Origin: Amycolatopsis tolypomycina
GTDB taxonomy: Bacteria > Actinomycetota > Actinomycetes > Mycobacteriales > Pseudonocardiaceae
DNA length: 64,000 nucleotides
Assembly (NCBI RefSeq): GCF_900105945.1
Contig: NZ_FNSO01000004.1
Span: forward strand, 4,774,001-4,838,000
Reading direction: 5' to 3'
Every line of letters begins with the position of its first letter. Position 1 is the stretch's first letter. This document shows, piece after piece, positions 1 to 64,000 of the stretch. The notes below the pieces were generated by a model. The model made no database searches. It was not told where the DNA came from and was given only the letters and a program-made list of their open reading frames with translations. The translations under genes and the position numbers were made by a program.

Positions 1-655
1 CGCCCTGCAGCAGTTCGGTCCGCGCTTCGAGGGTGTCTTCGGCGAGCCCGCGGAGGCCGCGTGCCAGCCGCCTGATGGCGTCGAGCGCCATCCCGTCGAT
101 GACGGGGTTGGCGTCGGGCGAGTAGAGCGCCTCCACCGCGTGCGCGAGCGCGTTCACGCCACTGGTCACCGCGATCGGGACGGGAAGTTCCCGGGAAAGC
201 TCGACGTCGTAGATCACGGTCTCCGGCAGGATGTCCGGCGACGAGCGCGTCGTCTTGACCCCGTCCACCGTCTCCCCCAGGACCGGGGTGACCTCCGATC
301 CGGCGTACGTGGTCGGCAGGATCACCTGGTCGACGCCGGTGCGCACGGCGAGCGCCTTGGCCAGCCCGGTCGTCGAACCGCCGCCGACCGCCACCACGCA
401 GTCCGCTCCGGCCTCCCGGAGCAGCGCGACGGCCTGCTCCGTGACCTCGACCGGGGTGTGCATGGCGGCGCCGTCGAAGCGGCCCACGGCGAGCGGGCCG
501 AGGGCCTTTTCGACCCGGTCGCCCGGTTCCGCCAGGTCCGGGCTCGCCAGGACGAGCACCCGGGACCGGCCGAGCCGTTCGACCTCCTCACGGACCTGCT
601 CGAGGGTGCCGGGCCCGAAGACGATGTGGGCGGGCCGAGCCGTGTAGGTGAACAT
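1..655 (-). CDS. Maleylacetate reductase, partial (C-terminus beyond window start)
   Basis: An iron-containing alcohol dehydrogenase-type enzyme, most like maleylacetate reductase, which reduces maleylacetate to 3-oxoadipate in hydroxyquinol and chloroaromatic breakdown. The 218 visible residues begin MFTYTARPAHIVFGPGTLE, which is typical of this family. They contain the NAD-binding VVAVGGGS stretch, the LPTTYAGSEVTPV segment and the metal-site region GVNALAHAVEALYSPDANP. The start is ATG at 655. A GGAG ribosome site overlaps the stop region of the upstream monooxygenase, 11 bp away, so the pair is probably translationally coupled. The gene runs off the left edge, so its length cannot be judged. 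The pairing with a phenol-type hydroxylase supports a role in aromatic catabolism; the exact substrate is inferred. Confidence 0.88.
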   Translation of the reverse strand, partial: MFTYTARPAHIVFGPGTLEQVREEVERLGRSRVLVLASPDLAEPGDRVEKALGPLAVGRFDGAAMHTPVEVTEQAVALLREAGADCVVAVGGGSTTGLAKALAVRTGVDQVILPTTYAGSEVTPVLGETVDGVKTTRSSPDILPETVIYDVELSRELPVPIAVTSGVNALAHAVEALYSPDANPVIDGMALDAIRRLARGLRGLAEDTLEARTELLQG

Positions 656-666
656 TTCCGGTCTCC

Positions 667-2436
667 TCAGGCGCGGTCGAGCAGGCGGGCGAGTGCCTCG
701 GTGAGCTCTTTTTCCGGATCGGCGGGCAGTTCGCGGGCCCGCCAGCCGACGTGGGCGTCCGGCCGGACGAGCACGCAGCCGGACTCGGTGACCTCGCGCA
801 ACCGCGACCAGTCGTCGTAGACGTCGGTGTACTCGCGGCCGGGGCCGATCACGTGCGCGTCGATCTCGATGCCGAGCGACCGGGCGGCGCCGGCGGCCGC
901 CTGCGCCCACGCCTGCCCGGAGATGCCGGTGAGCACGGCGAACCGGCCCTTGCCGGTGATGTCGTGGGTGCTGACGCGGTGTCCGCCGTGGCCGAGCCAG
1001 CAGTGCGGCAGGCGCGCCCCCGGCCAGGTGGTCGGGTGGTAGTACAGCTCGGGATCGCGGGTGAACTCCGGCTCGGGCGTGTCGTCGCCGGCCACCGCGC
1101 CGGAGACGTACCGCTGGCCGAGTTCGACACCGTGGGCGTTGAACTCGTAGTCCTTCAGCTCCAACGCCTCCCGCAGCGCGGCCCGCTGCGCGGCCGCCTC
1201 CGGGGTGTCCTCGGTCCGGGCCCGCATGTTCGCGATCTGCTCGGCCGGGTCGCCGGTCGTGGTGAACCCGAGTGCGTCGAAGATCGGGCCGAACTCCTCG
1301 ATGGACTTGTTGGCCCGCAACACGATCTGCTTGCCGACCGGGGCGCGTTCGGCGTCGTAGCTGTCGAGCAGCCCCTCCCCCGCCTGGCCGGACAGCACCG
1401 CGGCGAGCTTCCAGGCGAGGTTGTAGGAGTCCTGGATGGAGGTGTTGGAGCCCAGTCCGTTCGACGGCGGGTGCCGGTGCACGGCGTCGCCCGCGCAGAA
1501 CACGCGCCCGGTCCGGTACCGGGTGGCGTACATCTTGTTGTTGCCCCACAACGAGGTGGAGCGGATGGTGACCGGGATCGTGTCGTCGCCGACCAGATCG
1601 TGCACGATCTTGGTGGCCATGGCGTCGTCGACCTGCGGGGGCGGCTGGTTGATGTCGTAACCCCAGACGACCAGCCACTCGTCCCACGGCCGGACCATGC
1701 GCACCAGGCCCATCCCGATGCCGCCGATGTCCGAGCCCGGCTGCAGCACCCAGTACAGGACGCTCGGCCGGTGCTCGACGTACTTCGTCAGGTCGGCGTG
1801 GAAGACGATGTTCATGCTCCCCGCCAGGTCCATCTGTCCTTCGAAGGGCAGCCCGATGTCGCGGGCCACCTGGCTGCGGCCGCCGTCCGCGCCGACGACG
1901 TACTTCGCGCGGATCGGGTAGGTCTGGCCGGACAGCCGGTCCCGCACGGTGACGGTGACGCCGTCGTCGTCCTGCTCCAGCGACAGGTACTCGGTGTCGA
2001 ACCTGATCTTGCTGCCGCGCTCCGCGGCGTGCCCGATCAGGATCGGCTCGAGCAGGGTCTGCGGGAGGTCGCAGTTCTCGGACGGGCTGGCCAGCGTGTA
2101 GTCGGCCTTGCGGGCCGGGTGCGTCCCCCAGGTCCGGACCCGGCCGATCTCGTCGCCGGCGAGGCTGGTGCAGAAGACCGTGTCACCCATCAGCCCGGCG
2201 GGCGTGCCCTGCGCCTTGACGTCCTCTTCGATGCCCATGTCGCGCAGGATCTCCACCGTGCGCTGGTTGGTGATGTGCGCGCGCGGGGTGTTGGCCGTCC
2301 ACCGGTACTTGGTGATCACCAGGTGGTCCACGCCGTAGGTGGCGAGGAACAGCGCGGCCGAGGCGCCCGCCGGTCCGCTGCCGATGACCAGGACGTCCGT
2401 GGTGACCTGGCCGGGGTTGTCTGGGTTGTCGCTCAC
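667..2436 (-). CDS. FAD-dependent aromatic monooxygenase (phenol/resorcinol/2,4-dichlorophenol hydroxylase type)
   Basis: A 589-residue class A flavoprotein hydroxylase expected to use NAD(P)H and O2 to hydroxylate a phenolic ring. The FAD dinucleotide fold is near residues 14-40 (VLVIGSGPAGASAALFL), the DG motif is VVGADGGRSQVARDIG near residue 185, and the GD motif is RVFCAGDAVHRHPPSNG near residue 315. A C-terminal thioredoxin-like region follows, as in the TfdB/PheA/MhpA families. The length fits TfdB-like enzymes (about 590-600). It is followed 11 bp later by maleylacetate reductase, which suggests a resorcinol, hydroxyquinol or chlorophenol route. A ring-cleaving dioxygenase is expected just outside the window. 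The LysR gene facing it across 102 bp is the likely regulator. Confidence 0.9.
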   Translation of the reverse strand: MSDNPDNPGQVTTDVLVIGSGPAGASAALFLATYGVDHLVITKYRWTANTPRAHITNQRTVEILRDMGIEEDVKAQGTPAGLMGDTVFCTSLAGDEIGRVRTWGTHPARKADYTLASPSENCDLPQTLLEPILIGHAAERGSKIRFDTEYLSLEQDDDGVTVTVRDRLSGQTYPIRAKYVVGADGGRSQVARDIGLPFEGQMDLAGSMNIVFHADLTKYVEHRPSVLYWVLQPGSDIGGIGMGLVRMVRPWDEWLVVWGYDINQPPPQVDDAMATKIVHDLVGDDTIPVTIRSTSLWGNNKMYATRYRTGRVFCAGDAVHRHPPSNGLGSNTSIQDSYNLAWKLAAVLSGQAGEGLLDSYDAERAPVGKQIVLRANKSIEEFGPIFDALGFTTTGDPAEQIANMRARTEDTPEAAAQRAALREALELKDYEFNAHGVELGQRYVSGAVAGDDTPEPEFTRDPELYYHPTTWPGARLPHCWLGHGGHRVSTHDITGKGRFAVLTGISGQAWAQAAAGAARSLGIEIDAHVIGPGREYTDVYDDWSRLREVTESGCVLVRPDAHVGWRARELPADPEKELTEALARLLDRA

Positions 2437-2538
2437 GCTGCCTCACCTCTGGGTCCGCTTCGACCGGTGGAACGAGTATGCGAACTCCCCGGCTATACGT
2501 CCAATACGAAGTCACCGTCGCTGATATAGCCTCTGAAT
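2437..2538. promoter_or_regulatory. Divergent promoter/operator region between monooxygenase and LysR gene
   Basis: This 102-bp spacer is noticeably more AT-rich than its flanks. It carries GGCTAT at 2491-2496 and the inverted match ATAGCC at 2526-2531, as expected for a region where a LysR protein controls both its own gene and the target operon. A TATAGC stretch lies at 2525-2530, only nine bases before the LysR ATG, and no purine-rich ribosome site sits between them. LysR transcription could therefore be leaderless. Binding sites are inferred, not shown. Confidence 0.4.
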
Positions 2539-3486
2539 ATGGATTTGCGGGCGCTGGAGTGCTTCCTGGCCGTCGCCGAGGAAGGCTCGGTCAGCCGCGC
2601 CGCCGCGGCGCTGCACATGACGCAGCCTCCGCTGAGCGTGCGGCTCCAGACGCTGGAACGCGAACTCGGCGTCCCCCTGCTGATCCGCCACGGCCGCGGC
2701 GTCGAGCTGACGGCCGCGGGCCGGGCGCTGGCGGAACGCGCGCGCCGCCTGTTTTCCGAGCTCAACACCACGACCGAGCTGGTGCGCACGATCGGTCTCG
2801 GCACCCGGGGACGGCTGACCGTCGCCGTCGGCCACACCGTCTCGCCCCGGCTGCTGCCCCACCTGATCGGCGGCACCATGCTCGAACCCGGCGTCGACCT
2901 CGTCCTCACCGAAGACGCCGATGCCGACGTGGTCGAGCGGGTCCACCGCCGCGACGCGCACGCGGGCCTGCTCCACCTCGAACCCGGCGGCCCCGGCCGG
3001 CCCCGGCACGCCGCGAGCCGAGCCCGGGCACTGGAAGTCGCGGTGGTGGCCCGCGAGCCCCTCGTCGCGGTGCTCGCCCGGACGCATCCCGCCGCCGGCC
3101 GGGACCGCATCGACCTGGCGGAGGTGGGCGGCGAACGGGTGGTGGTCACGGCCGAGGCCGGCGCGGGGCTCGCCGCCCACCTGCGCGCCGCCTGGGCCGA
3201 CGCCGGACGTGCGGAGGACGCCCGCCGCGATGCGACCTCGGTCATGCACGCACTCGCCCTCGTGGAGGCCGGCGCCGGGGTGACCCTGCTGCCTGCGCAG
3301 TACAGCTCGATGCTCTGGCCGGGCTTGGTCGCGCGCCCGCTGCGCCGGCACACGGCCGTCGTCGAAACCGCCGTCTGCTGGCGCCCCGACGAGGACTCAC
3401 CGGTCCTGCGCCGCTTCCTCCGGACGGCGCTGTCCACCCCCGAACCCGACATGCTGGCACCGGAGCACGCCAGGAGCGACGGCTAG
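2539..3486 (+). CDS. LysR-family transcriptional regulator
   Basis: A 315-residue LysR-type regulator. The N-terminal winged helix-turn-helix (residues 1-60, MDLRALECFLAVAEEGSVSR then AAAALHMTQPPLSVRLQTLE) is followed by the usual linker helix and a two-lobed effector-binding domain (about residues 90-300). It is divergent from the phenol hydroxylase/maleylacetate reductase pair and is the obvious candidate activator, probably responding to a pathway intermediate such as an aromatic acid or muconate-like compound. The start is the ATG of MDLRALECF, the canonical LysR beginning. No Shine-Dalgarno sequence precedes it. Confidence 0.93.
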   Translation: MDLRALECFLAVAEEGSVSRAAAALHMTQPPLSVRLQTLERELGVPLLIRHGRGVELTAAGRALAERARRLFSELNTTTELVRTIGLGTRGRLTVAVGHTVSPRLLPHLIGGTMLEPGVDLVLTEDADADVVERVHRRDAHAGLLHLEPGGPGRPRHAASRARALEVAVVAREPLVAVLARTHPAAGRDRIDLAEVGGERVVVTAEAGAGLAAHLRAAWADAGRAEDARRDATSVMHALALVEAGAGVTLLPAQYSSMLWPGLVARPLRRHTAVVETAVCWRPDEDSPVLRRFLRTALSTPEPDMLAPEHARSDG

Positions 3487-3622
3487 GCGGATGGCCGGCA
3501 GGTCGGCAGCTTCTCGACGCGTCGAAGTACACCGCACCGACGATTCTCAGAAAGCTCTGAGATCCCGTCACTAGCGTGCACCGATACGTATTCGCCCCGG
3601 TTTCGGGAGGGATTCAGGGAGA

Positions 3623-4087
3623 GTGACGATTCGGATCGCCAGATCGATGCTCGTCCTCGCCTCGGTGCTCCTCTTGCCCTTGGTCGGCACATCCGTTGCC
3701 TCGGCGCAGACCCGGACGTGGCAGCTGGAGCAGTTCGACCGGACCAGCCGGATGTGTGTCCAGCACGGTCCCGACGGGCGTACCCACGGCTCTTACTTCA
3801 TCTTCGTGGTGAGCGGGACGTGGACCACCGACCTCGCGTTCGGGATGCGCGACCTGCCTCCCGGCTGGACCGCCACCGAGCACTACCTCCCGCCGGGATC
3901 CAACCTCCACAACCCTGACGGCTCGATCACCGTCAACGGGTTCGTCGGCGTGCAGGGACCCGCGTCGGTGCCGATGGCGACGTATCGCTCGCACATCTGG
4001 GTGTCGGACGGGACCGTGACCGAGACCCTGCCGACCGATATCGTCGTCACCACCGAGTCCTGGGTGGACTGCATGAATCGGCGGTGA
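3623..4087 (+). CDS. Small secreted protein of unknown function
   Basis: A 154-residue protein with a clear Sec signal peptide (residues 1-28, hydrophobic core LVLASVLLLPLVG, cleavage after VASA). The mature domain of about 125 residues has two cysteines, one near the start (RMCVQHG) and one near the end (WVDCMNRR), that could form a disulfide. The TWQLEQF...CVQHG start followed by a SYFIFVVSGTWT strand resembles small exported actinomycete proteins such as the DUF5980 group; that assignment is from memory and uncertain. The start is GTG at 3623 after GGGAGGG/CAGGGAGA purine runs. No functional partner is evident next to it. Confidence 0.75.
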   Translation: MTIRIARSMLVLASVLLLPLVGTSVASAQTRTWQLEQFDRTSRMCVQHGPDGRTHGSYFIFVVSGTWTTDLAFGMRDLPPGWTATEHYLPPGSNLHNPDGSITVNGFVGVQGPASVPMATYRSHIWVSDGTVTETLPTDIVVTTESWVDCMNRR

Positions 4088-4111
4088 ATCCCGGCGTGGA
4101 CGCGACACCGG

Positions 4112-4243
4112 CTACTGACCGAGGACGTCGGCGACCCACTCGGCGATGTACGTGCTCGTGTGGGACAGGTGGTCGAGTCCGATGTGCTCGGTCGCGCCTT
4201 CCTCCGCGGTGAAGATCCGCGCAGTCGTCGATGCCGCCACGCT
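4112..4243 (-). pseudogene. C-terminal remnant of an alpha/beta hydrolase
   Basis: The minus strand reads ARIFTAEEGATEHIGLDHLS and then HTSTYIAEWVADVLGQ, ending at a TAG stop. This resembles the last 40 residues of esterase-type alpha/beta hydrolases, where the His in the GATEH segment would be the catalytic one. No upstream part with a nucleophile elbow exists in any frame before the phosphatase gene, so this is probably a deletion remnant. The rest of the 4088-4396 gap shows no other gene. Confidence 0.4.
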
Positions 4244-4396
4244 CCTGCTCGCCGTGGCCGGCCTGCTGAACGAGCCCCACCACCGAGCAGCGGTAAAGTG
4301 CCGTTGACCAAGCCTTGAAGGTTCCCGGAGGAGCTGGACGGCTGCCGTTCGCCTCAGTGTCGCGAAGCCGGCACATGCGTGGGCGAGCATCCGCAC

Positions 4397-6004
4397 ATGG
4401 AAATCCCGAGAGTCGGCGTTCCCGACGCACTGGCTGCCCGCCTCACCATGGCCGAGCAGCACGAGTACCTGTCCCGCCGATCGCTGCTCAAGGGCGCGGC
4501 GGCGACCGGCGCCCTGCTCGCCGCCGGCCCGCTGCTGCTGCCCGGCACCGCCTACGCCGATGGCGCGAAGGTGGCGCCCGCCGGCCGTCACCTCGCGTTC
4601 GGCCGCAACCCGCGCACCGACATCCGGGTCGCCTGGCAGGTCCCCACCCGCGTGAAGAACCCGTTCCTGCGGGTCGCCGAGCACCACGACCGGCGGGGCA
4701 TCCAGTGGGGACACCGCATCCCCGCCGAGACCCGGGCACTGCACTCCGAAGTCGCGGGCGTGATCGCGCCGTACGACCAGTACTACCTGCACGCCGAGGC
4801 GAACTGCCTCACGCCGGGCCGCACCTACACCTACGCCGTCGGCCACGACGGCTTCGACCCGGCCAAGGGCGACGGCGGTGCCGCGGCGATCTCGACGTTC
4901 ACCACCGCGCCCGCCCGCGGCTTCCCGGCCGGGAAGTTCACCTTCACCGCGTTCGGCGACCAGGGCGTCTCCACCACCGCGCTGGCCCAGGACGGCGCCG
5001 TCGCGAAGCAGAACCCGCGCTTCCACCTGCTCGCGGGCGACATCGCCTACGCCGACCCGAGCGGCGCCGGCCTCCCGCCGGGCACCGTCGCCGACGGCGG
5101 CCACGACCTGTTCGACCCGAAGGTCTGGGACGCCTACTACACCCAGATCGAAGGCGTCGCGGCTTCGGTGCCGTGGATGGTCACCACCGGCAACCACGAC
5201 ATGGAGGCGCTGTACTCGCCCGACGGCTACGGCGGCCAGACCGCGCGCTGGGACTTCCCCGGCAGCGGCCCGGCCGAGTGCCCGAGCGTGTACTCGTTCA
5301 TCTACGGCAACGTCGGCGTGATCTCCCTCGACGCCAACGACGTCTCCCACGAGATCCCCGCGAACCTCGGGTACTCCCGCGGCTCGCAGACGGCGTGGCT
5401 CAAGCGGCGCCTGCGGTACCTGCGGCTGCAGCCGGACGTCGACTTCATCGTCGTGTTCTTCCACCACTGCGCCTACTCGACGACCAACCAGCACGCGTCC
5501 GAAGGCGGCGTGCGCGAGGAGTGGGTGCCGCTGTTCGACCAGTTCCACGTCGACCTGGTGGTCAACGGGCACAACCACATCTACGAGCGCACCGACGCCC
5601 TGCGCGGCGGCCGCATCACCCGCAAGGTCGCCATCGGCGACACGGTCGACCCGGACCGCGACGGCACGGTCTACGCCACCTGCGGCGGTGGCGGCCGGAG
5701 TGTCTACAGCTTCCCGGTCCCCGACACCTTCGACGGCGAATTCACCTCCTACCACTGGGTGCAGGGCGGTGGGAAGGAGACCGAGACCGTCGGCTGGTCC
5801 CGCGTCCGCTACACCGGCTACTCGTTCCTGGCGATCGACGCCGAGCCGGCCTGGTTCGGGCGGAAGACCACCCTGACCGTGCGCACCCTCCGCAACGACG
5901 GCGTCGAAATCGACCGGTTCACCCTGCGCCGCACCGCGGGCCTGCACACCGCAGCGGCGCACTTCGGCACCTCCGGAGTCGGCTCCGACCCCGGCGACGC
6001 CTGA
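4397..6004 (+). CDS. Tat-exported metallophosphoesterase (purple acid phosphatase-like)
   Basis: A 535-residue secreted phosphoesterase. A twin-arginine signal is evident in SRRSLLKGAAATGALLAAG (about residues 25-43), followed by an AYA cleavage site. An N-terminal fibronectin-like region (about 60-170) precedes a calcineurin-type domain. All the metal-site motifs of purple acid phosphatases are visible in order: FGDQG, LLAGDIAYAD, TTGNHDME, VVFFHHCAY and VNGHNHIYERT. The enzyme should release phosphate from esters outside the membrane. A start at 4379 (GTG) would add six residues, but the ATG at 4397 (MEIPRVGVPDALAARL) fits family N-termini better. A strong intrinsic terminator follows immediately. 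Confidence 0.92.
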   Translation: MEIPRVGVPDALAARLTMAEQHEYLSRRSLLKGAAATGALLAAGPLLLPGTAYADGAKVAPAGRHLAFGRNPRTDIRVAWQVPTRVKNPFLRVAEHHDRRGIQWGHRIPAETRALHSEVAGVIAPYDQYYLHAEANCLTPGRTYTYAVGHDGFDPAKGDGGAAAISTFTTAPARGFPAGKFTFTAFGDQGVSTTALAQDGAVAKQNPRFHLLAGDIAYADPSGAGLPPGTVADGGHDLFDPKVWDAYYTQIEGVAASVPWMVTTGNHDMEALYSPDGYGGQTARWDFPGSGPAECPSVYSFIYGNVGVISLDANDVSHEIPANLGYSRGSQTAWLKRRLRYLRLQPDVDFIVVFFHHCAYSTTNQHASEGGVREEWVPLFDQFHVDLVVNGHNHIYERTDALRGGRITRKVAIGDTVDPDRDGTVYATCGGGGRSVYSFPVPDTFDGEFTSYHWVQGGGKETETVGWSRVRYTGYSFLAIDAEPAWFGRKTTLTVRTLRNDGVEIDRFTLRRTAGLHTAAAHFGTSGVGSDPGDA

Positions 6005-6019
6005 GCGGCACGTCCCGGC

Positions 6020-6075
6020 CCGGCAGGAGCAGCCTGCGAACGATCGGCTGCTCCTGCCGGCGTTCGAGATTTTTT
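6020..6075 (+). terminator. Rho-independent terminator after the phosphatase gene
   Basis: A perfect 14-bp inverted repeat pairs CCGGCAGGAGCAGC (6020-6033) with its complement at 6047-6060 around a 13-nt loop. It is followed by a run of six T at 6070-6075. It lies 16 bp after the phosphatase stop and before the next gene's start. The T tract is unusual in so GC-rich a region. Confidence 0.85.
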
Positions 6076-6108
6076 CAACCGATCCAGCCCGGGAGCCGTG
6101 TCCCCAGT

Positions 6109-6525
6109 GTGACGACACTTCTCGCGAAGGACACCCGGCAGGCCGCAGCCGTGCGCTACGCCCTCGCGCTCATCGCCCTCGTGCAGGCCGGGCTCGGGTT
6201 CGGCGCGCTGTTCCTGCCCACCGACGCCGGCATGACGGCCATGCCCGGGATGACGCACCCCGTCCAGCCGGCCGGTGTTTCCTGGAACCTCGCGCTGGGC
6301 GCCGGGTTGTTGTGCGTAGCCCTGTATCCCCGGCTGGCGAGCGCCTGGCTGCCGTTGTACGGCGGCTTGACGGTCGTGCTCGGCGTCGCCTCGGTGAGCG
6401 ACCTTCTCCGTGGCCTGTCGATCACCGGCCGGATCTCGACCCACGCGCTGAGCGTCATCGGCCTGGTTCTGCTGCTCGTCGTGTACCGCCGCCGGCAGAC
6501 TGAGGGCGTCACCGGTCCGCGGTAG
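6109..6525 (+). CDS. Small membrane protein, about four transmembrane segments
   Basis: A 138-residue protein with hydrophobic segments near residues 15-36 (RYALALIALVQAGLGFGALF), 58-77, 80-98 and 112-128, ending in a basic RRRQ tail. The stretch between the first two segments, MTAMPGMTHP, is rich in Met and His and would lie outside the membrane. Such clusters can bind copper, but this is only a suggestion. The layout resembles the membrane part of some actinobacterial anti-sigma proteins without their zinc-finger domain. GTG at 6109 is preceded by GGGAG at 6091-6095. It is separated from the phosphatase by a terminator, so it probably has its own promoter. Confidence 0.7.
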   Translation: MTTLLAKDTRQAAAVRYALALIALVQAGLGFGALFLPTDAGMTAMPGMTHPVQPAGVSWNLALGAGLLCVALYPRLASAWLPLYGGLTVVLGVASVSDLLRGLSITGRISTHALSVIGLVLLLVVYRRRQTEGVTGPR

Positions 6526-6622
6526 CGCAGATCGACAAGACCAGCGAACTCTGGACCATTCCCCGAGCTCGCGGAACACCTGGCGGCGGTGGTCAACGCC
6601 GAACTCGACAAGAGCGGAGCGT

Positions 6623-7267
6623 TCAGTCGTCGGCGGGCACCCCTGATCCGGGCACGGCGTACCGGGCGGCGATGGTGCGGACGGCCTCGTCGACCACCTG
6701 AGCGACGCGTTCGGCGCTCACCTCCCAGCCCGGCACCAGGAGTTTCGGCCAGAAGACGTGGTTGGAGATCATGCCCAGGAACTGGGTGGCCACGAGGTCC
6801 ACGTCCTCGACCCGCACCGTTCCCGCCTCCTGTTCAGCCAGGAGGTAGCTGCGCACGGACTCGAAGTAGGGCATCTTCCCGCGCGAGAACTGCGCATGGG
6901 CCAGCTCGGGGAACCGCGGCAGTTCGGCGATCACGATCCTGAACAGGTCGGTCATCCGGGCGCGGCCCAACAGCTCGGCGTACCGACGGCCGATGATGCC
7001 GAGCCCGTCGACGACGTTGCCCGCCGGCGGGGGATCCTCCTCGCCGGCGGCCGACCAGGACTCGGTCACGATGGCGTCGAACAACGCGGCCTTGCTCGGG
7101 AACTGCTTGAACAGGGTGGCCCGCGAAACGCCCGAGCGCTCCGCGATCCGCGCCAGCGATGTCCGGTCGTAGCCCAACTCGAGGAACAGTGCGGTCGCGG
7201 CCGTCACGATCAGCGCGCGCTTCTCCTGGGCGACGCGCTGGTGATACGTCGTCACGGCCCGGCTCAT
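6623..7267 (-). CDS. TetR-family transcriptional repressor
   Basis: A 214-residue TetR regulator. The helix-turn-helix lies at residues 13-58 (IVTAATALFLELGYDRTSL, then AERSGVSRATLFKQFPSKAA). A ligand-binding region follows with a TetR C-terminal fold. It faces the SDR gene across 111 bp, and that interval contains two inverted repeats of identical geometry, the likely operators. The regulator should therefore repress itself and the SDR/deazaflavin reductase pair until a ligand binds. No good ribosome site precedes the ATG at 7267; a very short leader is possible. Confidence 0.92.
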   Translation of the reverse strand: MSRAVTTYHQRVAQEKRALIVTAATALFLELGYDRTSLARIAERSGVSRATLFKQFPSKAALFDAIVTESWSAAGEEDPPPAGNVVDGLGIIGRRYAELLGRARMTDLFRIVIAELPRFPELAHAQFSRGKMPYFESVRSYLLAEQEAGTVRVEDVDLVATQFLGMISNHVFWPKLLVPGWEVSAERVAQVVDEAVRTIAARYAVPGSGVPADD

Positions 7268-7282
7268 GGACCCAGCATACGA

Positions 7283-7302
7283 GGTGAGTGGCTTGACTCA
7301 CC
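7283..7302. promoter_or_regulatory. TetR operator copy 1
   Basis: Inverted repeat GGTGAGT (7283-7289) and ACTCACC (7296-7302) with a 6-bp centre, 16 bp upstream of the TetR start. It has the GGTGAG-N8-CTCACC geometry that recurs at 7328-7347. Confidence 0.7.
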
Positions 7303-7325
7303 ACTGCCACCGACCTAGTGTCGAA

Positions 7326-7349
7326 ATGGTGAGTCGACCGGCTCACCAT
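7326..7349. promoter_or_regulatory. TetR operator copy 2
   Basis: Inverted repeat ATGGTGAG (7326-7333) and CTCACCAT (7342-7349) around 8 bp, 30 bp upstream of the SDR start. The inner GGTGAG-N8-CTCACC core matches copy 1 exactly while the central bases differ, as expected for a conserved protein-binding site. Confidence 0.7.
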
Positions 7350-7378
7350 CGGCCCCCCAGGTACCGAAGGACCATTCG

Positions 7379-8158
7379 ATGCCCCGTTTCGACAACCAGA
7401 CCGTGCTCGTGACCGGTGGGACCGGCGGCCAGGGCTCGAGCCACGTGCGCGCCTTCCACGCGGCGGGAGCGAACGTGGTGATCGGCGACATCGACGCCGA
7501 ACGCGGCGCCGCTCTCGCCGACGAGCTCGGGACCCGCGCTCGCTTCGTCCGCCTCGACGTCACCGACGAGCGCTCGTGGTCCGCCGCCGTGCCGGCCGCC
7601 GAGAGCGCCTTCGGCGCCCTGAACGTGCTCGTCAACAACGCGGGCGTGCAGAACCCGCCGGCGACGATCGAAAACACGGACCAGGCCACGTGGTCGCGCA
7701 TCCTCGACATCAACCTCACCGGGACCTTCCTCGGCATCAAGGCCGCGGCGCCCGCTCTGCGCCGCGCGGCAGGAGGAGCCATCGTCAACGTCGCCTCGAC
7801 CATGGGCCTGGGCGGCACGGCTCACTACGCGCCGTACGTCGCCGGCAAGTGGGCCGTGCGCGGCCTCACCCGAACCGCGGCACTCGAGCTCGGCCGCGAC
7901 CACATCCGGGTGAACACCATCCACCCCGGCGTGATCTCGACCCCCTTCATCCACGAGCCGGCAGCCGGCGCGGACGCGGCGATCGCCGAGTTCTACTCAC
8001 CCGAGCCGTTCGCCATCCCCCGGCTCGGGGAGCCGGCCGACGTCAGCCGTCTTCTCCTGTTCCTCACGTCATCGGACGCGTCGTTCATCACGGGGTCGGA
8101 GTACGTCATCGACGGCGGGCTCCTGCTCGGCCCCGCCCTGCAGGCCGATGCCGCATGA
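7379..8158 (+). CDS. Short-chain dehydrogenase/reductase
   Basis: A 259-residue classical SDR. The cofactor motif is VTGGTGGQGSSH (residues 11-22), and the acidic VIGDIDAE after strand 2 suggests NAD(H) preference. NNAGVQ follows, then the catalytic Ser in VASTMG and YVAGK. The closing IDGGLLLGPAL is typical of the 3-alpha/20-beta-hydroxysteroid dehydrogenase group. It should oxidise or reduce an alcohol/ketone pair; the substrate is unknown. It overlaps the next gene by ATGA and lies under the two TetR operators, so the pair is likely one inducible unit. Confidence 0.92.
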   Translation: MPRFDNQTVLVTGGTGGQGSSHVRAFHAAGANVVIGDIDAERGAALADELGTRARFVRLDVTDERSWSAAVPAAESAFGALNVLVNNAGVQNPPATIENTDQATWSRILDINLTGTFLGIKAAAPALRRAAGGAIVNVASTMGLGGTAHYAPYVAGKWAVRGLTRTAALELGRDHIRVNTIHPGVISTPFIHEPAAGADAAIAEFYSPEPFAIPRLGEPADVSRLLLFLTSSDASFITGSEYVIDGGLLLGPALQADAA

Positions 8159-8601
8159 GCACTCCGGACTCGTCTTCGTCCCACCTGCCCGGCCACATCC
8201 GGCAAGCCGTCGAGATCACCCCCGCCGCGGGCACCCGGGAACGGATCATCGACATCACCACGCTGGGGCGCCGCACCGGCCGACCACGCCGCATCGAGAT
8301 CTTCTTCTACCGAGCCGCGGGCGCCACGTACCTGTGCAGCGGCGCCGGCGGTGCCGCCACCGACTGGCATGCGAACCTTCTCGCCAACCCCGGCTTCACG
8401 TTCCACCTCAAGAACGGGATCCGCGCGGACCTGCCCGCGCGGGCCACGCCCGTCACCGACCCAGCCGAACGTCAGGCCGTGCTGGCGGAGATCGTGGCGG
8501 ATCTCAACCAGCCCCACGACCCCGGCACCATCCGGCCGACCCGGCTCGAAGACTGGGCGGACAGCCGGCTGATGCGCATCAGCTTCCGCCATCGGCCGTA
8601 A
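8155..8601 (+). CDS. Deazaflavin (F420)-dependent nitroreductase-family protein
   Basis: A 148-residue protein of the Ddn/DUF385 split beta-barrel family. Diagnostic features are the TTLGRRTGRPRRIEIFFYRA strand pair, a glycine-rich SGAGGAATDWHANLLANPGF segment that normally contacts the F420 phosphate, and the C-terminal LEDWADSRLMRIS region. Family members use reduced F420 or bind flavin or haem. The ATG at 8155 overlaps the SDR stop (ATGA), indicating translational coupling. The two enzymes may act successively on one small molecule sensed by the neighbouring TetR protein. Confidence 0.85.
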   Translation: MSTPDSSSSHLPGHIRQAVEITPAAGTRERIIDITTLGRRTGRPRRIEIFFYRAAGATYLCSGAGGAATDWHANLLANPGFTFHLKNGIRADLPARATPVTDPAERQAVLAEIVADLNQPHDPGTIRPTRLEDWADSRLMRISFRHRP

Positions 8602-8713
8602 CCGTCCTCGAACGGCACTACCTCGCGATACCCTGCCCACGCGGATCCGGTGTAACGCCCGGACTCGGGACACACGACTTCCCGGTGTCCGGGTGCCTGG
8701 TGGAGGGAAACGC

Positions 8714-10153
8714 GTGAGCTGGCAGTTCGGGCCGTACCGCGTCGAGTCGCTGATCGCCCGCGGTGGCATGGGCGAGGTCCTGCGCGCCTACGACACGCGC
8801 CACGACCGCGTCGTCGCGCTGAAGCTGCTCGCGCCGGAGTTCGCCGCCGACCGCGAGTTCCAGGAGCGGTTCCGGCGGGAGGCGCACGCGGTGGCGCGAC
8901 TGCGCGAGCCGCACGTGATCCCGATCCACGCCTACGGCGAGATCGACGGCCGCCTCTACCTCGACATGCGCCTGGTCGAGGGCGACGACCTCGGCACCCG
9001 GCTGGCCGCGGGCGGCGCACTGGCCCCCGCCGAGGCGGTCGACGTCGTCGCGCAGGTCGCCCAGGCCCTCGCCGCCGCGCACGCGGAAGGCCTGGTGCAC
9101 CGGGACGTCAAGCCGTCGAACGTGCTCGTCGGCGCGACCGGGTTCGCCTACCTCGTGGACTTCGGCATCGCCCGCGCGGCCGGGCCCGGCACGGAACTCA
9201 CCGCGACCGGCGGTGCCGTCGGCACGCTCGACTACATGGCGCCGGAGCGCTTCACGGACGCGCCCACCGACCACCGCGTCGACGTCTATTCGCTGGCCTG
9301 CGTCCTGCACCAGTGCCTGACCGGCAGCAAGCCGTTCGCGGCGACGACGGCCGCGTCGCTGATCGGCGCCCACCTGCACCAGCCGCCGCCCCGGCCGGGC
9401 GACCTGCGGCCCGGCCTGCCCGCGGCGTTCGACGCCGTCATCGCGCGGGGCATGGCGAAGGACCCCGCGGCGCGGTTCGGCAGTGTCACGGAACTGGCGG
9501 ACGCGGCCCGGGCCGCGCTCGGCGGCACGATCCCGGTCCAGGCCACCGCTCCCCCGACGCACCAGGCCACCCGGGTCGCGCCCGTGACCGGAGGAGGGCG
9601 GCGGGCGTCGAAGGCACCGTGGCTGGTCGCGGCGGTCGCGCTGCTCGCTCTCGTGGCCGTCGCCGCGTGGTTCACGATCCTGAAGCCCTCGTCGCAGGCC
9701 GGGACGACGACGGCCGGCACGACACCGCGCTCGACGTCGTCGACACCACCGCCGTCGCCCACACCACCGGTGACGGCCACGACCACCCAGGTGACCGTCC
9801 GGACGTCCGTGGCCACCAGCATCTCCGCCGGCGCCGACCTCGGCCTGGCGACCGCGATGAGCACGCCCGCGTGCGACGGGTCCTTCATCGTGATTTTCGG
9901 CTCGGCCGTCACCCCGGCCCGCTACCGCGCCGACGTCCAGCGGTTCCTCGCCGCCCACCCTGGCGCGGCCTACCTCCACGCACCAACCACCGGCTGCGGC
10001 TCCCTGCGGCAGCAACTGAACGGCGCCGACATCTACGCCGTCTACAGTGGACCATTCGCGACGAAGGATGCCGCGTGCGCGCGACGCAGCGGCGGCGCCT
10101 ACGTCAAGCGGCTCAACAACACGACTCCGCCGACCCAGGCGATCACCTGCTGA
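8714..10153 (+). CDS. Membrane Ser/Thr protein kinase with extracellular SPOR-like domain
   Basis: A 479-residue PknB-type kinase. The catalytic domain spans about residues 5-265 with the glycine loop IARGGMGEV, VALK lysine, HRDVKPSN loop, DFGIA, and an APER variant of APE. A Pro/Thr-rich stretch leads to one transmembrane helix near residues 303-322 (WLVAAVALLALVAVAAWF). A second Thr/Pro-rich linker leads to an external domain of about 105 residues with four cysteines and YAVYSGPFATKDAAC, reminiscent of SPOR-like domains, so it may sense the cell wall. GTG at 8714 follows a strong GGAGGG site. A small symmetrical CCGTCCC/GGGACGG hairpin at 10156-10170 separates it from the convergent hydrolase. 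Confidence 0.93.
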   Translation: MSWQFGPYRVESLIARGGMGEVLRAYDTRHDRVVALKLLAPEFAADREFQERFRREAHAVARLREPHVIPIHAYGEIDGRLYLDMRLVEGDDLGTRLAAGGALAPAEAVDVVAQVAQALAAAHAEGLVHRDVKPSNVLVGATGFAYLVDFGIARAAGPGTELTATGGAVGTLDYMAPERFTDAPTDHRVDVYSLACVLHQCLTGSKPFAATTAASLIGAHLHQPPPRPGDLRPGLPAAFDAVIARGMAKDPAARFGSVTELADAARAALGGTIPVQATAPPTHQATRVAPVTGGGRRASKAPWLVAAVALLALVAVAAWFTILKPSSQAGTTTAGTTPRSTSSTPPPSPTPPVTATTTQVTVRTSVATSISAGADLGLATAMSTPACDGSFIVIFGSAVTPARYRADVQRFLAAHPGAAYLHAPTTGCGSLRQQLNGADIYAVYSGPFATKDAACARRSGGAYVKRLNNTTPPTQAITC

Positions 10154-10182
10154 GCCCGTCCCAGGGACGGAACGGAGGTGCG

Positions 10183-11361
10183 TTACGCGGCCATCGGGGG
10201 AAGATCTTCGATCTCGGGCATCCAGGTGTGCTGCATGACCACGTGGAGGCAGTTGTCCCGTTTCAGGTCACCCCAGTAGTCGTTGTGACTGGCGAAGTCC
10301 TTCCACCGCAGCGCGGTCCACAGGGTGAGTTCTTCCTCCGTGAACTTGCAGGACGTCACGTCGATGTCGAGAAGCGGGTCGACGTCGGCGTCCTGGTTGC
10401 CGCCCGGGAGATCCGAACCGAACACGTCGGCGGGGATGAACACGTTGGTCCACTTCAGCGTGGGCACTCTCACCCCGCGCTTTCTCAACAGGTAGCGAGG
10501 CTCGTAGAGCCGGACGACGTCGAGCGGGCAGCCCATCGTGACCAGCGACCGGATCGATTTCTTGTGCCGTCGGTCCAGGTCCGGTTCCAGATCGAGACAC
10601 GGATACAGGAAATCGTACGCCACCAGGCACCCGAAACTGTGCGCCACCAGGTGGATACGGCGATTTGCATCCTCCTCGATCACCGCGTCCACCGCGGCGG
10701 CCAGCGGCAGCGTCGCGCTCGAGGCGTGCATTTCGTTCTGCGTGTACTCGACCATTTGCCGGAGGAACGGCGCCGCCTGCTCCGCGATCGACTTGAATCT
10801 GGCGAGGACGAGCAACGCGACCCCGCCGATGCCGAGTCTCCACGCGCTGCTCAGCGAGGTCGGCAGAATCACCTCGGGCACCACGTCGGCCGCTTGGAGC
10901 AGAGCCCAGATCGAGAACAACATCGTGCCGATGAGGAAGGTCAGGGCCACAACGCCCAGCGCGATCTGCAGTTTGGCGCGCCAAGTCTTGGCGGCCTTCC
11001 ACGCCGTAACACCGTTCCGCCTGCGCTTGACGGCACCGATGACCGGCCAGCCCGCATGGAGCACGTAGGTGAAGTTCAGCCAAACGCGGCGGGCGACGCC
11101 GATTTCAGGGCCGATCGGATCGAGGTTGGTCCGGTATTCGACCGTGTGGATGTCGACAACGGGTATGGGATTGGCCGTGTCGGTGCGGACGATGCGGCGT
11201 CCGTCGAGGAGATCCGTGGACGGGCTGCCGATCTTCTCGATGGTGTAAGTGCCCTTCCGGAGGTTGGCCTTGTAGGCCAGGAGTTCGGCTATCCGGGCAC
11301 TGGAATTCTCCTCCGAGGTGGCGAGTCCCGGCAGGAAGAGGATGACAGGGTGCTGTGACAT
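10183..11361 (-). CDS. Membrane-associated alpha/beta hydrolase (lipase-like)
   Basis: A 392-residue protein starting MSQHPVILFLPGLATSEEN, a typical first strand of an alpha/beta hydrolase with an oxyanion-hole LPG. The nucleophile elbow VAHSFGCLVAYDFL lies near residue 248, and a late His is present near residue 370. Two hydrophobic helices inserted around residues 132-158 (IALGVVALTFLIGTMLFSIW) and 176-192 suggest the enzyme is anchored in the membrane with its catalytic part split around them. The substrate is unknown. GGAG precedes the ATG at 11361. The gene is convergent with the kinase and has no obvious operon partner. Confidence 0.75.
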   Translation of the reverse strand: MSQHPVILFLPGLATSEENSSARIAELLAYKANLRKGTYTIEKIGSPSTDLLDGRRIVRTDTANPIPVVDIHTVEYRTNLDPIGPEIGVARRVWLNFTYVLHAGWPVIGAVKRRRNGVTAWKAAKTWRAKLQIALGVVALTFLIGTMLFSIWALLQAADVVPEVILPTSLSSAWRLGIGGVALLVLARFKSIAEQAAPFLRQMVEYTQNEMHASSATLPLAAAVDAVIEEDANRRIHLVAHSFGCLVAYDFLYPCLDLEPDLDRRHKKSIRSLVTMGCPLDVVRLYEPRYLLRKRGVRVPTLKWTNVFIPADVFGSDLPGGNQDADVDPLLDIDVTSCKFTEEELTLWTALRWKDFASHNDYWGDLKRDNCLHVVMQHTWMPEIEDLPPMAA

Positions 11362-11493
11362 GGCGACTCCAGCTGTGGTGCCTAGTGCCCTGATGTCGCA
11401 TTTGCCCGAACCCCCGTTACAGGGAGCTACCCGAACCTGAATCCGTTTCTCGAATGAAATGCTTTCGCGATTCGACCTGCAGCGAGATGGCGG

Positions 11494-13038
11494 TCACGAG
11501 ACGCCGCCCCCGGTGGCGAGCCCCACCTCGGGCGTTCCGCCGGCGCCGGTCAGGCCCGCGTAGCGGTGCGCGAGTCCGCCGGGAAGCAGGTACTCGGCCA
11601 ACAGATTGCCGGCGCGGCGGGACGGTAGCCCCATGTCGTGCATGAGCTCGTCCGCGCAGTGGATGTCGTACGGGCCGAAGTCGTAGCCACCGGAGCCTGG
11701 AAGCACCCGCTCCTGCCAGGCCAGGCGAGCGTCGATGCCCTGCCGCATCTCCTGCTCACTCGGCGCTGTGCGCAACGCCGACCGGAAGTGCCGGGCCAGC
11801 CAGTGCGCGGTGAGTTCCATGCCCATGATGTTGTTGAAGACCTGCCGGAAGCCGACGAATCCCAGCCGGTCGGTGCCGGGTGGGACGATGCCCCGATACA
11901 GGCGTATCCGCCCGGCGGGATCGTGCACCTGCACTTCCGGATCCAGGAACGGGAAGATCTTGTGGTGGCCGGTGGCGAACACGATGACGTCCGCCGGCAC
12001 TTCCTCGCCGGTCGCCAGGCGCAGCCCCTTGTCCGTGTACGCCTCGACCGCGCTGACCTTGGCGGCGATCACGCCGCGGCGGACGGCCCGTGCGTAGCCG
12101 CGGGGCATCACTCCGGCGTGTGCCAGGTGGAAGGGAAGTGGGTGCGCGGGCCGGAGCTCCTTCGGCAGCCGGTGCAGCCCTGTGGAAATCAGCATGTCGC
12201 GGGCGATGAGCCGCCACAGGGCTCGCTTGACCCGGTCGTTGACGCGGTCGATCGGGCGGACGCAGGCCGGGTCGTGGTACCGGGGCAGCAGCGCCTCCCC
12301 GAACCGGGTGAACAGGATCCACTTGTAACCGACCAGCCCGAGCAGGAGCCGTTCGGGGACCATCCAGTTCACCTTGCGCTGCACGATCGTGGCCGAGGCC
12401 GCCTCGCGCCCGGCGCGGGTGACCAGGTCGAGCGCGGACTTGCCGCCGCCCACGACAACCACCCGGCGGCCGGCGAACGTGCCGGCCCGCACCTCGTTGG
12501 AGTGCAGCACGGTTCCGCCGAACAACGCACGTCCGGGCAGGTCGGGCAGCCGGGCGTGGTGATGGGCCCCGCTGGCGACCACGACGTAGTCGAACGTTTC
12601 GCGACGAACCTGCGCCGCCTCGTCCCCGGCGGCCCGGGAGCCGACCGACCAGCCGGCGGCGCCCACCCGGCCGGGCCCGTCCACCGGCCGGACGGAGATC
12701 ACCTCGGTGCCCGGCCGGAGGCGATCCAGCACGCCGAACTTCCCGGCGTAGTCCTCCAGATAGCGCTGGGTGTCCACGGCGCCGGCGAAGTGCAGGCGGT
12801 TGGGCAGGTCCGCGAACTCGAAGATGCGAAGTGCGGACTGGTTGGCCAGCCCGTCGTAGCAGCCACCCGGTGCCCAGATTCCGCCGACCCGCTGGTACTT
12901 GTCGAAGACCGTGACGTCGAAACCGTGTTCCAGCAACACCTTGGCGGTGACGATTCCCCCTGGTCCCGCGCCGACAACACACGCTCGCACAGGCTGCCAC
13001 TCCCCCGGGATCATCGGCACATCCGGCCCACCCATCAT
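11494..13038 (-). CDS. FAD/NAD(P)-dependent monooxygenase (flavin-containing monooxygenase type)
   Basis: A 514-residue flavoprotein. The FAD motif VVGAGPGGIVTAKVLLE lies near residues 20-36, followed by KYQRVGGIWAPG. The NADPH motif VVVVGGGKSALDLVTRAG lies near residue 205, and the FATGHHKIFPF segment matches the ATG motif of FMO and Baeyer-Villiger enzymes. The exact FMO fingerprint is not fully present, so N-oxidation, S-oxidation or ketone oxygenation are all possible. ATG at 13038 is chosen; an in-frame TTG at 13062 and ATG at 13014 are alternatives. A 14-bp palindrome about 100 bp upstream may be its operator. Confidence 0.85.
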   Translation of the reverse strand: MMGGPDVPMIPGEWQPVRACVVGAGPGGIVTAKVLLEHGFDVTVFDKYQRVGGIWAPGGCYDGLANQSALRIFEFADLPNRLHFAGAVDTQRYLEDYAGKFGVLDRLRPGTEVISVRPVDGPGRVGAAGWSVGSRAAGDEAAQVRRETFDYVVVASGAHHHARLPDLPGRALFGGTVLHSNEVRAGTFAGRRVVVVGGGKSALDLVTRAGREAASATIVQRKVNWMVPERLLLGLVGYKWILFTRFGEALLPRYHDPACVRPIDRVNDRVKRALWRLIARDMLISTGLHRLPKELRPAHPLPFHLAHAGVMPRGYARAVRRGVIAAKVSAVEAYTDKGLRLATGEEVPADVIVFATGHHKIFPFLDPEVQVHDPAGRIRLYRGIVPPGTDRLGFVGFRQVFNNIMGMELTAHWLARHFRSALRTAPSEQEMRQGIDARLAWQERVLPGSGGYDFGPYDIHCADELMHDMGLPSRRAGNLLAEYLLPGGLAHRYAGLTGAGGTPEVGLATGGGVS

Positions 13039-13140
13039 CCCGGCCGCGGCCCCCTGCGCCAACCCACCGTGCTCACGACGATTTCAGGAGTCGCCCACAG
13101 AAATTGTGGCCGATTTCGTACTGGCCACTTTTTCTCCCAT

Positions 13141-13154
13141 TGTCAACGTTGACA
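13141..13154. promoter_or_regulatory. Perfect palindrome upstream of the flavin monooxygenase
   Basis: TGTCAACGTTGACA is a perfect 14-bp palindrome in a locally AT-rich patch (13085-13160). On the minus strand it contains TTGACA, a consensus -35 box, so a bound regulator would block a promoter for the monooxygenase. The same half-sites recur at 17943-17969. Confidence 0.5.
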
Positions 13155-13360
13155 ACCGATCTTGTCCGGACAACGACCCGCTGTGCCGGGGCGTGTCGAT
13201 CCGGGTGTCCCACAACGGCCGGACCCTCACCGTGCCCGTGGTCGACAAGTGCCCGAGCTGCGACAGCGCACACATCGACCTCAGCCAGCCGGCGTTCGCC
13301 CAGCTGGCCGACACCAACCTGGGCAACATCCCGGTGACCTGGTCGTTCGTGCGCTCGTGA
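13155..13360 (+). pseudogene. C-terminal remnant of expansin/RlpA-like double-psi barrel protein
   Basis: The reading NRSCPDNDPLCRGVSIRVSH continues as NGRTLTVPVVDKCPSCDSAH and IDLSQPAFAQLADTNLGN to IPVTWSFVRS and a stop. This is the second half of a double-psi beta-barrel domain, with the VVDxCxxC and IDLS motifs of RlpA/expansin/barwin-like proteins. No signal peptide or first half exists upstream; that DNA is the AT-rich spacer before the monooxygenase. The gene has lost its 5' part. Codon use remains good, so the loss may be recent. Confidence 0.6.
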
Positions 13361-13388
13361 CCCCGCGCCCGCCTCAGCAGCAAGTGGT

Positions 13389-13631
13389 ATGAACCAGTTC
13401 AGGAAGATCCTGTCCTCGCGGCCGTGGTCGTGGCCGCGCTCGGCGGCCCGGCAGGCGCGGTCTCGGGCCAGGACTTCCACTGCGTCGTCGGCGACTGCGC
13501 CGTGTACGCCGACCACTGCGTCACCGGTGAACAGCCCGCGAGCCTGGCCGAGTTCAACTTCGACACTCAGCTACGGCAACGCGTTCTCCCTGCCGATCAC
13601 GATCGAGCCGGTGAACGCGACGGTGCCCCCC
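13389..13631 (+). pseudogene. 5' part of a thaumatin-like gene, frameshifted and interrupted
   Basis: ATG at 13389 opens MNQFRKILSS. The frame then shifts to VVVAALGGPAGAVSGQDFHC, a signal-peptide end and mature start. GEQPASLAEFNFDT follows, and a second shift gives TLSYGNAFSLPITIEPVNAT. The QPASLAEF and NAFSLPITIEP segments match the conserved PPATLAEF and GFNLPMTV regions of thaumatin-like (PR-5) proteins. The sequence stops at the insertion element at 13632 and resumes after 15182. Two frameshifts plus the insertion show that it is dead. Confidence 0.6.
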
Positions 13632-14945
13632 CAGGGGCCCGGCAAAGTTGTTTGTGCTGGTCATGTGGGGATTCCGTAGAGGGTGAGGGGCCGGGTGGCG
13701 TGGCGGGCTGTGTGGCGTAGGGCGGCTGCGATGTTGGTGCGGCCTGCTGCGCGGTGGGCGCTGATGGCGAGGTTGCGGAGGGTGGCCATGGCGCGGGGTG
13801 CGGTGCCGGTGCGGACGCGGGAGGCGTCTTCGCCGTAGGTGGTGTCGCGGACCCAGTGCAGCCGGTTCTCGATGCTCCAGTGCCCGCGCAGGAGAGTGGC
13901 GATGGTGGCGGGGCCGGCTTGGTCGGGGGTGAGGGGGGTGATGCCGTAAACGGTGTGATTTTCCCGTTTTCCGCTCACGCGGTCGGTGCGGTAGCGGGTG
14001 GTCTGGAAGACCTGTGCGGCGTGCGGGAAGTCGAGGTCGTCGGGGGCGGGCAGGACTTCGGTGGTGCGTTGTTCGAGGCGTCCGTGCCCGATTCCGGTGC
14101 TGGTGTGGCGGGTGGCCTGGGGCCAGGGCAACGCCTGCAGCCGGGCGTGGAGGCGGTGCTGGTTTTCCTTGACGGTGAACACATAGTGCGCGTCGCGGTG
14201 GGTGAGGTAGCGGGCCAGGCCGCGGGTGGTGTGCAGTGCGTCGGCGGTGACCACGACGCCGGTGAGGTCGATGCCGTCGAGCAGGGGCTGCATCCAGGTG
14301 ATCTCGCTTGTTCCCCTGGCCACGTTCTGCTGGGCCAGCACGATCGCGTCCTGGTGGGTCAGTGCGGAGAGCAGATGGACCCCCGCTCCGCCGGTGCGGG
14401 CGAAGGTGCCGCGCAGTGATTTGCCGTCCACCGCGATCGCTGTTGGCGTGCGTTCCGATGGGCTGCCTGCGGTGGTGGTCGCGGTAATCCAGGCGCTGAT
14501 CGCGGTGTCGAGGTCGTCGCCGTCGATGCTGGAGAGCACCCGTCGCACGGTGGCCTCGCCCGGGGCGACGTGCCGGTCACGGCAGGGGTCGAACCGGGTG
14601 CCCAGCCGGGCCAGCACACGCTGTGGTGCATCCGCGGCCCACTCGCCGATTGCGGTGAACGACTGGGCTCCCGCGGCGACCGCGGCGGCGGCCAGCGTCA
14701 GGATCGATTCCAGTGAATGCCGTATCCCGCGCCGCTTCCGTGGATCAGGCACCAGGACGAGATATTCCCGCAGGTCAGCGACCTGGTCAAGGTCAGCGGC
14801 GGTGGCCAGCTGAGCCACCGCGGCAGGAATGGGAGAAGATGCAACAGCAGGCACGGCTCTCTCACAGATCATGGGCTTCGACAACCACATGATCACCACC
14901 GAGAGCCGTGCCTGCCTGCAACGACACGACTTTGCCGGAACCCTG
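13632..14945 (-). mobile_element. ISAs1-family insertion sequence
   Basis: A 1.3-kb element with one transposase gene. The terminal inverted repeats are imperfect: left CAGGGGCCCGGCAAAGTTGT (13632-13651), and right, read inward from 14945, CAGGGTTCCGGCAAAGTCGT. They share CAGGG and CCGGCAAAGT. It lies inside a thaumatin-like gene, between the valine-proline-proline codons of the 5' part and the C-rich start of the 3' part. No clean target duplication can be read because the left flank is a run of C and the right flank abuts a second element. The family call rests on the transposase. Confidence 0.8.
13661..14872 (-). CDS. ISAs1-family transposase
   Basis: A 403-residue DDE transposase. The N-terminal third ([20 protein letters not shown], then [20 protein letters not shown]) is the DDE-associated domain typical of ISAs1 elements. 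The catalytic acids are visible in [22 protein letters not shown] and [14 protein letters not shown]. The first and last conserved stretches are intact and there is no frameshift, so the element could still be active. ATG at 14872 ([14 protein letters not shown]) is preferred to a slightly longer start. The gene fills almost all of the element. Confidence 0.92.
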
Positions 14946-14956
14946 CCCAGGGAGGG

Positions 14957-15314
<358 letters not shown>

Positions 15315-15322
15315 CCCTGGCA

Positions 15323-15478
15323 TCAGGATTTGAGATCGGAGCCCGTGACGTACCAGGCTCCGGCGTGTTCCTCGACCTTGAGGCTGAGGCTGAACGAGCC
15401 GGTGTCGCCGGTGGCACCGATGAGTTCGAGCCTCTTCGGCCACCTCAGGATGTACGCCGCCGGAAACCGGCGGTTCTC
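15323..15478 (-). pseudogene. Unidentified coding remnant after the SMP-30 gene
   Basis: The minus strand reads ENRRFPAAYILRWPKRLELI, then GATGDTGSFSLSLKVEEHAG and AWYVTGSDLKS to a stop, with typical high-GC codon use. The reading is in frame with the SMP-30 gene, separated only by its TGA and two codons. It looks like the last strands of an exported or NTF2-like protein but is too short to identify. It may be the end of another gene brought here by rearrangement at the island edge. Confidence 0.35.
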
Positions 15479-15484
15479 GAGGCG

Positions 15485-16387
15485 TCAGGGCAGGCCCGCG
15501 TGCGGGACCTCCACCCGGACCGCGAGCAGCTGAGCCTCCCGGACCGGACGGCGTTCGTGCTCGGCGAACGACGGTGCCGCGCAGAGGAACAGCGTCCGTC
15601 CGTCGTCGCCGCCCAGCATGCAGGCGAAGACTCCGGTTCCGGCGTTGATCTCGTCGAGGATCCGGCCGCCCTCCTCGACCCGGAGGACACGGTTGTGGAG
15701 GGCGTCGGCCACCCAGATCGCGCCTTCGGCGTCGGCGCAGATGCCGTCGGGCGCCACCTCGAGGCGCTGCAGCACCTCGCCGACGTCGTCGGTCCGCGGG
15801 GTTTGCCCGAACTGGGCCCACACACGCCGCCCGCTCAGCTCGCCGTCGCCGCCGATGTCGAACGCGGTCAGCCGGCCGGCGAAGGTCTCGGCGACCACCA
15901 GCACCCCGCCGGGCATGATCACCATGCCGTTGGGGAACCCGAGGTCCTCGGCGGCGACGGCCACGCTCCCGTCCGCGTCGACGCGGGTGAGCGTGGTGTA
16001 CCGCACCGGAGCGCCACCCATGAGGTCGAAGCCGAAGTTGCCCACCCACGCGCGCCCGTGGTCGTCGACGACCATGTCGTTGAGCACCCCGGACACCACC
16101 CCGGACAGGTCGGCGTGCTCGGCCAGCCGCCCCGCCTCGTCGCGCACGAGGACGCGGTGGTCGCGCATCGACACGACGAGCAGGCGCCCGTCGGGCCGGA
16201 ACCCGAGACCCGACGGCTGGCCGGGGACCTCGGCGACGACCTCACGGCCACCACGCTCGTCGACGGCGACGACCGTCCCGGTGTAGAAGTCCGACACCCA
16301 CAACCGGCCGTCGTGCCACCTCGGGCACTCGAGGAAGGAGAAGCCGTCGAGGACGACGGCCGGCTGCCTGGACGCGGACTGCCCCAT
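15485..16387 (-). CDS. SMP-30/gluconolactonase/LRE-family protein
   Basis: A 300-residue six-bladed beta-propeller of the SMP-30/gluconolactonase family, which hydrolyses lactones using a divalent metal. Likely metal residues are visible in FLECPRWHDGRLWVSD (Glu), GVLNDMVVDDHGRAWVGN (Asn), LGFPNGMVI (Asn) and WVADALHNRV (Asp). ATG at 16387 with GAGGAG seven bases upstream is preferred over a start 13 codons earlier. The neighbouring glucanase could release sugars whose lactones this enzyme opens, but a link is only inferred. The gene stops at the edge of the decayed island. Confidence 0.88.
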   Translation of the reverse strand: MGQSASRQPAVVLDGFSFLECPRWHDGRLWVSDFYTGTVVAVDERGGREVVAEVPGQPSGLGFRPDGRLLVVSMRDHRVLVRDEAGRLAEHADLSGVVSGVLNDMVVDDHGRAWVGNFGFDLMGGAPVRYTTLTRVDADGSVAVAAEDLGFPNGMVIMPGGVLVVAETFAGRLTAFDIGGDGELSGRRVWAQFGQTPRTDDVGEVLQRLEVAPDGICADAEGAIWVADALHNRVLRVEEGGRILDEINAGTGVFACMLGGDDGRTLFLCAAPSFAEHERRPVREAQLLAVRVEVPHAGLP

Positions 16388-16447
16388 CGCGGTTCTCCTC
16401 GTGTCCTCGTCGGTGGTCAGGTGCATCTTCCGGCAACCGAGCCGCCG

Positions 16448-17809
16448 TCACCAGCCGACGGCGACCACCAGCCACTGCGGGTCTCCGTGCGAGACGAACG
16501 TGGACTGAGCGGCCACGTCGTCGTACGGGAAACCGTAGGCGAGGCGGTTGATGCCGTGATCGTGCCAGAACTTCGCGTAGTAGTTCGCCGGCGCCGCCTG
16601 GTAGTACCGCGACGGGTCCTGCCACTGCGACTGCGGCAGGTGGGCCGTGTGCCGGTTCAGCGCCGCGCACATGTCGGGATTGCCGGCCAGCGATCCGGCG
16701 CAGCCGGTGATGTTCGACGTCGGCTCGTTGACCCCCACCGACTGGGCGTAGGAGGTGAAGTAGTTCGCGTACCTGCCGCCGGTGCGGAAGTCCGGAGCGC
16801 TGCCCGGAGCCGGGATCCGGTACGGCGCGTTCACCGTCGCCAGCCCCTTGAACTCGGCAGGCACCTCGGCCTGGAACCGGGCGAACGTGGCCGAGCGGTC
16901 CTCCTGGAACAGCTCGTAGGCGTCGCCGACCTGCACGTCGTAGCCGTCGTGCGCGTGCAGCCGCATGGCCAGCTTCAGCGCGAACGCGTCCACCCGGGTG
17001 GTGTTGCCGTTGAACACGTCCGGGCCGACGGTGAACTCGATGAAGTCGGCGTACTGGCCGTTCGGGGTGCCCAGGTAGAAGTACATCCGCCCGGCCGAGT
17101 TGGCCGGCATGTCGAGGTAGGGCTGCTCGGCGATCGAGTGGGTCTGCCCGCCGAAGTTCCAGTACACCTGGCTGTCCGGGTACTTGCCGTTCGTGCGGTT
17201 GAGCACCTTGACCGTGAGCACGTTCCGCGCGGCGGGGATGCTGCCGGTGTCGCCCCAGAACGAGTCGGGCGGAACGCCGGTCCCGGGCTGCGTGGTCCCG
17301 CCGCCGGTGCCGATGACCTGGAACTCCCACAGCGAGACGCCGTAGGGCGTGGCCCGCGCGGTCGTGGACAACCGCACGTACCGCCCGGAACCGGTCACGT
17401 TCAGGGTCTGCGTGCCGCCGGTTCCCGCGGTCGTCTGGTACACAGTGGACCAGCTGGATCCGTTGTCGGACAGCTGGATCTGGTAGGCCGCCGCGTAGGC
17501 GGCTTCCCAGCGGAGCACGACCTGGCTGACGGTCGCCGCGCCGCCGAGGTCGACCTGGATCCACTGTGGATCGCTGAACTGCGACGACCACCGGGTGCCG
17601 GTGTTGCCGTCCACCGCGGCGGACGCGGGAGTGCCGGCGTTTTCCACCGACGAGGCGGTGGCGGCTTTCCCTTGGGAGATCACCGTGTCGGCGGCGCTCG
17701 CCGAAGGGACGGCGAAGCCGAGCGCGGCGACGGCGAGGGCCGCCGCCAGCGTGGTCAAGCGGGCACCGGGTCCGCGGCGACGGCGCCGCGGCGAGGCGTT
17801 CGTGAACAT
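16448..17809 (-). CDS. Secreted discoidin-domain plus GH64-like beta-1,3-glucanase
   Basis: A 453-residue exported protein. The signal peptide has a basic start (SPRRRRRGPGARL) and a hydrophobic core, cleaved near ASAADTV. An F5/8-type C (CBM32-like) carbohydrate-binding domain spans about residues 45-175 (SSVENAGTPASAAVDGNTGT, then RWSSQF and WIQVDLG). After a Gly/Thr/Pro linker, a domain of about 260 residues starting FWGDTGSIPAARNVLTVKVL and ending DPQWLVVAVGW resembles GH64 laminaripentaose-producing beta-1,3-glucanases. The target would be fungal glucan. AGGGAGGA precedes the ATG at 17809. A 27-bp palindrome lies 134 bp upstream. Confidence 0.85.
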   Translation of the reverse strand: MFTNASPRRRRRGPGARLTTLAAALAVAALGFAVPSASAADTVISQGKAATASSVENAGTPASAAVDGNTGTRWSSQFSDPQWIQVDLGGAATVSQVVLRWEAAYAAAYQIQLSDNGSSWSTVYQTTAGTGGTQTLNVTGSGRYVRLSTTARATPYGVSLWEFQVIGTGGGTTQPGTGVPPDSFWGDTGSIPAARNVLTVKVLNRTNGKYPDSQVYWNFGGQTHSIAEQPYLDMPANSAGRMYFYLGTPNGQYADFIEFTVGPDVFNGNTTRVDAFALKLAMRLHAHDGYDVQVGDAYELFQEDRSATFARFQAEVPAEFKGLATVNAPYRIPAPGSAPDFRTGGRYANYFTSYAQSVGVNEPTSNITGCAGSLAGNPDMCAALNRHTAHLPQSQWQDPSRYYQAAPANYYAKFWHDHGINRLAYGFPYDDVAAQSTFVSHGDPQWLVVAVGW

Positions 17810-18169
17810 GGTTCCTCCCTGGCCGGGAACGGGCGGACCCGCCGCCGGTCGGCGACGGCGTGATCCGGCTCGTCCTGAGCGCCGGGCGGATGCCCTCGCG
17901 GGCCGGCGGGAACGATCGAAGAAAAGGTTCATACCATCACCCCCGGCCTGTCAACCCTTGACAGGCCGGAGCGGGACAGCGATTCTCGGCACCGGTTCCA
18001 TCTCGAGCCTCTGCGTGGCGCCGCCACCCGCTCAGGGGCCGGCTCACCAGGAGTCAGCCAGGCGAAGCGACGTGCACCGTCGGCGTGGGCGCGCCGAGGA
18101 CCGCGCCCTGCAGCGCGGGCAAGGGGCCGGTGTGCCGCGCCGACCTCGTCCCGCAGCCCTGCCGGGCGG
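17810..18169. other. Intergenic region upstream of the glucanase gene
   Basis: These 360 bp separate the glucanase from the end of a kinase gene on the same strand. The only clear structure is the palindrome at 17943-17969. Possible reading frames here have poor composition and no ribosome sites; no gene is supported. Confidence 0.6.
17943..17969. promoter_or_regulatory. 27-bp palindromic operator-like site upstream of the glucanase
   Basis: Perfect 12-bp arms, CCGGCCTGTCAA (17943-17954) and its complement (17958-17969), around CCC. On the minus strand it supplies a consensus TTGACA, and TATGAA follows after 15 bp at the downstream side, so it could overlap the glucanase promoter as a repressor site. 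The core half-sites match the palindrome at 13141. There is no T run, so terminator use is less likely. Confidence 0.55.
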
Positions 18170-19354
18170 TCACGGTTTCCCCGGCGTCCCTCCCGGCCCC
18201 GCGGCCTTCGCGCCGTCCGGGCGTGGACGGCCGCGATCGGACAGCACCGGATCACCGTCCGGCTTCGGCGGGCGGGCCTTCGGGTGCGCGGCGTCCACGA
18301 CGTCCACCGTCACTGGCTTCGCGGCGCGCGACGAGGCCACCACCACGGTCGACGCCGGGGGTAGGGTGACCGGGGACGGAACCACGACCGAGCCGGTGGG
18401 CGGTGCGGCCGCGGGCAGTGGCCCCGGCGTGGTCGTGGGCTCGGCCGGCCTGGTGAGCACCCCCGCGAGCACAGCCGCCGCGGCCACGGTCACCAGGCCC
18501 CCGGCCGCGGCCACCGCACGCCGCCGGGCCGGCGCCGGAGCGACGAGTGGCACCGCGGTGACCAGAGGCCTGCTGCGCAGCAGCTGCGGTATTTCCTCGG
18601 CGCTCGGCCGTTCCCCGGGCTCGCGGGCCGTCATCCGGGTCAGCGCGTGCGCGAGCGGGTCGGGTGTGGCGGCGGGAATGCGCGGCGCGCGGTGCAGCCG
18701 GGCCGTCGCCGACTCCGCCAAGGTGCCGGGGAACTCGAGCTGGGCGGTCAGGCACTCCAGCAGGATCAGGCCGAGGGCGTAGATGTCGGCCGGCGGCCCG
18801 GCCGGCTCCCCCAGGATCTGCTCCGGCGCCAGGTACGCGGCCGTGCCGGTGACCAGGCCGGTGCCGGTGATCCGGGTGGCGTCCAGCGCGTGCGCGATGC
18901 CGAAATCGGTGATCAGCGGACCGTCGGGACCGAGCAGGACGTTCGCCGGCTTCAGGTCGCGGTGCACGATGTGCCGGGCGTGGACGTGGGCCAGCGCGTC
19001 CGCCAACCGCACCGCCAGCTCGCCGACCTCGTCCGCGGCCATGGGCCCGGCGCACAACCGCTCGGCGAGGTTCTCCCCGTCGACCAGCTGCATCACCAGG
19101 TACGGCCGGTCGCCCTCGGTGCCGCTGTCGAACACCGCGACGACCCCGCGGTGCTGGACGCTGGCCAGCAGCGTCTTCTCCCGCGCCCGGCGCAGCTGCT
19201 CCACGGCAACGACGTGGCTGTCGTAGACCTTGACGGCCACCTCGCGCCCCAGCTCCCGGTCGACGGCCCGGTGGACCCGGGCGGTGGCTCCCCGGCCGAT
19301 CAGTGCCCCGACCTCGTACCGCCCGCCGATCACGTCCGGCAGCTCGTTCGTCAT
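18170..19354 (-). CDS. Membrane Ser/Thr protein kinase with short external tail
   Basis: A 394-residue kinase. The catalytic domain lies at about residues 10-260, with IGRGATARVHRA (glycine loop), VAVKVY lysine, HRDLKPANVLL catalytic loop, DFGIAHAL and AYLAPEQIL. A juxtamembrane region leads to a single helix near residues 281-302 (AVAAAGGLVTVAAAAVLAGV). The remaining 90 residues outside the membrane are Pro/Thr/Val-rich with no recognisable sensor. GGAGG precedes the ATG at 19354. It lies 81 bp after the hydrolase gene on the same strand, but the gap and function suggest separate control. Confidence 0.93.
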   Translation of the reverse strand: MTNELPDVIGGRYEVGALIGRGATARVHRAVDRELGREVAVKVYDSHVVAVEQLRRAREKTLLASVQHRGVVAVFDSGTEGDRPYLVMQLVDGENLAERLCAGPMAADEVGELAVRLADALAHVHARHIVHRDLKPANVLLGPDGPLITDFGIAHALDATRITGTGLVTGTAAYLAPEQILGEPAGPPADIYALGLILLECLTAQLEFPGTLAESATARLHRAPRIPAATPDPLAHALTRMTAREPGERPSAEEIPQLLRSRPLVTAVPLVAPAPARRRAVAAAGGLVTVAAAAVLAGVLTRPAEPTTTPGPLPAAAPPTGSVVVPSPVTLPPASTVVVASSRAAKPVTVDVVDAAHPKARPPKPDGDPVLSDRGRPRPDGAKAAGPGGTPGKP

Positions 19355-19435
19355 CGGCAGGCCTCCATCCAGTCGGCTACCCCTGCGGTACCCGCTGCGG
19401 AAGACCGCGCAAACGTGACTTCGGGGGGCCGGGCT

Positions 19436-20809
19436 TCATCGCCGCACTTCGACCGGGTACCGCCGGTTGAACTGCGGCGGCGAGTAGCTCACGTACCGGC
19501 CCGGGCTGCCGTCCGCGGCCGTCGCCAGGTGGTTCAGCGTGGCCGGTGCGGTGTCCGGCCAGTGCCCGGTCCGCAGGCGGGTCAGCATCCGGTCGATGGC
19601 GGCCTGCTGTTCGCCGGTGGTGTAGGTGCAGTGCCCGGCCGTCTGGACGTACGTCTGCCGGAGGAGGGACGCGTTGCCCGCCTCGCGCACCAGGGCACCG
19701 TAGGACTGCTGCTGGGCCACCGTCGAGATCTGGTCGCCGGTGCCGTTGACCGTCAGGACCGGGATCCGCAGCTCGCCGGTGAACACGATGCCGCGCTCCA
19801 GGTACGCCACCGCAGCCGGGTCGGCGGCCACCCGCGGCTCGGCTGCGAGACGGGCCAAGTCGGCGCGCAGGTCGAGGCCCGCGCGGGAGTACAGCCGGTG
19901 CACCGCGTTCCGCTGCTCCGGTGCCGCCGAGGCCAGCTGGCGCGCGTAGTCGACGCCCGTGTTCCAGGACGGGTTCCCGCCCGCCAGCTGCTCGATCGTC
20001 CGCCTGCTGCCGACCGCCTGCCCGAGGTACGGCAGCGGGCCGCCGGCCAGCGCCAGGAACATCCCCTGCTCGACGCCGTCGGCGTCCCGGGCGTCCGGCA
20101 CCGGGGTCGGCGTGCCGTCGGCGGCCAGGCCCCAGCCCGGCACCTGCCCGATCGCCGCCGCCAGCGCGATGCGGGCCTTCCCGGCGGCGGTCACCTGGGC
20201 TTCACTCATCGCCGCGAGCCACTGCTGCCGGGTTCCCGGGACGTCGGCCGGGATGCCGGTCACCGGCAGGGCCGAGTCGCGGAACAGCAGCGTCTTCAGC
20301 GTGAACACCGTGTCGAGCTTCTGGTTCCACTGCCCCACCGCACCGCCGAGCCCGCCGCACATCGGAACCGCCGCGGCGAACCGGCCGGGGTACACCTGCG
20401 CGACGCCGGCGGCGACCATGCCACCCATCGAGCGGCCCTCGGCGATCGCGTACCGGGCGCGGCCGAACGCGCTTTCGAAGCGGCCGAGCGCCTCCGCCTG
20501 GTTGTCGATGGCGCGCGCGATGTTCCAGCTGCTGATCGTGCGCGTGGTGCCACCGACCGCGTACCCGCGTTCCAGCAGGCTCGCGGTGAGCGGGCTCGCC
20601 AGGCCGCCGGCGGCGAAGTCGAGGTCCACCAGCACGGCGCCGTTCCACCGGCTCGGTTTGGCGAAGGTGTACGGCGTCCCGTCGGTCAGCTGCCCGTCGG
20701 TGCACCGGGCGATCACCGGGCACGACGAATCCGCCGCGTGGGCGGCCGCGGGCGTCCCCGCCGCCAGCACGATGACCGCGGCCAGGCCGCTCCAGAACCT
20801 GCTTCGCAT
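19436..20809 (-). CDS. Secreted alpha/beta hydrolase (esterase-like)
   Basis: A 457-residue exported hydrolase. The Sec signal peptide is residues 1-26 (FWSGLAAVIVLAAGTPAAAH), cleaved after AHA. The nucleophile Ser is in AEGRSMGGMVAAG (about residue 124), a likely Asp in VTVNGTGDQIS, and His in VQTAGHCTYT. The wide spacing and disulfide-like cysteines resemble tannase/feruloyl-esterase or secreted peptidase relatives, but no specific substrate can be named. It starts 13 bp after the preceding hydrolase gene, so the two are probably co-transcribed as the tail of the ABC-transporter operon. Confidence 0.8.
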   Translation of the reverse strand: MRSRFWSGLAAVIVLAAGTPAAAHAADSSCPVIARCTDGQLTDGTPYTFAKPSRWNGAVLVDLDFAAGGLASPLTASLLERGYAVGGTTRTISSWNIARAIDNQAEALGRFESAFGRARYAIAEGRSMGGMVAAGVAQVYPGRFAAAVPMCGGLGGAVGQWNQKLDTVFTLKTLLFRDSALPVTGIPADVPGTRQQWLAAMSEAQVTAAGKARIALAAAIGQVPGWGLAADGTPTPVPDARDADGVEQGMFLALAGGPLPYLGQAVGSRRTIEQLAGGNPSWNTGVDYARQLASAAPEQRNAVHRLYSRAGLDLRADLARLAAEPRVAADPAAVAYLERGIVFTGELRIPVLTVNGTGDQISTVAQQQSYGALVREAGNASLLRQTYVQTAGHCTYTTGEQQAAIDRMLTRLRTGHWPDTAPATLNHLATAADGSPGRYVSYSPPQFNRRYPVEVRR

Positions 20810-20821
20810 GCCTTGCTCCTG

Positions 20822-21745
20822 TCAGAAGTTCTTGCTGGTGACGGTCCAGCCCGGGGTGGCGCACAGGCCGCAGCCCGCGCCGAGGAAGGAGCCGCGCGCG
20901 GTGCGGTTGCCGTTGAGGGTGAAGTCGAACCAGTCGACGAGCACCCGGACGGCTTCCTCGCGGACGCTCGGGTCGGGATTGCCATCCCGCTGGCCGTAGA
21001 CGAAACCGGTGTGGCCCGCGGCCGGGTTGGTCGCGCGGACCGCCGGCACGGTGACGAGGTCGTAGTTGGCCCCGCTGTTCTCGTAGGCGACGTCGGCCGG
21101 GCCGCCGTCGACGAACAGCACCGGCGTGTGCAGCTTCCGCAGGTTCTCCCGGCCGTAGCCGAGGGTGCCGTCGGCGAAGAAGCCGCTGTCGAGGGACAGC
21201 ACCGACTTGACGCGCGGGTCCGCCCCGGCGACCAGGGCTTCGATGCCGCCGCACGAGTGGCCGGTGACGCCGATCCGCCGGGTGTCGAGCCGGTGGCGCA
21301 GGTCGCTGCCGGGCCGGCCGTTCTCCCGCTCGGCCCAGGTGATCGCGTCGGTGATCACCGCCGGTACCGGGCTGCCGTTCTCCGTCAGCGCGGGCTCGTC
21401 GAACCCGCCGACGGCCACGACGACGAACCCGTGTGCGGCGAGCAGCGTCTCGACGGTCAGCAGCTCGTCGTTGCTCGTGTGGCGGCAGGCGCCGTTGCCG
21501 AACACCACGACCGGCAGGCGGCCGGGCACCCGGTCGAGGTCCGCGGGCCGGTAGACGGTGTACTCGGCGGCGTAGTCCCCCGTCCTGGCCGCGGCTTCGC
21601 GGACCACCGGGTGGAACACCGCCGACGCGGGCGGCGCGGGCGAGGCCGCGACCTCCGCCTCGGGAGCCCCGGGGACGAGGACCGCCGCCGTCGCCGCGAC
21701 CAGAGCCGTCGCGGCGGCGACGAGAGCAGGCTTGAGCAAGGCCAT
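20822..21745 (-). CDS. Secreted alpha/beta hydrolase (chlorophyllase/polyester-hydrolase-like)
   Basis: A 307-residue hydrolase with an N-terminal signal segment (ALLKPALVAAATALVAATAA). The catalytic motifs follow the order of this superfamily: VVVFGNGACRHTSN near the oxyanion hole, GVTGHSCGGIEALVAG with the nucleophile Ser (near residue 168), LFVDGGPADVAYE with the acid, and AAGHTGFVYG with the His. Two late cysteines (AGCGLCAT) may form a disulfide. The gene sits 22 bp after the dehydratase-like subunit and 12 bp before the other hydrolase. It could release an acid that the ABC importer takes up; this is inferred from position only. Confidence 0.82.
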   Translation of the reverse strand: MALLKPALVAAATALVAATAAVLVPGAPEAEVAASPAPPASAVFHPVVREAAARTGDYAAEYTVYRPADLDRVPGRLPVVVFGNGACRHTSNDELLTVETLLAAHGFVVVAVGGFDEPALTENGSPVPAVITDAITWAERENGRPGSDLRHRLDTRRIGVTGHSCGGIEALVAGADPRVKSVLSLDSGFFADGTLGYGRENLRKLHTPVLFVDGGPADVAYENSGANYDLVTVPAVRATNPAAGHTGFVYGQRDGNPDPSVREEAVRVLVDWFDFTLNGNRTARGSFLGAGCGLCATPGWTVTSKNF

Positions 21746-21767
21746 CGGAAGTCCTTTCTCCGGACGG

Positions 21768-22991
21768 TCAGGACAGTTCGTCGAGCCACGCGGTCATCCG
21801 CGCGGTCAGTCCGTCGCCGGTGCGGGCGTCGACGTTGTCGGCGTGCAGTTCCAGCACCGGGATGCCGGCGGCGCGCAGGGCGCGGGTGGTGAAGTAGCTG
21901 CCGCGGGCGTCGTCGGAGACGAGGTGCACGACCCCGTCGACGCCGTGCAGCCGCGCCTCCTTGACGTACCACTCGGCCGACCACGGCGGGGTGTAGAGCT
22001 GGTCGCCGAAGGCGGCGAACCGGGCGGCCAGCGCGCGCAGCGGGTCGTCGCCGTAGCGCAGGTAGCCGTCGGCGGCGATGGCGAGGTACATGGACCAGAC
22101 GAACACCGCGCCGTGCGACTCCTGGAACCGCCGGTAGAACTCGAGGTCGAACCACAGGCCGCGGCCGATCCACATCAGCCGCAGCCGCTCGCCGGGGCAC
22201 ACGGCGACACCGGCGTCGACCCGGTCGCGCACCTCGTCGTGGAACGCGCGGGCGGCGTCGCGCGCCCACGCCGTGCCGCGGTGCCACTGGGGCACCATGA
22301 CGCTGGGGATACCGTCGGTGACGGCGATCGGGCACGGCCGGGCCGCGGCGATGAGGTCGCGGGTGCGCCGGTTCCACTCCTGCTGCTCGTTGACCAGGTC
22401 CAGGACCTCGCGGAACCGGGTTTCGGAGAACACCCGGCCGGTGGTCTGCTCGAGGAACCGGATGAGCCCGGTCAGCTCGCCGGTCAGCAGGTCGAGCCGG
22501 TCGCGGCCGATCGCCTCCTCCCAGCGGTACGGCATGAGCTCCCACCACCGCTCGGGGACGGCGTTCTCCGCCGCACTCTCCAGCGCGTAGTAGGTGACGC
22601 CGGGTTGCGCGTCCCAGACGTCGAAGATCTTGCGGGCCGCGTCGCCGGTGGTCTCGCCGAGCACGATCGACGGCTTCGGCAGCCCGCCCCACGGCGCCTG
22701 CTCGGGGTCGTCCTCGAACGCCGAAGCCAGCGAAGTCGCGCTGTACTGCTCGATGTAGTCGGGATACCCGCGCTCGCGCAGCAGGCCGAGGTACCGCTGA
22801 GTCTGGCGTTTCGCCGCGACGATCGAGGCCCACCACTGGTTGACGACGTACGGGATGTCCATCGCCCGGAAGATCTCCTGCGGCGCGTCCGCGTTGACCA
22901 GTGCCAAGGGACCATCGGCCTCGCGCATCCGGGCGAACCACTCACGCTGGTAGGCCGTCGCGGTGGTCGCGGACGCCAGCCGGGCGGTCAC
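21768..22991 (-). CDS. 2-Hydroxyacyl-CoA dehydratase / benzoyl-CoA reductase-like subunit (HgdB type)
   Basis: A 407-residue protein of the HgdB/BcrB family, whose members bind a [4Fe-4S] cluster and remove water from 2-hydroxyacyl-CoA or reduce aromatic CoA rings. Family features include LALVNADAPQEIFRAMDIPY, WWASIVAAKRQTQRYL, the central GVTYYALESAAENAVPERWW, and the C-terminal GVDGVVHLVSDDARGSYFTT with PVLELHADNVDAR. Few cysteines remain, so cluster binding is uncertain. The GTG at 22991 overlaps the previous stop (GTGA). The enzyme class needs a separate activator ATPase, which is not present in this window. Confidence 0.78.
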   Translation of the reverse strand: MTARLASATTATAYQREWFARMREADGPLALVNADAPQEIFRAMDIPYVVNQWWASIVAAKRQTQRYLGLLRERGYPDYIEQYSATSLASAFEDDPEQAPWGGLPKPSIVLGETTGDAARKIFDVWDAQPGVTYYALESAAENAVPERWWELMPYRWEEAIGRDRLDLLTGELTGLIRFLEQTTGRVFSETRFREVLDLVNEQQEWNRRTRDLIAAARPCPIAVTDGIPSVMVPQWHRGTAWARDAARAFHDEVRDRVDAGVAVCPGERLRLMWIGRGLWFDLEFYRRFQESHGAVFVWSMYLAIAADGYLRYGDDPLRALAARFAAFGDQLYTPPWSAEWYVKEARLHGVDGVVHLVSDDARGSYFTTRALRAAGIPVLELHADNVDARTGDGLTARMTAWLDELS

Positions 22992-23998
22992 GCCGCCGCT
23001 CCCACCGGGACCAGCGCCGCCAGCGCCTCGGGAGTCAGCTCGCCGTACGGCTGCCGCTCGGCCAGCACCGCGGGCAGTCCGGTGGCCGCCCGCTGCTCCG
23101 GGAAGTCCCAGGGCGGCGCGTCGTCGTGGACGCGGGCGTAGGAGAACAGGACTTCGGCGCCGCACGTCCGGGCGGCCGCCGCGGTGTGGGCGGCGCGCTG
23201 CCGGATGGACGCGCGGGGCGCGGCCGGTCCGTTGTGCTGGTAGCGCTCGGCGAGCGCGAGTTCGGTCGGCGCCGCGCAGGTGCGGGCGAAGAGCAGCTCA
23301 CCCCAGTCGTGGTCCTCCCCCACGACGAGGAAACCGTTGCGCTCCAACGTTTCGTACACCGCCGGGTGATCGTGGGAACTCCCGGTGAGGAACAGCCGGA
23401 CCCCGTCGGCCTCGCGCGAGCCGGCCGGCACGCCTTCGACGAGCGCGGTGGCGTCGGCGACCGGCAGGGTCGTGGTCGCGGCGACGACCTCGAGGAACCG
23501 GGTGCCGCTCAACCGGTTCTCCCGGCGCAGCGCGGCGAGCCGGCCGAGCGCCCGTCGCAGGGTGTCGTGGGCGGTGATGGCCGCGGCGAGGTCGTCGTCG
23601 CCGATGGGCCGCCACCGGCCCAGCCACTCGCGCAGCTGGGCGATCTTCGCGTGGACGTACCGGGTGGTCGTGTGGTGCGGCAGGTGCAGGACGTCGACCA
23701 GCCGCACCGGCGGCAGCCGCAGCTCCGGCTCGACCCGGTGCAGCTCCCGCAAGGCGTAGAACAGCCGCAGGGAGGCCTCACAGTCGCGGGAGACGACGAT
23801 GGCTTCCAGCGGCCCGTAGTCCCCGGTGAGGATCCGCGTCAGGACCGACCGGGCGACCGGGTCCACGCCGCGGCCGAGGTAGCGGTCGCCCAGCGCGCTG
23901 TCCTGGTCCGGCTTCCCGGCCAGCCGCAGCGGTCGCAGCCCCGCCGCGGTGATCAGCTCGACCGGGACGTCCGCGCCGACGTACCCGACGGTGCTCAA
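22988..23998 (-). CDS. 2-Hydroxyacyl-CoA dehydratase-like second subunit (HgdA type)
   Basis: A 336-residue companion of the downstream subunit, with the same fold. The N-terminus STVGYVGADVPVELITAAGL and the LRPLRLAG start are typical of the family. VSRDCEASLRLFYALRELHR holds the conserved Cys, and ARTCAAPTELALAERYQHNG, then TCGAEVLFSYARVHDDAPPW form the C-terminal lobe. The TTG at 23998 overlaps the CoA-transferase stop by four bases (TTGA), and its own stop overlaps the next gene. Together the two would form a heterodimer acting on the CoA ester made by the adjacent transferase. Confidence 0.75.
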   Translation of the reverse strand: MSTVGYVGADVPVELITAAGLRPLRLAGKPDQDSALGDRYLGRGVDPVARSVLTRILTGDYGPLEAIVVSRDCEASLRLFYALRELHRVEPELRLPPVRLVDVLHLPHHTTTRYVHAKIAQLREWLGRWRPIGDDDLAAAITAHDTLRRALGRLAALRRENRLSGTRFLEVVAATTTLPVADATALVEGVPAGSREADGVRLFLTGSSHDHPAVYETLERNGFLVVGEDHDWGELLFARTCAAPTELALAERYQHNGPAAPRASIRQRAAHTAAAARTCGAEVLFSYARVHDDAPPWDFPEQRAATGLPAVLAERQPYGELTPEALAALVPVGAAA

Positions 23999-25233
23999 AT
24001 GACCGCCTCCGCGACGAGGTCCGCCAGCTGCTGTTCGGTGTAGCCGAGCAGCTCGCGGTAGACGTGCTCGTTGTGCTCGCCGAGGGCGGGCGCGGGGCGG
24101 TCGAGGGCGACGCGGGCGGCGGAGAACCGGATCGGCACCCCGGTCCCGGCCAGGTCGGCGACGTCCCCGTGCCGCGGGTGCCGCAGCGGCACGACCTCCT
24201 CGCGCGCCAGGACCAGCGGGTCGCGGACGGCCTCGCGCGGCTCGCGGACCTCGGCGGCGGGCACGCCTTCGGCGGTGAACGCGGCGAGGATCTCCGCCAG
24301 GGGCCGGGTCCGGCACCATTCGCGGATGAGCCCGTGCAGCTCGTCGGCGGCGCGGACGCGCTGGTCCCGCGTGCGGTAGCGGTCGTCTTCGGCCAGTTCC
24401 GGACGGCCGATGGCGCGCAGCACGCCGTGGGCGAACGCGTCGGTCGGCGCACAAAGGGCGACGTACCCGTCGAGAGCCGGCAGGATCCCGAACGGCGCCA
24501 GCCGCGGCACCATCGACCCGGTGCGCTGCGGCAGGCCGACCGCGTCGAAGGCGTCGAAGGGCTCGCACGCGACCAGCGACGTCAGCGCGCCGAGCATCGA
24601 CACGTCCACGTGCTGGCCCTCGCCGGTGTGCTCGGCCTGCAGCAGCGCGGAGACCGTGCCGACCACCGCGAACAGCGGGGCGAGGAGGTCGCCGATCGGC
24701 AGGCCGAAGCGGACCGGGCCCTCGTCGGGCTCGCCGGCGGTCATCATCACCCCGCTCAGCGCCTGGATGATCGAGTCCATCGCCTTGCCCGACCCCGGGC
24801 CGCCCTGGGCGCCGAACCCGCTGATCGAGGTGTACACCAGCCGTGGGTTGACCTCCCGGACCCGGTCGTAGGAGATGCCGAGCCGCTCGGTGACGCCCGG
24901 GCTGTAGTTCTCGACCAGCACGTCGGCGTCCCGGACGAGGTCGGTGAAGACGGCCCGCGACCGCGGGTTCTTGAGGTCGAGGGTGACGCTGAGCTTGTTG
25001 CGGCCGCGCAGCAGCATCGACACCGACAGGTCGTCGTCGTGCCGCCGGGCGAGGTTCAGCCCGTCGCGGCCGACGTAGGGCGCGTTGTTGCGGGAGGAAT
25101 CCCCGCCGGTGGCCGGGTTTTCGACCTTGATCACCGTGGCGCCGAGCCCGGCGAGCAGCAGCGTCGCGTACGGCCCGGCGAGCGCGGTGGTCAGGTCGAC
25201 GACGGTGCGGCCGGCCAGTGGCTGGTCGGTCAT
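23995..25233 (-). CDS. Class III CoA-transferase (CaiB/BaiF family)
   Basis: A 412-residue CoA-transferase that moves CoA between carboxylic acids. The family start VVDLTTALAGPYATLLLAGL followed by GATVIKVENPATGGDSSRN is clear, and the catalytic Asp lies in GKAMDSIIQALSGVM, as in formyl-CoA and (R)-2-hydroxyacyl transferases. It overlaps CapA upstream (ATGA) and the dehydratase-like subunit downstream (TTGA). The context suggests it activates an imported 2-hydroxy or related acid for the next two gene products. Full length for the family and no sign of damage. Confidence 0.92.
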   Translation of the reverse strand: MTDQPLAGRTVVDLTTALAGPYATLLLAGLGATVIKVENPATGGDSSRNNAPYVGRDGLNLARRHDDDLSVSMLLRGRNKLSVTLDLKNPRSRAVFTDLVRDADVLVENYSPGVTERLGISYDRVREVNPRLVYTSISGFGAQGGPGSGKAMDSIIQALSGVMMTAGEPDEGPVRFGLPIGDLLAPLFAVVGTVSALLQAEHTGEGQHVDVSMLGALTSLVACEPFDAFDAVGLPQRTGSMVPRLAPFGILPALDGYVALCAPTDAFAHGVLRAIGRPELAEDDRYRTRDQRVRAADELHGLIREWCRTRPLAEILAAFTAEGVPAAEVREPREAVRDPLVLAREEVVPLRHPRHGDVADLAGTGVPIRFSAARVALDRPAPALGEHNEHVYRELLGYTEQQLADLVAEAVI

Positions 25234-26369
25234 GCGGGAACCCCCTCGGTGAGATCGACGAGCACTTCGGTGCCGCGGGCGGTGAACCGGCCGTTGAGCC
25301 GGGCCCCGCGGGTGATGTCCTCGACGTATTTCGTGACGGCCTCGCCTTCCGGGGTGCCGCCGACCGGCACCGGACGGCCCCGGTCGTCGATCCAGCAGGG
25401 CACGAACCCGGCTTCGCGCAGGCCGGTCTCGTCGAAGCGGCAGAAGGCGATGGCGGTGTTGCGGCTTTCGGGGTGGAACGGGAAGAACGGCATGTCCGGA
25501 TCGGGCGCGAAGCCGTACAGCTTCGTCCGCCGCTCGGCCCACGCGCGCAGCTCGTCGGCGCCCACGCCGGCCCCGGGCGTCAGGGCGTGGGTGACGGTGA
25601 CGAAGTTGCCGAGGCCGTGGAAGATCGGCCGTCCCCGGTGGACTTCGACGCCGCGCATGATGTGCGGGTGGTGGGAGAACACCGCGTCGGCCCCGGCGTC
25701 GACCGCGGCGCGCGCGACCGGGCTTTCGTACATCGCGACCACCACCGGGGTGTGCCCGACGCCCTTGTGCAGCGACACGAGCACGACGTCGGCCTCGGCG
25801 CGCAGCCGGCGGATGTCGTCGGCCATCGCCTCCAGGCTGTCCGGATCGGCGAAGGTGTAGATCTTCGGCGGCCCGCCGGGGCTGGCGTGGTCGAGCTCGT
25901 AGTGGGTGAGGACGTGGACGTACGCGCAGCCCGGCTTGCGGGAGGTCGCCCACGAATCACGCGGCCCGACGCAGTTGTACGACAGCACGCCGATCCGCAG
26001 GCCATCGCGTTCGACGATCGCCGGGCGCCGTGCTTCGGCGAGGTTCGCGCCGGCCCCGGCGGTGGCCAGCCCCGTCGCCCGGGCGTGCGCGATCGTGTCG
26101 GCCAGGCCCTCGTCGCCCGCGTCGCAGATGTGGTTGCCCGCCAGGGTGACCACCGCGAACCCGGCGTCCGCCACCGCTTTCAGCGCGGCCGGGTCGGCCG
26201 GCGGGGCGGGGACGTCCGTGCTGCGCTGGACGGTCGTCGTCGAGTGCGGCACTTCGACGTGCCCGATGGCCAGGTCCAGCCCGCGCAGCACCGGCGCGGC
26301 CGGGGCGAGGAACGACTCCGGATCCGGCTCGTCGAGGATGAGGTCGCCGACGGCGCCGACAGTGATCAC
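25230..26369 (-). CDS. CapA-like metallophosphoesterase-fold protein
   Basis: A 379-residue protein of the CapA/PgsA (poly-gamma-glutamate synthesis) family. It opens [20 protein letters not shown], the usual GD motif, and contains [17 protein letters not shown] (GNH), [30 protein letters not shown] and a HGLGNFV end. These are metal-site motifs of the calcineurin fold. No signal peptide is present, so this copy is probably cytosolic and not a capsule factor. GTG at 26369 overlaps the ABC ATPase stop (GTGA). Its place between transporter and CoA-transferase suggests a catabolic role not yet assigned. Confidence 0.88.
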
Positions 26370-27151
26370 GAAGCACTCTCCTTTTCGGACCGGTGACGGG
26401 ACAGGAAAGCCCGCAGCCGGTCGGTTCGCGGCCGGGCGAACAGCTCGTCCGGCGGGCCTTCTTCGACGATCCGGCCCGCCTCCATGAACACGCACCGGTC
26501 GGCCACCTCGCGGGCGAAGGCCATCTCGTGGGTGACGACGACCATCGTGGTCCCGGCCGCGGCGAGGTCGCGGAGCACGGCCAGCACCTCGTCGACCAGC
26601 TCCGGGTCCAGGGCGCTGGTGGGTTCGTCGAACAGCATGATCCGCGGCCGCACCAGCACGGCCCGCGCGATGGCGACCCGCTGCTGCTGCCCGCCCGACA
26701 GCTGCCGCGGGTAGTGGTCCTCGCGGCCGGCCAGGCCGATGCGCGCCAGCAGTTCCCGGGCTTCCCGCTCCACAGTGGACCGATCGCGCCGGTGGACGCG
26801 GATCGCGGCGTCGGTCACGTTGCGCAGCACGGTGAACTGCGGGAACAGGTTGAACTGCTGGAAGACCATGCTCATCCGGCGCCGCTGGGCGGCGATCCGG
26901 CGCTCGTTCAGCGCACGCAGGCCGCCCGGCGCCCGCCGGTGGCCCAGCAGCACCCCGTCGAGGTACATGGCCCCGCCGTCGATCGGCTCCAGCTGGTGGG
27001 CGCAGCGGACGAGCGTCGACTTGCCCGACCCCGACGGCCCGATCACGACGACCGTCTCCCCCTCGTGCACGTCCAGGCTGACCCCGGCCAGCGCGGTCAC
27101 CGCGCCGAACTCCTTGCGGACGTCGCTGATCCGCAGCACCGGGGCGCTCAC
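26366..27151 (-). CDS. ABC importer ATP-binding protein, polar amino acid type
   Basis: A 261-residue ATPase of the GlnQ/HisP class. Walker A is GPSGSGKST (near residue 40), the signature is [14 protein letters not shown], Walker B is [16 protein letters not shown], and the H-loop is VVVTHEM. It energises import with the permease and binding lipoprotein encoded just upstream. The GTG start overlaps the permease stop, and the gene's own stop overlaps the CapA start, giving strict translational coupling along the operon. Confidence 0.95.
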
Positions 27152-28023
27152 CGGACACTCCGGTGGCCGCGCGAGAACCGGCGTTCCAGGCGACGCTGCC
27201 CGGCGGTCAGGAGGGTGACCACGACCAGGTACCAGAAGCAGGCGACCAGCAGCATCGGGACGATCTCGTAGGTGCGGTTGTAGATCACCTGCACCGAGTG
27301 CAGCAGGTCCGCCATGGCGATGACCGACACGAGCGCCGTTCCCTTGAGGACGTTGATGAACTGGCTGCCCGCGGGCGGGATGATCACCCGCATGGCCTGC
27401 GGCAGCACGATCCGGACCAGCGTCTGCCCCGGCGGGTAGCCCATCGCGCGGGCCGCGTCACGCTGGCCGGGGTCGACCGAGGACACCCCGGCCCGGAAGA
27501 TCTCCGCCAGGTACGCCGACTCGACCAGCGACAGGCCGATCACCGCGGCGGTCAGCGGGGTGATGACGCTGTTGGCGTCCCACGTCCCGAAGACCGGCCC
27601 GAAGGGGATGCCGAGGGACAGCTTCGGGAGCAGGTAGGCGAGGTTGAACCAGAAGATCAGCTGCACCAGCGGCGGGATGCCGCGGAACAGGCCCACCCAC
27701 AGCGTCGCCACCCACCGGGCCGGGCCGAAGCCGCTCAGCTGCATGGCCGCGACCACCCCGCCGGCCAGCGAACCGAGGACCATCGCCGCGACCGCGAGCA
27801 GCACGGTCGTGCCCAGGCCCGCCATGACGCTCTTCTCGAACAGGTACTTCGCCACGACGTCCCACTGGAAGCGGGAGTTGCCGACGAGGAACACGACCAG
27901 CTGGGCGCCCAGCAGGGCCAGGGCGAGCACGAACAGCCAGCGCAGCGGCCGGAAGCGGGTCCGCGACGCGGCGACGTCGTCGGGCGCCGTGGTCGATTCC
28001 TCCACAGTGGACATGGCGGTCAT
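27148..28023 (-). CDS. ABC importer permease, polar amino acid (HisM) type
   Basis: A 291-residue inner-membrane permease. After a 30-residue cytosolic head there are about five transmembrane helices (first [19 protein letters not shown]). The HisM motif region [20 protein letters not shown] then [14 protein letters not shown], and the [20 protein letters not shown] loop that contacts the ATPase, are intact. A single permease gene implies a homodimer, as in some amino-acid importers. ATG at 28023 overlaps the binding-protein stop (ATGA). Confidence 0.93.
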
Positions 28024-28937
28024 TTCGCGGACGCCACGTCGAACAGCGGCTGCGGGACCGTGACCTCGTCCAGGCCCCACTGGTGCATGATCCGGGTGTA
28101 GGTGCCGTTGCGGAACAGTTCCTCGAAGGCCTTCTGCAGCACCGGGCCGAGCTTCAGGGACTTCGGCGTGTAGAGCGCCAGGTTGTCCTTCGTGGCGCCC
28201 TGCTCCTCGGTCTGCGTGACGTACTCGTACTGGCCCTTCTGCTGGGTGGTCACGTCGATCGCGGCGGCCTGGGTCATCCCGGCGGCTTCGGCGCGGCCGG
28301 ACTTCGCGGCCAGCAGCGTCGCGTTCGTGTCGTCGAGGCCGACGACCTGCACGGCCGGGCGATGTTCACGCTCACAGAAGGCGGACAGCTTGGCCAGCTG
28401 GTCTTCCACCACGCTCGCCGCGACCACCGCGACGCGCTTGCCGCACAGGTCGGCGGCCTGCTTGATGCCGGCGGCGGAGTCCGCGGGGACCACGTAGGAG
28501 GTGCGCGTGGTCATCCAGGTGACGGTGTCGAACTGCTTCTCGCGTTCGGCGGTGGCCTTCACCGGGCCGTTGAACGCGTCGTACCGGCCGCTCAGCATGC
28601 CCTGCAGCGCGGCCGGGAGACCGCTGACGATCGCGGTTTCCGTACGGACGCCCAGGAGCTGGCCGAGTGCCTGCTGGAAGTCGTGGTCGATGCCGGTGAC
28701 CGTCTTGCCGTCCGGGCCGACCGTGCGGTACGGCGGGTGCGAGTCGCCGGCGAAGCGGAGGACGCCGGCGTCCTTGACCGCCTGCGGCAGCTGGTCGTGC
28801 AGCGCCGGGACGGCCGTGAGGGCCGCGGCGCCGGGCGCGGAGGCCGCGCCGTCGTCGACGGTGCAGCCGGCCAGGGCCAGGCCGGCGACGGCCGCGGCGA
28901 GCGTGCTTCGACGCCATTGACGAAGTGAGGGACCCAT
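28020..28937 (-). CDS. ABC importer solute-binding lipoprotein (family 3)
   Basis: A 305-residue lipoprotein. The lipobox LALAGC lies near residue 24 after a basic start, so the protein is anchored outside the membrane. The two-lobed family 3 fold is seen in VLRFAGDSHPPYRTVGPDGK, GIDHDFQQALGQLLGV, GRYDAFNGPVKATAEREKQF and the LCGKRVAVVAASV hinge segment. The ligand should be a small polar acid or amino acid. It is the first gene of the operon; AGGAAG precedes the ATG. The divergent PaaX-type regulator probably controls it. Confidence 0.93.
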   Translation of the reverse strand: MGPSLRQWRRSTLAAAVAGLALAGCTVDDGAASAPGAAALTAVPALHDQLPQAVKDAGVLRFAGDSHPPYRTVGPDGKTVTGIDHDFQQALGQLLGVRTETAIVSGLPAALQGMLSGRYDAFNGPVKATAEREKQFDTVTWMTTRTSYVVPADSAAGIKQAADLCGKRVAVVAASVVEDQLAKLSAFCEREHRPAVQVVGLDDTNATLLAAKSGRAEAAGMTQAAAIDVTTQQKGQYEYVTQTEEQGATKDNLALYTPKSLKLGPVLQKAFEELFRNGTYTRIMHQWGLDEVTVPQPLFDVASAK

Positions 28938-29133
28938 GTCGTTTTCTTCCTGCGGAGGCCGTCCGGAGCGGAGGGCGCGGAAACCTGGGAGAACGATTGG
29001 TTGCTATCTGGGCGCCGATCGTCGCATGATGTGTCGCGTGTTTCAACCCCTCGCTCCACCCCGCACGGACGGCACTGCCACCATGGACCCCCGCGGCGCA
29101 CCGGCCGCCGATCCCGGAGGAGACAGGCGCGCG
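28938..29133. promoter_or_regulatory. Divergent control region of the importer operon and PaaX-type regulator
   Basis: These 196 bp hold the promoters for both directions. A less GC-rich patch (28985-29045, including ATTGGTTGCTATCTG and TGATGTGTCG) is the likely promoter core. No clear inverted repeat can be named as operator. A GGAGGAGA ribosome site for the regulator lies at 29117-29124. Confidence 0.4.
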
Positions 29134-30111
29134 ATGACGGACCCGCTGCCCCGCTCCCAGCAGGGAGCCGAACCCCAGCTGCTCCTGACGTCCCTGCTCG
29201 GCGACTTCTGGTACTGGCGTGACGAGCACATCCCGTCGGCCGCGCTGGTGCAGTTGCTCGGCGAGTTCGACATCAGCCCGGCGAGCGCCCGTGCGGCGAT
29301 CCGCCGGCTCGCCGCCCGCGGCCTGCTCACGGTGTCGCGCAGCGGCCGGACGACGGCGTACGGCATCCCGGCCCGCACGTCGGAGGTGATCATCGAGCGC
29401 ACCCACCGGATGCTGACCTTCGGCACGACCCCGCCGGACTGGGACGGGCAGTGGACCGTGGTCACGTTCTCGGTGCCGGAACAGGACCGCGGCCTGCGCA
29501 CGGCGCTGCGGTCGCGGCTGCGGGTCCTGCGCTTCGCCGCGCTCTACGACGGGGTCTGGGTCAGCCCGCACGACCTCGCCGAAGCCGCCCTGGCGGCACT
29601 GCGCGAACTCGGGCTGCGCAGCGCGACGGTCTTCCGCGCGACCGAGCTCCCCGGTTCGGCCCCGGCGGCCACGGCTTTCGACCTCGAACCCCTCGCCCGC
29701 GAGTACGAGCAGTTCGTCACCCGCTACGAACAGGTGCTCTCCGGCCTGGAGGCCGGTCTCATCAGCCCGGCGCAGGCGCTGCGGACCCGCACCGAGCTGC
29801 GGGTGGACTGGCGCCGCTTCCCGGAGACGGACCCCGACCTCCCCGCCGAGCTGCTCCCGGCCGGCTGGGCGCGCGACCGGGCCCAGAAGGTGTTCCTGCA
29901 GATCTACGACCGGCTCGGCCCGCTCGCCGAACAGCGGTTCCGCCAGGTACTGGCGGACACCGACCCGGCACTGGCGGAGCTGTCGTCACACCACGACTCG
30001 GTGGAGGTGGCGGCACTGTTCGCCGAGCTCGGCGACCGCCACCCGGCGGGCGACACGCCGTTCGAGCAGGCCGCCGAGGCCCGCCGCCTGGACGACGCGC
30101 GCAAGCGGTAG
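29134..30111 (+). CDS. PaaX-family transcriptional regulator
   Basis: A 325-residue regulator. The N-terminal winged helix (about residues 15-85, LLTSLLGDFWYWRDEHIPSA, then SARAAIRRLAARGLLTVSRS) is followed by the PaaX central domain (WDGQWTVVTFSVPEQDRGLR) and a C-terminal domain with ELRVDWRRFPETDPDLP. PaaX proteins repress phenylacetate and other catabolic operons and are released by CoA esters. That suits an operon with a CoA-transferase and CoA-ester enzymes. ATG at 29134 sits eight or nine bases after GGAGGAGA. Earlier in-frame starts exist but lack such a site. Confidence 0.9.
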   Translation: MTDPLPRSQQGAEPQLLLTSLLGDFWYWRDEHIPSAALVQLLGEFDISPASARAAIRRLAARGLLTVSRSGRTTAYGIPARTSEVIIERTHRMLTFGTTPPDWDGQWTVVTFSVPEQDRGLRTALRSRLRVLRFAALYDGVWVSPHDLAEAALAALRELGLRSATVFRATELPGSAPAATAFDLEPLAREYEQFVTRYEQVLSGLEAGLISPAQALRTRTELRVDWRRFPETDPDLPAELLPAGWARDRAQKVFLQIYDRLGPLAEQRFRQVLADTDPALAELSSHHDSVEVAALFAELGDRHPAGDTPFEQAAEARRLDDARKR

Positions 30112-30179
30112 GAGAGCCGCCACCGACGATTCCGGCCAGTTCAGCTCCCGAACGCCTTGAGAAACGTCCCCGCGGCAGC

Positions 30180-30339
30180 GGGTACCGAGCCGGGATCGGG
30201 TGTCCAGGCTGCCGGTGAGCAGGGTGGCGAGCTGGGTCGCCGCCATCTCCGGGTTGTCGATCCGGAGGCCGCCGGCCAGCGACAGCCGGGCGAGCCGGTC
30301 GGCGAGCACCTGCGTAACCCGGCGCGCGACGTCGTCCAT
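30180..30339 (-). pseudogene. Possible C-terminal fragment of a TetR regulator
   Basis: The minus strand reads MDDVARRVTQVLADRLARLS, then LAGGLRIDNPEMAATQLATL and LTGSLDTRSRLGTR. The DPxxAAxxLxxLLxG-like pattern recalls helices 7-8 of TetR proteins. No DNA-binding domain exists beside it, so at best this is a fragment. Its 3' end is unclear. Confidence 0.3.
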
Positions 30340-30598
30340 TCATCGGCGTCGACGTCTCGGCGGAAACCCTGCGCGAGTGCGCGAAGCAGGTGGCCGCCGC
30401 CCGGGCGGACTGGCCCTGATCCAGATCAAGTACGACGCCGGACGCCGGCGCACCAAGCCCCGCCGCCGCGCCTACCGCTCGGGACTCGCGGAGATGACCA
30501 CCTACCCCATCGACGGCTTCTGGCAGCTGGCGCAGCGATGCGGGCTGACGCCGCAGGCGGTTCACCTTGTCCCGAAGAACGAGCGCTACGCGTACTTC
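30340..30598 (+). other. Degenerate coding remnant, not identified
   Basis: Two plus-strand readings in different frames look once-coding: VDVSAETLRECAKQVAAARA followed by DWP and a stop, and MTTYPIDGFWQLAQRCGLTP followed by QAVHLVPKNERYAYFS. The second resembles the last 30 residues of some SAM-dependent methyltransferases. It continues into the convergent PadR gene without a stop of its own. A truncated gene is likely; the family is a guess. Confidence 0.3.
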
Positions 30599-31183
30599 TC
30601 AAGACCGCCGGCTGACAGCGGCCCCCGGCCCCGCCGCCCGGTCACGCAGGAGTGCGGCGGCCCGCACACACCAGTCGTGGTGTTCCTGCTCGAACCGCCG
30701 GCCGCGCAGGCACGTCAGGTAGGGCCCGATCGGAGATCCGTGACGCAGGTAGGTCTCCTCGTCGAGATCCCCGCGGTAACGCCGCAGGATCTTGTCGAGG
30801 ATCTCCACCTTGGCCGCGGCGGCCGCGGCACGGTGATCCAGCTGGGCGATCACCGGTGCCGCGTCGACGTGGTCGACGGCCTGGACCTTGACCAGCAGCT
30901 CGTCGCGGATGAACGACGGCTTGCTCACCGCGGCGGCGAAGTGCGCCAGTTCGGCGAGGCCGGCTTCGGTGACCATGAACAGCCGCTTGTTGGGACGGCT
31001 TCGCTGGACCACCTCCCGGCCGCTGATCAACCCGTCCTTCTCGAGCTTGGACAGCTCCAGGTAGAGCTGTTGCGGCCGGGCGTACCAGAAGTTGGCCACC
31101 CCCACGTCGAACGCCTTGGCCAGCTCGTAGCCGCTGTACTCGCCGGACAGCAACGCCGCGAGCACAGCATGCCGCAGACTCAC
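30599..31183 (-). CDS. PadR-family transcriptional regulator
   Basis: A 194-residue PadR regulator. The winged helix lies at residues 1-75 (MSLRHAVLAALLSGEYSGYE, then FWYARPQQLYLELSKLEKDG and the wing RPNKRLFMVTEAG). A C-terminal dimerising helical domain follows, as in PadR-s1/Vir_act_alpha_C members. GTG at 31183 is preceded by GAGGAGGAG. It is divergent from an SGNH hydrolase gene, and two AT-rich palindromes lie between them, so it most likely represses itself and the hydrolase. Confidence 0.92.
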   Translation of the reverse strand: MSLRHAVLAALLSGEYSGYELAKAFDVGVANFWYARPQQLYLELSKLEKDGLISGREVVQRSRPNKRLFMVTEAGLAELAHFAAAVSKPSFIRDELLVKVQAVDHVDAAPVIAQLDHRAAAAAAKVEILDKILRRYRGDLDEETYLRHGSPIGPYLTCLRGRRFEQEHHDWCVRAAALLRDRAAGPGAAVSRRS

Positions 31184-31222
31184 CGGCGCATCTCCTCCTC
31201 GTCGACCATGGGGACACGCCCA

Positions 31223-31240
31223 TCATAAGCATGGTTATGA
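31223..31240. promoter_or_regulatory. PadR operator-like palindrome 1
   Basis: TCATAA (31223-31228) and TTATGA (31235-31240) form an inverted repeat around 6 bp in a short AT-rich patch between the PadR and hydrolase genes. Confidence 0.55.
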
Positions 31241-31241
31241 T

Positions 31242-31259
31242 TAGTCATCATTATGACTA
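31242..31259. promoter_or_regulatory. PadR operator-like palindrome 2
   Basis: TAGTCAT (31242-31248) and ATGACTA (31253-31259) form a perfect 7-bp inverted repeat around 4 bp, just before the GGAGG site and GTG start of the hydrolase. AT-rich dyads of this kind are typical PadR targets. Confidence 0.6.
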
Positions 31260-31269
31260 GGAGGATGGC

Positions 31270-32061
31270 GTGACAGGCAGCGGCAAGTACCTGCGCTACG
31301 TCGCCTTGGGTGACAGCCAGACCGAAGGCGTCGGTGACGGTGACGACATCGTGGGCCTCCGGGGCTGGGCCGACCGGCTCGCCGAACGCCTCACCGTCGA
31401 CAACCCCGAGCTCCAGTACGCCAACCTCGCCGTCCGCGGCCGCCGCGCGGACGAAGTCCGGGCCGGGCAACTGGGGCCGGCTCTGGCGCTGCGTCCCGAC
31501 CTGGCCACCGTGGTCGCCGGAGTCAACGACCTGCTCCGGCTCCGAGTCGAAACCGCCACGGTGGCCGCCCACCTGGACGCGATGTTCGCCGCGCTCACCG
31601 GCGCCGGAGCCCGCGTGGCGACCGTGACCTTCCCCGACCTCACCAGGATCATCCCCCTCGCCCGGCCGGTTCGTTCCCGCATCCTCGACATCAACGACCG
31701 GATCCGTGTCGCGGCCGACCGGCGCGGAGTCGCCGTCGCGGAGATCGCGCTCCACCCCTCCGTCGCCGACCGTCGCTTCTGGAGCGAGGACCGGTTGCAC
31801 TGCAGCCCCCTGGGGCATCAACTGATCGCCGACGCGGTCGCGCACGCCCTGCAGGTGCCGGGCAGCGACGATTCCTGGAACGAACCTGCACCGCCGTTGC
31901 CCGTTCCCCCGTCGACGCGGTGGCGCGCCACCGCCGAACTACGGTGGGCAGCCACCTTTCTCGGCCCGTGGCTCGGCAGGCGCCTGCGCGGCCAGTCGTC
32001 CGGGGACCAGCGCACGGCCAAACACCCTCAACTGCACCGCATCGAAGACCGCAGAGCTTGA
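31270..32061 (+). CDS. SGNH/GDSL-type hydrolase
   Basis: A 263-residue esterase of the SGNH superfamily. The nucleophile block is YVALGDSQTEGVGD (about residues 9-22), then LAVRGRRADEVR (block II Gly), VVAGVNDLLR (block III Asn) and WSEDRLHCSPLGHQLIAD with the catalytic Asp and His. There is no signal peptide, so it acts inside the cell. A basic C-terminal tail of about 45 residues is outside the fold. GTG at 31270 follows TAGGAGGA. The PadR gene and its sites next door imply induction by a small, perhaps phenolic, compound. Confidence 0.9.
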   Translation: MTGSGKYLRYVALGDSQTEGVGDGDDIVGLRGWADRLAERLTVDNPELQYANLAVRGRRADEVRAGQLGPALALRPDLATVVAGVNDLLRLRVETATVAAHLDAMFAALTGAGARVATVTFPDLTRIIPLARPVRSRILDINDRIRVAADRRGVAVAEIALHPSVADRRFWSEDRLHCSPLGHQLIADAVAHALQVPGSDDSWNEPAPPLPVPPSTRWRATAELRWAATFLGPWLGRRLRGQSSGDQRTAKHPQLHRIEDRRA

Positions 32062-32106
32062 CGTGGCGCGGGTCAGCTCGACGACGCCCGTCCCGATCGT
32101 GCGGGA

Positions 32107-32898
32107 CTACGCCGGGTTCTCCGCGACGGCGAGGTAGTCCGTGTAGATCTGCGGCGAGCCCGAGAACGAAGCCAGCTGCTTCCACTCCTCGTACATCTGC
32201 TTGGTGTCACGGTGGGCAGCCGCGAACACCGCGGCCTCGCCGGTGGCGATGTCGGGCTCGGGGTAGAAGACGTCCAGCGCGTCCAGGCTCGCGATCTCCA
32301 TCATCATCACGTACTGGTCGAGGCGGTTGCCCCGCTCGCCCTTGAGCACGTGGAACCGCCAGTCCGGGTAGTCGTCGATCCGGTGGTGGTTCTCGGCGAT
32401 GAAGCGGTCGAACACCTCCTCGGTCACCCCGGCGCGCAACGCCAGGTTGTGGATCCCGACGACCCGGGCGACGGACTCCTCCCCCGGACGGTCGCGGTAG
32501 CGGGGACCGGGCGTGACCGTGCTCCGCGGATTGTCGGCCAGCAGCCGGTAGTCGGTGAACAACGTCGGCAGCTCAGCGTAGGTGCCCAGCTGCCGCCACC
32601 GCGCCAGCACCGCTTCCGCCTCCGGGTGCCGCGCCCAGAACTGCCGGGCCGGCTCGGTCTGCTCGCCCCGGGCCGTGACGTAGCGGTCGCGCTGCTCGGC
32701 GCTCTCGATCTCGAACAACATCAGGTACTGCCCGGTCCGCTCGCCCCGCAACCCGCGCAGCAGAGTCCACCGCCACCCCGGGTACAAGGGCAGGTGAACG
32801 CCTTCACCACGCACGAAGGTCTCGAACTCCTCCGGCGTGACACCAGCCTCGGTGTCGATGGCGATGTACTGGAAAGTGAACACCGACGAGCGTCCCAT
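32107..32898 (-). CDS. Internally duplicated small-domain protein (two alpha-beta barrel-like repeats)
   Basis: A 263-residue protein built of two related halves. The first has GVTPEEFETFVRGEG, LPLYPGWRWTLLRGLRGERT and GQYLMLFEIES, and ends LFTDYRLLADNP. The second has GVTEEVFDRFIAENH, IDDYPDWRFHVLKGERGNRL and DQYVMMMEIAS, and ends IYTDYLAVAENP. Each half is about 125 residues and looks like a dimeric alpha-beta barrel, so the duplicate may form a barrel within one chain. No enzyme family is recognised. ATG at 32898 follows GAGGA; a longer in-frame start lacks support. Confidence 0.75.
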   Translation of the reverse strand: MGRSSVFTFQYIAIDTEAGVTPEEFETFVRGEGVHLPLYPGWRWTLLRGLRGERTGQYLMLFEIESAEQRDRYVTARGEQTEPARQFWARHPEAEAVLARWRQLGTYAELPTLFTDYRLLADNPRSTVTPGPRYRDRPGEESVARVVGIHNLALRAGVTEEVFDRFIAENHHRIDDYPDWRFHVLKGERGNRLDQYVMMMEIASLDALDVFYPEPDIATGEAAVFAAAHRDTKQMYEEWKQLASFSGSPQIYTDYLAVAENPA

Positions 32899-33054
32899 TG
32901 CGTCCAATCCTCGAGCCGGGAACGGGAACCCGCGTCCGACGAGCACGACTCCCCTGCCCGACATCCTGCCCGCTCCAGAGCAACGGGGCACGCGAGCACT
33001 TCCCGCCGGACGCGATCCGGCGGGTCCGTCACCCGGAGTTCCGGATCTGAGGCG

Positions 33055-33542
33055 TTACGAGCCGGCACCCGGCGCCGGCCGAAATACGGCCGCACCTCGA
33101 CCACCCGCCGCGGCAGGCAGCCGGCGGGCGTGGCGCAGTGCCAAGGCCGCATCACCGGAGGAAGTGCAGCCAGCAGGTACTCCGGGGGCAGCTGGAGCTG
33201 GAAGAGTTTGGCCACCACGTGCGCATCGCCCGAGAAAGTGCCTGTCCACCGCCCCGGGGCGCCGGTGCGGGTACCGCGCAGACTGCCTTCGATGCCGAGG
33301 ATCTTCTCCGACTGCAGCCGCACCACGGGAGTGAACCCGGTGCGCAGCGGGGGGTTCACCTCGGTGTCGTGGTGGCGTTCGGACAGGTGCGGGCCGTACT
33401 GGCGGACCATGGTCGTCCGCCGCAGGTGGGCGGTCCGGTACTGCAGGATCCCGGTGGCGAAGCCGACCACGATCATCCAGAGCAGCGCGGTCGCGCCCAA
33501 GGTGAGCCAGCCCGGCGCCACGGGCGACAGGGCGGCCACCAT
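33055..33542 (-). pseudogene. Probable single-span membrane protein gene with damaged 3' end
   Basis: The reading MVAALSPVAPGWLTLGATAL then LWMIVVGFATGILQYRTAH shows one transmembrane helix. About 90 polar residues with good GC-biased codons follow (VRQYGPHLSERHHDTEVNPP, then LRTGFTPVVRLQSEKILGIE). After roughly residue 135 the composition changes, and the open frame would overrun the next gene. A frame change near that point would instead end at the TAA at 33055. It may be a frameshifted gene or hold a sequencing error. Function unknown. Confidence 0.4.
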
Positions 33543-33653
33543 GCGCCGCGCCTCGCCGGGCGCAAGCGCCGATTGCGGGAAACGCCCGTGACGGGTCCGG
33601 CACTCCTTGTAGTCTGGACCGGGTGGAGCAACCGAGCGGGTGAGGGGGCCGGG

Positions 33654-34271
33654 TTGGCGCTGCGGTACTACATCTACATCAGCGATGCGAAGGTCGACAT
33701 GCTGTTGCCGCAGGTCGATCCGAAGTTCGCCGGCAAGCGCAGCACCGAGGTCGGGGTCGACCTCAAGCTGGTCGCCGGCAAGCGCAAGGTGGAGTCCGAG
33801 GCGGACCGCGTCGCACGGTTGGAGCGGGTGGTGCGGCACCTCGACGACTTCTGCGACGTGGGCACGATCGACGAGCCCGGCCAGTACTTCCGGGGCAGGC
33901 TGGCCATGCGCACGCAGCAGGGGCGGGGCTTCAGCTACTTCGCCGGCGCGACCGAGGACACGGTGGTCGGGCTGGGTGGCTCCAGCGGTCACCTCGTCGG
34001 CGGGGGCACGCTGGAGCCGGACGGGTTGTTCCCGCGGTCGATGCTGCCCGGAATGGTCGCGGGCCTGACGGCGATGGCCGCCGACGAGGCACCGAAGGAC
34101 GCTCTGGAGCTGGCGTACCTGGCGCACCGGAACGGGCGCGGCGACGAGCAGGAGCTGGAGTTCGTGGCGAAGCGGCTACGGCACGGACCGAGCCCGTACC
34201 CGGAGCTGGACGCCGGCCGGCCGGTGCAGGTGCTGGTCGGCAGCCCCCTGTTCGTGGCGCTGGCCGACTGA
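33654..34271 (+). CDS. DUF7019-like protein, first gene of a kinase cassette
   Basis: A 205-residue protein starting LALRYYIYISDAKVDMLLPQ, with conserved-looking FAGKRSTEVGVDLKLVAGKR, a helix ESEADRVARLERVVRHLDDF, and FRGRLAMRTQQGRGFSYFAG strands. I recognise this pattern as the DUF7019 family, of unknown function. TTG at 33654 is chosen because GAGGGGG lies five bases upstream; no ATG or GTG is in frame nearby. Its stop overlaps the next start by one base (TGATG), so it is translated together with two kinases and may be their sensor, scaffold or substrate. Confidence 0.75.
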   Translation: MALRYYIYISDAKVDMLLPQVDPKFAGKRSTEVGVDLKLVAGKRKVESEADRVARLERVVRHLDDFCDVGTIDEPGQYFRGRLAMRTQQGRGFSYFAGATEDTVVGLGGSSGHLVGGGTLEPDGLFPRSMLPGMVAGLTAMAADEAPKDALELAYLAHRNGRGDEQELEFVAKRLRHGPSPYPELDAGRPVQVLVGSPLFVALAD

Positions 34272-37200
34272 TGGCCTGGCAGCCGGGGGAAACCGTCCTC
34301 GGCCTGTACGAGGTCAAGGACGTGCGCAGTGGCGGCATGGGTGTGGTGCACCGGGTGCGGCACCTCGGCTGGCAGGTCGACCTGGCGGTCAAGACACCGC
34401 GACCGGAGTGGGTCACCACGCCGGACGACCGCCGGCACTTCGAGCTCGAAGCCGGCACGTGGGTGAACCTGGGCCTGCACCCGCACATCGTCAACTGCGT
34501 CTACGTGCGCACGATCGACGCGACGCCGCGGGTGTTCGCGGAATGGGTGGACGGCGGCAGTCTCGCCGAAGCGGTGCACCGGGCCACCCCGTCCGGCGAC
34601 GGCCTGGCACGGGTCCTCGACATCGCGATCCAGACCGGGTGGGGCCTGGCCCATGCGCACGAGTCGGGTCTGGTGCACCAGGACGTCAAGCCGGCCAACG
34701 TGATGCTCGAGCCGGACGGGACGGCCAAGGTCACCGATTTCGGGCTGGCCAAGGCGCTGCGCTCCGACGGCGAGGCCCCGGCCGGTGTCAGTTTCGCCGG
34801 CATGACGAGGGAGTACTGCTCACCCGAACAGGCCGAGGCCATGGCCGGCCGCACCGGGGTGCGCATCACGGCGGCGTCGGACGTGTGGTCGTGGGGCGTC
34901 ACGGTGCTGGAGATGTTCAACGGCGAACGGCCCACCGGCTTCGGGCAGGCGGCCGGGGCGGCGCTCACGGTGTTGCTGGCCGAGGGCCCCGACGACCCGC
35001 TGGCCCCGGTGCTGCCGCGCGAGGTGGCGGAGCTGCTGCGCGCCTGCTTCGCCGACGACCCCGCGCAGCGCCCGACCGCGCTCGACGCCGCCGCGAGGCT
35101 GAGTGACATCTACGAGGACGTCGTCGGCACGGCCTACCGGCGGTCGCGGCCGAAGGCGGCGAGGCTGCTCGCCGACGGCCTGTCCAACCAGGCCCTCTCG
35201 CTGCTCGACCTCGGGCGCACCGAGGAGGCGGAAGAGCTGTGGCTGCGGGCGGTCGGCGCGGACCCGTACCACCTGCCTGCCGTGTACAACCAGGGCCTGC
35301 ACAAGTGGCGGACCGGTTCCCGGACGGGCGAGGAGCTCGTGTCCGACCTGGAGGCCGCCCGCGCCACCGATCCGTCCGGCAGCCTGGGGCCGCTGCTGCT
35401 GGGAGCCGTCGAGCTGGAACGGCACGAGAACGAGCGCGCCGGCGAGCTGCTGCGGGCGGCCGCGGCCGCCGATCCGTCGTCCGAGGACGCCAGACTGGCG
35501 CTGGCCGCGTTGGGCCGCCGTCCGCCGCGGGTCCACGCCGACCTCGAACACGAAGGTGTCAAGGCGATCGCGCTCGCCCCGGACGCCGCACGGGTGCTGT
35601 TCGGCGACAAGCAGGGCCGGCTGGTGCTGTGGACGCCGGCCAAGGGCACCGGCCGCCGGGCGCGCGAGGTCCTGAACCGTCGCGGGCAGCCCGTCGACGC
35701 CGTCGCGATGAGCGCCGACGCCACGGTCGGCGTGATCCTCCGCCGAGGCGCGGTCGAGCTGTGGGACCTGGCCCGCGGCCGGCAGCGACGCGGGCTGCGC
35801 GAGGCCGGCGGTGTGTGCGCGATCGCCGTGAGCGCCGACGGCCGCTGCTACGCCACCGGGAAGGTCTCCGGCACCGTTTCGGTCTGGTCGGTCGAAGGCG
35901 AGCGCCCGGTCGCGACCCTGCCGGCGCACTCCGGGCGGATCGACTCGCTGGCCCTGACCCCGGACGGCCGCCGGGTCGTGTCCGCCTCGTTCCGTGACCG
36001 CGACAGTTCCGTGCGGACCTGGGACGTGGCCACCGGGGCCTGTGTCGCGGAACTGACCGGCCCGCAACGGGGAACGCGGCACGGGGTGCCCCTGCATTCG
36101 TCCGAACTGGACGTCGGCGCGGTGGCCGGGGACGCCGGCCACGCCGTCGTCGCGTGGTGGCAGGGGCCACTCACCACCTGGGACGCCCAGCGGGGCGTCG
36201 TGGTGGGCGAGGTGCCGAACCGGCTGCCGGAAACGCACACCGTGCTGCTCGCCGGCACGACCATGATGAGCACCTACGAACCGCCGGTCCGGGTCTGGGA
36301 CGCGCCGACCGGCCGCTGCCTGCGCGTGCTCGGCCGCGACCTCGACGCTCGCGCCCAGTTCGTGGACGCGGCGGCGATGACCGCCGACGCGCGCGTCGCG
36401 GCGCTGGCGAGCGAGTACGCCGGCATCGCGCTCCGGTCCCTGCCGACCGCCGGCTACCGGGCCCCGTGGTGCTATGCGCGGCCCCGTGCGGTCGATGAGC
36501 TCGTCACCACCGAAGACGTGTTCCGCGACCGCATGGACCAGGTGCGGGACCTCACCGAGCGCGAGCGGTTCGCGGAGGCCGCCGGAGTGCTGCGGTCGGT
36601 TCAAGAGGTGGCCGGTTACGCCCGCAACCTCGAGGTGCGGGAGGCGTGGGCCGGGCTCGGCGCCCACGGCACCCGGGCGAACCTGCTCGGCGGCTGGTCG
36701 CTCTACCACTACGAAGCGGACGGCGAGTTCACCCAGCCGCCGTCGGTGCTGCTGCGCCGGGACGGCCGGTACCAGCTCAGCTGCCGGTGGACCGGCGAGG
36801 TCGACGTGTGGGACTTCCGCGCCGGGGAACGGCTGCTGACGTTCGACCGCGGCGAGGGCGGCATGGCCAGAGACGTCCGCTTCGCCGTCGACGGCATGCT
36901 GGCGGTGGTGCTGACCTCCGCCGGCACCATCCGCCAGCTCGACTTGGCCGAGGGCGGCAAGCGGATCTTCACCAAGGACGACGGCCGGCTCACCGCGTTC
37001 GACGTCGATGCGGCCGGCACGACGATCGTCATCGGCAACGAGCACGGCGTGCTGCGCGTGCGCAACCTGCCGCGGGGCCACATCACGGCCGAGCTCGACC
37101 CGCTCGGCGGACCGGTCCACGCCGTCGCCGTGAGCCCGAACGGCCGGTACGCGGCGGCGGTGGGCGGTGGCCGCCGGGGCATCGACCACCAGGAGAACGA

Positions 37201-37737
37201 GATCCACGTCTGGAGCAACGCGAGGACTCCCCTGTGGACCCTCGAGGAGCGGTCCGGCGACGAGGAACTGCGCTTCACGCCGGACGGCCGCATCCTGTTC
37301 GTCTCGCTCAAGCCGTGGATCGGTGCGTGGGACGTGGCGACCGGCGAGCTCCGGTACTCGGTGCAGGGCGGCGCCATGATGCGCGGGTTCGAGCAGGGCC
37401 TGGCGTTGAGCGGCGACGGCCGGCTCGCCGCGACGCCGGGCAAGGACGAGCTGACCGTGTGGCGGACCGAGGACGGGGCGGTGCAGCGGTCGCTGCCGGT
37501 GACCGGCCGGGTGCACGCCTTCACGCTCGGCGCCGACGGCACGTTCGCGGTCACCGGCGACCAGGACCGGCTGATCCGGGTGTGGGACCTGCGCACGGGA
37601 AATTGCCTGCGGGAGCTGGAGGGGCACCGCGCCGACCTCTACCGCATGATGCTGAGCGACGACGGCAGCAGGTTGCTCACCACCGACATCGGCTCGACCA
37701 TGCACGCGTGGGAACTGGTGTGGGACTACGACATCCC

Positions 37738-37741
<4 letters not shown>
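34271..37741 (+). CDS. Ser/Thr protein kinase fused to TPR and WD40 propellers
   Basis: A 1156-residue soluble kinase with no membrane helix. The catalytic domain is at about residues 12-275, with RSGGMGVVHRV (glycine loop), LAVKTP, VHQDVKPANVML (His-Gln-Asp replaces the usual His-Arg-Asp), TDFGLAKAL and YCSPEQAEA. TPR-like helices occupy about 285-415 (LSNQALSLLDLGRTEEAEEL, ADPYHLPAVYNQGLHKWRTG). About a dozen WD40 blades follow, e.g. VELWDLARGRQR and VRVWDAPTGRCLRVLG, interrupted near 735-800 by a helical insert. They end IRVWDLRTGNCLRELEGHRA. The propellers suggest a scaffold. The loss of the Arg implies no activation-loop phosphorylation need. It overlaps both neighbours. Confidence 0.92.
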
Positions 37742-38823
<1,082 letters not shown>

Positions 38824-38958
38824 TCGTCGAGCAGGACACGGCTGCCGGCCGGCACGGCGGCGGCCACGATCCGGAAGATCGCCGTCGCCGCGTGCTCGCT
38901 GCCGGCACCACCGGACGGCATCGCCTGCACCTCGAGCTGGGGCCGAGCGCGGGCCGCC

Positions 38959-41900
38959 TCAGGCGAGCCACCGGTCCACTACGCGTGCCACCTCCCGCGC
39001 GTTCTCCTGTTCCATCACGTTCATGTGGTTCCCCGGCACCTCGACCGTCTCGTCGGCGAAGGGGATCTCGTGCCGCCAGATGGGGTGGTCGGGACCGACG
39101 CCGTCGGCCTCCGAGGGGAGGGGGTCCAGCGCGCGGACGAACAGCATCGGCGCCTTCGTCGCGCGCGGGGTGAACGTGTCCAGCACGTTGAGGTGGCCGC
39201 CCATTCCGGTGAGCCGGGCGTGGCCGATGCGGCCGAAGAAGTCCTCGCGCGCGAACATCTCGTCGGCCAGGGTCGGCTCGATCAGCGGCAGGTCCGCGTC
39301 GAAGAAGTACGTGTCCACGAGGACCACGCCCGCCGGGGTGCGGCCGCGGTCCTCCAGGCGCAGTGCCGCCGCCGTGGCCAGCCAGCCTCCCGCCGAATAG
39401 CCGACCAGCGCGAACGGCTCCGCGCCCGCGGCCCGCTCCACCGAATCCGCCAGCAGACCGGCCATCGCGTCGAACGACGCCGGCAGCTTCTCCCGCGCGT
39501 CGGCGTACCCCGGCAGGTACACGACCGAGACGTCCCTGACGCCTTGCAGTTCGGCCGCGAACCGCGCGTAGTGCAGCGGGCTCGACGACGCCGCCAGCGT
39601 GGGGATGCAGATCAGCCGCGGCCGGGCGGGGCCGGTGGCCAGGGTGACCGGCGGCGGCAGTTCCGCCAGGTATGCCGCGTCGTCGTACTTGGGCCGCAGC
39701 CGCGCCGCCGCGCGGAGGAACTCGTTGCCGGCGGCGATGTCCCGCCGTTCCCAGGCCTGGCGGTACAGGGCGTTGACGGTGTCGCCCGCGTCCGCCGGGG
39801 CGGCGGGGTGGCCGGGCGCCAGCTCCCCGGCGAGGCGAGCGGCCAGCGCCGCGGGCGTGGCCAGGTCGAAGACGACCGACACGGGCAGCCGCGTCCCGGT
39901 CGCCGCGGCGAGGCGGTTGCGCAGTTCGACCGCCGTGAGCGAGTCGAACCCGGCTTCGAGGAAGGGCTGCCCGGCGGTGATCGCGTCCGCGCTCGCGTGG
40001 CCGAGCACGACGGCGGCCTCCTGCCGCACCAGCTCCAGGACGCGGGCTCGGCGGTCCTCTTCGGACAGTCCGGCGAACGCCCCGGCGGAATCGGGCGCGG
40101 TTTTCGCCGCCGGCCGGACGGGGGCCCGGACCAGCCCGCGCAGCAGCGCCGGCACCCGCTCGCCGGAGTTCCGGAGCGCGGCCCGGTCGAGCCCGATCGG
40201 CACCACGACCGCCTCTTCACCGGCGAGCGCCGCGTCGAAGAGCCGCAGACCGTCCTCTTCGGACAGTGCGACGACGCCGGCGCGGGCCATCCGGTTCCGG
40301 TCGGCGGCGCCGAGACCGCCCGCCATGCCGTCGTCCTGCTGCCACAGGCCCCAGGCGAGGGCCGTGGCGGGCAGGCCGTCGGCCCGGCGCCGCCGGGCCA
40401 GCGCGTCGGCGAAGGCGTTCGCGGCGGCGTAGCCTGCCTGTCCCGGCGCGCCGACCTGGCCGGCGGCCGAGGAGAACAGGACGAACGCCGCCAGGCCGAG
40501 GTCCCGGGTCAGTTCGTCGAGGACGAGGCCGCCGTCGACCTTCGGCCGCAGGACGGCGTCGAGCTGTCCGGGCCGCAGCGAGGTGAGCACGCCGTCGTCG
40601 AGCACGCCGGCGGTGTGCAGCACGGCGCTGAGCGGATGCGCGGCGGGCACCCCGGCGAGCAGCGCGCGAACGGCTTCCCGATCGGCGACGTCACAGGCGG
40701 CGACGGTCACGTCGGCGCCCGCGCCGGTCAGCTCGGCGGCGAGGTCGGCGGCGCGTTCCGGCCGCCGGGCGGCGAGCAGCAGGTGCCGCACCCCGTGGCC
40801 GCGGACGAGGTGCCGGGCGAGCACGCGGGCCAGGTCCCCGGAGCCACCGGTGAGGAGAACGGTTCCGTCGCGGTCGAAGGCGACCGGCCCGGCACCGGGG
40901 ACGGCGGCGGTCAGCCGGGGCACGCGGGCGACGCCGTCGCGGAGCACGAGCTGTGGCTCACCGGTGGCCACGGCACCGGCGAGCGCTTCGGCGGAGGCTT
41001 CGGTGGCGTCGCTGTCGACGAGGACGAACCGGTCCGGGTGCTCCGCCTGCGCCGACCGCAGCAGGCCCCACAGCGGTGCTTGGACCAGATCGGGAGCGGG
41101 GGTGGCGACCGCGTTGCCGGTGACGAGCACGAGTTTCGAGCCGTCGAACCGCGCGTCTTCGACCCAGGAACGAGCGAGAGCGAGGGTGCGCTGGACGGCA
41201 TCACGAACGTCGGCGGCGCGCACGGTCCCCGTTCCTGTGCCGCCGGCAGGGACCGTGGCCAGCACCACCGGCGGCACCGCCGCCCCCGCGTCGAGGGCCC
41301 GGCCCAGCTCCGCCGGGTCGCCGTACTTCGCCGATACCGTCACGTGTTCCGGTGCCGGGCCGACCACCGGCCACGCCGCCTGCTCGGCCGCCGCGAGTGG
41401 CAGCCGGGGCCAGTCGACCCGCAGGAGCTCGCCCGCCCGTGGCCGGTCGCCCAGCCCGCCGGCCGGGCGCAGGACCAGCGACTCCACCGTCAGCACCGGC
41501 CGGCCTGCCGGATCCCACGCCACCAGCGAAAACGCTTCTCCCCCGGCCGGGGCGAGCCGGACCCGCAGGCTCGTCGCCCCCACCGCGTGCAGGCGGACGC
41601 CGCTCCACGCGAACGGCAGCCGGGGTACTCCCGGCTCCGCCGCCGACGCGAGGCGTGCCGCCGCGTGCAGGGCCGCGTCGAGCAGGGCCGGGTGGATGCC
41701 GAACCCGTCGGCGTCGACCGGCAGCGTCACCTCGGCGAACACCTCCTCGCCCGCTCGCCACGCGGCGTCGAGGCCCTGGAACGCCGGGCCGTAGCCGAGT
41801 CCCGCGGCCGCCAGGTCGTCGTGCAGCTCCGGGACGGACAGCTCCTCGCCCGCCGGTGGCCAGTCCGGTGCCTCGCCGGGCTCCTCGCCCGCCGCCACGA

Positions 41901-44900
41901 CGACGGACCCCGTCGCGTGCCGCGTCCACGGCCCTTCGCCGGTCTGCGCGTGGACGCCGACCGTGCGGCGGCCCGACGGCTCGGGCGCGCCGAGCACCAC
42001 CTGGACGCGGGTCGCCTCGTCCGGCAGGACCAGCGGGGCCTCGAGCGTCAGTTCCTCCAGCTGCCCGCACCCGGCTTCCTCCGCGGCCCGCAGCACCAGC
42101 TCCACGACGGCGGCACCCGGCAGCAGCCGCTTGCCCAGCACCTCGTGGTCGGCAGGCCACGACCCGGCCGCGGCCGGAAGCCGCCCGGTCAGCACCAGTT
42201 CACCGGTCGACGGCACCGGCACGCACGCGGTGAGCAGCGGGTGCCCGATCGCGGTGAGCCCGGCGGCTTCGACGTCCCCCGCCCGCGGCGGCTCCCGGAG
42301 CCAGAAGTGCTCGCGCTGGAAGGCGTAGGTCGGCAAGTCGACAGTGCGGCCCTCCGCGACCACCGCCGCCCAGTCCGGCGCCAGCGTCGTGAGCGCACCG
42401 AAGAGCGTTTCCGGCTCCGGCCGCCCGTCCCGCAGCCCGGGCACGAAGCGGATGTCGCCGGTGCAGGCCGGGCCCATCCCGGACAGCACGCCGCCCGGCC
42501 CGAGTTCCAGGCAGGTCGTCACCCCCGCGGTCCGCAGCTGCTCGACGGCGTCGGCGAAGCGCACGGTCGCGCGGACGTGCGTCACCCAGTAGTCCACAGT
42601 GGACATGTCGGCGGCGCGGGACACCGTCGAGTGCACCGGGATCCGCGGTTGGGCGAAGGTGAGGCCTTCGACGACGCGGCGGAACTCCGCCAGCATCGGT
42701 TCCATCAGCGGTGAGTGGAACGCGTGCGACACGGCGAGGGCCTTCGTCCGGCGGCCCTGCCGGGCGAACGTCTCCGCGATCCGCTCGACGTCCGCCCGCG
42801 CCCCGGACACCACGACCGCCCGCGGCCCGTTGACGGCGGCGATCCCGGTCGTGTCCCCCAGGTGCGGGCGCACTTCGGCCTCGGCGGCCTCGACGGCGGT
42901 CATCGCCCCGCCCGCGGGCAGGGCCTGCATCAGCGCACCGCGCGCGGCGACCAGCGTCGCGGCGTCGTCGAGCGAGAGGACCCCGGCGGCGTGCGCGGCC
43001 GCGATCTCGCCGATCGAATGCCCGGCCAGCGCGTCCGGGAGCAGGCCCCACGACTCCAGCAGGCGGAACAGCGCGACCTCGACGGCGAACAACGCCGGCT
43101 GCGCGTACTCGGTGCGGTCGAGGGCTTCGGCGTCCTCGAAGACGACTTCCCGCACCGGCAGCGGGAACCGCGCGCACACCGCGTCGAAGGCCTCGGCGTA
43201 GACCGGGAACCGGTCGTACAGCGCACGGCCCATGCCGGCGCGCTGGGCGCCCTGGCCGGAGAACAGGAACGCCACCTTGCCCTCGGCGGCCGGTTCGGCC
43301 TGGGCCCGCGCGAGCGCGTCGAGCAGCGCCGTCCGGTCCGCTCCGGCGGCCACCGCCCGGTACCCGAACCGGGACCGCGTGACGGCCAGTGACCGCGCAA
43401 CGTCCACAACGGACAGTTCCGGCCGCTCCGCCACGAAGGACGCCAAGCGGGCGGCCTGGTCCCGCACGGCCTGGGCGGTCCGGCCGGACAGCACCCAGGG
43501 CACCACCCCGGTTTCCGGGCCGGGCGCCGGTTCCTCGTCCGCAGGCACCTGCTCGACGATCACGTGCGCGTTCGTCCCGGACAGCCCGAACGCCGACACC
43601 CCGGCCCGGCGGGGGCGGCCGGTCTCCGGCCACGCCACCGCCTCGGTGAGCAGCCGCACCGCGCCGGCGGTCCAGTCCACCTGCGGGGTCGGCTCGTCGA
43701 CGTGCAACGTCCGCGGCAGCACACCACGGCGCAGCGCCTCGACCATCTTGATGACCCCGGCCACCCCCGCCGCCGCCTGCGTGTGCCCGATGTTCGACTT
43801 CACCGAACCCAGCCACAACGGCCGGTCCCCCGGCCGATCCCGGCCGTACGTGGCCAGCAACGCCTGTGCTTCGATCGGGTCGCCCAGTTTCGTGCCGGTG
43901 CCGTGCGCTTCGACGGCGTCGACGTCCGAAGCAGACAGCCCGGCGTTCGCCAGTGCCGCCCGGATCACGCGCTGCTGCGCGGGTCCGTTCGGGGCGGTCA
44001 GGCCGCTGCTCGCGCCGTCGGAGTTGACCGCCGAGCCGCGGATCACCGCCAGCACCGGGTGACCGCGGCGGCGGGCTTCGGACAGCCGTTCCAGCAGCAG
44101 GATCCCGGCCCCTTCGGCCCAGCCGGTGCCGTCCGCCGCGGCGGCGAACGGCTTGCACCGGCCGTCCGGGGCGAGGCCGCGCTGCCGGGAGAACTCGAGG
44201 AACGCAGCCGGCGTGGCCAGGACGGTGACCCCGCCGGCCAGCGCGAGCGTGCATTCCCCGCGCCGCAGCGACTCGCTCGCCAGGTGCAGCGCCACCAGCG
44301 CCGACGAGCACGCCGTGTCCACCGTGATCGCCGGGCCTTCGAGACCGAGGGTGTAGGCGATCCGGCCGGAGGCGACACCGCCGGCGCTGCCCGTGCCGAG
44401 GAAGCCCTCGAGTCCTTCCGGCGCCCTGCCGTTCCAGACGCGGGCGCCGTACTCGGTGTAGATGACCCCGGCGAACACCCCCGTGCGGGTGCCGCGCAGC
44501 GACGCCGGGTCGATCCGGGCGCGTTCCACCGCCTCCCATGCGGTCTCCAGCAGCAGCCGGTGCTGCGGGTCGGTGGCCAGTGCCTCGCGCGGGCTGATCC
44601 CGAAGAACCCGGCGTCGAACTCGGCCGCGCCGGGCAGGAACGCGCCCGCCGCGGTGGTGGACGTGCCGGGGTGGTCGGGGTCGGGGTCGAACAGCCCGCC
44701 GAGGTCCCAGCCCCGGTCGGCCGGGAACTCGCCGACCGCGTCGACGCCGTCGGCGACCAGCCGCCACAGCCGCTCCGGCGACTCGGCCCCGCCGGGGAAA
44801 CGGCAGGCCGTCCCGATGATCGCGATCGGCTCCCTGGCCCGCTCTTCGAGTTCGCGCTGTTTCCGCCGGGCGTCGCGTGCCTCGGTGACCGCGCGCTTGA

Positions 44901-44931
44901 GGTAGGTGCGGAGCTGGTCCTGCTCGGCCAT
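38959..44931 (-). CDS. Type I polyketide synthase, final module KS-AT-DH-KR-ACP-TE
   Basis: A 1990-residue last-module PKS. A short coiled-coil docking segment opens the chain (residues 1-30). Domains: KS (34-460, Cys208 in [22 protein letters not shown]); AT (about 550-850, Ser in GHSIGE near 638, HAFH near 736, so malonyl-CoA); DH (about 895-1170, intact [10 protein letters not shown] near 929 and [10 protein letters not shown]); KR (about 1345-1530, LDD motif for B-type, Ser and Tyr present, but the cofactor motif is TGGSGDLA where the third Gly is Ala); ACP (Ser near 1664 in GFDSL); TE (1780-1990, GYSAGG, Ser near 1846). It should add a C2 unit, set a C2-C3 double bond and release the product by cyclisation or hydrolysis. 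It starts 1 bp after the upstream PKS stop. Confidence 0.95.
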
Positions 44932-44932
44932 G

Positions 44933-47900
44933 TCACGTCATCCCGAAGTCGTTGTCGATGAGGTCGAAGAGTTCTTCGTCGGACGCCCCGTCGAGGTCAC
45001 GGGGGCCGTCGTCCGGCGCGGCGCCGGGATCGGCGGCGAGGGCCCGCAGGCGGGTGAGGATCCGGGCCCGCGCGTCCGGCCCGGCGGTCCGGAGCGCGGC
45101 GGCCACGCCGTCCAGGCCGGCGAGGGCCGCGGCTGTGGCGTCGTCGGCGTCCCCGGCGAGCCGGGCCTCGGTGAACGCGGCCACCGCGGCCGGCGACGGG
45201 TGGTCGAAGACCAGCGTGCTCGGCAGCTTGACGCCGGTGGCGGCGCTGAGCCGGTTGCGGAACTCCACGGCGATCAGCGAGTCGAAGCCGATCTCCAGGA
45301 ACCCGCGGTCGTCGCGGACCGCCGCGGCGGACGCGAGTCCCAGCGCGTCCGCGGCCAGCTGCCGCACCAGGCCGAGCACGGCCTCGGCGCGCTCCGCCGG
45401 GGCCGCGCCGCGCACCCGCCGCGCGAAGCCGGCCGGGTCCGGGCCGCGGCCGGTGTCCCGCCGCCGCGGCCCGGCCAGGCCGCGCAGCACCGCCGGGACC
45501 TCGGCCGGATCCGCCGCCGAGCGCAGGACGGTCGTGTCGACGCGCACCGGGACGACGACGGCGTCGTCCACGGCCAGCGCCGCGTCGAACAGTTCGAGGC
45601 CCTGGTCCGAGGACAGCGGGAGCAGGCCGATCCGGGCGCCGCGGGCGAGGTAGACGTCGCCGAGGCCGCCGCTCATCCCGCTCGGCTCGGCCCACAGGCC
45701 CCAGGCCAGCGCCTTCGCCGGCACGCCCGCGGCGCGCAACCGCCGGGCGAACGCGTCGAGGAAGGCGTTCGAGGCCGCGTAACCGGCTTGCCCGGCCGTC
45801 CCCAGCAAGCCCGACGCCGACGAGAACAGCAGGAACGCCGCCAGGTCGTGGTCCTTCGTCACCTCGTGCAGGGCCAGTGCCGCGTCGAGCTTGGGCCGCA
45901 GCACCGTCTCGATCCGCTCGGGGGTCAGGGCCGTGACGACGCCGTCGTCCAGCGCACCCGCCGAGTGCACGACCGCGGTGAGGTCCGGCAGGGCGGCCAC
46001 GACCTCGGCCAGCGCGGCCCGGTCCGCCGCGTCGCACGCGTGCCAGCTGACGTCGGCACCCCGGTCGCGCAGCTCCGCCAGCAGGGCGGCGGCTTCCGGG
46101 CTACCGGCCCCGCGCCTGCCGAGCAGCGCGAGCCGGGTGACGCCGTGGTGGCCGACCAGCCGCCGGGCCACCAGGCCGCCGATCAGCCCGGAGGCGCCGG
46201 TGACCAGCACGGTCCCGCCGCCCCACGCCGGAGCCGCCGCGCCGGGGGCCGCCCGGGTCAGGCGCGGGACGCGGAACTCGCCGTCCCGGACGGCCACCTG
46301 CGGCTCGCCGAGGGCGACAGCTGCCGCGAGGTGGTCGCCCGCCGGGTCGTCCACGAGCACGAACCGGCCGGGGTGCTCGGACTGCGCGGAACGCACCAGG
46401 CCCCAGAGCGCGGCCTGCGCCGGGTCCGGCAGCTCCCCGGTCGCGGCCGCGACGCCGCCGCGGGTGTGCAGCACGAGCCGGTCGGTCCCGGCGCGGTGCT
46501 CGTCGCCGAGGAAGGCCTGCACGAGTTCCAGCGCCCGGAACGTCGTCCGGCGGACGGTCGCCGCCGGATCGCCGTCCTCGGCGGCGAACCCGGCCAGCAG
46601 GATCCCGCTCGCGGCCGCCACGTCGTCCACTGTGGACACCTCGGTCCAGCTCGACGTCGGCTCGGCCAGGGCCGCGACGGGCACCCAGTCGAGCCGGTGC
46701 AGCCCGTCGGTGGCCGGGCGGGCCGGTTCGGGGAGCGGCCGCGTCACCAGCGCGCCGATCCGGGCGACCGGCTCCCCGGTCTCGCTCGCGACGGTCACCG
46801 CGAGCCCGTCGCCGGCCGGGGACAGCCGGACGCGCACCGCGGTGGCCCCGGCCGCGAACCGCGTGTAGCCGGTCCACGAGAACGGCAGGCCGTCCGGGGC
46901 GTTCCGCAGGCCGGACGCGTGCAGCGCGGCGTCCAGCAACGCCGGGTGCAGCCCGAAGGAGTCCGGTGCGCAGCCGTCCGGGAGGCGGACCTCGGCGTAG
47001 ACGTCGTCGCCTGCCACCCAGGCCGCGTGCAGGCCGCGGAAGGCCGGGCCGTAGCCGTAGCCCCGGTCGGCGAGGTCGTCGTAGAAGCCGGCCAGGTCGA
47101 CGGGAACCGCGCCGGGCGGCGGCCATCCGGGCAGTCCGGTCGGGGTCGGCGCGGCCGCCGACAGCACCCCGGTGGCGTGGCGTGTCCAGGTCTCCTCGCC
47201 GCCGGTCCGGGAGTGGACGGTGACGGCCCGCCGGCCCGACTCGTCCGGCTCGCCGACCAGCACCTGCGTCTCGACGGTGCCGGTCGTCCCGAGCACCAGC
47301 GGTGCTTCGAGCGTCAGTTCGTCGACGTCCGGGCACCCGGTCCGCTCGCCCGCGGCGCTCGCGAGTTCGAGGAAACCGGTGCCGGGGAACAGGATCACGC
47401 CGTGCACGGCGTGGTCGGCGAGCCACGGCCGTCCCGCGACGCCCAGCCGTCCGGCGAACGCGACTTCCGCGCGCCCGGCGACGGCGACGACCGCGCCGAG
47501 CAGCGGGTGCCCGGAGCCGGGTGGCCCGTCCGGCGAACCGCCGGACGGCGCACCGCGGTCCAGCCAGAACCGCTCGCGCTCGAACGGGTAGGTGGGCAGC
47601 GGGACGCGCCGCGCGTCCGGGAAGAACGGCCGCCAGTCGGCGGGCACACCCCGCACGTGCAGGGTGGCCACCGATTCGGCGAACCGGTCCATGCCGCCGT
47701 CGTCGCGGCGCAGGGTGCCGGTCACCACCGCGTCGGTGCCCCGGTTCTCGACGGTTTCCAGCAGCGCGTTCAGCAGCACCGGGTGCGGCCCGACCTCGAC
47801 GAACGCCGTGTGCCCCAGCCCGGCCAGCCGCTCGACGACCGGTTCGAGCAGCACGGTCTGCCGCAGGTTCCGGTACCAGTAGCCAGCGTCCGTCGCCGGG

Positions 47901-50900
47901 CCGTCCAGCCGTTCGCCGGTGACGGTCGACCAGAACGCGATCTCGGGCACCCGCGCCCGGATCGGGGCCAGCTCGCGCAGCAGCCGGTCGTGGATCCGCT
48001 CGACGTGCGCCGAGTGCGAAGCGTAGTCCACCGGCACCGCCCGGGCCCGCACGCCTTCGCCGTCGCAGTACGCGATCAGCTCACCCAGGGCTTCGGGATC
48101 GCCCGAGACCACTGTGGACGAAGGCCCGTTGACGGCGGCGAGCGCGAGCCGGCCGCCCCAGCGGGCCGGCAGGTCCGCCGCCGCGGCCCCGGGCAGGGCG
48201 ACCGAGACCATCCCGCCCTGCCCGGCCAGCTCGCCCAGTGCCCTGCTGCGCAGGGTGACCACGCGCGCAGCGTCCGAAAGGGACAGTGCACCGGAGACGC
48301 ACGCCGCGGCGATCTCGCCCTGCGAGTGCCCGACGACCGCGTCCGGCTCGACGCCGGCGGACTGCCAGAGCCGGGCCAGGGAGACCATCATCGCGAACAA
48401 CGCCGGCTGCACGACGTCGACGCGGTCCAGGACCGGTGCACCGGGATCGCCGAGCAGCACGCCGGTCACCGACCAGTCGGCGAACTCGCCGAGTGCGGCG
48501 TCGCATTCGGCCATCCGCTTGGCGAACACCTCCGACTCGCGCAGCAGCCGCGCCCCCATCCCCGCCCACTGGCCGCCCTGGCCGGGAAAGACGAACACGG
48601 TCCGGCCGGGGCTCGTCGCGGCGCCGGAGACCACCGAGGACGCCGGGCGGCCCGCCGCGAGTGCCTGCAGCGCCGCCCGTGGGTCCGCGGCCGGCAGCAC
48701 CACGGCGCGGTGCTCGAACCGGGGGCGCGCGGCCAGTGACGCACCCAGATCCGCCCACCGGACGTCCGCTTCACCATCCACATGGGACAGCAGGCGGGCG
48801 GCCTGCGCGGCCAGCGCGGTCCCGGTCTTCGCCGACAGGACCAGCGGCCCGGCCGCCGGGGCCGGGGCCGGGCGCGGGCGCTCGCGCACCGGTGCCTGTT
48901 CGAGCACGACGTGCGCGTTGGTGCCGCTCATGCCGAACGACGAGACACCGGCCCGGCGCGGCCGGCCGCCGTCGGGCCACGTCACGGCCTCGGTGAGCAG
49001 CCGCACCGCGCCCGCGGTCCAGTCCACCTGCGGCGTCGGCTCGTCGGCGTGCAACGTCCGCGGCAGCACACCACGGCGCATCGCCGCCACCATCTTGATC
49101 ACCCCGGCCACCCCGGCCGCCGCCTGCGTGTGCCCGATGTTCGACTTCACCGAACCCAGCCACAGCGGCGTTTCCCGGTCCTGGCCGTAGGTCGCCAGCA
49201 GCGCCTGCGCCTCGATCGGGTCGCCGAGCGTCGTGCCGGTGCCGTGCGCTTCCACGGCGTCCACTTCGGACGGCCGGAGCCCGGCCCGCGCCAGCGCGTC
49301 CCGGATCACCCGTTGCTGCGAAGGGCCGTTCGGCGCGGTGAGGCCGTTGCTCGCGCCGTCGGAGTTGACCGCGGAACCGCGGATCACCGCCAGCACCTCG
49401 TGGCCGTGGCGCTCGGCGTCGGAGAGCCGTTCCAGCAGGAGCACGCCCGCGCCTTCGCCCCAGGCCGTCCCGTCGGCGGCGGCCGAGAACGGCTTGCACC
49501 GCCCGTCCGGGGCCAGCCCGCGCTGCCGCCCGAACTCGACGAACGCGCCGGGGTTGCTCATCACGGTCACGCCGCCGGCCAGTGCCAGGGTGCATTCGCC
49601 GCGCCGCAGCGACTCGGCCGCCAGGTGCAGCGCCACCAGGGACGACGAACACGACGTGTCGATCGACAGGGCCGGGCCTTCCAGGCCGAAGGTGTAGGCC
49701 ACCCGGCCGGCCACGACGCTGGCGGCGATGCCGGTGAGCAGGTGCCCGGCCGCGGCTCCGGCGGCCGAGTCCCACGGCGGGCCGTAGCCCTGGTGCGTCA
49801 CGCCGGCGAACACGCCGGTGCGGCTGCCGCGCAGGCCGTGCGGATCCAGGCCGGCGCGTTCGACGGCCTCCCACGAGGTCTCCAGCAGCAGCCGCTGCTG
49901 CGGGTCCATCGCCCTGGCCTCCCGCGGGCTGATGCCGAAGAACGCGGCGTCGAACCCGGCGGCGTCGTCGAGGAAGCCGCCGGAGCGGGTGTAGGTCTTG
50001 CCGGGGAGTCCCGGCTCGGGGTCGTACAGGTCCCCGAGGTCCCAGCCGCGGTCGGCCGGAAAGCCCGAGACGGCGTCGCGGCCCTCGTGGACGAGGTCCC
50101 AGAACGCCTCCGGTGTGTCGGCACCCCCGGGGAACCGGCAGGCGATGCCGACGACGGCGATCGGCTCGTCGGCGGCGACCGGTGCGGCCGCGGTTTCGTC
50201 GAGGACGGTTCCCAGCGCCGCGCGGTGCAGTTCCGCGGCGAGCGCGGTGACGTCCGGGTGGTCGAACACGACGGTCGCCGTCAGCCGCAGCCCGGTGTCG
50301 CCGTTGAGCCGGTCGCGCAGGTCGACGGCGGTGAGCGAGTCGAACCCGAGTTCGCGGAAGGCACGGCCGGGGTCGACGCCGCCCGGCTCGTGGTGCCCGA
50401 GCACCGCGGCGACGTGCCCGCGGACCAGCGCGGTGACGAAGGGCAGCCGGTCGGCCTCGGGCAACTGCGCCAGCCGGGCCGCGAGCGGCGTGGTCCCGGC
50501 CGGGGCGGGGGCCGCGAACCGCCGTGCTTCGGGGAGTTCGTCCAGGAGGAAGCCGGGCCGGCCGGCGGTGAAGGCGGGCACGAAGGCGGCCCAGTCGACG
50601 TCGGCGACGACGACGGCGGTTTCGCCGTGGTCGAGGGCGTGCTGCACCGCGGCGACCGCGCGCCGGGGCGGCATCGCGGCGAGACCGCGACGGCGCAGGT
50701 GCTCCTCGACGCCGTCGTGGGCCGACATCCCGGTTTCGCCCCACGCGCCCCAGGCGATGGCCGTGGCCGGCAGGCCGCGAGCGCGGCGGCGCTGCGCGAG
50801 GGCGTCGAGGTAGGCGTTCGCGGCCGCGTAGGCCGCCTGGCCGTCGGCGCCCCACACCCCCGAAACGGAGGAGAACAGCACGAAGGCGTCCAGGTCGGTG

Positions 50901-53900
50901 CCGGCGAGCAGGTCGTCGAGGTGGGCCGCGCCGGCGGCCTTGGGCGCGGCGACCCGGGCCAGCTCGGCGGCGCTCGTGCCGTCGAGCGGGGTGAACTGCG
51001 CGACGCCCGCGGCGTGGACGACGGCGTTCGGCGGGTGCTCGGCCAGCAGCGCGGCGAGCGCGGCGCGGTCGGCGACGTCGCACGCGGCGACGGTCACCCG
51101 GGCGCCGAGTGCGGTCAGTTCGTCTCGCAGGTCCGCGGCGCCCGGCGCTTCGAGCCCTTGGCGGCTGCCGAGGACCAGGTGCTCGGCACCGTTCTCGGCG
51201 AGCCACCGGGCGACGTGCGCGCCGAGCGCGCCGGTGCCGCCGGTCACCAGGACCGTTCCGCGCGGGCGCCACGGCCGTTCGGGGGCGGTGGCGGGGGCCG
51301 CCGCCCGGACCAGCCGCCTGCCGTGGACGGCGTCCCGGCGGACCGCGACCCGGTCCTCGCCCGTCGTGCCGAGCAGGCCGGCGAACCGCGGCACCGCGCC
51401 GTCGGCGACGTCGGCGAGCCGGAGTTCGCGCTCCGGCGCCTCCAGCGCGGCCACCTGGCCGAGGCCCCAGATCCGGGCCTGGTCGGGGTCGGGGGTTTCG
51501 GCCGGGTCCACCGCGACGCCGGACCACGTGACGAGCCAGCACGGCGCGTCGATCCCCGCCAGGGCTTGCAGCGCGACGGTGGTGAGCGCGAGCCCGGCCG
51601 GGACCTCCGGGTGCCCGGGGTGGGGCGTGGTCCCGGCGGCCAGGAGCGAAAGGACACCGGCGGGGGTCGTGCCGCCCAGTGCGGAGTGCAGGCGGTCGGC
51701 GACGGCGTGGCGGTCCAGACCGGTGTCGAGCGTGACGGTGACGGCGTCCGGATCGAGGGCCCGGCGGATTTCCCCGGCCCAGGACGCGCCATCGGCCGGG
51801 AGCAGGACCAGCCAGGTGCCCGCTGGCGGGGTCGCGGGCCGCTCCGGCAGGGCCGGCCACGTGATCCGGTAGCGCCACGGATCGCCGGCAGGCTGGTCGT
51901 GCTCGAGCCAGAACCGCTCGCGCTGGAAGGCGTAGGCAGGCAGGTCGACGGTCCGCGCGCCGGCGAAGAACGCCGGCCAGTCGGCGTCCCGGACGTGCCC
52001 GAGCGCGGTCACGGCGGTGCCGGTCTCGGACTCCCCCGCTCGCAGGGCGGGGACGAAGGTGAGGTCTTCGGCGCACTCGGCACCCATCGCGGACAGCACG
52101 GCGTCCGGCCCGAGTTCGACGCAGGTCGTCACGCCCGCCTCGGCCAGCGCGCCGATCGCGTCGGCGAAGCGGACGGTCGCGCGCACGTGCTCGACCCAGT
52201 AGCCGGGGGTGGCCGGGTCGGCCGACGGCGAGACGGCCGAGACGAGCGGAATCCGGGGCCGCGCGTAGGACAGCCCGGCGGCGACCGCCCGGAATTCTTC
52301 GAGCATCGGCTCGACCAGCGGCGAATGGAAGGCGTGCGACACGTCGAGCCGCTTGGTCCGCCTCCCGAGTCCGGTGAAGTGGGCGGCGATCGCGGCGACG
52401 GCGTCTTCGGCACCGGAGACGACGACGGCTTCGGGCCCGTTCACGGCGGCGATGTCGGCGGCGATGTCGGCGGTGGCGGCCAACCGCGGACGCACTTCGG
52501 CTTCGGCCGCCTGGATCGCGACCATCGCGCCGGTCTCCGGCAGGGCCTGCAGCAGCCGCCCACGGGCGGCGACCAGCTTTCCGGCGTCGGCCAGGGAAAG
52601 CACCCCGGCGGCGTGGGCCGCCGCGAGCTCGCCGACCGAATGGCCCGCCAGCCGGTCCGGGCGGGCACCCCACGACTCGAACAGCCGGTAGAGCGCCACT
52701 TCCAGGGCGAAGATCGCCGGCTGGGCCAGGTCCGTCCGGGTCAGCTCGGCGCCGCCGAGCACGAGGTCGCGGTCGATCCCCGCGGCGGCGCACGCTTCGT
52801 CGAAGGCCCGCGCGTACACCGGGTACCGCTCGTGCAGCTCACGCCCCATCCCCCGGCGCTGGCTGCCCTGGCCGGTGAAGAGGAACGCGGGCTTCCCGGC
52901 CGCGACCCGCCGCGGCCGCGCGGTCTCGAACGCCGCCAGCAGCGTGTCCCGATCTTCACCGGCAAAGACGATCCGGTGCTCCCACGCGGACCGGGTGGTG
53001 AGCAGGGAGAACCCGATGTCCGATGGAGACAGTTCCGGGTGGTCCGCCGCGAAGGCACGCAGGCGCGCGGCCTGGTCCCGGGCCGCGGCCGGGGTGGCGC
53101 CGGTGACCACCCAGGGCACCACACCCTCGTGCGTGCCCGGTTCGTCGCCCTCCGGCGCCTGCTCGAGGACGACGTGCGCGTTGGTCCCGGAGATCCCGAA
53201 CGACGACACCCCCGCCCGGCGCGGGCGGCCGGTCTCCGGCCACGGCACCGGTTCGGACAGCAGGGAGATCGCTCCCGTGCTCCAGTCCACCTGCGGGGTC
53301 GGCTCGTCGAGGTGCAGGGACTTCGGCAGCACGCCGTGGCGCATCGCGTGCACCAGCTTGATGATGCTCGCGACACCCGCCGCGGCCTGGGTGTGGCCGA
53401 GGTTGGACTTCACCGAGCCCAGCCACAGCGGGGTTTCCCGGTCCTGGCCGTAGGTCGCCAGCAGCGCCTGCGCCTCGATCGGGTCGCCCAGCCGGGTGCC
53501 GGTACCGTGGGCCTCCACCACGTCGACGTCCGATGTGGACAGTCCGGCGTTCGCCAGGGCGGCCCGGATCACCTGCTGCTGCGCCGGTCCGTTCGGGGCG
53601 GTCAGGCCGCTGCTCGCGCCATCCTGGTTGATTGCCGAGCCCCGGACGACCGCGAGCACCGGGTGCCCCAGCCGCCGCGCGTCGGACAGCCGCTCGACCA
53701 GCAGCATGCCGACGCCTTCGCTCAGCGCCGTCCCGTCGGCGCCGGCGGCGAACGAGCGGCACCGCCCGTCGGCCGACAGCGCACCCTGCCGGGCGAACTC
53801 GACGAACATCATCGGCGTCGCCAGCACGGCGACCCCGCCGGCCAGCGCCAGCGCGCATTCGCCGCGGCGCAGGGATTCGCAGGCCAGGTGCAGGGCCACC

Positions 53901-54532
53901 AGTGACGACGAGCACGCCGTGTCGACGGTGACCGCGGGACCGGCCAGGCCGAGGGTGTAGGAGATCCGGCCCGAGGCGACGCTGCCGGAGATCCCGGTGC
54001 TGAGGTAGCCCTCGAGGTCCTCCGGCGCCCGGCTCAGCCAGGACCCGTAGTCGTGGTAGACGAGCCCCGCGAACACCCCGGTCCGGCTGCCGCGCAGGGA
54101 AAGCGGGTCGATCCGCGCGTGCTCGATCGCCTCCCACGACGCTTCGAGCAGCAGCCGCTGCTGCGGGTCCATCGCGAGGGCTTCGCGCGGGCTGATCCCG
54201 AAGAAGGCCGGGTCGAAGTCGGCGACGCCGTCGAGGAAGCCGCCCGAGCGCGTGTAGGTGGTGCCCGGCCGGTCGCGGTCGGCGCTGTAGAGCGCGTCGA
54301 GGTCCCAGCCGCGGTCGGCGGGGAACCCGGAGATGACGTCGGTGCCGGAGGTGACGACCCGCCACAGGTCCGCCGGCTCCCGGACGCCGCCGGGGAACCG
54401 GCAGCTCATCCCGACGACGGCGATCGGCTCGGCGGCCCCGGCGGTCAGTTCCCGGTTCCGGTGCTTGAGCCGCTCGTTCTCCTTCAGCGCGGCGCGCAGA
54501 GCCGCGACGACCTGTTCGGGCGTGGTGGTCAT
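44933..54532 (-). CDS. Type I polyketide synthase, two modules (KS-AT-KR-ACP, KS-AT-DH-KR-ACP)
   Basis: A 3199-residue bimodular PKS with an N-terminal docking coil ([20 protein letters not shown]). Module A: KS with Cys207 (TACSSSL), AT with GHSVGE and HAFH near 733 (malonyl), no DH, KR starting near 1092 with TGGTGALG. Module A KR lacks LDD but has Trp in SGVWGADGQ, so A-type (L-hydroxyl); ACP Ser near 1399. Module B: KS with DTSCSSS (Cys near 1628), AT with GHSQGE and YASH near 2170 (methylmalonyl), DH with [10 protein letters not shown] near 2375, KR with TGASGLIG and LDD (B-type), ACP Ser near 3085. The C-terminal [17 protein letters not shown] is a docking end. Predicted outputs are a hydroxyl and then a methyl-branched alkene. 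It begins 7 bp after the previous PKS stop. Confidence 0.95.
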
Positions 54533-54539
54533 CGTCGGC

Positions 54540-57500
54540 TCACCTTTCGTCGGGAGCGTCGGCGGGGTCGCCGAGGGCGAGCCGGACCAGGTCGGCGACG
54601 TCCATCGCGTCGATCCGGTCGTCGTCGGCGGGCGCCGCCGCCAGGTCGAGGACGGTGCGCACGAGCCCGGCTTCTTTCAGGCGCGCGTAACCGAGGGCGG
54701 AGAGGGCGGCGCGGAAGTCCCGTTCTTCGGTGTCCGCCGGTGGCCTGCCCGCGTCGGGGACGAGCAAGGTGGTGAGGTGGCCGGCGATGTCGGCCGCGGT
54801 CGGGTGGTCGAAGACGAGCGTCGCGGGCAGCCGAAGGCCGGTCAGCTCCCCGAGCCGGGTCCGCAGTTCGACGGCGGTCAGCGAGTCGAAGCCGAGCTGC
54901 AGCAGTCCGCGATCGGCACGCACGTGCGCGGGATTCGCCAGCCCGAGCACGGCGGCGATCTGTTCCCGCACCACCCCGAGCACGGCGGCCGGGCGGTCTT
55001 CCGCGGGCAGCGCGCCGAGCCGCTGGGCCCAGGTGCGGTCGGCCGCGGTGCGCTTGGCGGGCCGCACGAGTTTCCGCAGCACCGCGGGAACCGCGCCGGA
55101 CGGCGAGGCAGGCAGCACGGCGGCGACGAGCCCGGTGACCGCGACCCGCCGCACGGCTTCGACGAGGTCACCCGGCGCACGTTCCGGCGGCGGTGCCTCG
55201 GGAAGTCCCCAGGTGAGGGTCCGGGTCGAGTGTCCCAGCGCCCGCCGGTGGGCGGCCAGCGCCTCGGCGAGCGGGCTGTCGGCCGGGCCGGTGATCAGGA
55301 TCAGCTCGCCCGAGGACGGCAGCGGGGGAAGATCGGCCAGGGAAGCGATCCGCAGCCAGCCGGGAGAGCCGGGGTCGGCTGCGGCACGGCCGACAGCCCG
55401 CTCGCCGGACGCGGCGGCGGCAGCGGCTGCCTCGCCGGACCCGGCGCCACCTGCGGCATCAGCCGGCCCACCCGCCGCGGCACCGGAACCGGCGGCATCA
55501 GCGGCTGCCTCGCCGGACCCGGCGCCACCTGCGGCATCAGCCGGCCCACCCGCCGCGGCACCGGAACCGGCGGCACCAGCGGCACCGGCGGCTGCCTCGC
55601 CGGCCCCAGCGGCCGCCTCGCCAGACCCGGCACCACCTGCGGCATCAGCCGGCCCACCCGCCGCGGCACCGGAACCGGCGGCATCAGCGGCACCGGCGGC
55701 TGCCTCGCCGGCCCCAGCGGCACCAGCGGCCGCCTCGCCAGGCCCGGCACCACCTGCGGCATCAGCCGGCCCGCCCGCCGCGGCACCGGAACCGGCAACC
55801 ACGCCCGCCGCGGCGCCGGGTGCCTCGATCTCCTCTCCGACCACCACGACCGTGCCGGTGAAGGGTTGCGGCTCCGCCGTCGACGGCTGCACCCGCTCCA
55901 GCCGCGGGACGTGCACCGCTCCCCCGCGGACCGCCAGTTCCGGCTCGCCGAGCGCCGCGGCCGCCTTGGCCAGGTTCTCCGCGTCCGGTGAGTCGTCGAG
56001 GTCGGCCAGGACGATGCGCTTCTCCGCGAGACCGCGGATCGCGCTCCACACCGTGGCCCGCGCCGGGTCGGGCAGCTCCGCGTCGGACACCGCCACCGCT
56101 GCGCGGGTGGCCACGACCACCGGGCCCGGACCCGCCGTGCGGACCCACTCGAGCGCTTCCGCGGGGTCGTCGCAGATCCGCAGTGCACCCTCCGGCGGTC
56201 CGGAAAGGACCGGCAACGGCACCCACCCGAGCCGGAAGAGCGCGACCTGGCCCGGTGGCCCGGCCGGCACCGGCCGCAGGGTCAGTGACTCGGCCGACAG
56301 CACCGGCGACCCGGCCGGATCGGTCAGCTCCACCGCCAGCGCGTCCGCACCCGTCCGGTGCAGCCGGACCCGCGCCGCGGCCGCACCGGCGGCGTGCAGC
56401 GACACCCCGGACCACGCGAACGGCATGAGGTCCGGCCCGGACACCAGCCCGCCGGGGCCGATCGGCTGCAGTGCCGCGTCCAGCAGCGCCGGGTGGACGC
56501 CGTACCGGCCGGCGTCGGCCGCCTCGCGCTCGGGCAGGCGGACCTCCGCGAGCACGTCGTCGCCGTGCCGCCAGGCCCGGACGGCACCTCGGAACGCCGG
56601 TCCGTAGTGGACACCCGCGTCGGCGAGCACGTCGTGGAGGCCGTCGAGGTCCAGTGGCTCGGCCCCGTCCGGCGGCCACGGCCCGGTTCGCGGCGCCGGC
56701 ACGTCCCCGGCCGCCGTCAGGGTGCCCTCGGCGTGCTGGGTCCAGGCCGTGTCCGCGCCCTCCGGCCGGGTGAACACCCGGAACGGGTGACGGCCGGTCG
56801 CGTCCGGCTCGTCGGCGACCAGCCGCAGCTGCAGGGCGCCGCGGCCGGGCAGGACCACCGGCGCGGCCAGGACGAGGTCCTCGACGCGGTCGCAGCCGAG
56901 GTGCTCGCCCGCGCGGAACGCGAGTTCCAGCACCGCAGTGCCCGGCAGCAGCGTCGTCTCGCGCAGGGCGTGCTCGCCCAGCCACGCCGGGGCCGACGCC
57001 GTGATCCGGCCGGTGAACACGACCGCCTCCGACCCCGGCACCGCGACGACCGCGCCCAGCAGCGGGTGCCCGAGCGGGTTCACCCCGGCCGACGACACGT
57101 CCGCCGTGGCCGTGCCCGACCGCAGCCAGAACCGCTGCCGCTGGAACGGGTACGCGGGCAGTGGGATCCGCCGTCCGCCGGGCCGCAGCCCGGCCCAGTC
57201 GACCCCGACGCCGCGGACGTGCAGTTCGGCCGCCGACGTGACGAACTGGGTGAGCCCGCCTTCGCCGCGGCGAAGCGTGCCGGTCACGACCGGGGCCGGG
57301 GCGCCGGGCTCGTCGAGGAGTTCCCGGATCGCCGCCGGCAGCACCGGGTGCGGGCCGATCTCGACGAACGTCGTGTGCTTCTGCTCGGCCAGCGCCCGGA
57401 CCGCCCGGTCGAACCGCACGGGCTGCCGCAGGTTGCGGTACCAGTACCCGGCGTCCAGCTCGTTCCCGTCGAGCACGCCCCCGGTGACCGTCGAGTAGAA

Positions 57501-60500
57501 CGCCACCTCGCCGGTTCGGGGACGGACCGGGGCGAACGCGGCGAGCAGCTCGGCACGGAGCGGTTCCACCGCCGGGGAGTGCGACGCGAACGCGGCCGGG
57601 ATCAGCCGGGCCCGCACGCCCTCCGCCTCGCAGCGGGCGACCAGCTCGTGCAGCGCGCCGAGGTCACCGGCGACGGCGACCGAGTTCGGCCCGTTCACCG
57701 CCGCGATCGAAAGCCGGTCACCCCAGCCGGCGACGAGCTCGGCCGCGGCTTCTTCGCCGAGCGCGACCGGCGCCATGCTGCCGCGCCCGATGAGCACCCG
57801 GGAAATGGCGCTGCGCATGGCGATCACGCGGGCGGCGTCCGCAAGGGACAGTGCGCCGGCGACGCAGGCCGCGGCGATCTCGCCCTGGCTGTGGCCGACC
57901 ACCGCGTCCGGCCGCACGCCGGCGGCCGCCCACAGCTCGGCCAGGGAAACCATGACGGCGAACAGCGCGGGCTGGACGACCTCGACGTCGTCGAGCGAGG
58001 GCGCGCCCGGTGCGCCGCGCAGGACGTCGAGCACGGACCAGCCGGTGAACTCCGCCAGCGCCGCGTCGCATTCCCGCATCCGCCGCGCGAAGACGGGCGA
58101 GCTGTCGAGCAGCTCGACGCCCATGCCTGCCCACTGGCCGCCCTGCCCGGGGAACACGAAGACGGTCCGGCCCGGGGTCCCGGCGGTCCCGCGCACCACG
58201 GCGGGATCGCGGCGGCCCTCGGCCAGCGCCGGCAAGGCTTCCGCGGCCACGACGACGGCCCGGTGCTCGAACCGCGGCAACGCGGCCAGGCTGTGCGCCA
58301 CGTCCGCGAGGTCTTCGGCTGCCAGGACGGTGGCGATCTGCCCCGCACGGGCCCGCAACGCCTCGTCGGACCGGGCCGAAAGCACCAGCGGCATCGGCTC
58401 CGCCGCGGGGCCGGCGGGCTCCGCGGGCGGCGCCTCGGCCGCCTGCTCCAGGATCAGGTGCGCGTTCGTCCCGCTGATGCCGAACGAGGAGACGGCCGCC
58501 CGCGGCGCCCGGCTCGTCTCCGGCCAGGCGCGGTGCTCGGTCAGCAGGCGGACCGTGCCGGGCGACCAGTCGACGTGCGGGGTCGGCTCATCGAGGTTGA
58601 TCGTGCGCGGCAGTTCGCCGTGCCGCAGCGCCAGCACCATCTTGATCACGGCGGCGACCCCCGCCGCCGACTGGGCGTGGCCGATGTTGGACTTGAGCGA
58701 ACCGAGCCACAGCGGGTGGTCCGCCGTCCGGTCACGGCCGTACGTCGCCAGCAGCGCCTGTGCCTCGATCGGGTCGCCGAGCCGGGTGCCGGTGCCGTGG
58801 GCCTCGACCGCGTCGACGTCCGACGGGGACAGCCCGGCGTCGGCCAGCGCGGCGCGGATCACCCGCTGCTGCGACGGCCCGTTGGGCGCCGTCAGGCCGT
58901 TGCTCGCCCCGTCGGAGTTGACCGCCGAGCCGCGGATCACCGCCAGTACCTCGTGCCCGCGGCGCCGTGCGTCGGACAGCCGTTCCAGCAGCAGCATCCC
59001 GACGCCTTCGCCCCACGCCGTGCCGTCGGCGGCCGCCGCGAACGGCTTGCACCGCCCGTCCGGCGCCAGTCCGCGCTGGCGGCTCAGCTCGACGAACAGG
59101 TCCGTGTTCGCCATGATCGCCGCTCCGCCGGACAGCGCCATCGAGCACTCTCCGCGGCGGATCACCTGCACCGCCAGGTGCAGCGCCACCAGCGACGACG
59201 AACACGCCGTGTCCACGGTGAGGGCCGGGCCCTCCAGGCCGAAGGTGTAGGCGATCCGGCCGGACAGGACGCTGGTCGTGCTGCCGGTCAGCCGGTAGCC
59301 CTCCAGCTCGCCGGGGAACTCGCGCGAGTCGGTGCCGTAGCCGAGCGACGCGCCGCCGACGAAGACGCCGAGCCGTTGTCCCCGCACGGAACCCGGGTCG
59401 ACGCCCGCCGCTTCGAAGACCTCCCACGCGGTCTCCAGGAGCAACCGCTGCTGCGGGTCCATGGCCAGCGCCTCGCGCGGGCTGATCCCGAAGAACTCCG
59501 GGTCGAACTCGTCCGCGTCGTGCAGGAAGCCGCCCGCCCGCGCGTAGGTGGTGCCGGGGCGCTCGGGGTCCGGGTGGTAGAGCGCGTCGAGGTCCCAGCC
59601 GCGGTTGGCCGGCGGCCCGGTGACCGCGTCGGCGCCGTCGCGCACCAGCCGCCACAGGTCTTCGGGCGACCGGACGCCGCCGGGCAGCCGGCAGCTCATC
59701 GCGACGATCGCGACCGGGTCGTCACCGGCCTCGGTGACCACGGTGGCCACGGGCGCGGCCGCCGCACCGGACAGCTCGGCCCGCAGGTAGGCCGCGAGGG
59801 CTTCCGGGGTCGGCTGGTCGAACACGACGGTCGCGGGCAGTCGCAGCCCGGTTGCCGCCGCAAGCACGTTGCGGAGTTCGACCGAGCTCAGCGAGTCGAA
59901 CCCGAGGTCCTTGAACGCCCGGTCCGGCGCCACCTCCGCGGCCCCGGCGTGCCCGAGCACCGCGGCGACCCGGTCGCGGACCAGGTCGAGCACGTCTTCG
60001 GGCCGGGCGCGCCCGGGCTCCGGCCGCCGCGCGGTGGCCCCGGCGAGACCGCGCAGCGACGGCGGGACGTTCTCGCCGCCGCGGCGCAGGGCCGCGATGT
60101 CCAGTTCCGCCGCCACGACGAGCGGCCGGCCGAGCCGGCGGGCCGCGTCGAACAGGGCGAGCCCGCGCTCGTCGGCCAGCGCCGCCAGGCCGGCCCTGGC
60201 CAGCCGGGCGTGGTCGGCCGCGCCGAGCTGCCCGGTCATGCCGCCTTCGTGCGCCCACGCGCCCCAGGCGATCGACACGGCAGGCAGCCCGGCCGCGCGC
60301 CGGCGGGCCGCGAGGGCGTCGAGGGCCGCGTTGGCCGCGGTGTAGTTGCACTGGCCGGCGCCGCCGAAGAACGCCGACGCCGACGAGAACAGCACGAACT
60401 CGGCGAGGTCGCCGCCGCGGGTCAGCTCGTCGAGGTGCTGCGCGGCGGCGACCTTGGGCCGCAGCACGCGCTCCAGCCGCTCGGGCGTCATCGCCGCCAC

Positions 60501-63500
60501 CAGGCCGTCGTCGAGCGCGCCCGCGGCGTGGACGACCGCCGTCAGCGGGTGCTCGGCGGGGATCCCGGCCAGCAGGGCGGCGAGCCGGCCGCGGTCGGCG
60601 ACGTCGCACGCGGCGACGGTCACCGACGCGCCGAGCCCGGCCAGCTCCGCGGTCAGTTCGCGCACGCCGGGGGCGGCCGGGCCACGCCGTCCGGCCAGCA
60701 GCAGGTGCCGCGCACCCTGCCCGGCGAGGTGCCGGGCGACCAGGCTGCCGAGTGCGCCGGTGCCGCCGGTGACCAGCACCGTGCCCTCCGGCGACGGCCC
60801 GGCCGGCACGGTCAGCACGACCTTGCCGACGTGCTTGGCCTGGCTGACGAACCGGAACGCCTCGACCGCCCGCCGGATGTCCCATGTGGACAGTGGCAGC
60901 GGCCGGAGCGCACCGGCGGCGAACAGGTCGACCACGGCGCGGAGCATCTCCTGGATCCGCTCGGCGCCGGGCTCGGTGAGGTCGAACGTCCGGTAGGTCA
61001 CCCCGGCCGGGATCTCCGCGGCCGGGCGGACGTCCGTCTTGCCGAGCTCGACGAACCTGCCGCCGTCGCCCAGCAGGCCCAGCGACGCGTCGACGAACTC
61101 GCCGGCGAGCGAGTTCAGCACGACGTCGAACCCGGTGCCCGCGAACGCCGTCGCGAAGTCCAGGGTCCGCGACGAGGCGATGTGCGTGTCCGGCAGGCCG
61201 AGTCCGCGCAGGACGTCGTGCTTGGCCGGGCTCGCCGTGGCGTAGACGTCGGCGCCGAGGTGCCGCGCCAGCTGGATCGCCGCCATCCCGACCCCGCCGG
61301 CCCCGGCGTGCACGAGCACCTTCTCCCCGGCCCGCAGCCCGGCCAGGTCGCGCAGCCCGTACCAGGCCGTGAGGAACACGACGGGCACGGCCGCCGCCTC
61401 GGCGAACGTCCAGTCCGGCGGCACGCGCACCAGGTTTCGGCGGTCGGTGACGGCGAGCGGGCCGAAGGCGTGGTCGAGCAGGCCCAGCACCCGGTCGCCC
61501 GGCGCGAACCCCGTGACCCCCGGACCGGTCTCGGTGACGACGCCCGCGCCTTCGATGCCCAGCGGCGGGGCCTCACCCGGGTAGAGCCCGAGCGTGTTGA
61601 GCACGTCGCGGAAGTTGAGTCCCGCGGCCCGCACGGCGACCCGGACCTGGCCGGGGCCGGGCGGCTCGGCCGGGTGCGCGATCGGGGCGAGCCCGTCGAG
61701 TCGTCCCTTGTGGACGACGGCGAGCCGCCACGGTTCGTCCGGCAGGGTCAGGTCGTCGCCGGTGCTCGCCCGCTTCAGGCGCGGCACCAGCACTTCCCCG
61801 GCCCGGACGGCCACTTCGGGTTCGCCGGTGGCGATCGCGGCGGCGAGCCCGGCGGTGTCTTCGGGGCCGGCGTCGAGCAGCACGAACCGGCCGGGGTGCT
61901 CGGTCTGCGCCGACCGCACGAGCCCCCAGACGGCGGCCTGGTCCGGGTCGGTGACCGCGTTCCGGGTGCGCAGGACCAGCCGCGCGGCGGCGAACCGGTC
62001 GTCGGCCACCCAAGCCTGGCACAACGCGAGGGCGCGGGCCGGGTCCCCGGCCGGGACGACCACGGCCGCCGGCACCGGCTCGCCGGTCAGTTCCGCGAGG
62101 TCGCCGACCGGCACGACGTCCGGCCCGGTGACTTCCGGGGCAGTGACTTCCGGGGCGGTGACTTCCGGGGCGGGGACGCGGACCCAGTCCGGTTCGAGGA
62201 GGCCGTCGCGCGGCGCCGGAGCGGCCGGACGCAGGACGAGCGAATCCACCGTGGCCACCGGACGGCCCTCGGGGTCCGTGACGTGCAGCGACACGGCGTC
62301 CCCGGCAGCCGGGGTGAGGCGGACGCGGATGGCCGTTGGTCCCGGTGCGGTGACGGAAACCCCGCGCCAGGCGAACGGTACCGGGGTGCCGCCGTCGAGC
62401 CTGCCGGTGAACCCGAGCGCGTGCAACGCGCAGTCGAGCAACGCCGGGTGCAGCGTGCAGTTCCGGGCGTCGTCGCGGAGTTCCTCGGGCAGGACCGCCT
62501 CGGCGTAGACGTCTTCGCCGTGGCGCCAGGCGGCGGTGAGGCCGCGGAAGGCCGGTCCGTAGCCGTATCCCGCGTCGGCCAGCTGCTCGTAGAGCCGCTC
62601 GACGGCAATGGGTTCCGCGTCGGCGGGAAGCGGACGGCCGGAATCCGCCGGCGCACCGGGACCGGCGAGCCCGGTGGCGTGCCGGGTCCACTCGCCGTTC
62701 CGTCCGGAGTGGACGGTCAGCGGCCGGTGGCCGCCGTCGTCGGCCGCCCCGGCCCGGACCTGGATCTGGACCGATCCGTGGTCCGGCAGGACGAGCGGGG
62801 TCTCCAGGGTGAGTTCCCCGACGGTCGCGCAGCCCGCCGCGGCGGCGGCCTGCAGCGCCAGTTCGAGGAGGGCGGTGCCGGGCACCAGCGTCGTCCCGCC
62901 GATCGTGTGGTCACCGAGCCAGCCGGGAGCGGTCGCGGAGAGCGTGCCGGTGACCAGCGCGCCATCGCCGTCCGCCAGCCGGACGGCCGTTCCGGCCAGC
63001 GGGTGCCCGGACCGGTCCGGCGCCTGGCCGGGGGCCAGCCAGAAGCTGCGGTGCCGGAACGGGTAGGCGGGCAGGTCGGCGAGCCGGCCACCGGGGCACA
63101 GGCTCGCCAGGGCGACGTCGTGGCCCAGCACGTGCAGGCGGCCGGCGGCCTCGACGGCCGTGCGCGCGCCGGGGCGGTCGGCGCGCTGCGCCGGGACGAA
63201 GTCGATGGCGGGGTCGATCGCCGGGCCGAGCGCGGACAGCACCCCGTCGGGCCCGATCTCCAGGCACGTGGTGACGCCGTCGGCGCCGAGCCCCGCGACC
63301 GCGTCGGCGAACCGCACGGTGCCGAGCACGTGGCCGGCCCAGTACTCCGCCGTCGCCGGATCGCCGGCCGCGGCCGGCCACAGCGGGATGGCGGGCTCGG
63401 CGAATTCCAGCCCGGCCAGTACTTCGCGGAACCGCTCGACCATCGGGGCCATCAGCGGCGAATGGAACGCGTGCCCGCCGGGCAGGCGTTTCGTCCGGCG

Positions 63501-64000
63501 GCCCCGGGCGGCGAACTCCGCGGCGACGGCCTCGACGGCGGCCGCGTCCCCCGAGAGCACGACGGCGGCCGGGCCGTTGACCGCCGCGATCGCGGCCTCG
63601 CCGGTCAGCGCGGCACGGACTTCGGCTTCGCCCGCCTCGACCGCGATCATCGCGCCGGCGGCGGGCAGGTCCTGCATCAGCCGGCCGCGCGCCGCGACCA
63701 GCGTTCCCGCGTCCGCGAGTGACAGCACGCCGGCCACGTGCGCCGCCGCGATCTCCCCGACGGAGTGTCCGATGAGGACGTCCGGGCGCAGCCCCCACGA
63801 CTCGGCGAGCCGGTACAGCGCGACCTGCAGCGCGAACAGCGCCGGCTGCGCGAACTCCGTGCGGGCGAGCTCGTCGCCGTCGGCCACGACCGCCGGGTCG
63901 AGACCCGCCGCCGCGCAGGCGGCGTCGAAAGCCTCGGCGTACACCGGGAACTGCGCACGCAGGCCGCCGCCCATCCCGGCGTACTGGCTGCCCTGGCCGG
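54540..64000 (-). CDS. Type I polyketide synthase, partial; AT-DH-ER-KR-ACP then KS-AT-DH-(gutted KR)-ACP
   Basis: The 5' part lies beyond the window; the edge falls at the AT start (GQGSQYAGMG). First module: AT with GHSVGE and HAFH (malonyl, to about 63050); DH with HTIGGTTLVP (about 62900); ER (about 61680-60790, NADPH motif VHAGAGGVGMAAIQL, GLYPG); KR with TGGTGALG and LDD (60785-60230); ACP (Ser near 59892). Second module: KS (59720-58450, TACSSS near 59203); AT with GHSQGE but FASH at 57579-57590; DH where HALRETTLLP has Glu for the motif Gly (about 56940-56979); KR structural half, then no catalytic core but an Ala/Gly-rich repeat (55411-55812) and a short KR tail; ACP (Ser near 54883) and docking end. 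The second module should leave a ketone. Confidence 0.95.
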   Translation of the reverse strand, partial: GQGSQYAGMGGGLRAQFPVYAEAFDAACAAAGLDPAVVADGDELARTEFAQPALFALQVALYRLAESWGLRPDVLIGHSVGEIAAAHVAGVLSLADAGTLVAARGRLMQDLPAAGAMIAVEAGEAEVRAALTGEAAIAAVNGPAAVVLSGDAAAVEAVAAEFAARGRRTKRLPGGHAFHSPLMAPMVERFREVLAGLEFAEPAIPLWPAAAGDPATAEYWAGHVLGTVRFADAVAGLGADGVTTCLEIGPDGVLSALGPAIDPAIDFVPAQRADRPGARTAVEAAGRLHVLGHDVALASLCPGGRLADLPAYPFRHRSFWLAPGQAPDRSGHPLAGTAVRLADGDGALVTGTLSATAPGWLGDHTIGGTTLVPGTALLELALQAAAAAGCATVGELTLETPLVLPDHGSVQIQVRAGAADDGGHRPLTVHSGRNGEWTRHATGLAGPGAPADSGRPLPADAEPIAVERLYEQLADAGYGYGPAFRGLTAAWRHGEDVYAEAVLPEELRDDARNCTLHPALLDCALHALGFTGRLDGGTPVPFAWRGVSVTAPGPTAIRVRLTPAAGDAVSLHVTDPEGRPVATVDSLVLRPAAPAPRDGLLEPDWVRVPAPEVTAPEVTAPEVTGPDVVPVGDLAELTGEPVPAAVVVPAGDPARALALCQAWVADDRFAAARLVLRTRNAVTDPDQAAVWGLVRSAQTEHPGRFVLLDAGPEDTAGLAAAIATGEPEVAVRAGEVLVPRLKRASTGDDLTLPDEPWRLAVVHKGRLDGLAPIAHPAEPPGPGQVRVAVRAAGLNFRDVLNTLGLYPGEAPPLGIEGAGVVTETGPGVTGFAPGDRVLGLLDHAFGPLAVTDRRNLVRVPPDWTFAEAAAVPVVFLTAWYGLRDLAGLRAGEKVLVHAGAGGVGMAAIQLARHLGADVYATASPAKHDVLRGLGLPDTHIASSRTLDFATAFAGTGFDVVLNSLAGEFVDASLGLLGDGGRFVELGKTDVRPAAEIPAGVTYRTFDLTEPGAERIQEMLRAVVDLFAAGALRPLPLSTWDIRRAVEAFRFVSQAKHVGKVVLTVPAGPSPEGTVLVTGGTGALGSLVARHLAGQGARHLLLAGRRGPAAPGVRELTAELAGLGASVTVAACDVADRGRLAALLAGIPAEHPLTAVVHAAGALDDGLVAAMTPERLERVLRPKVAAAQHLDELTRGGDLAEFVLFSSASAFFGGAGQCNYTAANAALDALAARRRAAGLPAVSIAWGAWAHEGGMTGQLGAADHARLARAGLAALADERGLALFDAARRLGRPLVVAAELDIAALRRGGENVPPSLRGLAGATARRPEPGRARPEDVLDLVRDRVAAVLGHAGAAEVAPDRAFKDLGFDSLSSVELRNVLAAATGLRLPATVVFDQPTPEALAAYLRAELSGAAAAPVATVVTEAGDDPVAIVAMSCRLPGGVRSPEDLWRLVRDGADAVTGPPANRGWDLDALYHPDPERPGTTYARAGGFLHDADEFDPEFFGISPREALAMDPQQRLLLETAWEVFEAAGVDPGSVRGQRLGVFVGGASLGYGTDSREFPGELEGYRLTGSTTSVLSGRIAYTFGLEGPALTVDTACSSSLVALHLAVQVIRRGECSMALSGGAAIMANTDLFVELSRQRGLAPDGRCKPFAAAADGTAWGEGVGMLLLERLSDARRRGHEVLAVIRGSAVNSDGASNGLTAPNGPSQQRVIRAALADAGLSPSDVDAVEAHGTGTRLGDPIEAQALLATYGRDRTADHPLWLGSLKSNIGHAQSAAGVAAVIKMVLALRHGELPRTINLDEPTPHVDWSPGTVRLLTEHRAWPETSRAPRAAVSSFGISGTNAHLILEQAAEAPPAEPAGPAAEPMPLVLSARSDEALRARAGQIATVLAAEDLADVAHSLAALPRFEHRAVVVAAEALPALAEGRRDPAVVRGTAGTPGRTVFVFPGQGGQWAGMGVELLDSSPVFARRMRECDAALAEFTGWSVLDVLRGAPGAPSLDDVEVVQPALFAVMVSLAELWAAAGVRPDAVVGHSQGEIAAACVAGALSLADAARVIAMRSAISRVLIGRGSMAPVALGEEAAAELVAGWGDRLSIAAVNGPNSVAVAGDLGALHELVARCEAEGVRARLIPAAFASHSPAVEPLRAELLAAFAPVRPRTGEVAFYSTVTGGVLDGNELDAGYWYRNLRQPVRFDRAVRALAEQKHTTFVEIGPHPVLPAAIRELLDEPGAPAPVVTGTLRRGEGGLTQFVTSAAELHVRGVGVDWAGLRPGGRRIPLPAYPFQRQRFWLRSGTATADVSSAGVNPLGHPLLGAVVAVPGSEAVVFTGRITASAPAWLGEHALRETTLLPGTAVLELAFRAGEHLGCDRVEDLVLAAPVVLPGRGALQLRLVADEPDATGRHPFRVFTRPEGADTAWTQHAEGTLTAAGDVPAPRTGPWPPDGAEPLDLDGLHDVLADAGVHYGPAFRGAVRAWRHGDDVLAEVRLPEREAADAGRYGVHPALLDAALQPIGPGGLVSGPDLMPFAWSGVSLHAAGAAAARVRLHRTGADALAVELTDPAGSPVLSAESLTLRPVPAGPPGQVALFRLGWVPLPVLSGPPEGALRICDDPAEALEWVRTAGPGPVVVATRAAVAVSDAELPDPARATVWSAIRGLAEKRIVLADLDDSPDAENLAKAAAALGEPELAVRGGAVHVPRLERVQPSTAEPQPFTGTVVVVGEEIEAPGAAAGVVAGSGAAAGGPADAAGGAGPGEAAAGAAGAGEAAAGAADAAGSGAAAGGPADAAGGAGSGEAAAGAGEAAAGAAGAAGSGAAAGGPADAAGGAGSGEAAADAAGSGAAAGGPADAAGGAGSGEAAAAAAASGERAVGRAAADPGSPGWLRIASLADLPPLPSSGELILITGPADSPLAEALAAHRRALGHSTRTLTWGLPEAPPPERAPGDLVEAVRRVAVTGLVAAVLPASPSGAVPAVLRKLVRPAKRTAADRTWAQRLGALPAEDRPAAVLGVVREQIAAVLGLANPAHVRADRGLLQLGFDSLTAVELRTRLGELTGLRLPATLVFDHPTAADIAGHLTTLLVPDAGRPPADTEERDFRAALSALGYARLKEAGLVRTVLDLAAAPADDDRIDAMDVADLVRLALGDPADAPDER
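55411..55812 (-). repeat. In-frame Ala/Gly/Glu/Pro minisatellite inside the PKS gene
   Basis: Four near-identical copies of a core of about 54 bp, encoding GSGAAAGGPADAAGGAGSGE-like peptide, begin at 55441, 55519, 55627 and 55744. The spacings are 78, 108 and 117 bp, all multiples of three, filled with shorter GCN-type repeats (AAAGAAGAGE). The array occupies the place where the Rossmann core of a ketoreductase should be. The reading frame stays open throughout. Confidence 0.9.
62124..62173 (-). repeat. 15-bp tandem repeat in the DH-ER linker
   Basis: Three adjacent copies of a 15-bp unit around GTGACTTCCGGGGC encode APEVTAPEVTAPEVT in the inter-domain linker before the ER of the first module. 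This short in-frame repeat is likely tolerated because it lies between domains. Confidence 0.75.

What the first reader, a model, noticed from the sequence alone, without database searches (positions are those of the whole stretch)
55190..56000. Ketoreductase core replaced by an in-frame Ala/Gly-rich minisatellite
In the second module of the right-edge PKS, the KR structural half is present (WSAIRGLAEKRIVLADLDDS, GEPELAVRGGAVHVPRLERV). The catalytic half opens TGTVVVVGEEIEAPG with no TGGTGxLG. There is no LDD region and no catalytic Ser/Tyr. About 130 residues of AAAGGPADAAGG-type repeats follow, then a recognisable KR tail (AEALAAHRRALGHSTRTLTW). Frame is kept through all repeat copies. The KR seems to have been deleted and its gap filled, or bridged, by an expanding repeat that now acts as a flexible linker. 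This would fix a ketone in the product and could be an evolutionary route to domain loss.
Basis: partly seen in the sequence, partly recalled or inferred. Interest (0 to 1): 0.8.

Follow-up and report, generated by a model that had tools for sequence, protein, structure and literature searches.

The report
Shrunken ketoreductase hosting a growing repeat
In an Amycolatopsis polyketide assembly line, one ketone-reducing domain lacks every catalytic motif and keeps only a stub that is predicted to be structural, and a protein repeat that likely grew after that loss sits inside the stub and differs in length even between two proteins that are otherwise 99% identical.

The parts
54540..63998 (-). 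In-window part of PKS protein 1 (end of module 2, all of module 3); gene continues to G000:C4:4846785
56298..57098 (-). Module 3 DH region; the Gly of HxxxGxxxxP is Glu here
55050..56297 (-). Collapsed ketoreductase (mini-KR) including the array
55860..56297 (-). Remnant of the KR structural half; in the array-shorter orthologue L009 this half matches PF22953
55839..55859 (-). GTVVVVG: retained first strand of the catalytic half, without the TGGxGxLG motif
55405..55796 (-). In-frame Ala/Gly-rich tandem array
55725..55793 (-). Repeat unit core, copy 1 (69 bases)
55608..55676 (-). Repeat unit core, copy 2
55500..55568 (-). Repeat unit core, copy 3
55422..55490 (-). Repeat unit core, copy 4 (identical to copy 3)
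55050..55310 (-). Retained KR tail (GELILITGP to the PAVLRKLVRP end), without the Ser-Tyr loop and lid
54540..55049 (-). Module 3 ACP (GFDSL intact) and C-terminal docking region (the docking label is recalled, by position)
44933..54532 (-). Next PKS protein: module 4 (KS-AT-KR-ACP) and module 5 (KS-AT-DH-KR-ACP)
38959..44931 (-). Last PKS protein: module 6 (KS-AT-DH-KR-ACP) with thioesterase

Best explanation
Module 3 of this PKS carries a ketoreductase that lacks all its catalytic motifs through several separate gaps, and what is left is predicted to fold as a compact non-catalytic stub that likely holds the module together, so that the module would pass on an unreduced beta-ketone. Shown by sequence: the gaps, their sharing by eight orthologues, the open frames, intact KS, AT and ACP motifs in the same module, and an array that differs between close orthologues. 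Inferred: after the catalytic motifs were gone, the loop behind the first catalytic-half strand was released from constraint and tolerates in-frame length change; replication slippage or unequal exchange on GC-rich DNA amplified local loop sequence there, once into the Ala/Gly array of the window and its close relative, and separately into a Pro/Ala array in strain lyj-346. The repeat is thus predicted to be a largely neutral, surface-exposed loop excursion that came after the loss, not what caused or bridged it. With a starter and six extensions the ketone would be at C9 of a 14-membered ring (position mapping recalled from erythronolide; ring and product untested).
Against: With only the six collapsed sequences AlphaFold gave pLDDT 40; the good model came after adding seven intact KRs, so part of its confidence is borrowed. 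The dN/dS intervals of the remnant overlap those of M2 DH 0.41 (0.28-0.60) and M2 AT 0.40 (0.27-0.59), so relaxation is suggestive only, and window-G055 for the structural half is 1.16 on few changes. Two of eight tails score 7.0 and 7.2 bits, under the best of 200 shuffles (9.3; next 3.5). No orthologue with an intact module 3 KR was found, so the deletion history is inferred. G044 and G055 hold one or one and a half units: expansion in the window or contraction in them cannot be told apart. That the two arrays are unrelated was judged by eye. Product, ketone and structural role are untested.
Confidence: 0.72

Rival explanations
1. One reading: one deletion of the KR core whose gap was filled or bridged by an expanding repeat that serves as a flexible linker.
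For: The array does lie where the NADPH half is missing, and the window span of 248 residues is no shorter than a normal stretch.
Against: The collapsed KR exists with no array (P0003, 27-residue scar) and with short non-repetitive scars (P0004, P0005); gaps are several and separated by conserved strands; the site is predicted to be a loop inside a folded unit.
Confidence: 0.06
2. Plain decay: the stub has no function and is on its way to complete loss; the array is one more sign of that.
For: Higher dN/dS than M2 KR (0.47-0.55 against 0.29-0.31) and lower identity (57-62% against 81-85%); the module's DH motif is drifting too.
Against: dN/dS stays below 1 with upper bounds 0.84 and 0.76; strands and helix flanking the scar are conserved over 80%-identical orthologues with no frameshift or stop.
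Confidence: 0.17
3. The loop length is adaptive: array length tunes ACP movement or contacts within module 3.
For: Two lineages carry arrays at this one site, and it is the only indel between two 99%-identical proteins. Among the four unit cores, three of four varying codons differ only synonymously.
Against: Working-looking orthologues have scars from 27 to 175 residues; arrays also occur in other places of PKSs (P0005 position 1448, P0080 position 6566), as expected of neutral slippage; four codons are too few.
Confidence: 0.1
4. Assembly artefact in the window.
For: GC-rich repeats are hard to assemble; unit cores 3 and 4 are identical.
Against: P0001 shows the same unit in three copies and G055/G044 one or one and a half units in other genomes; copies carry distinguishing substitutions. 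Only the exact copy number remains open.
Confidence: 0.03

Closest known systems
Ketoreductase domains of modular PKSs (for example erythromycin KR1, 2fr1)
   Different: No TGGxGxLG, no Ser/Tyr, no Pfam KR match; 271 residues in the array-free form against 421-464 in the seven intact KRs aligned
Full-length inactive KRs (here: P0041, Actinomadura macrotermitis; others recalled, such as erythromycin module 3)
   Same: No reduction expected, so a ketone
   Different: P0041 keeps the full length with altered motifs (351 residues from its structural-half signature to the ACP); the window's kind has lost whole segments
Truncated KR3 and KR6 of azalomycin F synthase (PMC9899208, passages seen)
   Same: Shortened structural half in a KS-AT-DH-KR-ACP module
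   Different: There about 50 residues, described as two helix-strand pairs of the structural subdomain only; here the catalytic half is also gone
Non-catalytic pseudo-KR of animal fatty acid synthase (recalled; 4piv in the fold search)
   Different: There the pseudo-half supports a working KR; here no working KR half remains
In-frame minisatellites in interdomain linkers
   Same: Copy number differs between close relatives; frame kept; P0005 has a 10-residue repeat near position 1448
   Different: Lies inside a former enzyme domain, at a deletion scar

Membership tests
Functional PKS ketoreductase | NADPH motif TGGxGxLG | tested here: not met
   absent in module 3; the other five KRs have it or, module 6, TGGSGDLA
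Functional PKS ketoreductase | catalytic Ser and Tyr (FSS..Y.A.N) | tested here: not met
   absent in module 3, present in 5 of 5 other KRs
Functional PKS ketoreductase | match to Pfam KR (PF08659) | tested here: not met
   no match in module 3 or in 6 of 6 collapsed sequences at E up to 1
KR-derived domain (homology, not activity) | structural-half Rossmann domain PF22953 | tested here: met
   5 of 6 members at E up to 1, best 1.8e-13; L009 28.7 bits against cut-off 27
KR-derived domain (homology, not activity) | catalytic-half tail resembles the KR tail | tested here: met
   8 of 8 tails match the profile collinearly, E 8e-6 to 0.017, but two score below the best shuffle
KR-derived domain (homology, not activity) | KR fold | tested here: met
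Full-length inactive KR | full length with lost catalytic residues | tested here: not met
   271 aa in P0003 against 421-464 aa
Azalomycin-type truncated KR | structural half shortened, catalytic half kept | tested here: not met
   structural half shortened but catalytic half also deleted
Variable-number minisatellite | tandem copies | tested here: met
Variable-number minisatellite | copy number varies between close relatives | tested here: met
   4 copies in the window, 3 in P0001, protein level; within-strain variation not tested
Structural stub that stabilises the module | needed for folding or turnover | not testable with these tools
   needs deletion or biochemistry

The most novel reading that the evidence does not exclude
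The collapsed KR is a new kind of PKS building block: a miniaturised, non-catalytic two-lobed KR kept as a dedicated scaffold, with a freely length-varying loop at the former NADPH site that evolution repeatedly fills with tandem repeats. That would make it a natural, still-moving intermediate of domain loss and a ready-made insertion site for engineering.
Probability: 0.3. Interest if true: 0.7.

Novelty: new variant of a known kind. Interest (0 to 1): 0.5.

Why it matters
Inactive KRs are usually pictured as full-length domains with altered residues. Here the whole series lies in living orthologues: shared collapse, array-free scar, short scar, one to four units, and a separate array. This makes a long-standing question testable, namely how a modular PKS loses a domain without breaking the module. 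It also names a site where an assembly line tolerates inserts of 27 to 175 residues, and warns that a repeat in a dead domain need not be the cause of its death.

Tried and rejected
Rejected: repeat as cause or bridge of the loss (array-free orthologue); repeat as mobile or dispersed element; artefact; repeat as refill to normal size (spans run from 100 to 248).

The KR survey counted 166 spans in the 120 listed proteins by regular expression and flagged 19: P0002-P0005 are the collapsed ones; four short spans (P0021, P0034, P0052, P0063) are false ends of the expression inside a KR; P0041 is full length without motifs; P0075 is short but has both motifs; the other nine have the Tyr motif and a variant Gly motif. 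P0001 was missed by the expression. So it is a sample of relatives, not of all PKSs.

Literature: ten searches gave no report of this stub or of a repeat in a PKS KR; only listings were seen, save passages of PMC9899208. The library lacks most subscription papers.

Full report
What is there. The window is G000:C4:4774001-4838000 of a 10.36 Mb genome. Its right edge holds a type I PKS of three proteins on the - strand. Read from the whole genome, the first has a loading unit (KS with DTAQSSS, AT, ACP), module 1 (KR), module 2 (DH-ER-KR) and module 3 (DH, collapsed KR, ACP); the second has module 4 (KR) and module 5 (DH-KR); the third has module 6 (DH-KR) with a thioesterase. In module 3 the KS, AT and ACP motifs are intact. 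The genus is Amycolatopsis: genome G044, placed in the window's own genus, matches A. rifamycinica locus L009 at 100% over 463 residues.

Module 3 has no Pfam KR, no TGGxGxLG and no Ser-Tyr loop. Four unit cores of 69 bases sit in frame, spaced 117, 108 and 78 bases. TRF gives 55405-55796. Nothing else in the genome matches the array over its length.

The order of events is different. I read this place in eight orthologues: window, P0001, A. rifamycinica (G044), G055, P0002 (Amycolatopsis sp. lyj-346), P0003 (NBC_00355, which is G067), P0004 and P0005. All eight lack the catalytic motifs and keep the same flanking strands. The Ala/Gly array proper is in two. P0001 is 99.0% identical to the window's protein (58 mismatches) and has three copies instead of four; that 46-residue gap is the only gap in 6,055 columns. 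G055 has about one and a half units and G044 one partial unit. P0003 has none. P0002 has three copies of a different unit of about 28 residues, rich in Pro and Ala; P0004 holds what looks by eye like one seed of it. A tree on 2,910 gap-free columns separates window, P0001, G044 and G055 from P0005, P0002, P0003 and P0004 (100), with P0003 and P0004 together (100), P0002 next to them (83), and G044 and G055 unresolved (34). Hence the collapse is shared by the clade, and the arrays came later, likely at least twice. Whether G044 and G055 shrank or the window grew cannot be told.

The loss was piecemeal. Against seven intact KRs the collapsed ones lack about 20 to 45 residues of the structural half, most of the NADPH half after its first strand, the helix before the Ser strand, the Ser-Tyr loop and the lid, but keep the strands and helices between. 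The array-free form is 271 residues, intact ones 421 to 464. A profile of 148 intact catalytic halves finds all eight tails at the right places, E 8e-6 to 0.017; the best of 200 shuffles reached 9.3 bits, the next 3.5, real ones 7.0 to 15.7, so two of eight fall below the best shuffle.

Selection. Between window and G067 dN/dS is 0.55 (0.37-0.84) for the structural half and 0.47 (0.26-0.76) for the tail, against 0.31 and 0.29 in module 2's KR; but module 2's DH (0.41) and AT (0.40) overlap, and the closer pairs have few changes. I read this as weakened but present constraint. The DH of module 3, which has no hydroxyl to act on if the KR is dead, has lost the Gly of HxxxGxxxxP in five of eight, while module 2's DH keeps it in eight of eight.

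How special is it. In a regular-expression survey of 166 KR spans in the 120 proteins listed, only the orthologues showed this collapse; P0041 showed the ordinary way, a full-length KR with lost motifs. Strong tandem arrays occurred in 5 of 123 proteins: three at this scar, one near position 1448 of P0005, one near position 6566 of P0080. So arrays can arise elsewhere in PKSs too. Genome searches found the stub in 4 of 80 genus genomes, 4 of 390 family genomes and 1 of 394 class genomes (the own one), with few candidates scored per genome.

Mechanism I commit to. Inferred: point or segment losses killed the KR in an ancestor; selection for a ketone, or no selection for its reduction, let more segments go, while the two-lobed core stayed because the module needs a body between DH and ACP. 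The loop left at the former NADPH site then varied freely and gained repeats by slippage. With a starter and six extensions, the ketone would fall at C9 of a 14-membered ring, as in erythronolide (recalled); nothing here tests the product.

Noticed in passing
window 15153-15182: Run of 30 C; could be a length-variable tract or a sequencing problem.
   Followed up: no
window 62115-62177: A second in-frame repeat (15 bases, 4.2 copies, APEVT) in module 2 after the DH; length differs among window, P0001, G055 and G044, and it is absent in P0002.
   Followed up: partly
P0005 position 1448: About eight copies of a 10-residue RTSEPAEPAA-type repeat ahead of an AT region in an orthologue's module 1.
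   Followed up: no
window 34271-37741: Protein with a kinase domain and WD40-type propellers next to a DUF7019 protein at 33138-34271.
   Followed up: no
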